Below the pieces are notes generated by a model. That model saw only the letters and a list, made by a program, of their open reading frames with translations. It searched no databases and was not told where the DNA came from. 64,000 nucleotides of DNA. It comes from Anagrus nilaparvatae (taxonomy: Eukaryota; Arthropoda; Insecta; Hymenoptera; Mymaridae). This document shows positions 1 to 64,000 of this stretch, one piece after another. The stretch lies in assembly GCA_022575985.1 (NCBI GenBank), contig JAKSXM010000272.1, positions 19,402,501-19,466,500 of the forward strand, in the 5' to 3' direction. The position numbers and the translations under genes were made by a program. Numbering within the stretch: position 1 is the stretch's first letter; each line of letters begins with the position of its first letter.

Positions 1-20
1 TCAAATTAAATTTTAAATTT

Positions 21-107
21 TGTCATACCCGGAATCGAACCCAAATTGCTTTGACTGTGCAGAACTATACGCATCGTAACCAATCCAATGGACCACGGCA
101 GCATCTT
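21..107 (-). repeat. tRNA-like sequence, probable SINE head or tRNA pseudogene
   Basis: On the minus strand an A-box-like TGGTCCATTGG is followed about 45 nt later by a good B box, GGTTCGATTCC. This is the spacing of a pol III internal promoter of tRNA type. The flanks do not pair into a 7-bp acceptor stem, so a working tRNA is unlikely; a tRNA-derived SINE or a tRNA pseudogene fits better. The sequence runs into an AT-rich tail at the window edge, so its true end cannot be judged. Confidence 0.4.
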
Positions 108-960
108 ACTAAATATAGAAGTTAATTTTCAAAGACTATGTAACGAAAAAATTATCGATAAAGCAGATTCAAAAACATAAAATAATGCATCAAGTTTTTA
201 AAAAGAAATAAAAAAAAAATTTTTATTCAAAGCCAGATGGAATTAGCAGGTGGTAATAAACATATGAGTGAATTCTTAATGTCATAAAAATAATTATTTT
301 TTTTTCAAGCTGAGTTTAGGAAGGAAAAAAATATTTTTTCAAAAACTTGAAAAATGTTGTTTGCTCTAATTATCTAAAATATTAATCTTTTTCGCAAAAA
401 CTTCTATTTTTTCATTAGCTGATCAATTTTTTTGCATTGAATTAAGTTTCGCTTATAAAGATATCTACAAATTACTTTTTGCAGAATAATTTTTATATAA
501 ATGAATGGAGATTATAGTTAATTCAGCAAAAAAAATATATTTTATTAAAAAAATTGTTTCTTGAAAAAAAAGTACATTTTTTTGAACGAATAAAATATAA
601 TTATTTGAACGAAATAAAGCAGTTTTTTAAAATAAAGTTTTATAATTTTGGCATGAGATAATATTTTTTTGAAAACTATTTGCTTTGGATCAAAAATTAA
701 ATTTCATGATTCAAAAAAACGCTTCCTTGAATTTAGAAAATATTTTTTTGAATATATTTTTTTGATTCAAAACACTGAAAGTTTTTGTAATAATCTATCC
801 AGTTTCTAGCGGCAAAAAAATATTCGTTTCTTCCAAGAAACATATGTTTGTTTGAATGAAATCAAAATTCAATGAATATATTTACTTAAACGAAAAAAAT
901 ATTTCTTTCAAATCACAATGGTTTTCTTGTTTTAAAATTATATACTCTAGATTCAAAAAA
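108..960. other. AT-rich DNA, nothing recognised
   Basis: A-runs and T-runs with no coding frame, repeat border or RNA gene that I can support. It lies downstream of the serine protease homologue and could hold an intron or 3' UTR of that gene. No GDSGGP-like coding block was found here on the minus strand. Confidence 0.5.
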
Positions 961-1643
961 TTAAAATTCAATGCATACGATTTTCTTAAGCCAAGAAAAT
1001 TTTTTTCTCAGTGTAACACAAATTAACCCTTCTGGTTTTACCAAGCCTCTTTCAGCATATTTTTTATGACAAAATTCTTGATTAATAATTAAACTTTTTA
1101 AATTTTTTATTCTTTCAGTAAATATTCCTTTTCTGTTACCATAAACACAATGTGCAATACTTTTAAATTCTTTTTTGACAATAATTGCATTTCTAAGTGA
1201 ACTAACCAAATATAATGGTTGAAAATTTTTACCAAATTCATTGATAACTTCCAATAAAGCAATGTTATACTTTCGTGTTGATTGAGTTTTTTTATATTTT
1301 TCATGAATAATTATTCTATCAACGGTTAATCGTTTTTGGTTTGATCCAATGGTATAAATAAAATGCTCATCTCGACGTTCAGATTTTAAACAACTTGCTG
1401 TTGTTATTATAAAAGATTCTGAAATTATACTGCCTGTACAAACAGGGTAATCGAAGTAGTGGATGCTTACTAAGTAAGGATGGTTCCATTTTATGTTATC
1501 ATTTAAATCTTTGGTTTTTGGTCTGCTTGAATCTAAAAGTAAGATTCAATATAAAAAAATTAAAAATCTGTTCATAAGTTTTCTGCTATGAACTTACCAG
1601 AAAATGAAACCAACAAAAGTAAAATCCAGAAAGAGTACAGCAT
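961..1643 (-). CDS. Secreted trypsin-like serine protease homologue (catalytically dead), two visible exons
   Basis: Exon 1 (1643-1598) encodes a start Met and a 15-residue hydrophobic signal peptide, MLYSFWILLLLVSFS. It ends at a GTAAGT donor. A 65-bp intron (1597-1533) ends in TTTTAG, and exon 2 (1532-961) continues in matching phase, giving about 205 residues. Exon 2 has the S1 chymotrypsin-fold pattern: PYLVSI near the mature N-terminus, a Cys before GSIIS, then FIITTASC where proteases have TAAHC, so the catalytic His is Ser. Later NIALLEV replaces DIALL, so the catalytic Asp is Asn. A Cys-X-Tyr-Gly stretch and a final LICV resemble the region before the active Ser. No IVGG activation site is visible. 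The frame stops before the GDSGGP segment, so the gene is either truncated or has another exon I cannot locate. Family members like this are secreted non-catalytic homologues, for example in haemolymph or venom. The specific role is unknown. Confidence 0.72.
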
Positions 1644-2583
1644 ATTGCGTATTGAGTAAAAAAGTTTTATTGACTAATTTTTTACTTTGAGAGAAGTGCG
1701 ATTTATATTTTTATTTTCAGAAATAATCATTTGTGTATCAAATAATATTATCAAACTCACGTCTCTTTGATTGTATAAATTTTTATATGCTAAACAGTAC
1801 AAAAAAAAATTAATAAAAATACTCGATTCTTAAGCTTACAATTATATTTCAAAATTTACTTTCTTATGATGAAAAAGGCAAAGTGAAAAAAATGAAAGTT
1901 ACGAGTATTAAAATCAATTTTTATCATAAAATGTATAGTTTTTTATCACAAATTGAAATTTTTATTGCAATTGAAGATATTATATTTTTTTTTAATTTTT
2001 ATTTTGATTTAAATAATAATATAATGCAACGAACGTGACATTTCTTGAAAATAATAAAAAAATTTATATATCTTTAAGTTTTATATATTTTTTAGCTGAT
2101 TTTTCTTTAACGTTTTCATTTACAGATATAATATACCAATTTAATTGCGACGAATTATAATTTTTAGTTGTTGCTATTAAAAAATTTCTGTTTTATCGAA
2201 GTCAGGCTAGAGAACTTACAAAATCTACTAAGTTTTCAAATTTTAGGGTTCGTCATTTTCTTTATTCGAGCTATCGTTTGTCATACCCCTATCATTTTTG
2301 GGCCCAGATTAAATACTCAGCGATCTCCCTGACTTCTCGGAAATTCAAAATTCCGAATAGTATTGACATTTCCTTATATATGATGGTTCTAAGTAGTATG
2401 ACCTTTTAGCCATTTCACTACAATACTAGTTTTGATTCTATTCATACTTAGCCCTCTTCATCGTGTCTTGTTAACCAAGATACTTAGCCTCTTAGGGAAA
2501 ATCAACTTTTTTCTAAAGAATACAGCACCTTTATGGTATCCATGCTTAATTTCCTCATAAATTACCCACTCCCATGCATCTTT
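1644..2583. other. Intergenic; upstream region of the serine protease homologue
   Basis: AT-rich in 1644-2200, which would contain the promoter of the minus-strand serine protease homologue; I see no certain TATA box. From about 2210 the composition becomes more balanced. This segment continues after the hAT element at 3324, so the element interrupted one older unique sequence. No coding potential was recognised. Confidence 0.45.
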
Positions 2584-2591
2584 CTTTAAAA

Positions 2592-3315
2592 CAGGGTTGG
2601 GCAATATATCCTATCGTTTCGATAATCGCTCTGATGATATTTTTTTTATTTTACATCACTATTTTAGGTCAATAGTGATTGCGCTAATTTTTTTTTATCG
2701 AAAAATTTTTCGATAAACTATGGTTTTTTATCGCCTATCGAAAAATTTTCGATAAGATAATTATCGCGTACTATAAACGCGAAATTTGCACGTTTCTGAA
2801 AATTTTGAACTTTATGGGCGGTCAACTTTTATTCTTTTTTCACCTTGCAATCAAACACTAAATTTTTTAATTTTCTAAGCGACAATTTTAAGTGTTTTTT
2901 TAAGAGGAAAGAAATTAAATCGCATCATAACATTATAGACGAGCAATTTATTAAAAAAGTTTATAGAATCAGTTATCTAAAAAAAGAATCAAATTTACAT
3001 AACGTCATCTAAAAGTCCGGTACCCTTTAACTAAGAATTTCGTAAAGCTTACTTTTTGAAATTGCAACTCTTTTTTGCCTTATTCTAATCGTAAGTCAAT
3101 TATATATGAATGTAAAATAAAAAAATTATCGATATCTTTGACTTATCAGATAATTAAAATTTTTCACCCCCCCCCCCCTAAAAACGTCAATATTTCACCC
3201 CCCCCCCCCCTAAAAATGTCACTTTTTCACCCTCCCCTGCTGAGTCGGACTTTTTTAAACACCCCATCTAATGAACATATTCCATGTTAAAATTATCACG
3301 ATATGCCAATCCCTG
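2592..3315. mobile_element. Non-autonomous hAT-type DNA transposon
   Basis: The element starts CAGGGTTGGGCAATATATC and ends in the inverted relative, whose reverse complement is CAGGGATTGGCATATCG. CAGGG termini are typical of hAT elements. It is flanked on both sides by the same 8 bp, CTTTAAAA (2584-2591 and 3316-3323), which is the hAT duplication length. No transposase frame is present. Inside are several TTTTCGATAA-type motifs in both directions (about 2690-2765), a possible transposase-binding cluster, and a poly-C minisatellite. Confidence 0.85.
3159..3235. repeat. Poly-C minisatellite inside the hAT element
   Basis: About 2.5 copies of a roughly 32-bp unit: TTTCAC, a run of 9-12 C, then TAAAAA and GTCA. 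The short open frame over it, rich in Pro, is a by-product of the C-runs. On the minus strand the G-runs could form G-quadruplexes. Confidence 0.8.
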
Positions 3316-3323
3316 CTTTAAAA

Positions 3324-5999
3324 AGCTATGTTCGTTACGCTATATATTTCTTCCCTTACAATGTCCATGCATATTTCCTAATTATGATGTTTTCAGAGTA
3401 TATCCGAAAATCCTATTATACATTACCTTCTAAGCTTGACTGCAAGGAGCCTCAGAAGGCATCATAATTTCATAAATAATTCTTCTACCTGTAGTTATTT
3501 TTCCGCTTATTTTTGAAAAACCGTGTTTTTCAATTACCCTAACCATTTCGCTTATTCTATACCCCTTAGCTGCTTGTTAAATGGTGTCATAGACTGATTT
3601 TTCAAAAAGGAGAGATTCATACTAATTCGCTATTGCTACTTTAGAGGTTTTCCAACAATTAGCATATATCCATTACCCAGGTAGGTATACTAAATAGAGA
3701 ATGGCTATTTTCCCGAACTGCTGTTTTCCCAAAACTCGAATTCAGGAGACCAAGAAATCTGGAAAAAATATTGATGCAACCCACTTTTATCTACGCAGGA
3801 CGTGTGTCCTCAAACGACGTACTATGGCGACTTGATTAACACTCTTCCTAATTTATCACTAACTGAATTTTTAAATAAGATTTAATTCTGCTTTATATTT
3901 TTAAGATCAGAGTTAAAATGAAATTAAATTTTAATGCAATGAAAGATGCTTATGAAATTATAAAAACATTTTAAACATTTTTGTTAAATTTTTCCTTTAT
4001 ATTTATCTTGAAAGTTAAAAACCTTGAAATTTCTTTGTTATTAAATCTGTAATTTTCTTTGCTTCTTTATAATTCGTATTTTTCTTAGCTAAATCTCAAA
4101 GTTTGTAAATTACTTTAAGAATTGAAAGATTTTTAACGATATCGCAGAGTATTCAGTGTTCGTAAGAATCGGTTCATAAAATGGGAGGTATGGCTTGGAA
4201 TTAGTAATTTGTATACATCAACTCAAAATAAAAAAAAATACTAATTTTCTGCATATAAATTATTATTTACATATTAAATAGAACTACAGCTTTAACTAAT
4301 GTAATATATAAATAGATTAGCCTAGGGCTTTTTAAAAGAATGGAAAAGGGAGGAGCAAAGAAGTAAAATAGTGATCTGCAGAAGATAATTTGCAGTCTTA
4401 CTAAAACAATATCTTCTATATACCTGCGGAATACTAATTTGAAATAAAGACAATTACTTTTTAAAAAGATTTTTTTTCTCATTTTGCATCAAAAAGTAAT
4501 GTAAAAAAGCTAAAATCCATATTTTTTAATATCCAGAAGCTAAATTAAAAAGATGGTCAATAAGTTATGTGAAAAAAGTGGCACTGTAAATAATCTCAAT
4601 CAACATACTCGCGTATACTATAATATATTTATATAAGTAGATATCAAAGTCAGGCTTATTGGAATTCAAGCAAAGAGTCGCCTCAATGTGGCCTTGATCA
4701 GAGATAAGCTTCTTTACGAGTTTCTAACGAGTTCTCGTTAGTGTATATATAGATATATATATATACTTGTATATATTTATTCACTGAGATGTTCAAAAAG
4801 ATTGAACGTAATGCTTACTGAAAAATGTGCAGTTGGCATATCAGTAATTTAACAGGAAATGTTAATATATTTAGCAAATGTTAGAATTAATACATTTTTG
4901 ACGAGAAATTTATATTATAAAAAGTTAAGTCAATAAATTTTATGCATTTATTTATTTAATGAATTTTATTTTAAATCTTTAAAAAATAAATATAAAAAAA
5001 GTTTTAAAAATATTATTTTATTTTAGTCTATAAATGGAATGAATCTTTTGAGCATAGATATACACACAAACACAGAAATTTAGCTTTTAAAACACAATCT
5101 AACCTCTTTTCGCTAAGAACTGAAAGCAAAAAAATAATAACTGAAAATTTGTATTACTTTTTTGGTAAAGATTTTTGCGCAACAAAAACATGAAATTTTT
5201 CAAGCTAAAATTTCCAAGATAAAAAAATTAGTAAACATTTAGGGAATTTGCAGTTTCTAGGGGTGGTCTAAATAATTTATGCATAATTAGATTCCTGAAA
5301 AATTGATCCAACAAAGTTAAAGATTCTTTACAAATTTTTAGACTAAAATAATGATGTATTACATGAAATCTAACTATCAATAATGGAACCAATATGTTTT
5401 TTTTAAAAATAAACTTTATTTTCTTTCAATAGAAGAAAATTTAATATGAACTCATATAAGTAATGTAAATTATTTTTATACTTTGATCACAGATGGAGTG
5501 CTATATGCGTCTGATGTCGTGATACCATGCATTCGCCATTAAAGCCCTTGAGAGGGTTAAACTTAAATTTGGTGTCACCTAGGTAATATTTTCTAGATTT
5601 TAGTTGGCCTGCTCGTAAATATGTACAAATCAATTTTTTGGTGTTACGACTTTTCATATCAACTATATTTGGCATCTGTATGCATTAACCACATTCCCCC
5701 AATATTAATTAATTTTGTTAAGGAGAATAAATAGCATATAGTATATTTTGTCTGGTAAAAAGTTTTTCATCTAGGTACACATTCTGATATCATCTTAGAT
5801 AAATTCAGATCACCCAGGCAATTGACCAAAGACACGCTTTTATGCTAATAATATTGCAAATTGTACGTATCAAAAATCTGAAATTATATATCCTGATAGC
5901 CTTAAATCCAAATCACTATTTTAGATAATTTATAATATACATAAGTTATTTGTTATACGCCACAATTATAAACGATAAATCAAAGTGAGTCGTTATGTC
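3324..5999. other. Long stretch without recognised genes
   Basis: 3324-3840 continues the balanced-composition sequence seen before the hAT element. The rest is AT-rich, with a TA-rich microsatellite near 4740-4775. Short open frames (for example 4267-4482 and 5487-5675, minus) show no domain I recognise. Confidence 0.4.
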
Positions 6000-6460
6000 G
6001 ATCATATATGCGGACAGGATGTATAAAGTTGAATAAATGAGAAATCGACTTTTCCAGAGCAAAGATGTTTATTATAAATATTTTTCCCAACGTTTCGAGT
6101 CTTTATATTAAGACTCCTTTTCAAGAGATTCTATATACATATTATAATTGAATTAGTATTACATTAATTACATATTTTTGAAATTATTAATATATATTTT
6201 TTTTATAAACTTTATACATCCTGTATGCGGATATCGTCGAACATTCACGAGCAGCGTGAAAACTAATATCCAACGGTAGCGTGAAGATTCTTGAATATCC
6301 AACGTGAGCGTGAAGATCGTTGAATAAGCTATGCTATACACAGCACATTCGAAGATCTTCACGCTCACGTTGGATATTCAAGAATCTTCACGCTACCGTT
6401 GGATATTAGAGAGTTTTCAAGCTGCTCTTGGATATTCGATGATATTCGCGTATATGATTA
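6000..6460. repeat. Palindromic repeat element with internal ATCCAACG...AGCGTGAAGAT subunits
   Basis: The left arm (6000-6014 plus 6224-6340) and right arm (about 6350-6460) are inverted copies. Each arm holds short direct repeats in which ATCCAACG, two variable bases and AGCGTGAAGAT recur. The outer ATCATATATGCGGA and its counterpart near 6445-6460 also pair once the MITE at 6015-6223 is removed. So the palindrome is older than that insertion. Class unknown. Confidence 0.7.
6015..6223. mobile_element. Short hAT-like MITE inserted in a palindrome
   Basis: The termini are CAGGATGTATAAAGTT and its exact reverse complement (16 bp). The element is flanked by an 8-bp direct repeat, TATGCGGA (6007-6014 and 6224-6231). 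The 8-bp duplication and CAGG terminus suggest hAT, as for the element at 2592. No coding capacity. It carries an internal motif (6086-6128, minus) resembling the stem-GAAACGTT signature of Penelope-like element ends. Confidence 0.8.
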
Positions 6461-6464
6461 ATGT

Positions 6465-7370
6465 TTAAATTTCATAGATATAAACTTTTCTAAGATCCAA
6501 TTTTGAATCTGCTTGAATCTTAAATTTTAAATAAAACAATGCTTTTCTATTGTGGTAAATTTTATTTCTTTCCATTGGTGTAATCTCATCTTTTTTTTTT
6601 TACAGATTATTTACACCGACTTGTGGCAGCTGGCTGCCCCAAAAAAATAATTTGAATAAGAAGAAAAGTTACTTTAAAAAGCTAAACATAGGTATAAAAT
6701 AAAATAAAAAAATAAACAAAAAGAAGAAGTTATAAAAGGGAATGAAGATAAAAAAAGAAGGAAAAGAATAACCAGATGGTAGCAAAAATAAGTTACAATA
6801 TCGTGTTTGCAGGTTTCTACAAGTATTCTATAGAATATAGTAGGATTGTAGGTGTTTTTGTATGTGTATGCGAGAATTAAACGCACAAAATTTTGTGTGG
6901 TTTCTTTGCTTCTTATTCTTATGTTATTAGTTCAATCATCAAGAAAAAGCAATGTTGCCAAATTATATAGCTACAGTGTGAATCATATAATCATGTATGT
7001 GTATGTGTATAATACATATAAAATTTTATTTGAGATTTTATGACCAAAAAAAATAAAAAAGATGAAAGATAGAGATAAAAGAGTAGTAAATCTATTTAAA
7101 GGAAGTTAAAAAGAGAAACAAATAAGCTTTGAAAAAAAGGAACATTGTGGGCTGTTCTCCAAATAGCTCCACCTGCCCCTTTTGTCCAATATGTTATTTA
7201 TTAATGTTGAGATGGTTTATTTTATAATTAATTGAAATAATTTCAGTACAACTATTCTACAAAAATGGTTAGATAAACAGAAATCGTCCAAATTTAATTA
7301 TTTTAGTATTGGTAAAAAACCAAAAATTCATAAACGACCTTTACGAACAAATTTCTTTTATTAAAAAATT
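6465..7370. other. AT-rich, no gene recognised
   Basis: Contains T-runs and (TG/TA)-rich simple sequence around 6850-7020 that makes short open frames on both strands. No domain, repeat border or RNA was identified. Confidence 0.4.
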
Positions 7371-7410
7371 ATGACGTTTCGAAGCCTATGGCTTCATTTT
7401 CAAACTGAAA
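7371..7410 (-). repeat. Penelope-type terminal signature (hammerhead-like core)
   Basis: On the minus strand the sequence reads TGA-rich, then AAGCC-ATA-GGCTT, then CGAAACGTCAT. A short stem between a CUGANGA-like and a GAAA segment is the layout of the degenerate hammerhead ribozymes in the terminal repeats of Penelope-like elements. It lies on the same strand as, and downstream of, the GIY-YIG fragment at 9307-9678. It may be the end of the same dead element. Confidence 0.4.
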
Positions 7411-7671
7411 AATATAATTTTAGTTAAACTAGAATATTTAACAAACAATAAATAATTTATAAAAAATAAAAAAGGAATAAATCTTACAATAAAGTTGGAA
7501 AATTAATCCATATCAACAATTAAAGTATGTGTAAAAACACATTAGTCTAAGCAATATATGAACAGTATTGTAATATGAATTTTAATTGTTACTATAATAC
7601 TATAATTGTATATAAGTATGTATAACATATTTAATTTGAGAAAAAATGTGAATATTTAAACATAAATTTAT

Positions 7672-8927
7672 TTTATTTTATTTTGCACATAAACAGTCCT
7701 AAAGGACCAATACATATAATGAATTTTTATACAAGCGAATATATAAAATTTAGTAAAAATTAGTACAGCAAATATAAATTTGAGTAATATATTTAATAAA
7801 ATAATACTTCTAGTTACAACAATTAAGTCACATATTTTTACAAGTAATAAATATGATATTTAATAGGATTTTAGGTATAATGATTTGACTCTATTTTTGA
7901 ATGGTGTCGGATTAGTACAAATTTGGACTTCGGGAGGGATGGTATTCCATTGTCTTATACAACGATTAATTAATGAATAAAAATTGTAGTCGCTACGAGA
8001 ACAATGTTCAAGAAGCGTTCTAGAGTCACGTATAGGATAGGGTACATTACGAAAGACGAATTTTTCATTGAGCTGTGGACAATTTATTAATCCATGTAAG
8101 ATCTTGTAAGTAAACACTAAATCATTAACTTTGTGATGAGATTCAATAGTGCGGATGTTAAATCTTATAGAAGCATTATGATACTCATGATCAAAATAAT
8201 GCATCGGCACTTTAGATTTTTTGCATAAATATCTTAAGAATATATGTTGTACTTGTTCTAATTTTTCAATTGATTTGGACAAATACGGAGACCAAATTCC
8301 AGAAGCATACGAGAGATATGGAAAAACATAAGAATTGAACAGAACTTTTAAAGCTCGTATGCTGCTAAAACTATTAGTCTTCCGCTTAATCCAACCAAGA
8401 GCTTTTTTTGCTCTTGAGGTTGCATAGTTTATATGATCTTCAAAGATAAAGCGACTATCAAACACCACACCTAAATCTTTAAATGAAACGACATTTTCTA
8501 AATCATTATTATTTAAATAATAATTAAAAATTAATGGACATTTAGATCGTGTAATACGCAAGATCTTACATTTATTAATATTTAGGGGAATGCAGTTTTT
8601 CTTACTGCAATCTTCAAGTGCTAAAAGATCCGTTTGCAGTTTTAATGCATCCGACAGAGAAGCAATCTCTTTTACTATTTTACAATCGTCAGCATATAGA
8701 AGGATTAGGGAATTAAAAATATTGGTGGGTAAATTTATATAAATTACAAAAAGTAGTGGCCCAAGATTGCTTCTCTGAGGGACCCCAGATACATTTCCAA
8801 ATGGTTTGGATAGACAATTATCTATCCGAACCCTTTGAGATCTCTTAAATAGGTAAGAAGAGATCCAACGTATCCAGTTTTCAGCAAGACCAAGTTTTTG
8901 TAATTTTCTTAATAAAATTTCATGTGA
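7672..8927 (-). pseudogene. Non-LTR retrotransposon reverse transcriptase, 5'-truncated
   Basis: An open frame from 8927 to 7860 encodes the last third of a non-LTR RT. A B-motif GVPQRSNLGPLLF is followed by YADDC (the catalytic D pair), then the C-terminal DLGVVFDSRF and YLSYASGIWSPY thumb/connection motifs, ending in an in-frame stop at 7860. There is no A-motif, endonuclease or Gag, so the copy is 5'-truncated at a stop near 8928. In the B motif the usual QGSV is QRSN, likely damage. The 3' UTR ends near 7672 with a small GGTCCTTTAGGACT-type hairpin followed by AAATAAAATAAA, a usual non-LTR tail. It belongs to the CR1/L2/Jockey range; the exact clade is not decidable here. Confidence 0.82.
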
Positions 8928-9306
8928 TTAATAATTAATATTTAACGTGAACTTTTTGTAGAAAGATATTTTGATTAAATTTTAATAATTACTGCATTAT
9001 ATTCTTAGAATGGTAAATAAATAAAAATATAAAGAGATAAAAATAATGAGACATCTATATGTGGTTGATTAAACTTAATTAAAAAACTGATGTAGAGTAG
9101 GTCTTCAAGCAATTACCGAGGAAATTTTAATGGAGATCTTTACGTTTTTTGTGTTTCTTGATTTTATAGACCGTTGAAAGATAAGGCTTGTACAATTTTT
9201 GCGAATCCCCCTTTTTATTGATGACATCCTCTGCAATATATATGAGGAGTATCTTTGATGTGTGTCTTTTGTGGTAAGAAGATTCGTGGCCCAAAATTTT
9301 GAAGTT

Positions 9307-9678
9307 TTAACAAATAAAATTATCTTTAGTATCCTTATAATGTTTTAGGACTACATTATCATTATCATTAATGTGCTGATTATCAGGACTTTCATTATAA
9401 TTTAAGTCAGGTTTTAAAGTACATTTTCTTTTTGGTCTTACATTATTATTATTATTATTCAAGTCATGACGCCTTGTACTTTTCTTTTCTTTTTCTATAA
9501 TGGAATCAATAGGAGTTTTGTGCTCCCCAATCCTAATACTCACTTTCCTCTTTGTTTCACCAACATATGTTGCGGGACATTCTAAACAGTTAAATTGATA
9601 TACTGCGTTAGTCCTTTCATTTTTGGTAGGTTTATCTTTAGCCTTAATTACAATGTTATTAAGATTATTGACTATCAT
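9307..9678 (-). pseudogene. Penelope-like element, GIY-YIG endonuclease fragment
   Basis: The 123-residue frame contains VYQFNCLECPATYVGETKRK followed by RIGEHK. This matches the C-terminal GIY-YIG endonuclease of Penelope-like elements: a C-X2-C pair just before Y-V-G-x-T-(K)R and then R-I-x-E-H. The frame then becomes low complexity (Asn runs) and ends in KDNFIC. The RT that should precede it in the same reading direction is about 3 kb away (12694-13424, minus), with the usual linker missing or decayed, so this is a relic. Confidence 0.72.
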
Positions 9679-11809
9679 TGGTAATTCTATATGAAATATT
9701 TAATAAATATTCTTATTAATGGTAAAAGTTTTGTTTTTAATGGTGACTTTAAACCCCTACTAATACATTAACCCAAATTTTTTGACCCAATTAGCATTTT
9801 AATTTGTATAATTAAGTGATATTAGTGACATATTTTTTGCACCAATACATGAACGGCCGAATTTTAAATGAGAAAGCCGTGTGTAAGAAAATTCTCCAGT
9901 ACCTGAACAACCTAAAATTTTCAATTCTTTGTTTCTCGATCCATCAGTTTTAATATTTATTCATTGTTTAAATTTAAAATTAACAAATAATATGAAAAAT
10001 AAAAAATTTTGAACGATAAGGTACGAGTACCTTTGTGTATCATTTTTTTTATTGCAAAATTTGCTTTTAACTCGGTTTATAAATCATGCAAGAACTTCCT
10101 AAATTTAAGTTACCGAATAATTACAACTTTTATTTTTATAGTACTTTATTTTTACCGCCATTAAAACTAAAAATAAACAGAATTTTGTCCAAAACATATA
10201 CCTTCATATTTACTGTTAAAAATAACTACTGTAAATTTAAAGAGAGTTGGAGAGCTTTACTCGAAATTGAAAAAGTTTTTAATAACTAAAAAAGGAAAAA
10301 ATAATCTATAATCTCTTGCTAAATTCAAATTTTCCTTTTTTAATTTTTTTTTAATTTATATTTAAAATTATATTAGGAAGCTTTATTTATTTAAGGAAGC
10401 AAAATTACTGAAAAAATTATTATAGCAGAATATTACTGCCTCTCAAATATTTTTATATTTCGTTTTGGCTCCCCAAAAAAATTTTTGAAATCCCGATTAC
10501 AAGTGTCTTTTAAACAAGATAACGATTACCATAATCCTATAGAGTTAAATTTAAGAATTTTTGTAAAAAACAATAACTAAAAATTATATTGATATATTGA
10601 ATTTAAAATATAAAGCTAATAAATAATAAATTATTACAAAATGCCACCTCAAAATTTGAAAGATAAAAAAGTATATAAATCTGTATTTATAAAAATAATT
10701 CACGACAGTAAAATAATGCATGCGCACGCGATAAATAATGAAATAATAAATTTAAATTATTTGAAACCGTAAAACACATTCATTGAAATTTTATAAAGTT
10801 TTATTAACAAAACCACTCAGTTCACCTTTTGTCCAAATAATTGCTTTTGTTGCGCTATTAAGAAGTCGATTGGTCCCTTTTCGATTGTTAACTCGTTACG
10901 CTTTCAAGCGCGCCCTATGCGTATTCGTATTCTATTGTTAATGATATACAAATACATGTATGTAATTTATTGCACCCCATAGTAACTAATCTTTCTTATT
11001 TTCTGAATTGTTTAATGAACCACTAAAAATCATCTTATTTGCTACTTTAACTTTTTATCTAATATTTCACACTTTTCTAACAAAAAATTAAATATAAATT
11101 TAGATTAATTTTATTTCATTAAAATAAATATAGTTATATTAAAGTTATATTAAATAACATTCACTTAGTACTTTTTATAAAACTTTTTGTAGCATTATTC
11201 TAAAAGTATATTTCTACCCTAACAATAAAAGTCTAGAGCCTGCGGGTCACCAAATTATGACAAACTTTGAAAAGAGTTTTATCTTTATTACTAATTCATA
11301 TAGAACTTTTCTCTAATGTAATAAAAAGGAGGAAACAATTTTTTTTTTAATTCCTTTTATTTCTTAAAAGCATTCTTAAGCTAAATAATTTATTTAATTA
11401 GATTCATTGGTTATTATGTTTTTATTAATAAATTAAATATTTTTGTGTACTTTATTTTTTGTTTTATCTAAAAATCAATGAACTGCTTCAGTGATCTGTA
11501 AATATAAAATATCTTTGATATTTTTTAAGTAATGTTACTGTAAAGTATTGAGAAAGTTTCAGAAAATGTATCAAATTTACTTTCAGGTTGTTATTAGCTG
11601 AAAATAAGCAAAATAAGTTTTATTGGAATTATTTATTATCAGTATAATCAATTCAAAGTAAAACTTTGTGACATATCTATGAAGAATTTTCAGATGACCA
11701 GGGAATTTCATTAAGGTAAAGGCACTTTAACCGTGATTATCATCCAGTGGCATTTTCCTCTAAGAATTGAAAATTTATATGTTTTTTACAAATATATTAA
11801 CATGGAACG
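9679..11809. other. AT-rich interval between two Penelope pieces, no gene
   Basis: No coding frame with a recognisable domain. A slightly more GC-rich patch lies at about 10810-10930. The interval may be the decayed body of the Penelope-like element plus later insertions. Confidence 0.35.
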
Positions 11810-12040
11810 TATTTATCAGGAGGAGTACCAGTGGCAAATCCGATAATCAAGGGAGAGGGGTCAAATACGTCCGATTTAAGGGGAGGAGGGTCAAATGGGA
11901 CTTAAAATCATTTCCAATTAGGGATTTGGAAGAATTTAAGTGAACTTAGAATTTTTCAGGTTTAGGCACTTAATTTGGATTGAGAGTGCTAGAATAATTT
12001 CGATTTAGGGACTTAGAATAATTCTTCAGTTTGTTCCAAA
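11810..12040 (+). repeat. Dispersed minisatellite-bearing repeat (copy 1)
   Basis: Starts with AACATGGAACGT, has a G-rich segment (ggggtcaaat repeated), then degenerate about 24-bp units of the form TTAGGGACTTAGAATAATTTCGAT. The same order (ATGGAACATG-like end, G-rich block, minisatellite) occurs at 39568-39850 (plus) and 59790-60015 (minus), so this is a repeat family of unknown class. Confidence 0.65.
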
Positions 12041-12410
12041 GAAAGTTTTTACGTGATATTAAAATGAGCGCCTACAATCATTATTTTAGTGCCAAAATCA
12101 ACCATAAAATAGCGTATAAATTAACTTTTAGTATTTTTTGGGCAATTTTACCGGTGTAACATTGATATCGATTTTACGTTGATTAGAAAAAAAGAAAAAT
12201 TTTTCCCCCTGTTTTAGGTAATTTTGGCTGACTTTGGCAAACTAAAATAATGATTGTGGGTGCTCATTTGAATAGCATATGTCGAAAATTTTTTCGGGAA
12301 AAACTGACACAAAGGCCAACATTCTGGTAAATTTGAGCAAATTTAATGATAGCAAACTTGATTAACGGTCAATTTGAAAAGTTCAAATCGTTAAGAATAA
12401 AACCTGAAAA

Positions 12411-12443
12411 AGGCCAAAAATAGGCCAAAAATAGGCCAAAAAT
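12411..12443 (+). repeat. 11-bp tandem repeat, three copies
   Basis: AGGCCAAAAAT is repeated three times without mismatch. Confidence 0.9.
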
Positions 12444-12693
12444 ATGCAATTGATCATTTAATATTTTATCTTTTGAATCGTGGTTTGTAAAAACTTTATA
12501 AATTTCAAATTCTTCCAAGGCGTTAATGATGTTAACCTTATTGCATATATGAATGATTGTAAATTATTTTTTAAGCTTGAACAGTTATGTTTTTTGCTGA
12601 TGATGTGTTTGGCAAAATTAGACTTGATTTTTTTTATAACTATAGGAAATCATGGATTCTTAGGTCGTATGGATGTATATATATTATATATAT

Positions 12694-13424
12694 TTATGCT
12701 TGTGGATTAATTTGATAATACTCTTGTATCCATTGGCAAAGGCAAATTTTTATGGTGTGTATTTCATTAATGTAATTTTCTTGATTTAAAGGTACTGTGA
12801 GCAATCTATGTATAAAAGTTGAAACTTGCCATTTTCTGTGTATGAGGATGATATGGATCAACATGTATAACGTGATCTGTAGTAGTTGGTTTTCTGTATA
12901 TATTAAAGTCAAATTGATTATTATTTTTTGTAACAGTGCGATGTCCAAGAAATTTATGCTATTGTTATTTACTGTTTCAAGAGTAAGCTGTATATTGCTG
13001 TTTATGTTATTTAAATAAGATTTCAGGGAATCTAACTGCCTGTTGGTACAATTATCATCAACGTAACGTGTTTAAAAAATATTATTTTTTGTGATTATAT
13101 TGTTATTTGAAAAAAGATATTTATGTCCACAGTAATTTAAATAAACGCCAGCGAGGAAGCCAGATAAAGAAGATCCCATTGCCAAACCGTTACTCTGAAA
13201 GTAGAATTTGTCATTAAAGGTAATTTTATGACCAAACGGTTTTTAGAAGTTTGATGATTTCCTTTATTTCTAATTTGCTGAGACAGCTATTTTGATGTAA
13301 TTCATTTTGTAAGATGTCTATGGTTTCATTCATTGGTATCATCGTGTATAAATTTACTATATCAAGGGAGGCTATTTTATTTTGAGGACTTTTGAATGTT
13401 GATGCGCGCAGAAATTTTTTTGGA
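12694..13424 (-). pseudogene. Penelope-like element reverse transcriptase, broken
   Basis: Read on the minus strand in pieces, this gives the Penelope RT core: SLDIVNLYTMIP (motif A with catalytic Asp, about 13335-13371), a frameshift near 13236, FQSNGLAMGSSLSGFLAGVY (motif B, about 13160-13195), an in-frame TAA, then YVDD (13054-13065, motif C). After it come INFLDI and, in another frame, YRKPTTTDHVIH with HP and QK downstream, a conserved Penelope segment. At least two frameshifts and one stop show it is dead. The GIY-YIG domain of such elements lies C-terminal, and a matching fragment is found downstream at 9307-9678. Confidence 0.82.
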
Positions 13425-13944
13425 AATTGAAACCTATGTAGAATTCAAGTGGTATATTTTAGCCGCGTTAGCAGTAATATATTTTTTTTAATAAATTAAA
13501 ATGTTTTTGCAGACCTAGCTGCCACCTTGATCGCAAAAATTTTTAAAAGCTTGTAAGAAAACGGTAATTAACTGACTTTGTATTCATTAAAGTTGACTTT
13601 TATCTCTACTTTAATAAGAAATTTCGTGTATTTAAAATTTCCTAAAATAATTATTATATAATCAAATTATCGCTAAAGTAAAAATATATAACTTATAGTA
13701 TATGATTTTGCCCTTCGGCAGTTTTGCTTCTTCTCCTGCGATCTTAAAAATATTGACATATCAAATTAAAGTATTTAAAAACTCACAGTCATATACTTAA
13801 GCTTAAAATTTAATGCTGGTAATGTTACAAAATTGAAAAATGAAATATTCATATGTAATTTTTTACAATAATCTAATTTATGAAAATTGGATTTGGAACG
13901 TCCAGATAATTTAAATTTTCTGTTGTATATATATATATATATTA
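13425..13944. other. Non-coding stretch, TA microsatellite at the end
   Basis: No gene recognised. A (TA)n run at 13926-13944 is the insertion context of the foldback element that follows. Confidence 0.5.
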
Positions 13945-14986
13945 GAGTGGACCTATTTTTGGACTTTTTGGAAAAACTTTGCTCCCCGGGTTTTTTTGTG
14001 AAGTTTTGGTCATAAAAAGTTCCCAGTTCCAAGGATTTTGCTTTAGCCTTGCAAAAACACGTGCCTGTAACCACATCAATTTTCCCATTTAAATAACATG
14101 GGAATTTTGAGTTTTTAACTATACAAATTTTCACAAAAGCCAAAAAGCGTTTTAAAATGCTAATTTTTACTGGAAAACATACTTTTATATGTTGTAAAGA
14201 CATACAAACCACCCTGCATTCATTCTAAAGGGAATTTTGGGGCTAGAAACGCAAATTTACATGTTTGCTCAATCTTATAAAACAGGGTTTTTCGGTAATT
14301 TTCGATAAATAGCTACAACCTTAAAAATTAACCAAAACACTTCTGGTTGGTTCACTTTTTTTGGTATAAGTGTCACCTTTCAAACGACGTAAGCCGTATA
14401 TTTTAATCACTGTTTCTCTTAGCGCTATAATCAATTAACCTACTGGTATTTTTTGACCCGAAATGACCAATTTTTAAATTTATTTAAATTGCTACCAAAA
14501 TTGTAAATTTTGATGAAATTGAGTTTTAAAGGCCTTAATAATTTTTTACAAGCTTCAAGTTTCAAAAAATTTTTTACTCGTCTCTTTTCTTTAATTAGTT
14601 TTTAAGATATTACTTTTCAAAGATAATGATAAAAATTGACTTTTTTTGAAAACCCTGAAATTGGGACTCAGTAATTTTGCGTTTCTAGCCCCCAAATTCC
14701 CTTTAGAATGAATGCAGGGTGGTTTGTATGTCTTTACAACATATAAAAGTATGTTTTCTAGTAAAAATTAGCATTTTAAAACGCTTTTTGGCTTTTGTGA
14801 AAATTTGTATAGCTAAAAACTCAAAATTCCCATGTTATTTAAATGGGAAAATTGAGGTGGTTACAGGCACGTGTTTTTGCAAGGCTAAAGCAAAATCCTT
14901 GGAACTGGGAACTTTTTATGACTAAAACTTCACAAAAAAACCCGGGGAGCAAAGTTTTTCCACAAAGCCCAAAAATAGGTCCACTC
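13945..14986. mobile_element. Foldback DNA element with about 314-bp terminal inverted repeats
   Basis: The termini are GAGTGGACCTATTTTTGG and the reverse complement, flanked by TA (13943-13944 and 14987-14988). The left arm (13945-14260) and right arm (14673-14986) match with only a handful of mismatches. The 410-bp centre carries no transposase. Two short mirror-image open frames on the arms reflect the inverted repeat and are not genes. The centre, with AAAACAGGGTTTTTCGGTAA and a TTTGGTATAAGTGTCACC motif, is related to the centre of the element at 36829-37813, although the termini differ. TA duplication could mean a Tc1/mariner-type origin, but the TA-rich flank makes this weak. Confidence 0.82.
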
Positions 14987-14988
14987 TA

Positions 14989-17900
14989 ATATATATGTAT
15001 GTAATTCTACATAAAATACATAGTATTTTTTTGACCTTTTTAATACGGATGTATACACTTATAAAAAAATCCCTTTCTTAAAATATAACGATAATAAAAT
15101 AAGATGGAAAAGCAATTAAAAAAAAGAAAAAAATAAAAAAATGTAAGTTAATAACGCTCAATATTCAAAATAAAACAGTGTCATATATCGCGACAAGAAT
15201 TTAAACCCATTAGTAAAGTATAAATTTTATAGTTCTTAAAAATCTATGAATAAACACCCCCTTTTAATAAATCCTTTAAAATTTTAAAAAATAACCATTG
15301 CTCAGATATCAACAATATTATTACTTAGTCTAAAAAAAGTTTTGATAGTGTACAGACATATAATTTTTGAATTTTATGTCTAAAATAATAAGTTTTATAC
15401 ATTTAAGTAATTTTTAAAAAAATAGGAACATAAGAATATTTAAATGTCAAGTTAAGTTTTTTAAATGGTATGTAAAATATATATGTAATTCAAACAATTC
15501 AATGTAATATTTTGTAAAATTAAAAAATCATTTCTTAAAAAAATAAAGGTCCTGAAGAGGTTCTCAGATTGAGAATGAAATATTGACAAGAGTAAAAATC
15601 AAAGTTTTTTGAATTTTTCCTTATAATTTGTCCAGCAAGGTCGTTTTAAACTCAACAGAAAATAATCTAATTGTAATAATTGTACCTAATAATCCCAACC
15701 TTTCTCCGCAGTAAATTGGCATGTTTTTGTTTCTTTTTCAAAAAAAAAATTGCAGTCGACGGGATATTGATTTATAATGCTTGAACATTTTTTGTCCCAT
15801 GCCCCTCCTATTATATTATATTAAAACACACTCACATCCAAACTAGCATTATATACCTGAACAATTTACTTAACTAAAATGCTTTCTCCATTGTCATATA
15901 CATAAAAGATAGTCGCAAATATTTCTGTATGTGTTCTTTTTAGATCTTTGTATTATAGGATCATTGGCTCACATATATAAATTTGTTCTTTGTAAATGTA
16001 ATATTATATATGCTAACGCCAGCAATTCAACTTGCCTTAGGGATATTTCAAGATATTTACTTTATATGGGTTCGTCCTTGTCTTACCCTGTATAATAAAC
16101 ATACGAGGGATTTTGTTTATCTATATATATACAGGAACAAGTGGGTGAATAAAGCAAAAGGGTAGCTTGTACATATATAATATGGCACTTAGATACGGTT
16201 ATATTTGCGCGTGCGTAATCTTTAATAAATGTATTTGACTATATATGTATGTGTGTATTTTATACATGCTTGTATTTTTTTTAACGATCGATATATTATA
16301 AGGGGTAAAAATCCCACCTACGGATATACATTTTTTTTCTCTGTGTGTTCAGAGAACCCTTTCGTTGTTTTTTTCTTTTCATTCAATCGTGCGAAAAGAA
16401 ATTTTCACTCTTGATTCAATATATAAATGTGTGTAGGCAATTAAAAACGCGTAGGAATTTGTATAGGGGTGTATCGATTAATTCAATATTAACGTAATTG
16501 TGTCGCTATTTGTATCACAAAAAAAAAATTTTTTTGTCATTTTTATATTCATTTTTTTTAATTCAATTTTTGAATACGTTACGTTGTCTGTTTTGAGTGA
16601 TTTTAATCATAGTATGTTTGGTATCTTGGTTATAAAATTTCAAAGTTAATGAAACCTTAAATATAGTATACTATTTTAGATATTGAAGGAGAGACGCCCT
16701 TTTCGATATTGAATCAAAGCCTAGAAAGTAACAAATCCAAACTCACTATAAACTTTTACTTTATTTACTTTAGTTGCAGTATAAATTGGAAAATTTAAGG
16801 TGTGGGTGAAATCTGATATAGTATATATATTATATACAAATTGTTTGTTACATCTTTGATTCAACTTCGCAAAGAGTGATTTCAAATTTAGCCTCTACTT
16901 GTTTATAGTATTAATTCTAAAAAAAAACTAATTTAGCCTCAAATTCGTCCCTTTCAAAAAAAGGCACTATTTTTCCTTTTAAATAAATGAATGTTACACT
17001 AACAGGGAGGTAAATATTACACTCTAAAAATAAAAAAAATTGTAATATAGATTTAAAGACTAAACAAATTCTTTTCCTTTTATTACTTTAGTTTTTTGTC
17101 CTTGCGTGATAAAAGATCATAATAATTTTCTGTATAATGCTAACGCATAGCAGTGAAGCTAAAAGAATTCGTTAACACTTTTAATATATGTTATAATTTT
17201 CTTCATTTTTAGGGTAGTTTTATCCCCTAACTTGAGTTAATATTTAAATGATTGAAAAAAATAAAACGTATGCTCCATTTTGATACCGACGAGGATTAAT
17301 TTAAGTAAATAATGTTTGCTGAGTCTTTTAAGCTTGCAATTTATTACATGAATGGAGCCAAAAAAAAGCTTGTTTTGGTTATTCTTTAAGCAATGATATC
17401 ATGCCTTTTTTTTAATTACCTAATTTCTTTATAAAATAGCAAAAATATCTGCCAAAATTTACTGCCAAAAATAAACCTCGATGCCAGTTTTTGGCTCCAA
17501 AGTTTCAATACTCGATTTTTGGCAGCCATTTTCATTTTTTGGAATATTTAAAAAAAGACCTAACATTTCTTATTTTGTCCATAAAACATTCATATTAACG
17601 AGAAAAATTATTCCCTCCTAGGCTTCTATAGGAAATTTCCCCTAGAATTTAATTCCAAAATTTAAAAGTTAATTTGAAATACTTTTTTAAATGCTATTTT
17701 CTCAAAAACACACGTTTAAAAATCTTCTGGTATAGGGCTTGATTTAGATCTGAAACTTTAAATTTTTTGAAGAAAAAAAATATCAACTTTGGAGCTAAAA
17801 ACTTGCAAATAAGCTAATTTTTAGTAGTAATTTGTGAAAAAAATTACTTTAGGGCCAATTTATAATCCGACCATAAGTTTCATTTGAAAATGCCCATGAA

Positions 17901-18597
17901 TTCCTAATTTAAAAAACTTTTTATTTATATATAATATCTATTATAATTACTGCTCAAAATAATGATTATATTGCAAGTTCTGAGTTACCAGTAATGGTTT
18001 TTTATAGTACATTTATCGTGAAATAAGAGCACTCTTTTGCTATTCAATAAATAATATATTAAGCTAAAATTATATTTTATATAATACAAAAACCACTCAT
18101 TTAATAATAAGGACATTTTGAAAGGATACTTTAGTATATAATATATTACATTTACTCATGGGAGGTCTATTTTAAAGTTTATTGCTCGATTAGTTTTCAT
18201 GAGACTTGTTAACCTTTTTATATTCAAAGCAAAAGTTTTAGAACTGTATTATAATTTTAATTAATTATTGATAAATTTCAAATAAATTTTAAACTTTTTA
18301 TTTATACAAAATATTCTTTAGATATCTAGAGCAAACATATACAATACATTCTAATAGACGTCCCATCTTTTTAGCCCTTTATATGTTATGTAAAGCTCAT
18401 ATTACTTCTATGGTAAAACAATGTTTTAAATCATTGGGTAAAATATGGGATCCGACCTTGGCATGCAAGTGCATATAACTGCATGCATCGTCAAAAACAA
18501 TATTTTGCATTGGTTTAAAAAATAGCTAAATCCGAAAGTATTAATATACAATTATAATAATCAACCGATCAAGAATGTTTAACTTTAACAGATTTAT
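14989..18597. other. Long AT-rich stretch without recognised genes
   Basis: Apart from the motif at 15549-15587 and TA/TG-rich simple sequence near 16800-16840, I recognise nothing. Short open frames at 15983-16165 and 16229-16414 are low-complexity. Confidence 0.4.
15549..15587 (+). repeat. Hammerhead-like Penelope end signature
   Basis: CCTGAAGAGG, then TTCTCA-GAT-TGAGAA, then TGAAATATT. CUGAAGA matches the hammerhead core CUGANGA; it is followed by a 6-bp stem II and GAAA. A stem III/cleavage-site segment is not clear, so activity is doubtful. This order is typical of Penelope-like element terminal repeats. Confidence 0.4.
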
Positions 18598-18697
18598 TGC
18601 AAAATTTAAAAAAAAATGCTCAGTTACTTTATTTAATTAAATTCGCTTCAATAAACTTAGTCAATAATTTTGATTCTAAAAAAAAAAGAAAAAAAAA

Positions 18698-18792
18698 GAC
18701 TAACGACACACGGTGTTCCCAAGCGGTCACCCATCCAAGTACTAACCGCGCTCAACTTTGCTTAACTTCCGGGATCGAACGAGACCGGGTGC
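18698..18792 (-). rRNA. 5S rRNA gene, 3' part (positions 26-120), separated by a retrotransposon
   Basis: Ninety-five nucleotides identical in register to the 3' part of the complete copy at 25598-25717, including the internal control region. It ends in CGTTAGTC and a run of T on the coding strand (A-rich on plus, 18668-18697). Its 5' border is the poly(A) tail of the element at 18793-24468. The missing 5' piece is at 24469-24507, and the 14 nt GCACCCGGTCTCGT are present on both sides. As split, this gene cannot give a normal 5S rRNA. Confidence 0.95.
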
Positions 18793-19395
18793 TTTTTTTT
18801 TTTTTTTTTGAAAAACGTTTATTGAAAGCCTTTAAAATACAGGTACATAAAATTATTACAGTACTTAGATATAAATTCACAATAAACAAAGAATATTACA
18901 GTTTTAATTACTTAAAATAAAGTTTAAAGTCTGAATATAATATAATAATATATATAATGCAGAAACACATAAACATACAAAATTTCTTATTAAAAAATAT
19001 AAAAAATGAAACATTATAATAATTTTAGCTTTTTTGGTAAATATAAAATTTAAAATAATTTTATTTTTAAACATTTTGTTGTATAATTAAAATTCATCAG
19101 AAAATAGGCTAAATAAAAACTGATGATAAGCTTGCTCTTCATACTTATACGCCATAAATAAATAAAAATAGAAAAATAGATTTAAAAAATAAAATAGGCG
19201 GAGATGTTAGTATTTACAAGATTATTTACAGTATAATACAAGGGGCTTTAATGAAAAGATTATGCACGAGGAACGTGCCTATTAATTTGAAGATAGTTTT
19301 TATATAAGTTTGTTACAAATTATATAAACTTTTTTCTTTATATTATGTATACATAAAGATTTTTTTTCGAGGAGTAATATATTTGAATTATTTTT

Positions 19396-19475
19396 GTGTC
19401 ATCAAGAGAAAAAGAACGAAGAAAAAGAAACTGACCTTAAGTCAGTGTTTGCCTCTCTTCTTCTCATGAGGACAA
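19396..19475 (-). other. Hairpin just downstream of ORF2 (3' UTR)
   Basis: Coding strand: TTGTCCTCATGAGAAGAAG pairs imperfectly with CTTTTTCTCTTGATGACA, about 19 bp with a few mismatches or G-U pairs. The loop contains a smaller CTGAC-TTAAG-GTCAG hairpin. The related element at 31143-36433 has a perfect 21-bp hairpin in the same place with different sequence, which suggests a conserved structure. Confidence 0.7.
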
Positions 19476-19486
19476 CTTTATGAAAA

Positions 19487-22400
19487 TTATTCTAGCCAGA
19501 AATATTTATTTTTATTTTTCCTATGATTGTCTTTTATATCCCTGTTTGGCAAGGACATATTATAGATCCAGAGAGGATTTGGATCTTTCGAATTTAGGTG
19601 GGGCTCATAAACAAATGTTTTTTTTGTAGCTCTTTTTCTATTAATGTGGTAAATTATAGGAACGTTATTGGGATCTTGAATAAGATTTAGATTGTCAAGA
19701 TAGGGAAAAGCTTCGGGAGGGACGTAACCAGTATTACAGGTTTTTTCATAGTACATTGGGTTGGGGTAAATGACATCAGATATCATAGAATTATTTGAAA
19801 TATTGCGTATTTGGGAAAAATGATTTCTAATGAGCTTTAAAATAAAGCAATCTATTCTGTGGATATTTGCTTCATTATATAATTTTTTATTACTAATGTA
19901 ATGTTGGTATTCGGATTCCGGGGATCTAAATTTGCTCAAGCAGGCTCTAATGCATTTTCTTTCAAAAACTCTTATTTTTTCCATTAAAGATGCTGGGATA
20001 TTATACCAAATTGGACAACCGTAGGTTATTATAGGTCTAATAAATGTTTGATAGCATAGAACTTTGGTTCTACTATTAAGGAGTTTTGAGTACATAACTC
20101 TTTTTAATTTGAGAAATGCCTTTTTGGCTTTTTGAATTTGTATATTAAGGTGTGTATTGAATTGTAAACGATCATCAATATTTATTCCTAGGTATTTCAC
20201 TGCTTTTTTATGGGGGATGATTTCGCCTTCGTTTTTTTTTTCGCGAATTTGAAATGATTTTACATATTTTCTACTTAGGTTAATTTGTGATAGTGGGGTA
20301 CGAAATAGAATAGTTTCACATTTACTTGCATTTATTTTCAGTTTCCAGGAGTGGAAATAAAATTGAATTTTTTCAAAAAGGTCTTGAAGATTTTCTTGTA
20401 TTTCTTTTGCTTTAGTACCAGTTACATAGATTATCAGATCATCTGCAAATGATATTGAACGTTTTAATGCGGAAGTGTTTTGGTCGAAAAGACGTAAAAG
20501 TTCTGCTACATAGATATTAAATAAAATTGGGGAGTTAACTGTGCCTTGTTGAAGCCCATTCAAAATTTTGAATATTTTACTTGAATTATTAGTTCCATTG
20601 GTGGTAAAAAAAGTTTTATTAGATATCATATCCCATATTATTTTTACTAGGTGCTTAGGGAAACCTTTTTTTAATAGTTTATAAATTAGACCTTCGGTCC
20701 ACACAGTGTCGAAGGCTTTTTCAAGGTCAATTAAACAAGCCCCAACAAGCTGTTTTGAATTGAGTGCCCAGCAAATGTCTGAGCTTAATTTAGTGATGGC
20801 ATGTATGGTGGAGTGTTTGTGTCGAAAACCGAATTGGTTTTCGGGAATGATGTTGTTTTCGTTGCAAAATTGTGTTAATTGGTTGTTAATGATTATTTCA
20901 AAAACTTTGCTGATATTAGGTAAGAGGCTAATTGGTCTTAGATTCGAGGCAGAAGATCCATCTTTCCCTTTTTTAACAAGGGCTATTAGTTTAGCTTTTT
21001 TCCATGCCGCGGGAAAATAAATATTGTTTAGTGCGTTATTAAAAATTATTGTGTAATAGTGAATAATATTTTGTGGAAGATTTTTTAAAACAATCATTGG
21101 AATGTTATCATAAGAACTGGATTTTTTGTTATTAAGTTTTTTAAATATTAACATAAGTTGGGACTCATTAATGAAATATTTATTAAGGGGGTCGGAAGTT
21201 AAATTAGGATTATGAGAAGGATTTTTTTTTGAAAAATTGAATAGAGAATTCTTATTTAAATTGTCATTTTCCATTTCTAATTTTAATTTATTGGTTTCAG
21301 ACGTGACTAGTCTAGACAGTTGTTCTCTGCCAAGGAGATTATTTTGAGTATTTGTACCTTCAAAGTGTACGCCTATTAAATTAAGTTTGTCCGTCTCGTC
21401 GGTGATTAGATAATTTCCATCTTTGTCTGTGGGAACAGAGTTTATGTCTATGTTTGCTTTTGTTAAGAGATTTAATTTTGTGGGTGGGACTACTTGCGTA
21501 GGTATTGAAAGATTGTCTTTTGGTATGAATATTTTATTTATCATAGGAAACGTTACACTAGAGTCACTAGGGGGTATGGATTTGATTTTATCTGTCCAGT
21601 ATTTGTTAATAGATCTAGAGAATTCAATTTTTAGTTTTACTTTTGTTTCGTCTAAGAGGATTTGTAGGTCATAAATCTGTTCGTCAGTAAATTCGTTTCT
21701 CATGTCAGATTTTTTAAGTTTATTGATTTGAGTAACGAGATAACTTTTGTATTTTTGTAGTTTTTGTATTTGAATATTGATATAACATTCACAAGAGTTT
21801 TTCGGTTTTATTATTGGAATAGATTCTTCTATGGCTTGTGTTATATGAGAGTTGATTGTTTCTAGGTAAAAATCAATTTCTTTGTTTGAAATGTTTTTAT
21901 CTTTAGGTATGGGCAATATGCATTTTTTTATTAAAAATGATTGAAATTTAGGCCAATTAGCTTTTTGGTAATTATAGCGAGGTTTAACTGATTCTGAGGG
22001 AAGTTCTAAAGGATGGTCTCTAATCAAGATTTCGGTTTGTATGGCGTTGTGGTCGCTATCATAGGGTAGATTTTTTAGCCTGTTGTGCGTTGAATTATTA
22101 TTATGGACGATTCTACTGTCAGATAGACAAAGATCTAAATAAGAGTTTCCGGATGGATAAGAAGGGAATTCAGACCAAAGGAGTTTTGTTCTGTAAATTA
22201 GATCATTGTTTTCTAACCAAGAATTTAATAAAATACCTCTAGGGCTATTTTCTGAATTACTCCAGTTAGTGTGTTTAGCATTAAAATCGCCTGCAATTAT
22301 GTAGTAGTTATTAAGATCATTGAGTTTGAGATTATCGAATAATTGAGATAGATCAGGTTGAAAATTTCTGTAATTTGTACCAGTTACATATGCGGATGTT

Positions 22401-22738
22401 ATGAGTAGGTTTTCGGAGTTAGATAAGGATATTTTTATAGAGGTTGTTTCGAGTGATTGAAAGTTATGTTTTAGTATTTGGTATTTTGTGGGTTTTTTTA
22501 TAAGGATAGCTGTCCCACCCGCTTGGTGGTTATTTGGTCTGTCGTTTCTTATAAGATTATAGTCTTTAAATTCAAGTTTGTGTTGTATTGATAATTTGGT
22601 TTCACATAGTAACACTATATCTGGGTTATGTTTTTTTAAAAAGCATAATAAACTGTATCTTTTTTGATTAGATATTAAGGAATTTACATTAATGCTAATT
22701 ATTTTAATTGCTTTAGAACTAGAATTAGCCTGACTCAT
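19487..22738 (-). CDS. Retrotransposon ORF2: APE-type endonuclease and reverse transcriptase
   Basis: 1083 residues, intact. The N-terminal APE endonuclease (about residues 10-235) shows ISINVNS, CETKL (catalytic Glu), GDFNAKH near residue 150 and DSDH near 227. The RT (about 500-830) has LRPISLLPNISKVFE, QFGFRHKHST, IDLEKAFDTVW (motif A, about 674), GLQQGTVNSPILFNIY (motif B), FADDLIIY (motif C, 764-767) and VKYLGINID. A C-terminal tail rich in Lys and Asn ends in KYFWLE. No RNase H domain is visible. With the three-knuckle Gag this supports the Jockey group. The ATG lies inside the end of ORF1 in another frame, so translation probably depends on termination-reinitiation. The endonuclease is the likely cutter of the 5S target. 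Confidence 0.96.
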   Translation of the reverse strand: MSQANSSSKAIKIISINVNSLISNQKRYSLLCFLKKHNPDIVLLCETKLSIQHKLEFKDYNLIRNDRPNNHQAGGTAILIKKPTKYQILKHNFQSLETTSIKISLSNSENLLITSAYVTGTNYRNFQPDLSQLFDNLKLNDLNNYYIIAGDFNAKHTNWSNSENSPRGILLNSWLENNDLIYRTKLLWSEFPSYPSGNSYLDLCLSDSRIVHNNNSTHNRLKNLPYDSDHNAIQTEILIRDHPLELPSESVKPRYNYQKANWPKFQSFLIKKCILPIPKDKNISNKEIDFYLETINSHITQAIEESIPIIKPKNSCECYINIQIQKLQKYKSYLVTQINKLKKSDMRNEFTDEQIYDLQILLDETKVKLKIEFSRSINKYWTDKIKSIPPSDSSVTFPMINKIFIPKDNLSIPTQVVPPTKLNLLTKANIDINSVPTDKDGNYLITDETDKLNLIGVHFEGTNTQNNLLGREQLSRLVTSETNKLKLEMENDNLNKNSLFNFSKKNPSHNPNLTSDPLNKYFINESQLMLIFKKLNNKKSSSYDNIPMIVLKNLPQNIIHYYTIIFNNALNNIYFPAAWKKAKLIALVKKGKDGSSASNLRPISLLPNISKVFEIIINNQLTQFCNENNIIPENQFGFRHKHSTIHAITKLSSDICWALNSKQLVGACLIDLEKAFDTVWTEGLIYKLLKKGFPKHLVKIIWDMISNKTFFTTNGTNNSSKIFKILNGLQQGTVNSPILFNIYVAELLRLFDQNTSALKRSISFADDLIIYVTGTKAKEIQENLQDLFEKIQFYFHSWKLKINASKCETILFRTPLSQINLSRKYVKSFQIREKKNEGEIIPHKKAVKYLGINIDDRLQFNTHLNIQIQKAKKAFLKLKRVMYSKLLNSRTKVLCYQTFIRPIITYGCPIWYNIPASLMEKIRVFERKCIRACLSKFRSPESEYQHYISNKKLYNEANIHRIDCFILKLIRNHFSQIRNISNNSMISDVIYPNPMYYEKTCNTGYVPPEAFPYLDNLNLIQDPNNVPIIYHINRKRATKKTFVYEPHLNSKDPNPLWIYNMSLPNRDIKDNHRKNKNKYFWLE

Positions 22739-24242
22739 TATTTATGTCAGTAAAAGCTTGGATGAAACTATCTAATCTTTCATTAATTTTATTTATTTGT
22801 TCTTGTTGTTTTTCTATAGAGATAAGAAATTGGTTTTGAATTTTTTCGAATGATTGAAACAATTGTTGTATTGGATTGAACGTATTATTAGGCTCATTAA
22901 AAGGGTTTTCTGATAACACGAAATCGCTTTTAGGAGAAAATGAGGTGATATTTTTGCGAGGAGCTTTTAGTGTGTTTGCGTAGCTAATGTTAGGTCTAAC
23001 GAAATTATTTATATGAAATAATTTTTTGGATGTATTATTTTTATTTTCAGCAAGTTTGGATCGTAATTTCTTTTTTATTTCTAAGATTTTTGGACATCCT
23101 CTATATGAGGCGGGGTGTCCGAAAATTTTACAATTAGCGCAATAAATTTCATTTTTTTCTAGCTTTACGTCTTTAGCAAGTTTGCATTCCTTAGGACCGT
23201 GGTTATCATTACATTTTACACACCTATATGGGAGGTTACAATTAGAGGACGTGTGGCCAAAATGTTGGCAATTAAAACATTGGGTTATTTCTCGTTTTTT
23301 TAGTTTTTCCCAATGAATAATCTGGTGGTTAATACCTGTGATATCATTTAATTTTTTAGGGTCACTATCAGGGGAAATTTGTACAATATGGATCGGTAAA
23401 TTTTTTTGATTTTTTATGCTTTTTTTTGTAGAGAAAGCCGTGACTTTAATAAATTTTATATCTGGTATATTTAGACTTTTTAGTTCGTCTAGAATTTCAG
23501 TGCAGGATTGGGATTGAGATAAACCTTTTAAAAGAAAAGTTTGATTTTTTTGATCTTTTGGCGTATAAGTATAGAAGGTTGAGCTTACCGTTTTTAGTAC
23601 GTTGATGGCTACATTATAATCAGCAATATTTTTTGTGTAGACTATATGTTTTCCGCTGTTGATTCTTTTGACATGAAAATTTTCGATTGATTGATCTTTT
23701 AATATTAAAACCGTGTCTTTTGGATCTTGGTGATAAACATTTATAGGTGGTGGACGACGTGCTTTTTCTGCTTCCGCTGGTGGAGAGTTTTCCTCTTGAT
23801 TATTGAGATTTATACTTGTGTTTTTAGAGGCAATTCTTTTTGACTCGTTGAGTTCTTTTATTTTTTTTAAGGCTGGGTTCTCAAGAATTTTTTCTTGAGT
23901 TTTTAAAATTTCAAATTTGTTGCTTGTAGGTACAGTGTATTCGATTTGACTTGAATTTTGTGATGTATTTGCAGCCAAATTGGCTAGATTTCGTGAATCA
24001 GTTATCATTTCGTTTGTTTCAGGAACTTTACTAGCTTGCTGATTTTTAGATCTAGGTGTTAGATTTGGTCGTGGATTATAGTATGGAGCTTTTTTTTCCA
24101 AGTTAAGAATGGTTTTGATGTTTTTAACTTTTGACATTCTTTTGACTGAAGAAAGTTCTACGTTGTCAATTTCAATTTTTCTTTTTGATGTAGAAGGATA
24201 CTTTTCATTTTCACTATAACTTCGAGTTCTTATCTGGTACAT
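22725..24242 (-). CDS. Retrotransposon ORF1: Gag-like RNA-binding protein with three zinc knuckles
   Basis: 505 residues. An N-terminal Ser/Lys/Asn-rich region is followed by a central domain (about 155-310) containing PPPINVYHQDPKD and TYTPKDQKNQTFLLKGL. Then come three Cys/His motifs (about 322-382): CFNCQHFGHTSSNC (CX2CX4HX4C), CVKCNDNHGPKEC (CX2CX3HX4C) and CANCKIFGHPASYRGC (CX2CX4HX6C). The last motif, with YRGCP, is typical of Jockey-clade Gag proteins. A Gln/Glu-rich C-terminal helix (about 465-500) may form a coiled coil. The first ATG at 24242 follows a 226-bp leader. The role is binding and packaging the element RNA. Confidence 0.94.
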   Translation of the reverse strand: MYQIRTRSYSENEKYPSTSKRKIEIDNVELSSVKRMSKVKNIKTILNLEKKAPYYNPRPNLTPRSKNQQASKVPETNEMITDSRNLANLAANTSQNSSQIEYTVPTSNKFEILKTQEKILENPALKKIKELNESKRIASKNTSINLNNQEENSPPAEAEKARRPPPINVYHQDPKDTVLILKDQSIENFHVKRINSGKHIVYTKNIADYNVAINVLKTVSSTFYTYTPKDQKNQTFLLKGLSQSQSCTEILDELKSLNIPDIKFIKVTAFSTKKSIKNQKNLPIHIVQISPDSDPKKLNDITGINHQIIHWEKLKKREITQCFNCQHFGHTSSNCNLPYRCVKCNDNHGPKECKLAKDVKLEKNEIYCANCKIFGHPASYRGCPKILEIKKKLRSKLAENKNNTSKKLFHINNFVRPNISYANTLKAPRKNITSFSPKSDFVLSENPFNEPNNTFNPIQQLFQSFEKIQNQFLISIEKQQEQINKINERLDSFIQAFTDINNESG

Positions 24243-24433
24243 ATAAATTTATCACTTTTTGATAAGAGTTTAAAATTGAAAAAAAAGAAACTTGAGTGTG
24301 ATTATGTGAATAATCACAGTTTATAAAAAATATGATTTGAACCATTCACTTGGTTTATTTTATATATACACATTTACATTCAATAACTCTATATTTTCGG
24401 AGTTCTGTCGGAGAGACAGTTAAGAAGATGAAG

Positions 24434-24468
24434 TACGTCTTTCACCGAGGGCGGTCAAGAGACGAGTG
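24434..24468 (-). promoter_or_regulatory. Internal promoter of the retrotransposon: initiator plus DPE
   Basis: The element begins CACTC directly after the 5S target ...CGT, giving TCACTC across the junction (initiator TCAKTY, one mismatch). Taking the A at 24467 as +1, AGACGT falls at +28 to +33 (24440-24435), a perfect match to the downstream promoter element RGWYVT. Insect Jockey, F, Doc and I elements use this TATA-less arrangement. The exact spacing supports that the 5' end is complete. Confidence 0.75.
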
Positions 24469-24507
24469 ACGAGACCGGGTGCATTCAAACTGATATGGAC
24501 GTTAGAC
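24469..24507 (-). rRNA. 5S rRNA gene, 5' part (positions 1-39)
   Basis: Thirty-nine nucleotides from GTCTAACGTCC through GCACCCGGTCTCGT, identical to the complete copies. It is the 5' half of the gene whose 3' part is at 18698-18792. The last 14 nt are the target duplication. Confidence 0.95.
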
Positions 24508-24529
24508 ATTAGCTGTAAATAAGAAATGC

Positions 24530-24537
24530 TACTGACT
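24530..24537 (-). promoter_or_regulatory. 5S upstream box, -30 to -23
   Basis: AGTCAGTA ends 22 nt before the 5S start. The same octamer lies at exactly the same distance before four other 5S copies in the window. Probable upstream pol III promoter element. Confidence 0.7.
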
Positions 24538-24648
24538 TTAATTTTTGTAACCTAACATAATTGAAAAATTTTTAATTTTTTATGTTCCAATTTGCTTCTC
24601 TTAATAAGTTAATTTAATTAATGATCAGCATAACTTAGAAAAGCTTAA

Positions 24649-24860
24649 GGGGCAGTGCAGGTTAAAATTTTAAAAATTAAGGATAAATTTTCAAAGAAAA
24701 AATTCTCAGAGCAAACATACTATAAAAAGACCCAACCCCACAGTTTTGAATCTACAAAAGTCTTGGCGATGTCGCCTTTTTCTTGGATTTTCAATTTTTT
24801 GTTAACATTTTTGAAAATTAGGTTTTTTCAAAAAAGTCGGATTTTAACCTGCACTGCCCC
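24649..24860. mobile_element. 212-bp MITE with TAA target duplication
   Basis: The termini are GGGGCAGTGCAGGTTAAAAT and the exact reverse complement (20 bp). They are flanked by TAA on both sides (24646-24648 and 24861-24863). A 3-bp TWA duplication and G-rich termini fit PIF/Harbinger-type MITEs. The open frame crossing it is not a gene. Confidence 0.85.
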
Positions 24861-24863
24861 TAA

Positions 24864-25560
24864 AAACGTAATTTCGCAGTCGGCCGTCCAAATCAAATGC
24901 TCATTTTCCGTTTATGAAAAAACTGGAACGAAATTTGTCTTAAAATGGCAGCTACACGGAAAATTTGAAGACTGGTCCATATTCAACTTTTTTAAAACGG
25001 CCAAAATTTTCAATTGCCCTTTTTACCAAATTGAGAACGGATTTTTAACCCTCCTCACAAATAATAAAAATTCGTATTTATTTTTAAATTTGTTAAATTG
25101 CTTAATGATTCTAGTAGATGTAATTTTAATTATGAAGTTTCCGGAAATTATCGTCTTTAGTTTTTTTATCTTTAGTTTTTTTATCTTTATAATGTTTCTA
25201 TACGAATTACAATGTTATCACGGTTTGATGTAATAGTAAATTCATGACTTAGTTTAAGACGGGTTTAAGAAATTTTTGTTTATCTAACAAGGGCAATAAT
25301 GAGGCAATATAAAAAATAAGAATATACAAAAATTTTCTTTTGCCCTCCGGGCGTAAAACTCGTGCGTAAAGAATTTTCTGCACTCGTTCTACGCCCAGGC
25401 AAACAAAAAATATTGTAAGCACCATGGGCGAATAGACACTATAGCGTTGACACATATAACTCATGCCCGGCTTCACTGAGTATTCGTGCTAGTGCTCACG
25501 CTAGTGCTGAAACTTTTGCGCCCTTGATATTTAATATACTATTTTCTAGTTAAGTTATAA
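24864..25560. other. Spacer before a 5S gene, no gene recognised
   Basis: A GC-richer patch at about 25340-25500 contains CTCCGGGCGTAAAACTCGTG and short inverted repeats. No repeat class or coding region assigned. Confidence 0.4.
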
Positions 25561-25567
25561 AAATCAA

Positions 25568-25575
25568 AGTCAGTA
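25568..25575 (+). promoter_or_regulatory. 5S upstream box, -30 to -23
   Basis: AGTCAGTA within the longer shared stretch AAAGTCAGTACCATTT upstream of the complete 5S gene at 25598. Confidence 0.75.
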
Positions 25576-25597
25576 CCATTTTTTACTTATACCTAAT

Positions 25598-25717
25598 GTC
25601 TAACGTCCATATCAGTTTGAATGCACCCGGTCTCGTTCGATCCCGGAAGTTAAGCAAAGTTGAGCGCGGTTAGTACTTGGATGGGTGACCGCTTGGGAAC
25701 ACCGTGTGTCGTTAGTC
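25598..25717 (+). rRNA. 5S ribosomal RNA, complete copy
   Basis: 120 nt. The ends GTCTAACG and CGTTAGTC pair to form helix I, with one U-U mismatch at position 2. The internal pol III control region includes AAGTTAAGCAA and GGTTAGTACTTGGATGGG. The RNA is the small RNA of the large ribosomal subunit. It is followed directly by a T-run terminator and preceded by the conserved -30 box. It is uninterrupted and may be functional. Confidence 0.97.
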
Positions 25718-25728
25718 TTTTTTTTTTT
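25718..25728 (+). terminator. Pol III T-run terminator of the 5S gene
   Basis: Eleven T residues directly follow the mature 3' end. All other 5S 3' ends in the window have a similar T-run. Confidence 0.85.
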
Positions 25729-25979
25729 ATTTTTTTATTTTTACATTAAAATAATTAAATGAGTTTATTGAACCAACTAAAATTTAGTAATCGAAAGATT
25801 AAATTATAATTTTTTTTAATTTAAAATCTTAAACTTTTAGATTTTCTGTGCTAATAATTTACTATTTTATCTTTTATCTGCACCTGATATTTTATATTAC
25901 CCTAAATTTATTTAATAAAAAGGTTTTGTAATATACTAGTTTATTCAATGTAACTATATTTTTGGTTACAAAAAATTGT

Positions 25980-26465
25980 AATTTTGCTTTACTTTCGGCA
26001 CTTAACAAAACTATATTTCACAAATACTTCACAATCAAAATAAATTCTCAAAGATTTGTATTTAAATTAACAAAATGAATTTTTTTTCTTCAGTTTTTCC
26101 AAATGATTTTAAACTTGCATTTTTTTAAATTTTCCAGAGCAGAATTCTAATTAAAGAGGCTGCTTAAATGTATCATAATTGCTGAATTTTTTTCTAAATA
26201 AGTTAACAAGTTTATTGTATTAAAAAAAAAAATTATTTTTTAATTCTGTAATAATGTGAAATACTAATTCAATTCAAAATGCGACTTTGATTCGAGTCAA
26301 GCTTCTTATAAACTAACGCTTAATATTTTAGTAGGTCGTTACAGAATTGTATCTCTGGGCCTGTCGCCAGCGGGGGAGAGGCAGGAAACTAGAAAATAAC
26401 AGAAACATCTGTACAGGAAAATGATAAAAAACAACTACGCGGGTGTCATCGTTACATAAATTATG
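25980..26465. repeat. Left arm of a large inverted repeat between two 5S genes
   Basis: An inverted counterpart lies at 30072-30510. The best-conserved part (26280-26460 against 30072-30260) shares GGGCCTGTCGC, GCGGGGGAGA and ACAGAAACATCTGTACAGG. The outer part shares AGTGCCGAAA and ATATAGTTTTGT motifs. Arms are roughly 80% alike and about 3.6 kb apart. This may be a large decayed transposon or an inverted duplication of 5S spacer. Confidence 0.7.
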
Positions 26466-28057
26466 AAAAAATAAATGTAAAAAAAGTGTATAAACAAAAT
26501 AAGGTATATAAATTTGACCAATGAATATTAAATTAAAAAATGTATAATTATATCGTAAGCTATAAAAGCAATATAAAATATTAATGCACCTGTTGAATGT
26601 TTTGTATGAAATTTGTAGGATAGTTGTAGAAGTTCGATTGGGGGAAACATAGAGAAACTATACTAATTCATTTACATCAATATTCAATGTATTATTATAC
26701 TATTATACTATATAACTATCCAAGTACATATTATATTTTATATCGTTACTATAGTTACCTCACGTAAATTTAATTCAATATAACTAAGTACAACATGCAT
26801 ATTTATATATTAGGGTAGTTCAAACTTTGTTGAAAAGGTAAAAACTATTGCTTTTTATTGTTGTATTAACATATTTTTTATAAATCTTCCTTGTTTTAAT
26901 GGTATTTGAGTTTACTGAATTGGATACTTTGTTAATTAATGGAATATCAAATTTCGTAATCAGGTGGAGTTAATATTAATGCAATGTATTTGAAAATTTT
27001 TAAATAAATTTCCTCGATAGTTAATAGAAAAGGTTTTAAAATATTTATTCTTTCTATTTTTACAGATAACTCGAGAGATAAGTGCTTTAGATAATTCTAG
27101 GACTGTCAACCATCTAAGAAAGCTCTTGAGGCTTGTAAGACCAAAGACTCCTTGACTAAAATTTCTGATAAAACTTACATTAGCCCTCTGGGGTTACATC
27201 TTCAGAAAACAACTACGAAGGATTAAACATTCAAGTTTAGCTGTAAAATTTTAGTGGCTTAATTACAAAATGATAGTTGACATATATATATATCTTCACA
27301 ATTTCATATATATGAGCTGATTATGTATAAAATTATATCGTTTTGGAAATAATTTATTTAGTTTTTAAATAATTTTGCAATATTTGGAACTCTTGTGCAA
27401 AAAAATTTAGCGCAGCTGATGATAAACAGAAAAAATTAGAAATTACTCAGCTTCAAATTTATTATTCTTAATGCCGGGATAAACTTTAGCTCAGATGTAA
27501 ATCTTAAAATTCAGCTGCAGTCACCATATTATATTGCTTTGGTTCCTCTTCCAGCATCTCTCGAATGTTCGTTATTCGTGGTTAGCTCGCTCTACTTGAC
27601 ATATCCATTAAAAATCTAGTAGATACAAGCTCTTTTAGGCTAGAAAACACCTTTGTTTGTTGAATAAAAAGTTAACTCATAAGAGAAAACTAATAAATTT
27701 TATAATTTCAAATTTTTTAAACCACATTAATATATATTAGTACAAAACTACTGTATATATTCTGCGAATTGACATGACGCCCGCAGATATGCTTTTAATA
27801 ATATATAAAATATCACAAGCATGACTTGAACACAAGATACTTTTGTCGACAATTTATGACCAATTATACTATAATTAAGCCAATAGCATTATGCCTTTAC
27901 TATCTCTATACATCATTGTTTTCACTATTATTACGTCCTTAATTTTAATAATAATAAATTTTATTCTTTAAACTGATACATAATTCTTTTTCGTTGGCTG
28001 AGAAAATTTATTTTAAGAAAAAATATGATATATTTTATGCCAAATAGTATAATATTT
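26466..28057. other. Interior of the inverted-repeat unit, no gene recognised
   Basis: AT-rich with no coding frame above 60 residues in the open-frame list. A somewhat less AT-rich patch lies at 27070-27250. No domains recognised. Confidence 0.4.
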
Positions 28058-28620
28058 TTCTTGTCAGCGGCCAGAAATCACGTATTTCCATAAAAGTAGC
28101 CTTTTCTCGCCACTGACGAAGAAAAATCGTATATACGACCCTTGTCCATAAATAAAGAATGTTCGCCTCGGATGGTAATTTACGTGCGATTAGGGCCATT
28201 CTTTACTTTTCTAGTCACGGGATCGTAATATAATATTTCTGGTCTGTGGCCCGAAAGCACGTATTTTTCAGACGCTGCGCGCCGCGTCGCGTCGTGTTTG
28301 GCAAAGACGTGTTTTTTTGCCACAGACGCAGATAAATTTTATATGACATTTGTTCATAAATAAATAATGCCCCAAATCGCAGTTTACCATCCTCAAAAGT
28401 AATTTACGTGCGGTTCGAGCCCTTCTTTACTCTTCTGGACGTGAGCCATAAATATACTATTTCTGAACAGTGGCCACGAAAGTACAATTTCCTGCCCGCT
28501 GTCACAGAATAATCATATACAAATCTTGCCTATAAAAAAAGAATCGTAGTTAACCATGTAATTTTCGTGCGATTTGAGCCATTTTTTATTATTTTGGTCA
28601 TGGGTCTTAATTTACTATTA
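28058..28620 (+). repeat. Three tandem copies of a roughly 160-225-bp repeat
   Basis: Copies start at about 28058, 28237 and 28461. Each begins with a GTCAGTGGCCAGAAA-like segment and CACGTATTT. The first two continue through a CACTGACGAAGAAAA-like and a CTTGTCCATAAATAAAGAAT-like segment, and units end near GTGCGATTTGGGCCATTCTTTAC. The middle copy has an extra GC-rich insert (GCGCGCCGCGTCGCGTCG, about 28275-28295), striking in this AT-rich DNA. Single or partial copies are scattered at about 40690, 43793, 45460, 47520, 60232, 62690, 62975 and 63220. Confidence 0.75.
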
Positions 28621-29308
28621 ATGTGGATTTTCACAAAAAAAATTTCATTCATAATTTCATAAAAAGGTAAATAAATTTTATGTACCTTAAATATATACAT
28701 TTCTTTATAACTAAAATTTAAACTTATAATTTTTTTTAAACATGATTTTAGTTTTTAATTAAGTTCTTCATTTATATTTCTTAATTATATATAAATAATG
28801 AATTTGATAATAATTAAAAAATATTTAAATTATCTTTGAACTTGACCTCTACATTATCTAAATTATGACTTAATAATCAAATTGATAGTTATTATACAAT
28901 AAATCTTTGGAAAAAAATATATTTATTTCATTTTTATTAATAAAAACTATTTTTTTGATGACGATGCAGTTATTTAAAACTTTGATAATATATTTTTTAA
29001 ACCCTGATGATATATTTTTTGTAATTTATCTTAATAAATAATTCTATTAAATTTTTCTTCAAACCTTATAAGATTATCTTTTTTTGAGTCATACATGATG
29101 GCGATTATAGGTTTAATGACTTAAGGCAATTAATTAAAATTTATTATTTTTTCAAAGAGCTTAAATTTTAATTATTTGCTTTTTTTATAAAGAAATTCTT
29201 GTATCGTATAAAACATACAAAATTGCTTTTATTGAAAAAAATGTATCTCATTAATCTTGGGAATATTTAAAAAATTTTATAAAAATCTTAAAGTAAAGAG
29301 CTTGATGC

Positions 29309-29716
29309 CCACTCGGGGAAGTTACTCTTGTATTACGCGTATTTCAATCGTGGCTTCACTATTGGCTTAATTATTATTTTACGAAAAATTTTTAAGTAAA
29401 ACCAAAAGCATATATTTAATCGTCAGTATCTTCTTTATCTAAGTAAATATAGAATTTCAAGTCATTTTAAAAATTAGTTTTTGAGAAAATTCATTTTTTT
29501 TTCGATTTTTTATGATGTGAATTTACTTCGGTAAATTAATTTACTCGAAAACTTATTTTCAAAATTACTTCAAATTCCATATTTAGATAAAGGAGATACT
29601 GACGATTAAAGATATGTTTTTAGTTTTACTTAAAAAATTTTTATTAATAAGTGAGCCAAAAGTGAAGCCACGATTGAAATACGCGTAATATAAGAGTAAC
29701 TTACCCGATCGGGTGG
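29309..29716. mobile_element. Palindromic MITE-like element
   Basis: The left arm starts CCACTCGGGGAAGTTACTC and the right arm is its inverted copy ending in CGATCGGGTGG. The arms are about 180 bp, with a centre of AT-rich sequence near 29490-29540. Shared blocks include TTACGCGTATTTCAATCGTG and TTAATCGTCAGTATCT. No clear target duplication and no coding capacity. Confidence 0.72.
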
Positions 29717-30071
29717 TTTACCAGAAATTTTTCTAAACTTTTTCTAAATTCTTAAATATTACTATTCAAAGACTGCCAAAAGAAGAATTAAAAGAAAAAC
29801 TAGTAAATCTTGCATTGAATGTCAAAAATTAATTTAGCATGTGCGCATTATGGCTACAAATTGTAACTATCAGATGCAGAATCTGTGAGAAATAATAAGT
29901 CTAATTTAATATTAATAATAAGTTTAATTTAATCTTATTTTGTGTTAAAACTGAATAAACGTTTTTACATTACTCATAATTATGAATTCAATTTTACGAA
30001 TGGAATTATTGTTAAATTTTTTTTACATTTTATATTAAAATCCAGATTGTGAGTACTTAAGAGAGTCGTGT

Positions 30072-30510
30072 GTTTTATGTAATGATGGCACCCACCTAGC
30101 TGTTTTTTATGATTTTCCTGTACAGATGTTTCTGTTACTAGTTTCCTGCTTCTCCCCCGCGTGCGACAGGCCCATAGGAATACTATGCTAATGGCATTTT
30201 AGACGTTAATCATCAAGATGCTTGACTCGAATATAGTCGCATTTTGAATCTCATTATTATTTTATACTTTGTTCAAAATTAATTTTGTCAAACAACTTGT
30301 TTAACTTATTATGAAAATATGCAGTCACTTTAAAATAATACTGTGTCATTATTTAAAAAATTGATCTAGATTTTTTTTAAAGATTTTTATTGTGGGATAT
30401 TGGTGACATATAGTTTTGTGAAGTGCCGAAATTGAAGACGAAGTTTTGTATACAAGAAGATTAGTTAAAGTGAATTAGATTTACAAAAACTATGCATTCA
30501 AAGATTGTGA
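30072..30510. repeat. Right arm of the large inverted repeat
   Basis: Inverted partner of 25980-26465. Its outer part (about 30395-30630) is also repeated directly at 38690-38880, downstream of another 5S gene. The shared marker is ATAGTTTTGTGAAGTGCCGAAA. This ties the repeat to the 5S spacers. Confidence 0.7.
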
Positions 30511-31080
30511 TTTGTAAACTAATTTTTCTGTAAATGAATTTCCTAAAAATAGTTTGTTGAATTTGAATTTTAAAATTAAAAACTTGAGATTCAAGCAATA
30601 GAAACTTTAAGGAAGTTTCATTTTTTAACCGTTTTTCTAATCATAGGTGCTTGATGTATAGGAGAATAATCTTTTTTATATTTAAACAATTTATTGCTAG
30701 CTCAAAAATCAAGTTTTTTATTTAATAATAGAAAAATTGTATAGTTTTCATAGTGAATAATTATTATACAAAATAAACTTTTTTCAATCCCAGTTAAAAT
30801 TTTCTATTTACATTTTTTATATCCAATAAGCCTGAAATAATTTACTGTGATAGAAGACCTGGCATTTCGCATGTTTAACTCTAAATTAACGGTCTTGTTA
30901 GAAAAGTAAACAATTGTCAAAACGACTTACGATTTTACTACTTTAACATTTCTTATAACAGTTAATATTATAAAAAATAGAGAAAAAGATATTTCATGGC
31001 GAGTTTCATAGTAAATTATAACTGAGTTAATTATTTATATAATAATTATTTACCATTCAAACTAAAATGTAAAAAAATCA
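30511..31080. other. 5S spacer sequence, no gene
   Basis: AT-rich, leading up to the -30 box of the interrupted 5S copy at 31112. The beginning shares CTGTAAATGAATTTCCT and following sequence with 38790-38880. Confidence 0.5.
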
Positions 31081-31081
31081 A

Positions 31082-31089
31082 AGTCAGTA
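31082..31089 (+). promoter_or_regulatory. 5S upstream box, -30 to -23
   Basis: AGTCAGTA at the standard distance before the interrupted 5S copy starting at 31112. Confidence 0.7.
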
Positions 31090-31111
31090 CCATTTCTTAC
31101 TTGTACATAAT

Positions 31112-31142
31112 GTCTAACGTCCATATCAGTTTGAATGCACCC
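31112..31142 (+). rRNA. 5S rRNA gene, 5' part (positions 1-31), interrupted
   Basis: The first 31 nt of 5S, through GCACCC, then a sharp change to retrotransposon sequence. The 3' part is at 36434-36528. GCACCC is the only target sequence present at both ends, a 6-bp apparent duplication. Confidence 0.93.
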
Positions 31143-32478
31143 TCGTCCAAACGTACAGGTAAATAGACCATTTAAACCAATAGAAAAACCAATGCTTACC
31201 GATCCACCAAATATGACACCAACTGACGAGCAAAATATATACAACGTTAAAACAAGTAACAAATTTGAAATACTTAAAACGCAAGAGCAAATTTTGGAGA
31301 ACCCAGCAATAAAAAAAATTAAAGAAATTAATGAAGCGAAGCGCAACTCCTCCAAAGAAACTAGTGCAATATCAATCAATAATAAAGATGCAAGAAATAA
31401 CTCAAGTGAAAATTCTACTACTTCGGAATCTCAAAAGGAACCACGACCTCCGCCAATAAATGTCTATCACCAAGACCCAAAAGATACTGTGACGATCCTG
31501 AAAGAAGAAAATATGAAAGACTTTAATATTAATCTTGTTAACAGTGGAAAACATATAATTTATACCAAAACCATCTCAGACTACAATAAGGCTCTTAGTT
31601 TGCTGAAAATGGTAAGCTCAAATTTTTATACTTATACGCCTAAAAGTCAAAAAAATCAAACTTTTCTTTTAAAAGGCTTAAGCCAAAATAACTCCTGCCC
31701 GGAAATCCTCGAAGAGTTAAATAGTCTTGAAATTCCTGACTTAAAATTTATTAAAGTATCAGGCTTTTCCACAAAAAAAAGCATAAAAAATGAAAAAATT
31801 CTCCCTATCCATATCGTACAGATATCACCCGATAGTAACCCTAACAAACTAAAAGAAATAAGATCAATTAATTACCAAAAAATCCAATGGGATAAATTAA
31901 GAAAAAGTGAAATAACCCAATGCTTTAACTGCCAACATTTTGGGCATACTTCATCAAATTGCAATCTTCCATACAGGTGCGTTAAATGCAACGTCAACCA
32001 TGGTCCCAATGAATGCAAATTAGATAAAAACGTCAAATTAGAAAAAAAAGAAATTTATTGTGCTAATTGCAAAAATTTTGGTCATCCTGCATCTTATAGG
32101 GGATGCCCAAAAATTTTAGAAATTAAAAAAAAACTACGTACAAAAATAGCGGAAAATAAAGATAATACTCATAGAAAATTACAAGTAATAAATAATTATG
32201 TTAGGCCAAACTTGAGTTATGCGAATTCCTTAAAAACCCCAACTAATTTACCAATTTCTTCTCAAAACGAAACCTTATTATTAGGAAATATCCCTAACAC
32301 TGAAAACCCAATTCAACAAATTCTTCAATCCTTCGAAAAATTTCAAGCTCAGCTTCTCTCTACCATTGAAAAGCAACAAAAACAAATTGACAACCTGAGT
32401 TTTTCTTTACAAAACACTGAAAAAAGATTAGATAACTTCTTCCATACATTTTCTTCTAATTTTGATGGAGCCGAATAA
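31135..32478 (+). CDS. Retrotransposon ORF1 (Gag), 5'-truncated, start codon from 5S rRNA gene
   Basis: 447 residues, against 505 in the full-length relative at 22725-24242. The first ATG (31135-31137) lies in 5S positions 24-26. The frame MHPRPN then crosses into element sequence matching the NPRPNL region of the full-length Gag, so about 60 N-terminal residues are lost. The rest is intact: PPPINVYHQDPKDT, TYTPKSQKNQTFLLKGL and three zinc knuckles (about 263-324) ending in YRGCP. The C-terminal Gln-rich helix is kept. Whether the fused start is used is unknown; the upstream promoter of the element is missing. Confidence 0.88.
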   Translation: MHPRPNVQVNRPFKPIEKPMLTDPPNMTPTDEQNIYNVKTSNKFEILKTQEQILENPAIKKIKEINEAKRNSSKETSAISINNKDARNNSSENSTTSESQKEPRPPPINVYHQDPKDTVTILKEENMKDFNINLVNSGKHIIYTKTISDYNKALSLLKMVSSNFYTYTPKSQKNQTFLLKGLSQNNSCPEILEELNSLEIPDLKFIKVSGFSTKKSIKNEKILPIHIVQISPDSNPNKLKEIRSINYQKIQWDKLRKSEITQCFNCQHFGHTSSNCNLPYRCVKCNVNHGPNECKLDKNVKLEKKEIYCANCKNFGHPASYRGCPKILEIKKKLRTKIAENKDNTHRKLQVINNYVRPNLSYANSLKTPTNLPISSQNETLLLGNIPNTENPIQQILQSFEKFQAQLLSTIEKQQKQIDNLSFSLQNTEKRLDNFFHTFSSNFDGAE

Positions 32479-35400
32479 TTCTAATTCTAATTATATTAAT
32501 AGCTCATTAAAAATTATAAGTATTAACGTAAACTCGTTAGTCTCAAACCAAAAAAGGTCAAGCTTATTAAATTTTCTAATAAAACATAAGCCTGACATAG
32601 TTTTAATTTGTGAAACTAAACTAACAAATAGAAATAAAATTGAATTTAAAGATTACAACATTATTAGAAATGATAGGCCGAACTCTATACTGGGAGGAGG
32701 CACTGCAATTTTAATTAGAAAACCTATTAAATACAAAATAATAAACCTTAATCTCCGATCTCTAGAAACTACCTCTGTAAAAATTTCCCTCCCACACTCT
32801 GAAAATTTAATAGTCACCTCAGCCTACGTATCAGGGCCAAAATATAGTACATTCACACCTGATATTTCCGATCTATTTAATAAGCTTAAACTCAATGATC
32901 CCAATAACTATTACATAATTGCTGGTGACTTGAATGCTAAACACACTAATTGGAGCAACTCAGAAAATAGTCCAAGAGGTACTTTATTAAATACATGGCT
33001 TGAAAACAATGATCTTATATACCGAACAAAACTTTTATGGTCCGAAGATCCCTCCTACCCCTCAGGAGGCTCGTATATAGATCTCTTTCTTTCAGACAGT
33101 AGAATTATCCACAATAATAATTCTACATCTTGCAGATTAAAAAACCTCCCATATGACAGTGATCATACTGCTGTGCAATCCATAATTAAAATCGATAATA
33201 ATGACCTTTCAAATCTTGAATCAGAAATATTGCAGCCTAGATACAATTATCAAAAAGCCAAATGGCAAAAATTTCAAAAATACCTAAGAAAAAAATGCGT
33301 CTTATCAATTCCAGTGGATAAAAATCTTTCTAATGAGGAAATAAATTCTTATCTTGAAAGAATAAATATTAACATTTCACAAGCTATAGACGCGTCAATT
33401 CCTGTAATAAAACCAAGAAACTCTTGCGAATGCTACATAAACGACAAAATCAAAAAATTAGAAAAATATAAAAGTTTTCTCATCACTCAAATTAATAAGC
33501 TAAAACAAAGCTGCGAGAGAAATGAAATTACTGATGAACAGATTTATGACCTTCAATCTCTTTTATCCGCTACAAAAGAAAAAATAAAATTTGAATTTTC
33601 TACATCTGTAAACTCCTACTGGGAAAAAAAAATAAGATCTATACCCCCCAGCGACTCCAGCGTAACATTTCCTATGATAAACAAAATATTCTTACCCAAA
33701 GAGAATCTCTCGATTCCTACACAAAAAGTACCGCCCGCTAACATAAATCTCTTAACAAAAGCAGGCATAGATTTTAACTCTGTTTCGAAGGACGAAGACA
33801 ATAATTTTTTAATTACTGACGAAACAGATAAATTAAACTTAATAGGCGTACACTTTGCACATACAAACACACAAAACGAGCTTCTTGGTAAAGAACAGTT
33901 ATCTAGGCTTGTTTTATCCGAAACAAATAAATTAAAATGCGAAATGCAAACGGACACTCTAAATAAATATACTCTTTACAATTTTTCAAAAAATAACCCA
34001 TCAGACGACCCTAAAATTACGTCAGGTTACCTCAGTAATTACTTCATCAGTGAAACGCAACTTATGTTAATATTTAGAAATCTTAACAACAAAAAATCTA
34101 GCTCTTATGACAATATTCCAATGATAGTTTTAAAAAACCTCCCACCAAATATTATCAATTACTATACAATAATTTTCATCAATGCTCTTAATAACTGCTA
34201 TTTTCCTACAGCATGGAAAAAAGCTAAATTAATAGCTCTTGTAAAAAAAGGCAAAGACGGGTCATCTGCCTCAAATCTAAGGCCCATTAGCCTGCTTCCC
34301 AACATCAGTAAAGTGTTTGAAATAATTATCAATAATCGCATAACTCAGCATTGCAACGAAAATGATATAATCCCTGAAAGTCAATTTGGTTTTCGACATA
34401 AGCATTCAACTATTCACGCAATCACAAAACTAACCTCAGATATTTCGTGGGCTCTTAACTCAAAACAGATAATAGGAGCGTGCTTAATCGATCTTGAAAA
34501 AGCTTTTGATACCGTTTGGACAGAAGGTCTAATATATAAATTATTAAAAAAGGGTTTTCCCAAACATTTAGTTAAAATTATTTGGAACATGATTTCTAAC
34601 AAAATTTTTTATACCTCTAATGGATCCCATTCTTCAAGCAAAGAATTTAAAATCTTAAATGGCCTTCAACAAGGTACAGTTAATTCACCAATTCTATTCA
34701 ATATCTATGTCGCTGAAATATTGCGTCTTTTCGATCAAAATACTTCCCTATTTAAACGCTCAATAGCATTTGCCGACGATTTGATAATATACATTACCCA
34801 CTCTAAAGCAAAAACTATTATAGATAATCTCCAAGAACTTTTTGAAAAAATCCAATTTTATTTTCATTCTTGGAAACTAAAAATAAACGCAAGTAAGTGC
34901 GAAACAATATTATTCCGCCCCCCCTTATCTGAAATTGGAGTAAGTAGAAGATACGTCAAAAATTTTCAAATCCGTGAAAAAAAAAATGAAGGTCAAATCA
35001 TCCCTCATAAAAATACTGTCAAATACTTAGGAATTAACATCGATGACCGCCTCCTATTTAACAGACATATAGTTATTCAACTGCAAAAAGCTAAGAATGC
35101 TTTTATGAAACTAAAAAGGGTATTTTACTCAAAGTATCTAACTAAAAGAACAAAAATTTTATGCTATCAAACATTTATTCGACCCATTATAACATATGGT
35201 TGCCCAATCTGGTATAATATTTCAGCTTCTCAAATGGAAAAAATAAGGGTTTTTGAAAAGAAATGCATTAGAGCTTGCCTGGGAAAATATAGATCCCCAG
35301 AAACAGAATTCCGGCACTTTATCAGCAATAAAAAATTATACAATGAAGCAAACATTCACCGAATAGATTGCTTCATTTTAAAACTCATAAGAAATCATTT

Positions 35401-35731
35401 TAGTCAAATACACACAGTAACCGATAATTCACTAATATCAAGCATTATTTACCCAAACCCACTGTATTTTGAAAATACCTGTAAAACAGGTTACGTTCCT
35501 CCCGAAGCTTTTCCTTACTTGGATAAAAAAAATTTTATCCAAGATTCTAATAATGTCCCTATAATTTATCACATTAGTAGGAAAAACGCTACAAAAAGAA
35601 AATTTTTATATGACCCTAATCTTAACTCAAAAGATCCAAACCCCCTTTGGATCTTTAATATGTCCTTGTCTAATAAGGATAGAAAAGATAATCACAGAAA
35701 AAATAAAAATAAATATTTCTGGCTAGAATAA
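32465..35731 (+). CDS. Retrotransposon ORF2: endonuclease and reverse transcriptase
   Basis: 1088 residues counted from the ATG at 32465, which overlaps the end of ORF1 by 14 nt, exactly as in the other copy. A TTG at 32462 would only extend it by one codon. Endonuclease: ISINVNS, CETKL, GDLNAKH (about 153) and DSDH. RT: LRPISLLPNISKVFE, QFGFRHKHST, IDLEKAFDTVW, GLQQGTVNSPILFNIY, FADDLIIY (769-772), VKYLGINID. The protein ends in KYFWLE like its relative. No stop or frameshift is seen, so this protein may still work although the copy lacks its own 5' end. Confidence 0.96.
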   Translation: MEPNNSNSNYINSSLKIISINVNSLVSNQKRSSLLNFLIKHKPDIVLICETKLTNRNKIEFKDYNIIRNDRPNSILGGGTAILIRKPIKYKIINLNLRSLETTSVKISLPHSENLIVTSAYVSGPKYSTFTPDISDLFNKLKLNDPNNYYIIAGDLNAKHTNWSNSENSPRGTLLNTWLENNDLIYRTKLLWSEDPSYPSGGSYIDLFLSDSRIIHNNNSTSCRLKNLPYDSDHTAVQSIIKIDNNDLSNLESEILQPRYNYQKAKWQKFQKYLRKKCVLSIPVDKNLSNEEINSYLERININISQAIDASIPVIKPRNSCECYINDKIKKLEKYKSFLITQINKLKQSCERNEITDEQIYDLQSLLSATKEKIKFEFSTSVNSYWEKKIRSIPPSDSSVTFPMINKIFLPKENLSIPTQKVPPANINLLTKAGIDFNSVSKDEDNNFLITDETDKLNLIGVHFAHTNTQNELLGKEQLSRLVLSETNKLKCEMQTDTLNKYTLYNFSKNNPSDDPKITSGYLSNYFISETQLMLIFRNLNNKKSSSYDNIPMIVLKNLPPNIINYYTIIFINALNNCYFPTAWKKAKLIALVKKGKDGSSASNLRPISLLPNISKVFEIIINNRITQHCNENDIIPESQFGFRHKHSTIHAITKLTSDISWALNSKQIIGACLIDLEKAFDTVWTEGLIYKLLKKGFPKHLVKIIWNMISNKIFYTSNGSHSSSKEFKILNGLQQGTVNSPILFNIYVAEILRLFDQNTSLFKRSIAFADDLIIYITHSKAKTIIDNLQELFEKIQFYFHSWKLKINASKCETILFRPPLSEIGVSRRYVKNFQIREKKNEGQIIPHKNTVKYLGINIDDRLLFNRHIVIQLQKAKNAFMKLKRVFYSKYLTKRTKILCYQTFIRPIITYGCPIWYNISASQMEKIRVFEKKCIRACLGKYRSPETEFRHFISNKKLYNEANIHRIDCFILKLIRNHFSQIHTVTDNSLISSIIYPNPLYFENTCKTGYVPPEAFPYLDKKNFIQDSNNVPIIYHISRKNATKRKFLYDPNLNSKDPNPLWIFNMSLSNKDRKDNHRKNKNKYFWLE

Positions 35732-35742
35732 CATAAAAATAA

Positions 35743-35829
35743 ATTGTCGTCGCATGAAGAAGAGAGTAGGTAAATAGCGTGAGAATTATTCATATTTATC
35801 TCTGTCTCTCTTCTTCATGCGACGACATA
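35743..35829 (+). other. Perfect 21-bp hairpin in the retrotransposon 3' UTR
   Basis: GTCGTCGCATGAAGAAGAGAG (35746-35766) is exactly complementary to 35806-35826, with a 39-nt loop that has further AT pairing. It begins 15 nt after the ORF2 stop. The corresponding stem in the other copy has different bases but the same place and AGAAGAAGAGAG-like core. It could be the RNA structure recognised by the RT. Confidence 0.85.
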
Positions 35830-36433
35830 AAACAGACTTTTCTAAAAAGTAAAAAAATTTTATATTTTGTGATCATAGACACACAAGTCCCTGTGTATCT
35901 ATGTTCATAATGTAAAAGAAAAGTAATCATATGCTCATAAATTAAAAACATATGAAACCACTTGAAAAATAATATATACATCCTCCGTATATAATTCAAA
36001 ATCAAATTATTTTATTACTTCCCTTTGTACTATATTGTAAATAATTTTTGTAAATACTTTAACATCTCCGCCTATTTTTCTCTTTATTTATTTTAATCCT
36101 ATTATTTTATGGCGTATAAGTATAAAAGTGCAAGTTTATCATCAGTTTTTTTTCCAGCCTGTTTTCTGATGAATTATTATACACGAAAATGTTAAAAATA
36201 ATTATTATATTATGTTTACCAAAAAAAGAAAAAAATTGTATAATGTTTTAATTCTATATTATTTATAATAGGCAAGATTGTATGTTTATGTGATTCTGCG
36301 TAGTGAACAGACTTTAAACTTTAATCAACTGATATTGTAATATTCTTTTTGTTTATTGTGAATTATTTTCATTATTGTAATAATTTTTTTGTATTTTTCA
36401 TAGAAGGCTTCAATAAACTTTTATATAAAAAAA

Positions 36434-36528
36434 GCACCCGGTCTCGTTCGATCCCGGAAGTTAAGCAAAGTTGAGCGCGGTTAGTACTTGGATGGGTGAC
36501 CGCTTGGGAACACCGTGTGTCGTTAGTC
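36434..36528 (+). rRNA. 5S rRNA gene, 3' part (positions 26-120), interrupted
   Basis: Begins GCACCCGGTCTCG right after the retrotransposon poly(A) and runs to CGTTAGTC and a T-run. Identical to the complete copy at 25598. The internal control region is intact, but the first 25 nt are missing. Confidence 0.95.
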
Positions 36529-36828
36529 TTTTTTTTTTATTTTTATTAACCAAAATTATTAAATACAATTTATTTAGTAAAATATTATTAAAGCAATCCT
36601 TTTAGGCAGCCAGATTTTGTTTTATTTTTTAAATGCTTGCAAAAGTCACAAAACGTAAAAAACTTTCAAAAAAATTTTTGAACCAAAATAATAAATTATT
36701 TTTTATATTTTTCTTTAGGTTTTATGACATTTACAACATTATAAAAGAAAAAAAAAATATGGCTGTCACAACCGGAATTCCGTTAGCGGTAACCATATAT
36801 ATTTTTTTTTTTCAGTGTATCGAACTTA

Positions 36829-37813
36829 CAAGGGGAGTTCAATACATTTGGAATACCAAATTACACCAAATAGTTATGGATGAGTTTATTATATTTTAAA
36901 AATATGTAAACTACCCTCCAATAATTCTAATGGGCCTTCTGCGTCTAGAAACGCAGGGCTCAATGTTATGGAATAGAATTTTTTGGTAATTTTCAATGAA
37001 ATGCTTAAATCTCACAAGTTATCCAAAAATTTTCTGGTTGACCTCATTTTTTTGGTGTAAGTATCACCTTTCAAACGCCGTAAACTGCAATTTTTTATAA
37101 TTAATTCTCTCATCACTATAGCCAATTAACCAAATGGTAATTTTTGGTTAAAAATGACTAATTTTTAAATTGCTGCCAAAATTGAAATTGAAAGTCTGAA
37201 AACATTTCCACAAGCTTCCAATTTCCGAAAATTCTTTATTCTACCTTTTTTAATTATTTGTTAATCAGATACGATAATTTGAAGTCATAGTCCAAATTTT
37301 ATAATTTTTTAAAAAAGCTAATTTTTAAACTTAACTTTGAAGAACCATTTCTTCAAAACAAAATGAGAAGTGTAAAGAATTTTTGGAAACTTGAAGCTTC
37401 TAGAAATTTTTTGAGACATATAAAACCCTTTTTTGTCATAAATTACGAATTTGGCAGCAATTTAAAAACATGTCATTTTTAGCCATAAATGGCCATTTGG
37501 ATAACGAGGCTATATTGGTGAGAAAATCAATGATAAAAAATTGCGGCTTATGGCTTTTCAAAGGTGACACTTACACCAAAAAAATGAGATTAACCAGAAG
37601 TGCTTTGGTTGACTTGTGAAGTTTAAGTGTTTCATTAAAAATTACCAAAAAACCTTATTTTATAACATTAAACCCTGCGTTTCTATGCCCAGAAGGACCT
37701 TCAAATGGGCCATTAGAACGAACGGTGGGTAGCCGGCATGTTTTTGCAACATAATAAACTCATCTATAACCATTTGGTGTAATTTTTGATCCAAATATAT
37801 TGAACTCCCCTTG
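36829..37813. mobile_element. Nearly fully palindromic foldback element with TTA duplication
   Basis: The termini are CAAGGGGAGTTCAATA and its reverse complement, flanked by TTA (36826-36828 and 37814-37816). The two halves, each about 480 bp, are inverted copies throughout, with moderate divergence. Shared blocks include CTAGAAACGCAGGG-like, GGTTTTTTGGTAATTTT and TTTTTTTGGTGTAAGT. A 3-bp TWA duplication suggests a PIF/Harbinger-type mover. The element at 47777-48236 has the same CAAGG(G)GAG termini. Confidence 0.83.
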
Positions 37814-37816
37814 TTA

Positions 37817-38165
37817 GTATTTTTACACATAAAAATGAATATCATGCGATTTCTATCTGCGGATTATATTTTATAAACGAAAATAATTGTTGTCATAATA
37901 TACTTAGAAAAATAAAAAGACCTATGTCGCATATTTAGGTAAACTGCGATCTAGGGCTTTCTTTTTTTGCCCCAATGGATAAAATTCTATTTCTATTTCT
38001 GAGTGGGGAAAAAAAATGTTTCGTTCAATCGCGCCGCGGGGCAAAAAAGTGTTTTTTAGGTATTTTTCCGCATATCACGGCTACCTTGCAAGTCAGACAA
38101 AAAACTTCGGGTTGTTCTCATTTTTTTCGAGCAAGTATTTACTTTTAAGCGGCATAACTAGGTTA
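37817..38165. other. Spacer before a 5S gene
   Basis: Partly GC-richer (CAATCGCGCCGCGGGGCAAAAAAG at about 38025-38048, only partly quoted elsewhere). Resembles parts of the 28058 repeat family (AACTGCGATCTAGGGC). No gene. Confidence 0.45.
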
Positions 38166-38175
38166 CAAAAATCAA

Positions 38176-38183
38176 AGTCAGTA
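38176..38183 (+). promoter_or_regulatory. 5S upstream box, -30 to -23
   Basis: AGTCAGTA at the standard position before the 5S gene at 38206, followed by CAATTTCTTACTT as in other copies. Confidence 0.75.
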
Positions 38184-38205
38184 CAATTTCTTACTTTTAA
38201 TAAAT

Positions 38206-38325
38206 GTCTAACGTCCATATCAGTTTGAATGCACCCGGTCTCGTTCGATCCCGGAAGTTAAGCAAAGTTGAGCGCGGTTAGTACTTGGATGGGTGACCGC
38301 TTGGGAACACCGTGTGTCGTTAGTC
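38206..38325 (+). rRNA. 5S ribosomal RNA, complete copy
   Basis: 120 nt, identical by eye to the copy at 25598, with the -30 box upstream and a T-run directly downstream. Uninterrupted and possibly functional. The near-identity of copies separated by diverged spacers points to homogenisation or recent duplication. Confidence 0.97.
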
Positions 38326-38637
38326 TTTTTTTTTTATTTTTTTTTTTAATTATTAAGCTAATCTTGAATATTATATACGTTAATTAATTATTATCTTTAT
38401 TTTTTACACAAAATAAATAAAAAGAAAATTTAAACATCAATCATGAAACAGTCCTAAAGGCACTGCACTAATGTCTTTTTGGACGCTGAAGCTTGGTTTA
38501 ATTTATTTAGAAAAAACTTTTGTAGTGTATTAACTGTTAGCAAGATGGATGCTTTGCCATTCTTTAAGAAATTTAACAAGATTGTTTTTAAAGATGTTTA
38601 TTTCATGGCTGGAAAAACTGATAAAGAAAATTCATTT

Positions 38638-38880
38638 TGTTAATTTAAGTGCAAATCTTTGAGAATTGATTTATATTATGAAGTATGTGTGAAATATAGT
38701 TTTGTGAAGTGCCGAAAGTAAAACAAAATTAAATTTTTTGCAAATAAGAAGATTATTTAAAGTTTGTTATTTGCCAATTTTTCTGTAAATGAATTTCCTT
38801 CAAAAATAGTTTCTTTAATTTGAATATTGAAATTAAAATCTTGACACTTAAGAAACAGAAACATTAAGGCATAATTATAA
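38638..38880 (+). repeat. 5S-associated spacer repeat
   Basis: Matches 30395-30630 directly and 25980-26070 in inverted orientation, sharing GAAATATAGTTTTGTGAAGT, TGCCGAAA and TTTTTCTGTAAATGAATTTCC. It lies about 0.3 kb after the 5S gene at 38206. Confidence 0.68.
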
Positions 38881-39567
38881 GCCCACTTAAATTTCATAAA
38901 ATTGAAATCATTTTTATTTGTTTTTTCCAACTCCTAATACATTCAAAAATAACCTCTCAAACGACTGTTTAAAAATTTTACCATTGTAACGACTAAGAAA
39001 TAACTTTGAAAGGAGTTATTAAGAATTGAAAAAATTCTAACACGTTTTTCTCAAAACGAATTTTTTTCAAATGATGGATAGTTACTCATCCGATTGACTG
39101 ATCCAATTTCAAAAGAAATTGGTGCATAAGGGGTTCCAGAACCAAAAAAATTTTTAAATTCGTATAATAAAAAAAACATATTTAACTAGTCTAAAAAAAT
39201 TTTCAGATTCAGATTTCCAAAAATTCTCGAAAGGATGAAATTGTTTTTAATCTAGTTAAATATATTTTTTTTATTTCGGAGGACATGAAACTCATTTTTT
39301 TTAAATTAAATCCATAAATTTTTTTGAAAATAAAGAATACTGATTTCAAACTTTTTTTGATTCTGGATCCTCTAAATGCAGAATTCATCTAAATTTCAAA
39401 CTAAAACTTGTTTAAAAAAAAAAAATTTTTTATGCTTTAAACTGTTTAAAAGCGTAAAAAAGAGGACCCTAATTTAACTTTTTTAATAATTATAGACTCT
39501 CTCAATCTATATTTTTATTATTTAAGATTTTATTTAGCTTAATTCCTGTGTATTGTTTCCTTTTTAA

Positions 39568-39850
39568 CATGGAACATGTTTATAGAGAGAGAGGGGGTAT
39601 TTCAAGCATGTCATTTAAGGGGGTGGGTTAGATGTGCCATATTTGTAGAGGGGAGTTAAATGGACTTAAAATAATTTCGATATTGGGACATAAAATAATT
39701 TGAGTTTAGGGACTTGCAATAATTTTGATTTATAAATATTTGTATAATTTCGATGAATGGGTATGAAATAATAAGGATTTTAGGAGCCTACAATTTTTTA
39801 TTTTTGTCTTAAGGACATAAAATTATAAAGGCTACAAGATTAAAAATATA
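39568..39850 (+). repeat. Dispersed minisatellite-bearing repeat (copy 2)
   Basis: Starts ACATGGAACATGTTTATAGA, then a GGGGG-rich block and degenerate about 24-bp units (TTTAGGGACTTGCAATAATT). Same layout as 11810-12040. Confidence 0.65.
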
Positions 39851-40294
39851 AATTTAAAAATTTTCCATGTTCGTTGGTTGTAAGACAACAAACTGGTTGT
39901 ATTTTAAAATAGAGATCAACTATCATTTAGCTACAATTTTTGTCAAGGCCTTTACCTTAGGCCTTTTGCCTTTTAAAAACCGGCGACAAAATGCCTTCCA
40001 AAAATGTGTGTGCTTGTACTTGTGCCTTTGGGAATATGATTTTTAACCGTTTTTTAAATACATTGTTTTTTAATTGGTATTATGGTGAAAAATATGGGAA
40101 TGTATGATAAAAAAAAAATTTTGTCAAAAAAAAAATCATGTAATTTTTAAAATTTCTACAGTTTAGTTGAGGATTAATCGTAAATTACTCTCAACTACAG
40201 TATATGAATTTTAAAGATGACCAGATCTTATATCGACTTTTAATCTGATGTAGCAAGGGCTTTATTCAATAATTTTGATTAAAAAAAAAAAAAA

Positions 40295-40414
40295 GACTAA
40301 CGACACACGGTGTTCCCAAGCGGTCACCCATCCAAGTACTAACCGCGCTCAACTTTGCTTAACTTCCGGGATCGAACGAGACCGGGTGCATTCAAACTGA
40401 TATGGACGTTAGAC
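40295..40414 (-). rRNA. 5S ribosomal RNA, complete copy, opposite strand
   Basis: 120 nt, same sequence as the plus-strand copies, ending in a T-run (A14 on plus, 40281-40294). The upstream region differs: only AGTCAT followed by TTTTTTCTTCATG is left, at -22, as if about 8 bp of the usual -30 box were deleted. The RNA region looks intact, but expression may be altered. Confidence 0.95.
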
Positions 40415-40689
40415 ATAACATGAAGAAAAAATGACTCTTTTATGCTTTCAAAAAATTTTTATTTATTTTTAATTGAACAGTAATAAAATTTTCTTTACTA
40501 GCGGAAAAGTTATTAGATTCTTATTTACTAATGCTTTCTTATTGCTGCCGATAAAAAAATGGTAGTTTAAGTATCTACTTAGTTCGGTAAATAAAATATA
40601 TACGATGGCGTGAAATGAATTATTAAAATAATTAGAGTTATCAAAGCTATCCTAAACTACTTTTAAAAGACTGAATTTTTTAGTAAGGG

Positions 40690-40745
40690 TACAAAAGATG
40701 TATTACGATCCTGTGTCCAGAAAAGTAAAGAATGGACGGCGATTT
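40690..40745 (-). repeat. Fragment of the 28058-type repeat
   Basis: Read in reverse it contains CCCCAAATCGCCGTCCATTC and TTTACTTTTCTGGACAC, the end part of the repeat that is tandem at 28058-28620. It directly abuts a 5S fragment. Confidence 0.6.
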
Positions 40746-40763
40746 GGGGCTAAACTGGAGTTT

Positions 40764-40787
40764 TTCAAACAGATATGGACGTTATAC
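40764..40787 (-). pseudogene. 5S rRNA gene fragment, positions 1-24
   Basis: GTATAACGTCCATATCTGTTTGAA, two mismatches to the first 24 nt of the complete copies (quoted here in full because it is the evidence, in two halves GTATAACGTCCA and TATCTGTTTGAA). The similarity stops within two nucleotides of the 25/26 retrotransposon cut site. What follows is unrelated repeat sequence. The -30 box is kept. Confidence 0.8.
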
Positions 40788-40809
40788 ACTAAGTAAGAGC
40801 AAGAAATTG

Positions 40810-40817
40810 TACTGACT
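40810..40817 (-). promoter_or_regulatory. 5S upstream box, -30 to -23, of a 5S fragment
   Basis: AGTCAGTA followed by CAATTTCTTGCTC upstream of the 5S fragment at 40764-40787. Confidence 0.65.
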
Positions 40818-40872
40818 CTAATTAAAAAATTTGGTTGCATTCTTTACACGTATATATATTTTGTTTATTTAA

Positions 40873-41592
40873 CGACGCTCTGTCCACCACAGGGTGTTTT
40901 TTGCGCAGCATATTTGTAACTAAAATATTTTAACCATATATTTATTTATAATAATTTTTTAATGAAAGAATCAATGCTTTTCAGTATTTAGTACAAGAAT
41001 ATAAAAAAAAAAGTTAAAAATGTTTATTTGTTTAAACAAATACGACCTGTTAAATTTTTGAAATTTTTGGGTCATAAAAGCCTGAGTTCCCAGATCTGGG
41101 CTACTTGGATCAAAATTCTGCTTGGCTCATATTGAAGATCATTCAATTCTAGGGGGAGGTATCGTGGGAAATTTTTCGCTAAACCTCTTCAGTAATGAGT
41201 TACGGCTATTTGTTTATAAAAAAAAAGTTAAAAATGCTCTAAAATTTATAAACAAATAGCTGTAACTCATTACTGAAGAGGTTTAGCGAAAAATTTCCCA
41301 CGATACCTCCCCCTAGAATTGAATGATCTTCAATATGAGCCAAGCAGAATTTTGATCCAAGTAGCCCAGATCTGGGAACTCAGGCTTTTATGACCCAAAA
41401 ATTTCAAAAATTTAACAGGTCGTATTTGTTTAAACAAATAAACATTTTTAACTTTTTTTTTTATATTCTTGTACTAAATACTGAAAAGCATTGATTCTTT
41501 CATTAAAAAATTATTATAAATAAATATATGGTTAAAATATTTTAGTTACAAATATGCTGCGCAAAAAACACCCTGTGGTGGACAGAGCGTCC
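40873..41592. mobile_element. 720-bp nearly perfect palindrome flanked by TTAA
   Basis: Two 348-bp arms (40873-41220 and 41245-41592) around a 24-bp centre. By eye only one internal mismatch (near 41204) and the terminal base pair differ. The ends read GACGCTCTGTCCACCACAGG and the inverse. TTAA lies on both sides (40869-40872 and 41593-41596), the duplication used by piggyBac-type transposases, although the termini are not the usual CCC type. No coding capacity. The near-identity of the arms indicates recent origin or gene conversion. The transcript would form a long double-stranded hairpin. Confidence 0.85.
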
Positions 41593-41863
41593 TTAAGCTT
41601 ATTATGCTTTTCATTGTATAATAGCAAAAATTATAAAGCTAACAAAATTATATACATAAATTGTTAGCAACAATATTTTTTATTATGCACTGTAATGATT
41701 ATTTATATTGACCCTCAGACAACATTGATGTTTTAGCTTTTGATGAAAATCTATTGCTTGAACAGAATAGTGTTACGCTAGCACGAGATATCTAATAGGA
41801 AATAGTTTATGGATTTTAATTTCAATTCACTGCAGGCACTTGTATGCAACAAAAAAATATTTC

Positions 41864-42239
41864 GTATAAGTATTAAAAAAACGACCTTTCAATTACCAAC
41901 TCTATTTTTCAGATTTTCCAGTAATATTAGGGTAACCAAAGTTCGTTAAGATTTTCATATTTTTTAATAAGCAATTTATACTTGTAGGTTACGTTTAACA
42001 TAACTTTTTGCTTGCTGTACTAAATTTTTTAACTGATATTTTTATAATTGGTGATATATTTTTAAACATCTATACGTAAGTTTTTCAGCTTATTTTAATT
42101 TAAAAAATGTATTACATTATGATATTTTTATATTTTTAGCCTTGATAAAGATCCTATGCGGATCAAAAGCTCGGAATTCATTAAAATTTAATCAATAAAC
42201 ATCATTATACTCGGAAAGGTCGTTTTTTAATACTTATAC
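41864..42239. mobile_element. 376-bp element with 26-bp terminal inverted repeats
   Basis: GTATAAGTATTAAAAAA-CGACCTTTC at the left matches the inverse at 42214-42239, apart from one A in the run. Near the right end (42139-42174, plus) is CTTGATAAAGATCC-TATGC-GGATCAAAAGC, a stem bounded by hammerhead-like segments as in Penelope-type ends. No coding frame. Confidence 0.6.
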
Positions 42240-44540
42240 AATTTATTACTCTCCTTATTATCGAGCGATAACAAATATTGAATTTTTTTAAATTCATTAT
42301 AAAATTTAAAAAAAATATTTCATTAGGTAACTTTTAAAAATAACTCCAGTAGATAAAAATAATAGTTTATTTGCGAAAAATAAGTAAATTTAAGAATTTG
42401 ACGTCCGATTTCTTGTTTTTCAACAAGAAGAAATAAGAAAATTGCCATCTCATTTTTAAAATGATTAGTCAAACTAAATATACGCACTTCTAAAATTTGA
42501 AACTTATTAAAATCTTCAAAATAAAATTTAGTGACGAATAATACTTGATTTTAAATAAAAAGTCTGAAAAAAGTACTTTTAAATGCTTACATGGTTGAAA
42601 AATTGAAAAATTACATGGGACAAAAAAGACGAAGTTTAGATTTTCTTTTAAAAAATTTTTGGCTTATAAGAATATGCATTGGTAAAACTTAGGATTTGTC
42701 ATATTTTGGGATATAGGAAGGTTAGAAGTATCTAAATAATGTCTTACGTAATTCATCTGGTCAGCTCCTAAGTTCAAAATTAATACGAAAAAAATTGCGA
42801 AATTATTTCAAAAACTTGAAAAGAAGATCAAGACAAAAATAATTTAAAAATATTTACTTGCATAATCATAGAGGCATAAAATAAATAATATGAGAACGCA
42901 GATATATTGCGAATTTTCAAGGACTATAATATGCAAGAAAAGAAGTGAGAAGAATAAAGCGAGTTTCTGATGCGCGTCAACCGTAAATAACCACAGGTGT
43001 CAAGACATTGGATTTTCTATTTTTAACTTCATCTTTCTGGAGGTCCGCACTGTATAATGCTTACGACATATTGCACAATGTTGGATACATTTTTTTAAAC
43101 GCAATTTCCTTTTGAGCTATTAAATTTTATTAAAATTTAATTTAACTGTTTTAAGTTTATTTTATTAATTGATATAAAATTTATTACACTACGTTATAAT
43201 AAATTAAATTAACATTTGCAATTTATGAAAATAGCAAAGTAAAATAATAATATCACTTATAAACTTTCGTCAAGGTCCTTTCCTTACGTATTTATTGGTT
43301 TTATAACACGTGTGCATAAATTTTAATAAATTTTAAAAAATTAACATTTATATATTAAAAAATTATTAATTTCGCTTTCATAAAATATTTTGGCATGCCA
43401 TTAATTACTGGATTAAATTTTTTAAACATTCATATCTTACCAGTAATTAATAATAATATTATAATAATAATAATGCCTTAATCTAGAAATAACTTATGAG
43501 AAAATGTATCTTCCAAATACGGTTTATAATATATGTGACTCAAGTTGCCCGCAGGATAATCGAAAAAAATTCTACCCGTTTTTTAGACTTTTTTGGCCAT
43601 TATCAATTTCATGTCCCATCAATTTTTTTCCTCGAGAATCAAAAAATTTAATGCTAAAATTTATATAAAAAATGAAAAATATATAAACGCTGTAGAGCTG
43701 CTGCATTTTAATTTGCTTGAATTTTTAATTCCTAAAAATTTTTAAGCTAATTCTTAGATATTAAAAATTCAAGCACAATACCCTGCAGTGTATTTTTTTA
43801 TCAGCAACCAGAAACCACGTATTTTCCAGCCAATGAGCGGTAAGCAAGGATAAATTATTTTCTTGACACTTAGACACGGATTAAAATTCAGTTTTATGTA
43901 AAGACCAAGGTAAAGACCAATCTTTTTGTCAATAACTAATCCACTAAATCAGGTAAACCTTATAACTAAATTAAAGTAAACAATTCTCCAATAGGTTATG
44001 TGCGCGTCTAATTTTGTTTAAAAAATAGTAGAACACATAACTCACTTGCATGAAATTCTTATAGCCAAACTCGTATACCCAAATCAGTTTTGTGTTTAAC
44101 CTATACCTCACTGGTTTATATGAAAGCTAATGTTTTGGCGTTTTAGTTGGCTAAATTTTTATCCGTGTAAAGGTAAGACCTATACAATCTTTCGTCATAA
44201 AAAACGCCCCAAGTAGATGCTATTCGGACTAATTTTTTTAACCTTAATTCGCACAATTTACTATTTATACGATTGCGCGAAAGGCATAAGCTTTTGCACG
44301 AAATTTTGACATTAATATGATATAAATGTCTATATTCCATATCACTCGTATCCAGCTTTACCAGAGATCTCGCTAGTTTTAACAATTTAACGCTCTTGAT
44401 TAAAATATTGATTGTCAAGAAACCACGTTAGCAATGTCAATGGTGACTATAGGATACAAAAGTTATTAATACAAAATGGACTTTTAAAGTTGAAAGTAAA
44501 GCAAAAAAAAAATTCTAGTCTGGAGGTTTCAAATATTAGT
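42240..44540. other. AT-rich, no gene recognised
   Basis: A short fragment of the 28058 repeat lies at about 43793-43850 (GCAACCAGAAACCACGTATT). The open frame at 44143-44418 (minus) has no recognisable domain. Nothing else supported. Confidence 0.4.
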
Positions 44541-44822
44541 TACAGGCACGTATTCAGAAATTTTTAAGGAAGGGGGCCGAAAAATTTCCCGGGTGGGGGT
44601 CAGAACCTAATAATACTAATAAATCGAGTAATAAATATGGTTGATTAGTAAAAATTAAAATCTCATCGTTTCTTATTTTAAATTGTTTAAAAGTAATAGT
44701 TGTTAATAAACAATTTGACATTTTTTAAATCAGGGCACGAAATATTGCTATTTTACTAAAAATTCGATCCGGGGGGTGGGGGGCACGACCCTCTTGGCCC
44801 TCCCTCTGGGTACGTGCTTGAG
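44541..44822. mobile_element. G/C-tract MITE-like inverted repeat
   Basis: Left TACAGGCACGTATTCAGA and right, inverted, TCAAGCACGTACCCAGAGGG pair imperfectly. Each continues into G-rich/C-rich tracts (CCCGGGTGGGGGTC; GGGGGGTGGGGGGCACGACC). Arms are about 70-90 bp with an AT-rich centre; target duplication not clear. Confidence 0.6.
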
Positions 44823-44892
44823 ATATTTTAACTGAAATAGTAAATTTTTATGCTAAGCACTATTGTTCGCAAAAGTTTTGCACTAATATTAG

Positions 44893-45065
44893 TAGAAACA
44901 CCAGGCACTTAACCAGGAAAAAGGTTTCGGAGAGCTTTAGACCCCCCCAAATTTTTTAAATGTATTTTTTTCAAAAATCGGGGGAAATTTACATTAAAGA
45001 CCCCCCCTTCCCCCCCGAAGCCCTCACCGAACAAAAATCCTGGCTGCATGCCTAAAACACTGCAT
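44893..45065. mobile_element. Second C/G-tract inverted-repeat element
   Basis: CCAGGCACTTAACCAGGAAA at the left pairs with CCTGGCTGCATGCCT at the right, with inner TTTCGGAG...CCGAAGCC and the runs ACCCCCCC and GACCCCCCC. A related segment is at 58400-58560. The open frame over it is an artefact of the C-runs. Confidence 0.5.
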
Positions 45066-47519
45066 GTGATCCCATTATTATCTAAAGAATTTTGGTCATA
45101 CCTAAATCCGATAAATTTCCTGCTAAGGTGCACAACGAGTGCAGGAACTTCAGAGCCATATTTTATGCACGAGTTTTACTTCAATATAAAGAAGTGTTAT
45201 ATTTGGCAAAAATAAAGACTGTGAAAAACAATAAAAAAGATTTTTGAAAATTGGATTTGGAACGTCCAGATTTTTATTACCCGCTCCTGTTCATGTAAGA
45301 TTAGCAAAATATTTCTATGAAAAAATTAACGAATCCTAAACCATTTGTGATTGTAATTCAACCCCTGTGCTAATTGATTAATGTCTTTAATAATTAATAC
45401 GAAAACTCCAGAAAAGCTGATTGAAATTTTGAAGGAGTTTTATTAATTATTAATCTTTTTCTAGTCAGTGGTTGGAAAGCAGGTATTTTTCAGACTCAGC
45501 GTTCTGACAAAGGCATTTTTTTTGTCAACGACGAAGAAAGATGTTAGGCCATCAAAAAAGAATGCCCCAAATCAGAGTTTACTATGCATTTTGGTCCATT
45601 CTTAATCTTTCTGATAATGGGTCGTAAATACTATTTATCAATAAAAGTTCTTCATGAAAAGACACAGTGTCTTTTAAAAAAAAAGCATGAAAAAAATATT
45701 ATTCATGACGGTTACATTTTATTTAAATAAGTATACAAGAGATACAATTAAATAATTAATTTAAAAAAAATTAAATAAATTGCTTAAATTAACATTTTAA
45801 CAGTAATTCACGAATGTGACAAAAGTACTAAATTATTAAATTGAGTACAACCTTTCAACATATCAGATAAAGTTTGAAAAGACCAATTATAAAACACTAT
45901 AGAAAATCCCGGAAGGGAATTTTAGAAGAACTCTTGACATCATCTCATAAAATATTTGAGTAATTACACAAAGTCTAAGTTTGAATTAAAAGGGGTACAA
46001 AAGGCCGAGGGGTCGTACTCCAGACCACGCCTTGTTTTCCGTTCCCCTTCTTTTTGTCTCTCTCTTTCTCTAACTCAGTCTCTTTTTCTCTCGCCCTCAT
46101 ACTGATGCCCCCGCAAGGCATACACGCACAAAAAAAAGAATAAACAAATAAATAAAGTAGCTAAAGCTGTATATAATCTAATAACAAGAAAAAACTTAAT
46201 ACAGGAAGATGAAAGAATGAGATTTTTGATGTTACGCACTTTTTTCGGCAAGGATATCATAAGTTTTGAGTTGGTAACAATTATACATAATGTAGTGTAC
46301 GTATAAAGATCAGAAAAAAAGGGAAGGAAAAAGGACTATTTTATTCACATTTCAAATTTTATATGGATTTATTGATATATAAAACTATAAAATATTTATT
46401 TATACATACTTTTAATAAAATATATTGAAATAAAATTACTAATCAAATATAGTAGGGTATGAATTTTCAAAGTGAAAGTGAAAGTATACGCGCTATATAT
46501 TTGCAGCAATAAGCGTGCCGACAAAATGGCGTGATGAGAACATATACCTTAAATTTATCTGTGTAAATAGAAAATATAATTATGTAATTAAAAAGTTATG
46601 TAATTTTATTTCATAACAATAATAATTAATTAAATTTTCATTTTGCTATTTTTTTAGCATTTTGAAAACGAAATTAATACTTTGCATAAACTATATTGTG
46701 ACTCTGCTACTTAAAGCAGTTTCACATAATGATTATTATTAGTTGATACTATTTTTGCAAAATAGTTTTAAAAGTTTTTTTCAATCTAGGATAAATAGTA
46801 TTTTAAGCATCAAGGGCGCAAAAGTTTTGGTAGCTTGATCAAAAGCCTTAGGATATTTTTTGCAGCATACAAAGTTTTTCGTACGAGTTTTATGCCTGGG
46901 ACTCCTGGGAGGGAAATAAATAATTTACCTAATAGAAAAAATATACATTGGCAGGTATTTAATTTAAAATATAAAGTAGTAGTATGTATGGTTAAAATGA
47001 ATATTTTGGGTAACTGAAAAACTCTAATAAATTGAATACTTTTTGATTTAAGCCACCAGAAATATTAAATTTTTTTTGCTGGAACACGAGAATTCGTTTT
47101 CTCAATCTTATAGTTATTATACCAAAACTGTTGATACAAGGGACTCATTTGTATGTTTCAGGAGGAGTACTGTATTTCAAGTAAACAACTTTAAAATTTC
47201 GGCTTTTTACTTCCAAGTTAATTTGAAGTGAAAATGTAGCTATTTTTCTATTACTTTTTAGGGTTCTAGTTTTCCGATGTCACGGATTCCAAAATAAGGA
47301 CTCTAACGAAGCAAAATAAATGAAAAAAAGTCTAAATATATATGAGTATAGACATGAAAATCTATAGAAATTTATGCGGTTAGTTAGTAAAACTTCGGTG
47401 CTTAGTATGAAGGAAATAAGTCATGCTTAAGTAAAGCAATAAAATTTTATATTTATTAATTTAAAAAATATAAATAAATTGAAAAAATGCGTTTTCTCCC
47501 CTCTAAAAAAAAAACATTG
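45066..47519. other. AT-rich stretch with one dispersed repeat copy
   Basis: A single copy of the 28058-type repeat lies at about 45460-45665 (AGTCAGTGGTTGGAAAGCAG...AATGCCCCAAATCAGAG). A CT-rich low-complexity tract is at 46040-46100. No gene supported. Confidence 0.45.
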
Positions 47520-47655
47520 CATTTCATCTAGCAAAAAAAAGGAGCAAAAAAAAAGTGGCCCCAGATTTCAGTTTTTCATCCTCGGGTTCACTTTGGAGGA
47601 TCATTAACGTGTGATCTGGGCCATTTTTTTTGCTCCCTTGGTTAAAAATGTACTA
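47520..47655 (+). repeat. Partial copy of the 28058-type repeat
   Basis: Contains CCCCAGATTTCAGTTTTTCA, CATTAACGTGTGATCTGGGCC and a final TTTTTGCTCCC, aligning with the second half of the tandem unit (upper part only). Confidence 0.5.
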
Positions 47656-47776
47656 TTAATTTTATATTCATAATAATATGAGTTTTATATAAACATAGAA
47701 ACGAACTATAAATTGTTCATTTCGTCTAAGTTATTCATTCTAAACTATCAAACAATATAGTAAGTACTCATACTAA

Positions 47777-48236
47777 CAAGGAGAGAACAGAAAATTTGCG
47801 TCACCTAATTATAATCTATAATTATGGATGACTTTAATATGTTGCAAAAACACCTAAGATACTCTCCTTTATTCCAACGCGCGTTCTGGGCCTAGAAACG
47901 CAGGGCTCAATGTTAAGACAATGTAATAAAATAGGGGTTTTGAGAGAATCAGTGATAAAAAATTAAGGTTTACAGGGAATGAAAGTTAGCATTTATATAA
48001 AAAAAATGAGACCAACCGAAAGTATATTGGTTGGAATGCAATATGATAGCGTTATTTAGAAAATGATCAAAAAACCCTATTTTATTACATTGTCGTATAA
48101 TTGAGCCCTGCTTTTCTATAGGCCCAGAAGGCGCGTAAGAATAAAGGAGAGTATCTAAGGTGTTTTCATAACATATTCAAGTCATCCATAACTATAGATT
48201 ATAATTTGGCAACCCAAATCTTCCGGTCTCCCCTTG
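47777..48236. mobile_element. 460-bp MITE, CAAGGGGAG family, TAA duplication
   Basis: Termini CAAGGAGAG and, inverted, CAAGGGGAGAC. TAA lies at both sides (47774-47776 and 48237-48239). Inner inverted blocks include ATAATCTATAATTATGGATG and GGAGAGTATCT. It shares the AACGCAGGGCTCAATGTTA and AAAATAGGGGTTTT-like centre with 36829-37813, so the two are one family. Confidence 0.82.
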
Positions 48237-48840
48237 TAAGTATATTTTTAAAAAAAATTTATTTAAAGAATTATATAATTTTAATTATAATTATAATTTT
48301 CATAAAATTATATTCTAATGGATATTACACAAACTTTAAGAATATGACATATTACAATGTTAAAAAACTATATAAAGGTTTTAAAAATTCTAGTGGCATA
48401 ATGCAAGAGAATTTAAAAAGCTCTTTTTTTCGTGACTTGAATAAAGTAATCTTAAACATTTTACATTCACAAAATAAAATTGTTTAGCTAAACTTTTATA
48501 ATTTTGCATGAAGAGCAAATCACTTTTAAAATATTTCTTTAAAATAATTGCTGAAATTCTAAAAATATAATTTCAACATTCAAGCATACTGCTTAAAATT
48601 TCAAGCGAACTACTTCAAATTTTAGGCAAATACGTGGATATTTAATCTAATTCTTGGAAATTAAAAATTCCAGCAAATTTCAAACTCAGTAACCTAACAG
48701 CGTGTGAATTAAAAAAAAAAAAAAAAAACAATTATTTTTGACGCTGAAAGATTAAAAAAAAACGCTGTCAAATAATTGGCGCACTATGGTTCCTTAATTA
48801 CAAAATATCCATGATGAGTAGGAAATTAAAAAATAAAAAT

Positions 48841-48958
48841 GACATGTCAATAGTCCTCCTGGGTCCAGGAACGCAGGCTCTATATTGTTTTAATTGTTTT
48901 AATGTTATAAAATAGGGTTTTTTGGTAATTGTCAATAAAATGCTGCAAACTCAAAAAA
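48841..48958. repeat. Fragment of the foldback superfamily
   Basis: GGTCCAGGAACGCAGGCTC followed by TTATAAAATAGGGTTTTTTG and GTAATTGTCAATAAAATG. The same order is seen in the elements at 13945, 36829 and 47777. It breaks off where the next palindrome is inserted. Confidence 0.6.
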
Positions 48959-49201
48959 TGAACTCCCGATGCCAATTTTTACAATCTTTCTGCTCCCTGA
49001 GTTTGAAGTTTATGCCTTGCATTAACACTCTACAGAGCAGCGCCATTTTCTACCCCTTATAGATAAATATTTTTTTGAATACATTTTCTGTATTTATCTA
49101 TAACGGGTAGAAAATGGCGCTGCTCTGTAGAGAGTTAATGCAAGGCATAAACTTTAAACTCAGGGAGCAGAAAGATTGTAAAAATTGGCATCGGGAGTTC
49201 A
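48959..49201. mobile_element. 243-bp palindromic MITE
   Basis: Arms of 111 bp (48959-49069 and 49091-49201) with few mismatches and a 21-bp centre. Ends TGAACTCCCGATGCC and the inverse. Not related in sequence to its neighbours; flanking duplication not resolved. Confidence 0.82.
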
Positions 49202-51340
49202 TTTCAAACAATTTAAAAACTAATGCGTTTAACCAATATGCATTATGAAAACTAGCCGAACAAGATGCGACAACTTTTGCCCAAATTATATTTTGAATGC
49301 ATGAAGTAATTAATCAGTGAGATCTAGAATGTGCTTATGCAGATATTTTTTACTAATATTCTTGGTATTTGTCCCAGTGTATTAATAGCTCCAAACCTAA
49401 TTTAAAGTGTAAGAAAAAATTTTTTTTTTTTTAATTATTTAAAATAAATAATTTTGCCGAACTCGATCAAAATTATATTATGTATGAAAGTATCAGAATA
49501 ATCCGTAAGATAATCGGATATAATTATTATTTGCCAAACTCAGAAAGATCTTGCAGAAACTATAAATATTGCCGAATTCGTAAAGATTTTGAAGATAATT
49601 TACCAAATAGAGGATTGCCAAACTCGGAAACACCCGATCGATGTATGTTCTGATATTATAACTTTTTAACACACAAAATTTTAAGACAGAAAACTTTATT
49701 AGTTTCAATAATAAATCCAAAAAAATTAGTAATAACGATTTCCCTAAATTTTTAAAAACTATACATCAGCCATGGGAAAAAATGAGGTATTACGACTTAG
49801 GTTCAAATAAAAAATAAAATAGTTTCCAAATTTATGAAGGCAAAAAATGTTCAAATAAAACCGGTTTTTTAACATTTGAAAGCATCAAAACATATACTTT
49901 AAATGCAAAAAAATAAAAAATAAAAATTTTACCTAAAAAAAATGGTTCCTGTTTTTAAGGAACCAAAATCAAAAATTTTTACGTCATATATTAATTTATT
50001 TTATAAAAAATTTGAAATTTACATTAAACAAATATAATAATAATCATAATAATTCTATTTTATCGAGATAAAATCCATAAAGAAAATAAGATTACGTTAC
50101 TCATAATCTTAAAGATTTATAAAAGATAAAAAGATTTGCAAAAAGCTTTAAAAGTAATCTCCAATCGCTTAAATATACCCAAATACAAATTAAAAATTGA
50201 AAAAACATTTAAGAAAATACAATATAAAAAAAAAATGCATAAAAAAACATGCATTCCACTTAAAGTGCATAATATAAAGAGAAAAAATAAAAAAAGAAAC
50301 TTTCGTCAAGATAAAGATAATGAGCGTGCGCTCGCATTGTACGATTAACATGAATCAGGAGTTTAGAAATATAAAGTTGGTTGATAGTAAATTTATATTT
50401 TCTTTTTTTATAAAAGTATACTACTACTATTATACGATTATTATGATTATTATAGTACAAAGACCACCAAGCAAAAGAGAGAGATTGTTCTTTTTTATAC
50501 ACATTTTTTTTTATATTCATTCCTTTCTAAATGTGCAATTATCTTTAAATGTATTTGTGTGTAAAAAATGGTTATCTTTTGAAAATATCTTTTTATTCTC
50601 TCAGACACACACACACATACAAGTATATATAAAAAGCGTTATTACTGGTAGTATTATACAGAAAGATCAAGTTATGCTAATCTTCACGCAAAGCTTTATA
50701 AGAAATGTTCTGTGTGTGATTTTATATTTTCCTACTATAAATTTATGCATGCGTAAAAAATATTCTTAAAATTTTTTTTTCTTTTTTTTTAAGAAAGATA
50801 TACTATAACAAAAAAAAACTTGTTAAATAAAATTTATATTTATGTATTAGTGTTAAATCATAAATATTTATTATGAGAATGATATGTATATTAAAATGAA
50901 AAAAAGTAATAAAAAAAAATTTACATTACTGATTATATTAATTGATTGTCCATATATAAGAAATGTTGTTTTTAAACTTATTAATTTGCATTTTATACTA
51001 ATTTAAATAAATGGATAAGAAGATTTTTATATGTGTAAATTTTTTTTAATTAGTCAGTCAATTTCAATTATAATTTGTATACAATATAACATATATAAGT
51101 TATTTAAATATTTAATTTCAGAATTGGCTAGTTGGTATATGTGTGTGTGTGAGTGTTGAGTGGCTTGATTTTTGTGTTTCTTTATCATTCAAGAATGTGT
51201 CAAAAGAAGTCTGAAAAATATAAATTATTTAATATGTGGTACATTTATTTAATTAGTAGTCGTATTAAATATTTTAAGAAATTTTTCTCGCAAATGAAAT
51301 GATTTTGGAAGTAAATATATTAGGGTGTTTCTTATTTTCC
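49202..51340. other. AT-rich, no gene recognised
   Basis: Contains a (CA)n microsatellite near 50602-50616 and a (GT)n run near 51137-51153. Overlapping short frames at 50136-50769 on both strands are low-complexity Lys/Phe/Tyr-rich and not supported as genes. Confidence 0.4.
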
Positions 51341-51368
51341 AAATTGACCGTAACGGAAATAGGTAGGT

Positions 51369-51830
51369 TAATGTAGTGTGCTGGTTTACAAATGAAAATC
51401 GGTAAAAATCAGAAAAAAGATTTTAAAAACGTTTTAGAAAGCTTTTAGAAACCTTGCTAAAAACTTTTTAAATATTCCAAAAGCTTGTTAGTAACAAAAT
51501 ATCTAAAAAAACTGTTAATTATAACAGCAAATATCCACAACAATTGCAATTTGACTGTTATATTCATTGATTTCTTGAAAAAATGAATGTTTCTTATTTT
51601 AGTGACGAGGCAAAAAAACAGTTTTTATAACTGGTCAAAAAACCAGAAAATAACCTCTCATGTTATAATTTACAGTTTTTTTGAGATATTTTGTTACTAA
51701 AAAGCCTTTAGAACATTTTAGTAGGAAAAATATTTTATTATGATTTCTAAAAGCTTTCTAAAACGTTTGTAAAACCTTTTTCCTAATTATTACCGATTTT
51801 CATTTGCAAATTGACACACTACATTAACTT
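51369..51830. repeat. Inverted repeat, arms about 200 bp
   Basis: GTTAATGTAGTGTG at 51369 pairs with the inverse at about 51815-51830. Matching blocks continue through AAATGAAAATCGGTAA and CGTTTTAGAAAGCTTTTAGA to TAACAAAATATCTAAAAAAA and ACTGTTAATTATAACA. A MITE-like foldback with moderate divergence; termini not exactly set. Confidence 0.65.
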
Positions 51831-52810
51831 TATTTAAAAAATTTTTTTTGGAGATTAGTTTTATGACCTGAAGTATCATATTTAGGCCGGTATTTTTCTC
51901 TACGGCTAGGGCTACTTCTTTTTCTTATTTTAGATCAAGAAGAACAGTATTTGGGTGTTTTCTGGAATATACGCAAGTATTTACTTTATTTTTGAAGTAA
52001 AATAAATAAAATTAACAGCCTCCACAAAATTTAAATTAACTTTCAAATTTGGATTTTTCTAGCAAATTCAAATGGTATAAACTAACATAAAAGGCGTATT
52101 CTTTAGTACTTTTCTCACAACCTAAATTCAAATGCGGACTTTTTTTAACAAGGAAATCTTTATTTTAAGGAAGCTCAAAATAAAATTTTTTACCGCTATC
52201 GTAGGGTAAGGAATCAATGTTTTTATCTATAACGAACTTTAATTTTAAAGTTTTTCTGGCAAAAATCTCATAGATGCTTTACAAAAAAAAAAAACAGTCT
52301 ATTATGTATAAATAAGAAATTTTAAGTTCACTTAAAATTTCATTAATTTATAAATTAAAATTTATTAGAAGAAGACTGCAAACAGACAAAAGTATAATTA
52401 AATGAATTTCGTGAATTAAAGACTGGAGAGACAAAAAGATAATTATGTTATACTAGATTCCTAATCCATTCTCAATTAGTACATGCAACTTATCTTAATG
52501 AAGTAGGTTACTTTGCCAATGAAAGTGAGATGCAACTCGCTACCGTAAAAGCAGGTTAAATTATTAATAAATTGACTGCCCTTGGATTACAATCAGCCAA
52601 CCACTATGGATAATAAGCTCAAACTAAGAATTAATACCTAGGAACGTAGGTGGTGCAAAAACTGTAACTTTTTACTATTTTTTTGGAAAATCATAACACA
52701 GATTTTCTGCTTCTCCAAAAAACCCCCCATCGAGATCACTGATGTCTCAAATTTTCCGGCTACCAAATGTATATGTCGTAGGGAAGTAGAGAAATCCGTG
52801 TACCGGCCAA

Positions 52811-53450
52811 ATCCCTAGTGATTTGCCCAGACATATCCTTGATCTTATTTATGACTGTAATCGATTAAGGAATAAGTATAGCAGAAGACCTCATCCCTTT
52901 GTAAAATCGGAAATAAACCGCCTTTGCGATGAAATTTTCAGTCTCTGCATGAAACTGAAACTTTTAACAAAAAACTTTCAAACCTAAAAGTAGCGGATAA
53001 CAGCCTCTTTAAATTTACTAAAGTTCTCACAAGAGCTCGGGTGAATATTCCCGTCTTAAAAGATAAAGATGGCCAAATTTTATTCCTTTCCCTGAACGAT
53101 AAAGCCAAAAGATTTAATGAGCACTATGTAGAGCAAATAAGCCCCCATACTGACCCAAAAATTCCTTAATTTATCTATGAAACTAACAAAAACAATAAAG
53201 ATTTCCTTGAATACCCCGAAGACAACTCTTTCAGGGAAACCACAACCGACGAATTTTCCTCCCTTCTAAAGAAAATGAAAAATAATAAAACTCCTGTACT
53301 GCACGAAATTAATAACCAAACTTTAAAATATCTGGGTTAAATACCTGAGTGTCATCCTGGACCAAAAACTTTCATTTACTAAGCATACCGCCCAAGCTCG
53401 TAATAAAGCAATAGGGTACCTAACTTAACAACGCTCTTTTCCCTAATGCC
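52811..53450 (+). pseudogene. Jockey-like ORF2 relic with the RT core deleted
   Basis: The plus-strand frames give pieces of the endonuclease-RT linker: LPRHILDLIYDCNRLRNKY, then NSLFKFTKVLTRARVNIPVL and TTDEFSSLLKKMKNNKTP. Directly after TLKYLG comes a jump to the region behind the RT core (YLSVILDQKLSFTKHTAQA). The catalytic part of the RT is missing, and several stops occur. An internally deleted dead copy. Confidence 0.72.
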
Positions 53451-53483
53451 AAGATACTTAGGCATCGCAAACTGCCTGATTAT

Positions 53484-56416
53484 ACAGCTACAAAAAAAAA
53501 AGTTCTGATCCTGAAACCAAACCTACTTGCAGGTAAGTTTTTCGATGTGCTGAAAACAAACCTGAAGTCAAAATTTACCCTATATTCTCAGATTTTGCCC
53601 CAGCTATCCCAACAACCCTTTAAATCGACCAAAAATGCAAATATTTTACTTTGTCCAAAAGTTATAAATAAAAGTATTTTAACTACATTTTTTGATGTTC
53701 TGAAAACGAATTTGAAGTCACAATTTACCAACCATCCTTAGTTTTTGCCCCAGCAGCTTCAACCACCCTCTAAATTGCCCTAAAATCCAAATGTTTTACT
53801 TTGTTCAAAAGTTAAAAATAAAAGTATTTTAGTTACGTACTTTGATGTTCCAAAAACGAATTTGAAGTCAGAATTTACCCATCATCCTTAGTTTTTGTCC
53901 CAGATACCCCAATAACCCTCTAAAATGCCCCAGAGGTAGGTTACAGCGGTTGTAGGATGGTAAGACCTTTTGTTTGAAACAGTAACCACATACGAGCATA
54001 TATAATTACGTATGTTTCTTTTTTTGAAATCAAGGATGTTTTTTTTGGTAATTAGAGTTCTCATCTTCAAAAGATCTTGTGACACGCTTTCTTCTATGAA
54101 TTTCGTATGTCTCTCTCTTCATTGACCAGCAGTGTTCTGCCATAATATGAATATCCCATCTTCCTTGATACTGCTTTTCCATTTCTGCAATATCTTTTTT
54201 TCACTTAGTTAAAAGTTAAGATAAAATCATAAGTATAAAATAAAAAGTAAAAATATAATAAATAATTTACAATAAAAAAAAATATAGATAATTTATAATA
54301 TAAAGATATAACATTTATATAGAAGTTTATTAAAGTGGATAACACTTATTAGTCTAATTAATAAAAGGACAGAGCCTTCATGATTTTATTTTTTATACAC
54401 TTAGAGCTATTATTTAAAATTTTTAAGCTATTTGGTATTATGTTAAAATTTCTAATTCCTGTAAGATATCTTCTATTTTTGCCGATGCTTTTCTTTACCT
54501 TTGGTAATGCAATTACATTATTTCTGGTTTTAGATTTCGAGTTTATAAAAATTAGTTTAAGATTATTATAATAGCACATAATGGAGTTTACAATGTAAGA
54601 TTCATCAATTTTTTGTATTTTTTATCACTTTTGGTTTTTAAAACCTTTATTAAAATTTTTTGTAAATTAGCAATGGGTTTAATATATTTTTTGTGCGCTC
54701 CACCCCAGGCTATTATTCCGTAGTTAGCTACACTATGAAATAATGCAAAATATACAGAAATTAGTGTAGATGGTAAGAATGGATGTTTTAGTTTATGTAT
54801 CACAAATAGCATATACCTTGTTCTTATAGTTATATTATTTTAATATGTGTGTGCTCCATTTCATATTAGAATCAAAAATGGCACCAATATATTTATACTC
54901 ATTTACTCTATCCAGAGTATTATTATTAATTAAAATCTTTATATTATTAGGAATATTTTTATTATTTGAGGCAAATGCTATGTACACAGACTTATTTACA
55001 TTCAAAGATAGTTGGTTTAAACTCATGTTGCAGCCCAAAGTTTTTAAATTTTTAAGCAGATAAGCAACTATCTATTTATAATATTTATCTTTATTATTAC
55101 CCAGAAACTTTTTTACTACCTCCTTTAAACTTAAACCAAGCGTTTTTCTTTTGACAATTCATTTTCTGTATAAAAGCATCATCTTTCATCAGTTTTCTTA
55201 TATCAGGGCCATTAAAAATACCTTCCTTAATTTTCGATTCTGAATGCTTGGGGAATTTCACGGCCAAATATTTAAAGCATTCGCCTTCCTTATCAAGAGC
55301 CTTTACATATTGCTTAGTTATACCAAGTTTTATATGAAGTGATAGATCAATAAAAATAAAATTAAAACAAAAAGAAAAACAATAGAGAACAAGAAAATTA
55401 ACAAAAAATTAAATTTAAAAGCTATCATGGAGGATTGAATATTTACATGATTGCAGATTACCGTTTAACTAAAAAGAGAGAGGCAGTCGATATCTATGTA
55501 AAAAAGCTTGTATGAAGATCCCTTGAGGATTAAAACTCTAAAAAAAAATTAAAAAAAAAATTAATTAATTAAAACTCTCAAAACTGCCTACTCGATCGGC
55601 ACGGCTGTCTCCTCTACCGAGTTAGCATATGTCTTCGCTACGAGTCACCTTTGCCCGGTGGAGGAGTCTGACTCTCCGGGACTACAAGACAAAAATATCA
55701 AGGAGAAGGGGGAAAACAGAATTGCCCAATTTTTTTGAGTGTATACAACAAAAGTTCTTAGCACCATCCTGCGACCGCTGTAATACTTTAAAGCGATTTA
55801 TTAACTTACCTTTGAAGTGTTTTAGATGGTTACTGGGGTAGCTGGAACAAAAACTAAGGGTAATGGGTAAATTCTGACTTGAAATTCGTTTTTATAAAAT
55901 CATAAAATGTAACTAAGATACTTTTATTTATAACTTTTGTAGAAAGTAAAATATTCGCCCTTTTAGGTAGTTGAGAGGGTGGCTGGGGTATCTGGATCAA
56001 AAAATAAGTGTGGTCGGTAAATTTTTACTTCAAATTCGTTTTTAGAACATTAAAATACGTAACTAAGGTACTTTTATTTTTAACTATTGTGCAAAATAAA
56101 ATATTAACCCTCTGGAGCAGTTTAAAGGGTGGTTGGAGTTGCTGTGGCAAAAACTAAGGATGATTAGTAAATTCTGACTTCAAATTCGTTTTTAGATCAT
56201 CAAAAAATGTAGTTAAAATACATTTATTTTTAAATTTTTGACAAAATAAAATATTTGCCTGCTGGGTCTGTTTAGAGGGTGGCTGGGGTAGCTGGGGCAA
56301 AATCTAAGTATGTAGGGTAAATTCTGAATTCAGATTCGTTTTTAGAACATCGAAAAACTTACCTCCAGGAAGCTTTAGTTCCAGGATGAGAACTTTTTTT
56401 TTGTGTAGTTGTTTTA
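53484..56416. mobile_element. Foldback-type element: long inverted repeats made of about 150-bp direct subunits
   Basis: The left arm (53484-about 53960) and right arm (about 55760-56416) are inverted copies. Outer ends share AAAAAAAAAGTTCT and GGTAAGTTTTTCGATGT; inner ends share TTACAGCGGTTG and AGGATGG. Inside the arms a unit marked by TTTGAAGTCA-AATTTACC recurs at 53561, 53711 and 53861 on the left and four times on the right (about 55867, 56017, 56166, 56317), a constant period of 149-151 bp. Such arms resemble Foldback/Galileo-like elements. The 1.8-kb centre holds a dead RT fragment (54350-55060), perhaps acquired. Target duplication not resolved. Confidence 0.78.
54350..55060 (-). pseudogene. 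Non-LTR RT C-terminal fragment, frameshifted
   Basis: Three consecutive minus-strand frames carry the post-catalytic part of a non-LTR RT. They are LNVNKSVYIAFASNNK with NEYKYIGAIFDSNMKWSTHI (55038-54835), then YFALFHSVANYGIIAWGG (54812-54588), then a C-terminal tail (54579-54358). The catalytic YADD lies outside or is lost. Located in the centre of the foldback element; which came first is not clear. Confidence 0.75.
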
Positions 56417-59400
56417 TTTATAAAATAATAACCAGAATCATTGTGATGCATGCCTCTACAAACTAAGGTGGTGCCTTTGAGACTAATATTCATAAATTTG
56501 AAATAATTCAAAATAAGCCTATGAGAAAATTACTAATGTACCCATATTTATTCCTATGGACAAAGGTCGTGAAAAACTTTTCCCTGAGTTCGGAAAATGA
56601 CAGTAAATGTCCATTACGTAATTTTTTGTATACATTGTTTCAGAAGTGAACTTAAATAAATTTTTTTAAATTTGTGACATCAAAAAAATTTTCCGAAGAA
56701 TTCAAATATCGATTTATAATTTTTTTGAATTCTCATCCAGAGTATTAAAAATATGGTTCCAGAAATTCTTGTCAAAATCTTACCCAGGATCTAGAAATTC
56801 TATTGCTTTCTTGTTATTTTTTTTATCAGAGTATTTTTTCCCAAAATTATTATATTAATATTTTACTTGCAAAATCATTGATATAATATTAACTACTAGA
56901 TTAAATAAAAATAAAATTAAAGTGAATAAATATTTTTGTGTATATGTATTGTAAATAAAAGACTTGACAATAAAATAAGTTAATTTATTTTACTTGCTTG
57001 AAATTTAAGCCGATTTACTTCTTAACACCGTTATACATATATAGTGAAAATTTCGATAGGGAGAATAAAGTAAGCCAATAAGAAAAGAGGGAATGTCCAT
57101 CGTATATGTAGTTTACTTAAAGTTAACTTCAAGCAATACACAAATACATACATAAAATACCCAAATATTCGATTGGCTTTAGGTCGTTGCCTGGCTGATT
57201 ATCTTTTTATCTTTTTCCAAGACTTATGGGATATTGTATTACAGAAGGTTCTTTAATCCGATTTTCTTCAATTCCGTAAGTGATAACATGATATAAAGAG
57301 AATAGTTCATTACGAACGAAGATTAAACTGATTCGTAAAAAAACCCTATTTAATATTTTTTTATAAATTTTTATGATAAATTACTTTTTCAAAATAACTA
57401 ATTAACTCATAAATGCCCTACCCTCTGAGAAAAATATATTTATAAAGTAACAATTGTAGCCTTAATTAATAAAAAGAGAATAATAAAAAATTTTTTATGA
57501 ATTATTTTTTTGTAATTACAAAGTACATAAACTCTTAAATATAAACATAAACTTTAAAAAAAATAAAATAAAAAATGATGTTTACGTACACCTCATCAAA
57601 TAATAACTTCCTTTTCTTTGTTTATAACTCAAAATAAAAAAATAAAAAAAAAAATTCACAATAAGATAATCATCATTATTACATTGTCTAAAATATCTCG
57701 CGACTTATTTTTTTATACATTTTACGTACATAAAACGTCGTAAATAAAATAACAAAAAATGTTTATTAACAATCTAAATTATCTAAAAATTAATGAATAA
57801 TATTAAAGAGTACCTATAAACAGAGGTATATTTTTATAACTAAAAAGGAAGTTAAAATAAGTATATGGGGCGGTGATGGGTAATTTCCGGTGGTCTCTCT
57901 TCGTCCATATAGTAAACGTCTGCTATTTTCTTACAATTATAAAAGTCAAGTATCAAAAAATCGCATATGTTTTAAATGTGTATAAAAGTAGTTAAATAAA
58001 TATTATTAAAAAACTAAAGTACGAAATAAAAATCAATGACTAAAAAGTAATGTATACCTAAATAGACTTGGACTTTATAATGGAACGGAAACTCTTCACA
58101 TTATTCAATTGAATTGCGCGCGTCCGGAGTCGATGTTATTGCATATTTTCTCGTTCATTATAAATTTATATTTATTACAGATATATTATCGTAGGTATAG
58201 ATACGCTTTTTTATTAAAGCTTTTTATTTTTTTAAATTAAATAATTTATTTCATTTGATTTATTTAAAATTACGTTCTTAAATTACGTAGTTGAATCTGG
58301 AAAAATAACGTAATAGTACAATCTTATTTTTTTGTTAATTCATTTTCAAAGACGTAAAATGAATATTATTTATTTTGTTTTCTAATAAATTAATTATTGA
58401 GCTTCGGAGGGGGGGGGGTCCTTAATATAAAATTTCCCTCTCCAAACTGTATTTTACCCCCATTTTTGAAAAAAATAAAAATAAATTCAGGGAGGGCTTC
58501 AGGAGGTATTTTGATGGAAAATTTCCCTCTCCAAACTGATCTCCCGCTAAAGAATACATTAGAAGAAAAAAATAAACTCTCCAAATCTCTTCACTGTCTA
58601 CGTGTCTGATTATAGGTATAAGGTTTTAAAGACACTCTAGCTATTTCCGAATAGAATTTTATGAAGAAAGTCCCAGGAAACCAATAACGTGGGTTCTTTA
58701 ATTGGTTATCGTAAAAAATTTAGAAATATTTTCACACAAAAGTGCGAGATTTAAACATGGGCTCTTATATAGGGAATGCATGGTGACATTAGATAAATGT
58801 AGCAATCCACTTTTAATCAAAGTATAATACTAAAATAACCTTAGCCATCACAACAATCCATGTTTAATTTAAATATCTCTATATTTGCATGGTAACTGAC
58901 CAAAGTTCCACATCATTGGGTTATTTTGTTAAAATAATTTTGTTAAAAATTTTGATAAAAACATAAATGCTTTAAATGTTTTGATTTTTAATTATTACAT
59001 TGTATACAAAAACTAGTAATCATAACCGAAATTCGCTACGAGCCCTGTTATATTTATGGGTCCTTGACCACCATTATGAAATTGTTTTTATGTCTAATAA
59101 CCCAGTTGCCCTTATTTAGACAAAAGTCGAAAAAACTTCAACAGATACCTATAATCTAAAATTGCTTATTGTGGGTAATAATAAGGTAATTTTAGGTAGA
59201 AAAAAATACTCTCTTCGTGCTTATCAACCGATATAATATTTGTAAATAATAACCTGAAAATTTCTGTTGTGGGTAAATGGACCATTTTCCTAAAAAATGA
59301 ATTTCATATATCTGTAATCATCAGCGACCCAAAAAACATAAGCACTCGTCAGAAAATTTATGAACCTATCAGCGAAAACAAGTGACTGTGAAATAAAGGT

Positions 59401-59789
59401 CATAAACTGTGACATAAAAGTGATAAAAAATTTTCGTAAATTTAAGAAAAAATTAAAAATAAAAAATTTTTTTTTTTAAATTCGCGAAAAATTTACAAAT
59501 GTTGTAACGGATTCGTGTTAAAAAATGAAATTGAAAATTCTCAATTGGTTTTAGAGTTTACAATTTTTTCAAAAATTTACTAATTTTCTGCAAATAGGAA
59601 ATTTTTTTTTTTAATTTTTTAACAGAAACTTCTTTTAACAGTGCACTTTACCTTGTGATTTTTCATTAATAATAACAGTCTGGGGATAGAAAACTTAAAT
59701 CAATTTGTATTTTAAAAAATTGATTTAATTTTCCTATTACTTAATTGTACACAAATAACGTGCATTGAACATGTTAACTAAATATATGT
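56417..59789. other. Mostly AT-rich, no gene recognised
   Basis: At 58400-58560 a G9 tract with two repeated blocks (AAATTTCCCTCTCCAAACTG twice) resembles the C/G-tract element at 44893. Open frames there are by-products. No other structure is supported. Confidence 0.4.
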
Positions 59790-60015
59790 AATATATATTT
59801 TTCTAAATCCCTAAGCTCCAATTATTCTCAGTCCTTAAACCTGGATAATTTTAAGTTCCTAAACTCAAATTGTTTTATGCCCCTAAACCTGGATTATTCT
59901 AAGTCATTAAATCGAAATTATTGACCCCCCCCTCGATTGTAACTACTTGACCCATTCCCCCAATTTTAACCCACTGGAGTACCTATCTTTATAAACATGT
60001 TCCATGTTAAAATAA
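59790..60015 (-). repeat. Dispersed minisatellite-bearing repeat (copy 3)
   Basis: Ends with AAACATGTTCCATGTTAAAA on plus. C-runs at about 59925-59960 and degenerate units CCTAAACCTGGATTATTCTA. Inverted relative to copies at 11810 and 39568. The AACATATTCCATGTTAAAA stretch inside the hAT element at about 3276 suggests a shared module. Confidence 0.65.
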
Positions 60016-60231
60016 ATAATTTTTCTAGCGGTTATGCGATGAAATGGCTATTTTCTAATGTGTTGTGGTAAAGTTTATTTTCGCTGAATGTGAAGATTAA
60101 TGGGTTCGATAAGCGTACCCCGAGGATAAAGATTTGCGTTTGGAAAAATATTTTATACAAAAGGGCAAAAAAGACATCCTGTCCAAGTTAAAAAGTAGTA
60201 TTTTTCTGCCAAAATTGTGTAAAATTCTTTT

Positions 60232-60590
60232 TTTGGTCAGTGGCCCGAAAGAACGTATTTCCCGGACGCTATATATACGAAATCTGTATATTTTTATTCT
60301 ATAGACCGTAAAAGTAAAGAATGCCCCGGATCGCAAGTAAATTGCCAAACTGCGATCTGGAGCATCAAGGAAAAAACATAATTTTACTTTGTCAATGGCA
60401 AGAAAACACATATTTTCAAATTGCGCTGCAGCTGGGAAATACGTGGTTTCTGGCCGCTGACAAGAAAAATTTTATACGGCCCTTGTCCATAAATAAAGAA
60501 TGCTCTCAGAATGCCCCAAAATGCAGTTTACCATTATCGGCTTCACCTCGAAAGGTAATTTACGTGCGATACCCGTTCAAAAATATCTCA
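60232..60590. repeat. Copies of the 28058-type repeat in both orientations
   Basis: A plus copy begins GGTCAGTGGCCCGAAAGAAC. An inverted piece (AAATACGTGGTTTCTGGCCG) lies at 60438, and a second plus segment at 60470 has CCCTTGTCCATAAATAAAG and AATTTACGTGCGATAC. The open frames at 60097-60629 are by-products. Confidence 0.65.
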
Positions 60591-63500
60591 TTTAGCTTAA
60601 TTTTAGAGTCACGAATAAAATACAATTAAGTAAAATGTTAATCACATCTAATTTTATCAAAATTCTTGTATTTTTAACAAATTTTAATTACTAATACTAG
60701 TTTTTAAAATACAACAAGACTGTCGTTTATTTATAAAAAATTAATATCTTTTTAAATAAACATAATAAAAACATTTTATTTATCAGTAAAATATTTATAT
60801 ACTCAACAAAAATAATTTATTATCTTGTCATATTATATTGAATTTTATATATTTTTAAATAAAAAAAAAAATAAATAATTATTATCTATAAGTATTAAAT
60901 ACATATACGAGTACTGTTACTTTTAGTGAATGTTTTTTTTTTGTGTTGTTACTCCGGTTTTGTTATTTACGTCGTCGTCGTAGTAGTAGTTGTCGTCTCT
61001 TATACTTACGCGTTCATTGCACCGTGGAAATTGACGGATTGCGGTTACGGAAGTTAAAATACGCTTCGAGACTTTTATGAGCATAACGTTACGTATTATT
61101 TTTTTTTTAGCCTTAATATTGTTTCTGTTTTATAAGAAAAAAGAAAATTTTTATAAAACTGTATAATTATATTATAAGTAGATTTTTAAATATTTTTATT
61201 TTTTAGCTTGGGAGAGAATGGGGCAAGTTAGGGTTAGAGTAATCTGATATTCAGATTTGTGTTAATTTTTATGTCAGAATATTTTAGAGACTGTTTTAAA
61301 ATTTATATGAACTACAAATAATGCTTTTATAAAGATTGAATAATTGTGAGAATTTTATCTATCCTAAAGAAAATCGCAAAAATAGGCTTATACATAAAAC
61401 TTGCTCCTGGTACAAATGGAAAAATTTCATCCTCTCCTGGTTTTCTTATCCTCTAGGGAATAAAAACAGCAACACAGAGTTACCGTTCAGATAGAAAGCA
61501 ACAAAATCCATTCCAGTAAATTTTTACGATTTAGCTCTATAGATTCTCCTAACCAATAGTAAACCAAAAAAAAAATCTACCAATTAGCCCCAACCACCCA
61601 GAGCATCAAAATTAATCTTATAAAATAATAATTGAACTTGATTCATAAAAAAATAAAGTTAAATCATATAATACATTCACTTTATATTAAAAAAAAAGAT
61701 CGATATCACACAAGAAAAAAAAACTAATATATCTGCCAACTTCGTCTGTTTTTATTGCGGCATTGATGTTCAAAAAAAGAAGAAGAAGAAACAAGTAAAA
61801 AAAAAAGAACTGTATTATAGTATGCGAAAAAAAAGAAGCAAAAAAAAAGATGAGACGTATTCTATTACTCTTTGGTTAAAAAAAGAAAAAATACAAATAT
61901 TAAAGAAGTTCAAGTATAAAAAAGGGGACACTAACTTTACTTTGTTACATACGTGTTTGTGTGTATAATATACTGAAATGATAGAAGGAAAAAAACTGAA
62001 TATATTTTATAATACGTTAGTTAAAGAAAAAAAAATGTTAAAAAAATCAGTAAAAAAAAGGCATAAATTTCGCATATAAATTACATAGTATATTTTTATG
62101 AATGTATGTAAAAAAATGAATAATTAGCTATTTCTCTTATTCGCACTTAAGATTTTTTTTAATATTCATAATTATTTTTTTCTTAACTACAAATTTTTTG
62201 TTTTATGTATGTGTAAAAATGTTGTATAACTCATCAGTATTTTTTTTTTATCTGTGAAATATTTTTATCTTACCTAGTTAATGTTTAAGAGAAATTGGGG
62301 TGAATTGGAATATTTTGTGTTTTTATTTTTATTTTATAGTAAAAAAATACGATGGAATAGAAAGATATTGAGTTAAAAACATTGAATTTTATTTCTTTGT
62401 AGTCAGTACGAATTCCAACTCTCTACCATTATTTTTATGGCAAGGAGAATATGAAAACCAGGAGAGTATAAAATTTTTTCCTTCGATTTTTCATCCTAAA
62501 TAAAAGTATTGAAACAATTTTGAAATTGCTATTGTACAATAAAATAAATAGATTTATTCATATTTTCCAAATTGTTTAGCAATCTAAAATCTTAAATTAA
62601 GATCTTTTAATTGAACCTTAAACCAAAAAATAAAGGAATTTTCTTGTCAGAGAAACATTGTATGAAATGAGTCTCGGAAATAAATAAACAATTCTCCAGA
62701 TCATATTTTACCTCAGTTTTGCCTTTGATGATAATTTACAGATGATCTGGGTCATTTTTTATTTTACTGGCCATATGAGAAATAATATTTATATGGTCGA
62801 AAAAAAGTGTACTAAGCAAGCAACAAAAAGGCGTATTTTACCACTGACGAAAAATATAGCAGATTCTCTACAGGATCTTCGAAAATTTATTTGGCCAGAT
62901 GCGAAGTATTACAGGCGTGAAGAAAGAATATACTATATTATAAACGTTCTTAGCATAAAGATAAGAATTTTTTTTTCATAATGTCTCGAAAATACGCATT
63001 TCCCAGCCATGTTTTTTCGACAATGAAAAAAGAAAAAATTGTAAACGAACCTCGGCCATAAAAAAAGAATAACCCAAATCGCAGCTTACCATTCTTGGCT
63101 TCGCCCCATAGTAATTTACGTTTGTACGATTTTATTTTTCTGGCCATGAACTGTAATCTACTTTTCTAGGAAGTTTAATATTAATGATGGTCTATAAAAA
63201 TTTGAGTGAATACTTTATTTCCACACTATATTTCCATTCCGTAGAGTTAAATAGGATGTCCCAGATCGTATAGTTAACCGTCCTAAATATCACCTAAAAT
63301 GATATAATTTACGAGGAATATCAGCCATTTTTATTTTCTGGCTTTAGGTCGTTATTCATAATATGCAGTTATTTAAAAACACGAACAATAAAGTTAAGAT
63401 TCGAAAAATCATTGGCCAAATTTTAATGAAATTAGACTGAAGGTATACTTTCAAAAATATGCTTAAGTATACTTATACTTGGGCTACAGCTTAATATATT

Positions 63501-64000
63501 TTAAAATTCAATTTTCTTAAATGATAATAAAAAAAATTACCACCAAGCACAAAAAAAATCTGGAAAAATTAACTTCAACTAATTTAGAAAACACGAATTC
63601 GTATAAATATATAATAAAAAAAATTAATAAATTTTACTAAAAATTTTGAGTAACCATAAACCAAAATTACTTTATCGAGTTATTACCCAATTTTTCCAAA
63701 AAAATCACCAATACTAAGAAATTAATACAGATTAATACATAAATTTTCTCGCATAAGTTTAGAATTGAATCATTAAATCTGTATTTAATATAGTAAGAGT
63801 AATGAATTTACATTTGTGAAATATCAAATGTTCAATATGCGTGTAGCTGTGTCAGCGTGGGTGTATAATATTTTTGTGTATAAGTAAACAAAATGATAAA
63901 GATACTCTAAAGAGTAAAAGGGACGGAAATAAACGAGTCACTCATAGAAGCGTAACAATGGCTTCGTGTCGTTCAACCACGCGAATAAAACTTAACGTGT
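60591..64000. other. AT-rich end of window with repeat copies, no gene
   Basis: (GTC/GTA)n-like trinucleotide run at about 60968-60995; A-rich tracts at 61690-62060. Partial copies of the 28058-type repeat at about 62690-62790, 62975-63180 and 63220-63370. No supported coding region. Confidence 0.45.

Follow-up and report, generated by a model that had tools for sequence, protein, structure and literature searches.

Evidence for a 5S rRNA gene-specific lineage of Jockey-group non-LTR retrotransposons in Anagrus nilaparvatae

Introduction

Two diverged non-LTR retrotransposons, designated here e1 and e2, lie within a 64,000-bp stretch of Anagrus nilaparvatae DNA (hereafter, the window), and the poly(A) ends of both meet the same nucleotide of a 5S rRNA gene. 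This arrangement raises the question of whether the two elements belong to a family that targets this site specifically, and of the clade to which such a family would belong. The R1, TRAS and SART elements of the R1 clade combine an APE endonuclease and ORF1 CCHC motifs with sequence-specific targets, and Mutsu is a member of the Tx1 clade. The X-element, BS and jockey of Drosophila belong to the Jockey clade and are dispersed. The consulted sections of one published account place the majority of target-specific families in the early-branched, Tx1 and R1 groups (PMC4640811).

Results

Rfam detected five 5S matches in the window, three of them at 102.1 bits and two weaker (36413-36528, 67.8 bits; 18698-18816, 56.4 bits). 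With the gene numbered from the G at 25598 (nt 1, one base before the Rfam start) over a length of 120 nt, Rfam and sequence comparison outlined intact 5S genes on the forward strand at 25598..25717 and 38206..38325, as well as an intact 5S sequence without the common upstream box on the reverse strand (40295..40414). The two weaker matches correspond to 3' parts of the gene (nt 26-120), each with a LINE poly(A) tail on its 5' side.

Sequence comparison delimited the first of these LINEs, e1, as a full-length reverse-strand element with a poly(A) tail (18793..24468). Its tail of 17 A residues ends at 18793 and is followed by 5S nt 26-120 (18792-18698), and 5S nt 1-39 are found on its 5' side (24469..24507, reverse strand). 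The target duplication of e1 encompasses 14 bp, corresponding to 5S nt 26-39 (GCACCCGGTCTCGT), with its 3' copy at 18779-18792 and its 5' copy at 24469-24482. The second element, e2, lies on the forward strand (31143..36433), is 5'-truncated within ORF1 and carries a tail of 7 A residues ending at 36433. It is flanked by 5S nt 26-120 on its 3' side (36434..36528, forward strand) and by 5S nt 1-31 on its 5' side (31112..31142, forward strand), with a duplication of 6 nt. The presence of 5S 5' parts at the opposite end of both elements indicates that each splits one 5S gene. Sequence identity between the flanking 5S pieces and the three intact 5S copies in the window is 100%, and an upstream box of ~30-50 bp is common to the host units of e1 and e2 and to the intact genes at 25598 and 38206, indicating that both elements reside in ordinary 5S units. 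The initial annotation had described the two elements as inserted in different 5S genes, in the direction of the gene and with poly(A) ends meeting nt 26, and had reported a 14-bp duplication in one of them; both observations are confirmed.

ORF1 of e1 (22725..24242, reverse strand, from the first ATG in the ORF list) encodes three CCHC motifs and overlaps by 14 nt with ORF2 (19487..22738, reverse strand, first ATG), which encodes an APE-type endonuclease and a reverse transcriptase (RT). The same organization is seen in e2, with ORF1 at 31135..32478, as found, taking its first ATG from the 5S gene, and ORF2 at 32465..35731, again with a 14-nt overlap (both forward strand). The three CCHC motifs of each ORF1 are known from pattern search, and Pfam returned no knuckle match above cut-off in this frame; in both ORF2 proteins there was no Pfam RNase H match and no CCHC motif of the patterns tried. 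A hairpin lies just 3' of ORF2 in e1 (19397..19474, reverse strand; z -3.5, with 2/200 shuffles folding equally well) and in e2 (35745..35827, forward strand; z -9.1, 0/200 shuffles). ORF2, modelled with AlphaFold (mean pLDDT 81.4), had L1 ORF2p chains as its best structural matches. Sequence searches of the PDB listed L1 endonucleases and did not return TRAS1 or R1, but structural comparison placed L1, TRAS1 and R1 all at similar Z, and the absence of the latter two from the sequence matches is therefore uninformative. The two elements share 74% identity over 4.5 kb (ORF1 66%, ORF2 78%), and dN/dS between them is 0.08 for ORF1 and 0.06 for ORF2, with synonymous differences near saturation. 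Hence, e1 and e2 represent two old subfamilies that share an insertion site and have each evolved under purifying selection.

To survey insertions genome-wide, 3'-terminal segments of e1 (321 bp) and e2 (317 bp), which stop short of the poly(A) tail and 5S sequence, were searched against the assembly (488,676,385 bases, or 488.7 Mb, in 393 contigs). They matched at least 24 and at least 23 places, respectively, and at least 25 in union, all copy counts being lower bounds. Among the matches listed, 22 copies presented a readable poly(A) end; this set leaves out L024, which has lost its 3' tip, though running into 5S nt 38-119, and L031 and L032, which match away from the 3' end. Twenty of these 22 copies are in 5S genes, and in 18 of the 20 the junction falls exactly at nt 26. 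Counting all 190 5S-like candidates in the assembly (40 of them scored) as 120 bp each, 5S sequences make up ~5e-5 of the assembly, and chance alone would place ~0.001 of 22 insertions there. The copies are spread over 11 contigs and over two types of host 5S gene, differing at 12/120 sites; of 19 copies, the main type hosts 12 and the type found in the window 7. Both sides could be read in 19 of the copies listed, and in 18 of these the opposite end abuts the 5S 5' half; in the twentieth 5S copy, L054, 5S nt 2-21 lie upstream. The initial annotation would have been refuted by a majority of intact 3' ends outside 5S genes; among the copies listed, most readable ends lie inside them, which supports the site specificity that it had advanced.

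Several copies run counter to strict specificity. L045 and L050 (86.6% and 93.3% identical to e2, respectively) lie outside 5S genes. Within 5S, the junction of L040 is not placeable, the host being a 5S variant with A at nt 25-27, and 5S resumes at C27 after L049. Finally, no 5S 5' half was found at the 5' side of L043, where the element is preceded by 22 bp matching the 5S upstream box in inverted orientation.

A preference for 5S could also stem from Pol III factors bound to the gene steering the element, rather than from direct recognition of the DNA sequence. The 5S gene is a Pol III gene and L045 appears, by eye, to be flanked by tRNA-like box A and box B halves, but ARAGORN finds no tRNA at the rejoined L045 site. 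Moreover, the factor-guided TRE5-A and Tf1 elements insert near their targets and not at fixed positions inside them, according to the consulted part of the literature (PMC3706591), whereas 18 of the 20 5S junctions observed here fall at one nucleotide. Steering by Pol III factors hence appears improbable.

Phylogenetic placement of the elements was addressed with a FastTree phylogeny of 163 RTs (19 of 182 sequences were dropped as short) and with a second tree of 79 RTs, selected by the analyst from the 163 and including no named Tx1 or R1 RT. In the latter, the window elements fall in a 24-member group with support 100. This lineage joins 18 of the 19 members of a jockey group with UFBoot 100 (78 with all 19), in which only P0033, a spider protein, is named jockey and the rest were picked from the FastTree phylogeny; RNase H-bearing and other groups lie outside. 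The FastTree phylogeny agrees with the jockey grouping. An inner 16-member group containing the window elements obtained a support of 78 only in the 79-RT tree, and of 1.0 in FastTree. The source names of some bee ORF1 relatives refer to the nucleic-acid-binding protein of X-element or jockey. The ORF1 CCHC knuckles (by pattern), the APE endonuclease and RT of ORF2 and the lack of a Pfam RNase H match are features of Jockey elements and, together with the RT trees and the names of the ORF1 relatives, they uphold the Jockey-type assignment of the initial annotation. The initial annotation had called for an RT phylogeny with Jockey, R1, Tx1 and CR1 references; the tree obtained here, of RTs other than named Tx1 or R1 members, supports the grouping with Jockey at UFBoot 100.

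The names given by sources should be read with caution, since an RNase H domain occurs in P0235, which likewise carries the name jockey; this protein was too short to be kept in the tree. The closest named ORF2 relatives are from Megalopta genalis and Mischocyttarus mexicanus, with similar ORF2 sequences on many further contigs, and P0084, an ORF1 protein 93% identical to that of e2, is encoded on another public contig. ORF2 comprises ~1,085 aa here, versus ~880-910 aa in most of the fetched jockey-group proteins. That its long conserved C-terminus is the targeting part is a guess, and stays so because a shorter form is present in the sister group. Searches for relatives with DNA context returned none on viral contigs, one remote LINE among genome contigs, on a contig of a Bathymodiolus symbiont, and one weak RT match on plasmids. 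No 5S-derived peptides, which would be a sign of truncated same-site copies in other species, were found near the start of 261 fetched proteins. P0118 was the only MHP match (among 166 or 261 proteins) and was not judged to be 5S-derived.

The elements might alternatively belong to a known target-specific clade of APE-type elements (Tx1, like Mutsu, or R1) and be Jockey in appearance only. The R1, TRAS and SART elements have a similar endonuclease fold and 28S or telomeric targets. The CCHC motif that R1 and Tx1 elements carry in ORF2 was not found here by the patterns tried. In the tree of 79 RTs, the grouping with the set holding a protein named jockey (UFBoot 100) and the naming of ORF1 relatives after X-element or jockey further argue against membership in Tx1 or R1, which we consider very unlikely. 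Like the e1/e2 lineage, the X-element, BS and jockey, whose names are borne by some of the relatives identified here, have two ORFs and no RNase H match; they differ in being dispersed rather than 5S-targeted. The comparison of RTs, in a set without named Tx1 or R1 members, suggests that 5S targeting arose in a Jockey-group lineage independently of Mutsu and Tx1.

The target duplications and 5' ends of individual copies were also compared. Duplications of 14-16 bp were observed in 9 of 18 copies (e1, L035, L036, L037, L039, L040, L042, L047 and L051), the range reflecting 1-2 ambiguous bases and the count for L040 including the A at nt 26-27 of its variant. Shorter duplications were seen in L038 (8 bp), L044 and e2 (6 bp) and L034, L052 and L053 (4 bp); L041 and L049 have none, and 4 nt of the target were lost in L048. 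L051 contains a 304-bp inverted segment of the element beside a 14-15-bp duplication, resembling the twin priming of LINEs. The possibility that one old 5S insertion was multiplied passively via duplication of 5S units, with the common site reflecting descent, would fit the clustering of 5S genes and several copies on contig C317, but it is contradicted by the differing 5' junctions (16 labels among 17 copies, the sole common label, "full", covering L040 and an L043 that lacks the first ~65 nt of L040), and the varying duplication lengths and the spread over 11 contigs and two 5S types also speak against it.

The element has been active recently, since identity between copies reaches 99.87% over 5,284 bp (L040 against e2). 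Likewise, L034, a truncated copy that lies on another contig and in the other type of 5S gene, is 99.85% identical to e1 over 1,313 bp. Both ORFs are open in e1 and L040, and both elements begin with CA(C/T)TCGTCTCT directly after the duplication. Taking that A as +1, AGACG (e1) and GGACG (L040) occupy +28 to +32 (shuffle chance ~0.012 and 0.013, respectively), which we take to be the place and consensus of the DPE in Jockey-type promoters. The start of e1 (24434..24468, reverse strand) hence combines an initiator-like CA with a DPE-like AGACG.

Discussion

The results point to e1 and e2 being two subfamilies of a 5S-specific lineage of Jockey-group non-LTR retrotransposons, with a probability that we place at about 0.93. 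Direct support for this reading comes from the fixed 3' junction, the duplications, the differing truncations, the recent activity, the open frames and the purifying selection. The fixed 3' junction, variable 5' ends, duplications and single 5' inversion are marks of target-primed reverse transcription, which, judging from these sequence features, would be the best mechanism for the insertions. The APE-type endonuclease of ORF2, in which specificity presumably resides, would nick the bottom strand opposite GAAT^G(C/T)ACC, and the 3' end so exposed would prime reverse transcription, starting from the poly(A) tail of the element RNA. Priming is probably unpaired, since neither GGTGC nor GGTAC, the presumed primer ends, is complementary to poly(A). 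The top strand would then, in the likely order of nicks, often be cut 14 nt further on (after GTCTCGT), generating the duplication, and copies stopping early would be joined with a short duplication or none, yielding variable 5' ends at a fixed 3' junction. The internal promoter of the 5S gene spans approximately nt 50-97; the insertion site precedes it, and the 5S 3' half therefore retains the promoter.

The zebrafish element Mutsu is, by description, also a 5S-specific non-LTR retrotransposon with two ORFs in the consulted source (PMC3706591), and the Dada-5S elements of fish likewise target 5S genes but, in the account consulted, are DNA transposons with another mechanism (PMC8869645). In a search of titles and abstract openings of mainly open papers, outside Repbase, we found no report of Jockey elements in 5S genes besides one on Tribolium (PMC11202950). 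The consulted sections of this 2024 report, which the initial annotation does not mention, describe Jockey-like elements of ~5 kb in the 5S arrays of T. freemani, mostly associated with 5S genes, and the association of Jockey elements with 5S in insects is therefore not wholly new. They also document that 32 of 113 5S copies lack the first 30 bp, exclusively in arrays with the element, and that the Jockey-like copies of T. castaneum show no 5S association (PMC11202950). Shortened copies of this kind would be expected from insertion near nt 25-30. The same sections contain no description of an insertion site (the term itself is absent), of a duplication or of specificity (PMC11202950). According to them, the T. 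freemani elements differ from those analyzed here in lying in satellite-rich tandem arrays, with some copies outside 5S.

The lineage may explain why 5S pseudogenes of T. freemani, as portrayed in the sections consulted, lack their 5' ends (PMC11202950). A broader proposal, that a Jockey sub-lineage with longer ORF2 has been strictly 5S-specific since early insects, independently of Mutsu and at the same nucleotide in Hymenoptera and beetles, is tentative, and we regard it as somewhat less probable than its negation. If true, the short T. freemani 5S pseudogenes would represent what lies 3' of the insertion in targeted genes, and Jockey would stand beside R1 and Tx1 as a third clade of APE-type elements strictly specific for RNA genes. 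More generally, a Jockey lineage targeting one nucleotide of the 5S gene would constitute a further origin of precise RNA-gene targeting. Because its relatives are known as dispersed elements, the protein change that created specificity can be sought through comparison of close kin, and the two types of host 5S gene provide a natural series of tolerated target sequences.

Sequence features of the two elements

Both Jockey-type elements of the window, each of which splits a 5S gene (e1, 18793..24468, reverse strand; e2, 31143..36433, forward strand), presented a hairpin directly 3' of the ORF2 stop codon, located at 19397-19474 on the reverse strand in e1 (z -3.5) and at 35745-35827 on the forward strand in e2 (z -9.1). 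A long stem is kept in these two hairpins despite their differing sequence, and a post-ORF2 hairpin was also detected in three further genomic copies (L040, L035 and L044). This hairpin is perhaps an RNA signal. At the opposite end of e2, which is truncated, the 5S gene provides an ATG at 31135 that is in frame with ORF1: GAATGCACCC.

Genomic context and 5S genes

The 5S gene bearing e2 is separated from the next intact 5S gene by an inverted repeat of approximately 1 kb (36824-37818), with 72.5% identity between its arms. Elsewhere in the window, the RT fragment of another LINE was identified on the reverse strand (7860-8927) and falls outside the Jockey group in RT trees. An open frame on the same strand (961-1545) resembles, as judged by eye, a fragment of a trypsin-like serine protease.

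Two types of 5S gene occur in the genome, with differences at 12 of 120 sites (L002-L009 versus the 5S of the window), and the type found in the window is concentrated on contig C317. On the reverse strand, positions 40764-40784 contain an old 5' fragment of a 5S gene with its upstream box, ending at approximately nt 24 and adjoining the target site. It may have been left behind by an earlier insertion.

Atypical and older copies

At one of the two copies located outside 5S genes (L045, approximately 6140-6640 on the element strand), the flanks read by eye as tRNA-like halves with box A and box B, together with a 5-bp repeat, CTCTA; when this site was rejoined, ARAGORN did not call any tRNA. 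An almost full-length copy lacking the 5' half of the 5S gene (L043) is preceded by a 22-bp inverted match to the 5S upstream box (approximately 1030-1070 on the element strand), which is a rearrangement or an assembly error.

An older relative, with 84% identity to e1 over 2.5 kb, was also observed (L046, 3147-6415 on the element strand). This copy has lost its 3' tip, yet it too continues into nt 38-119 of a 5S gene, a hint of a third subfamily targeting 5S genes.
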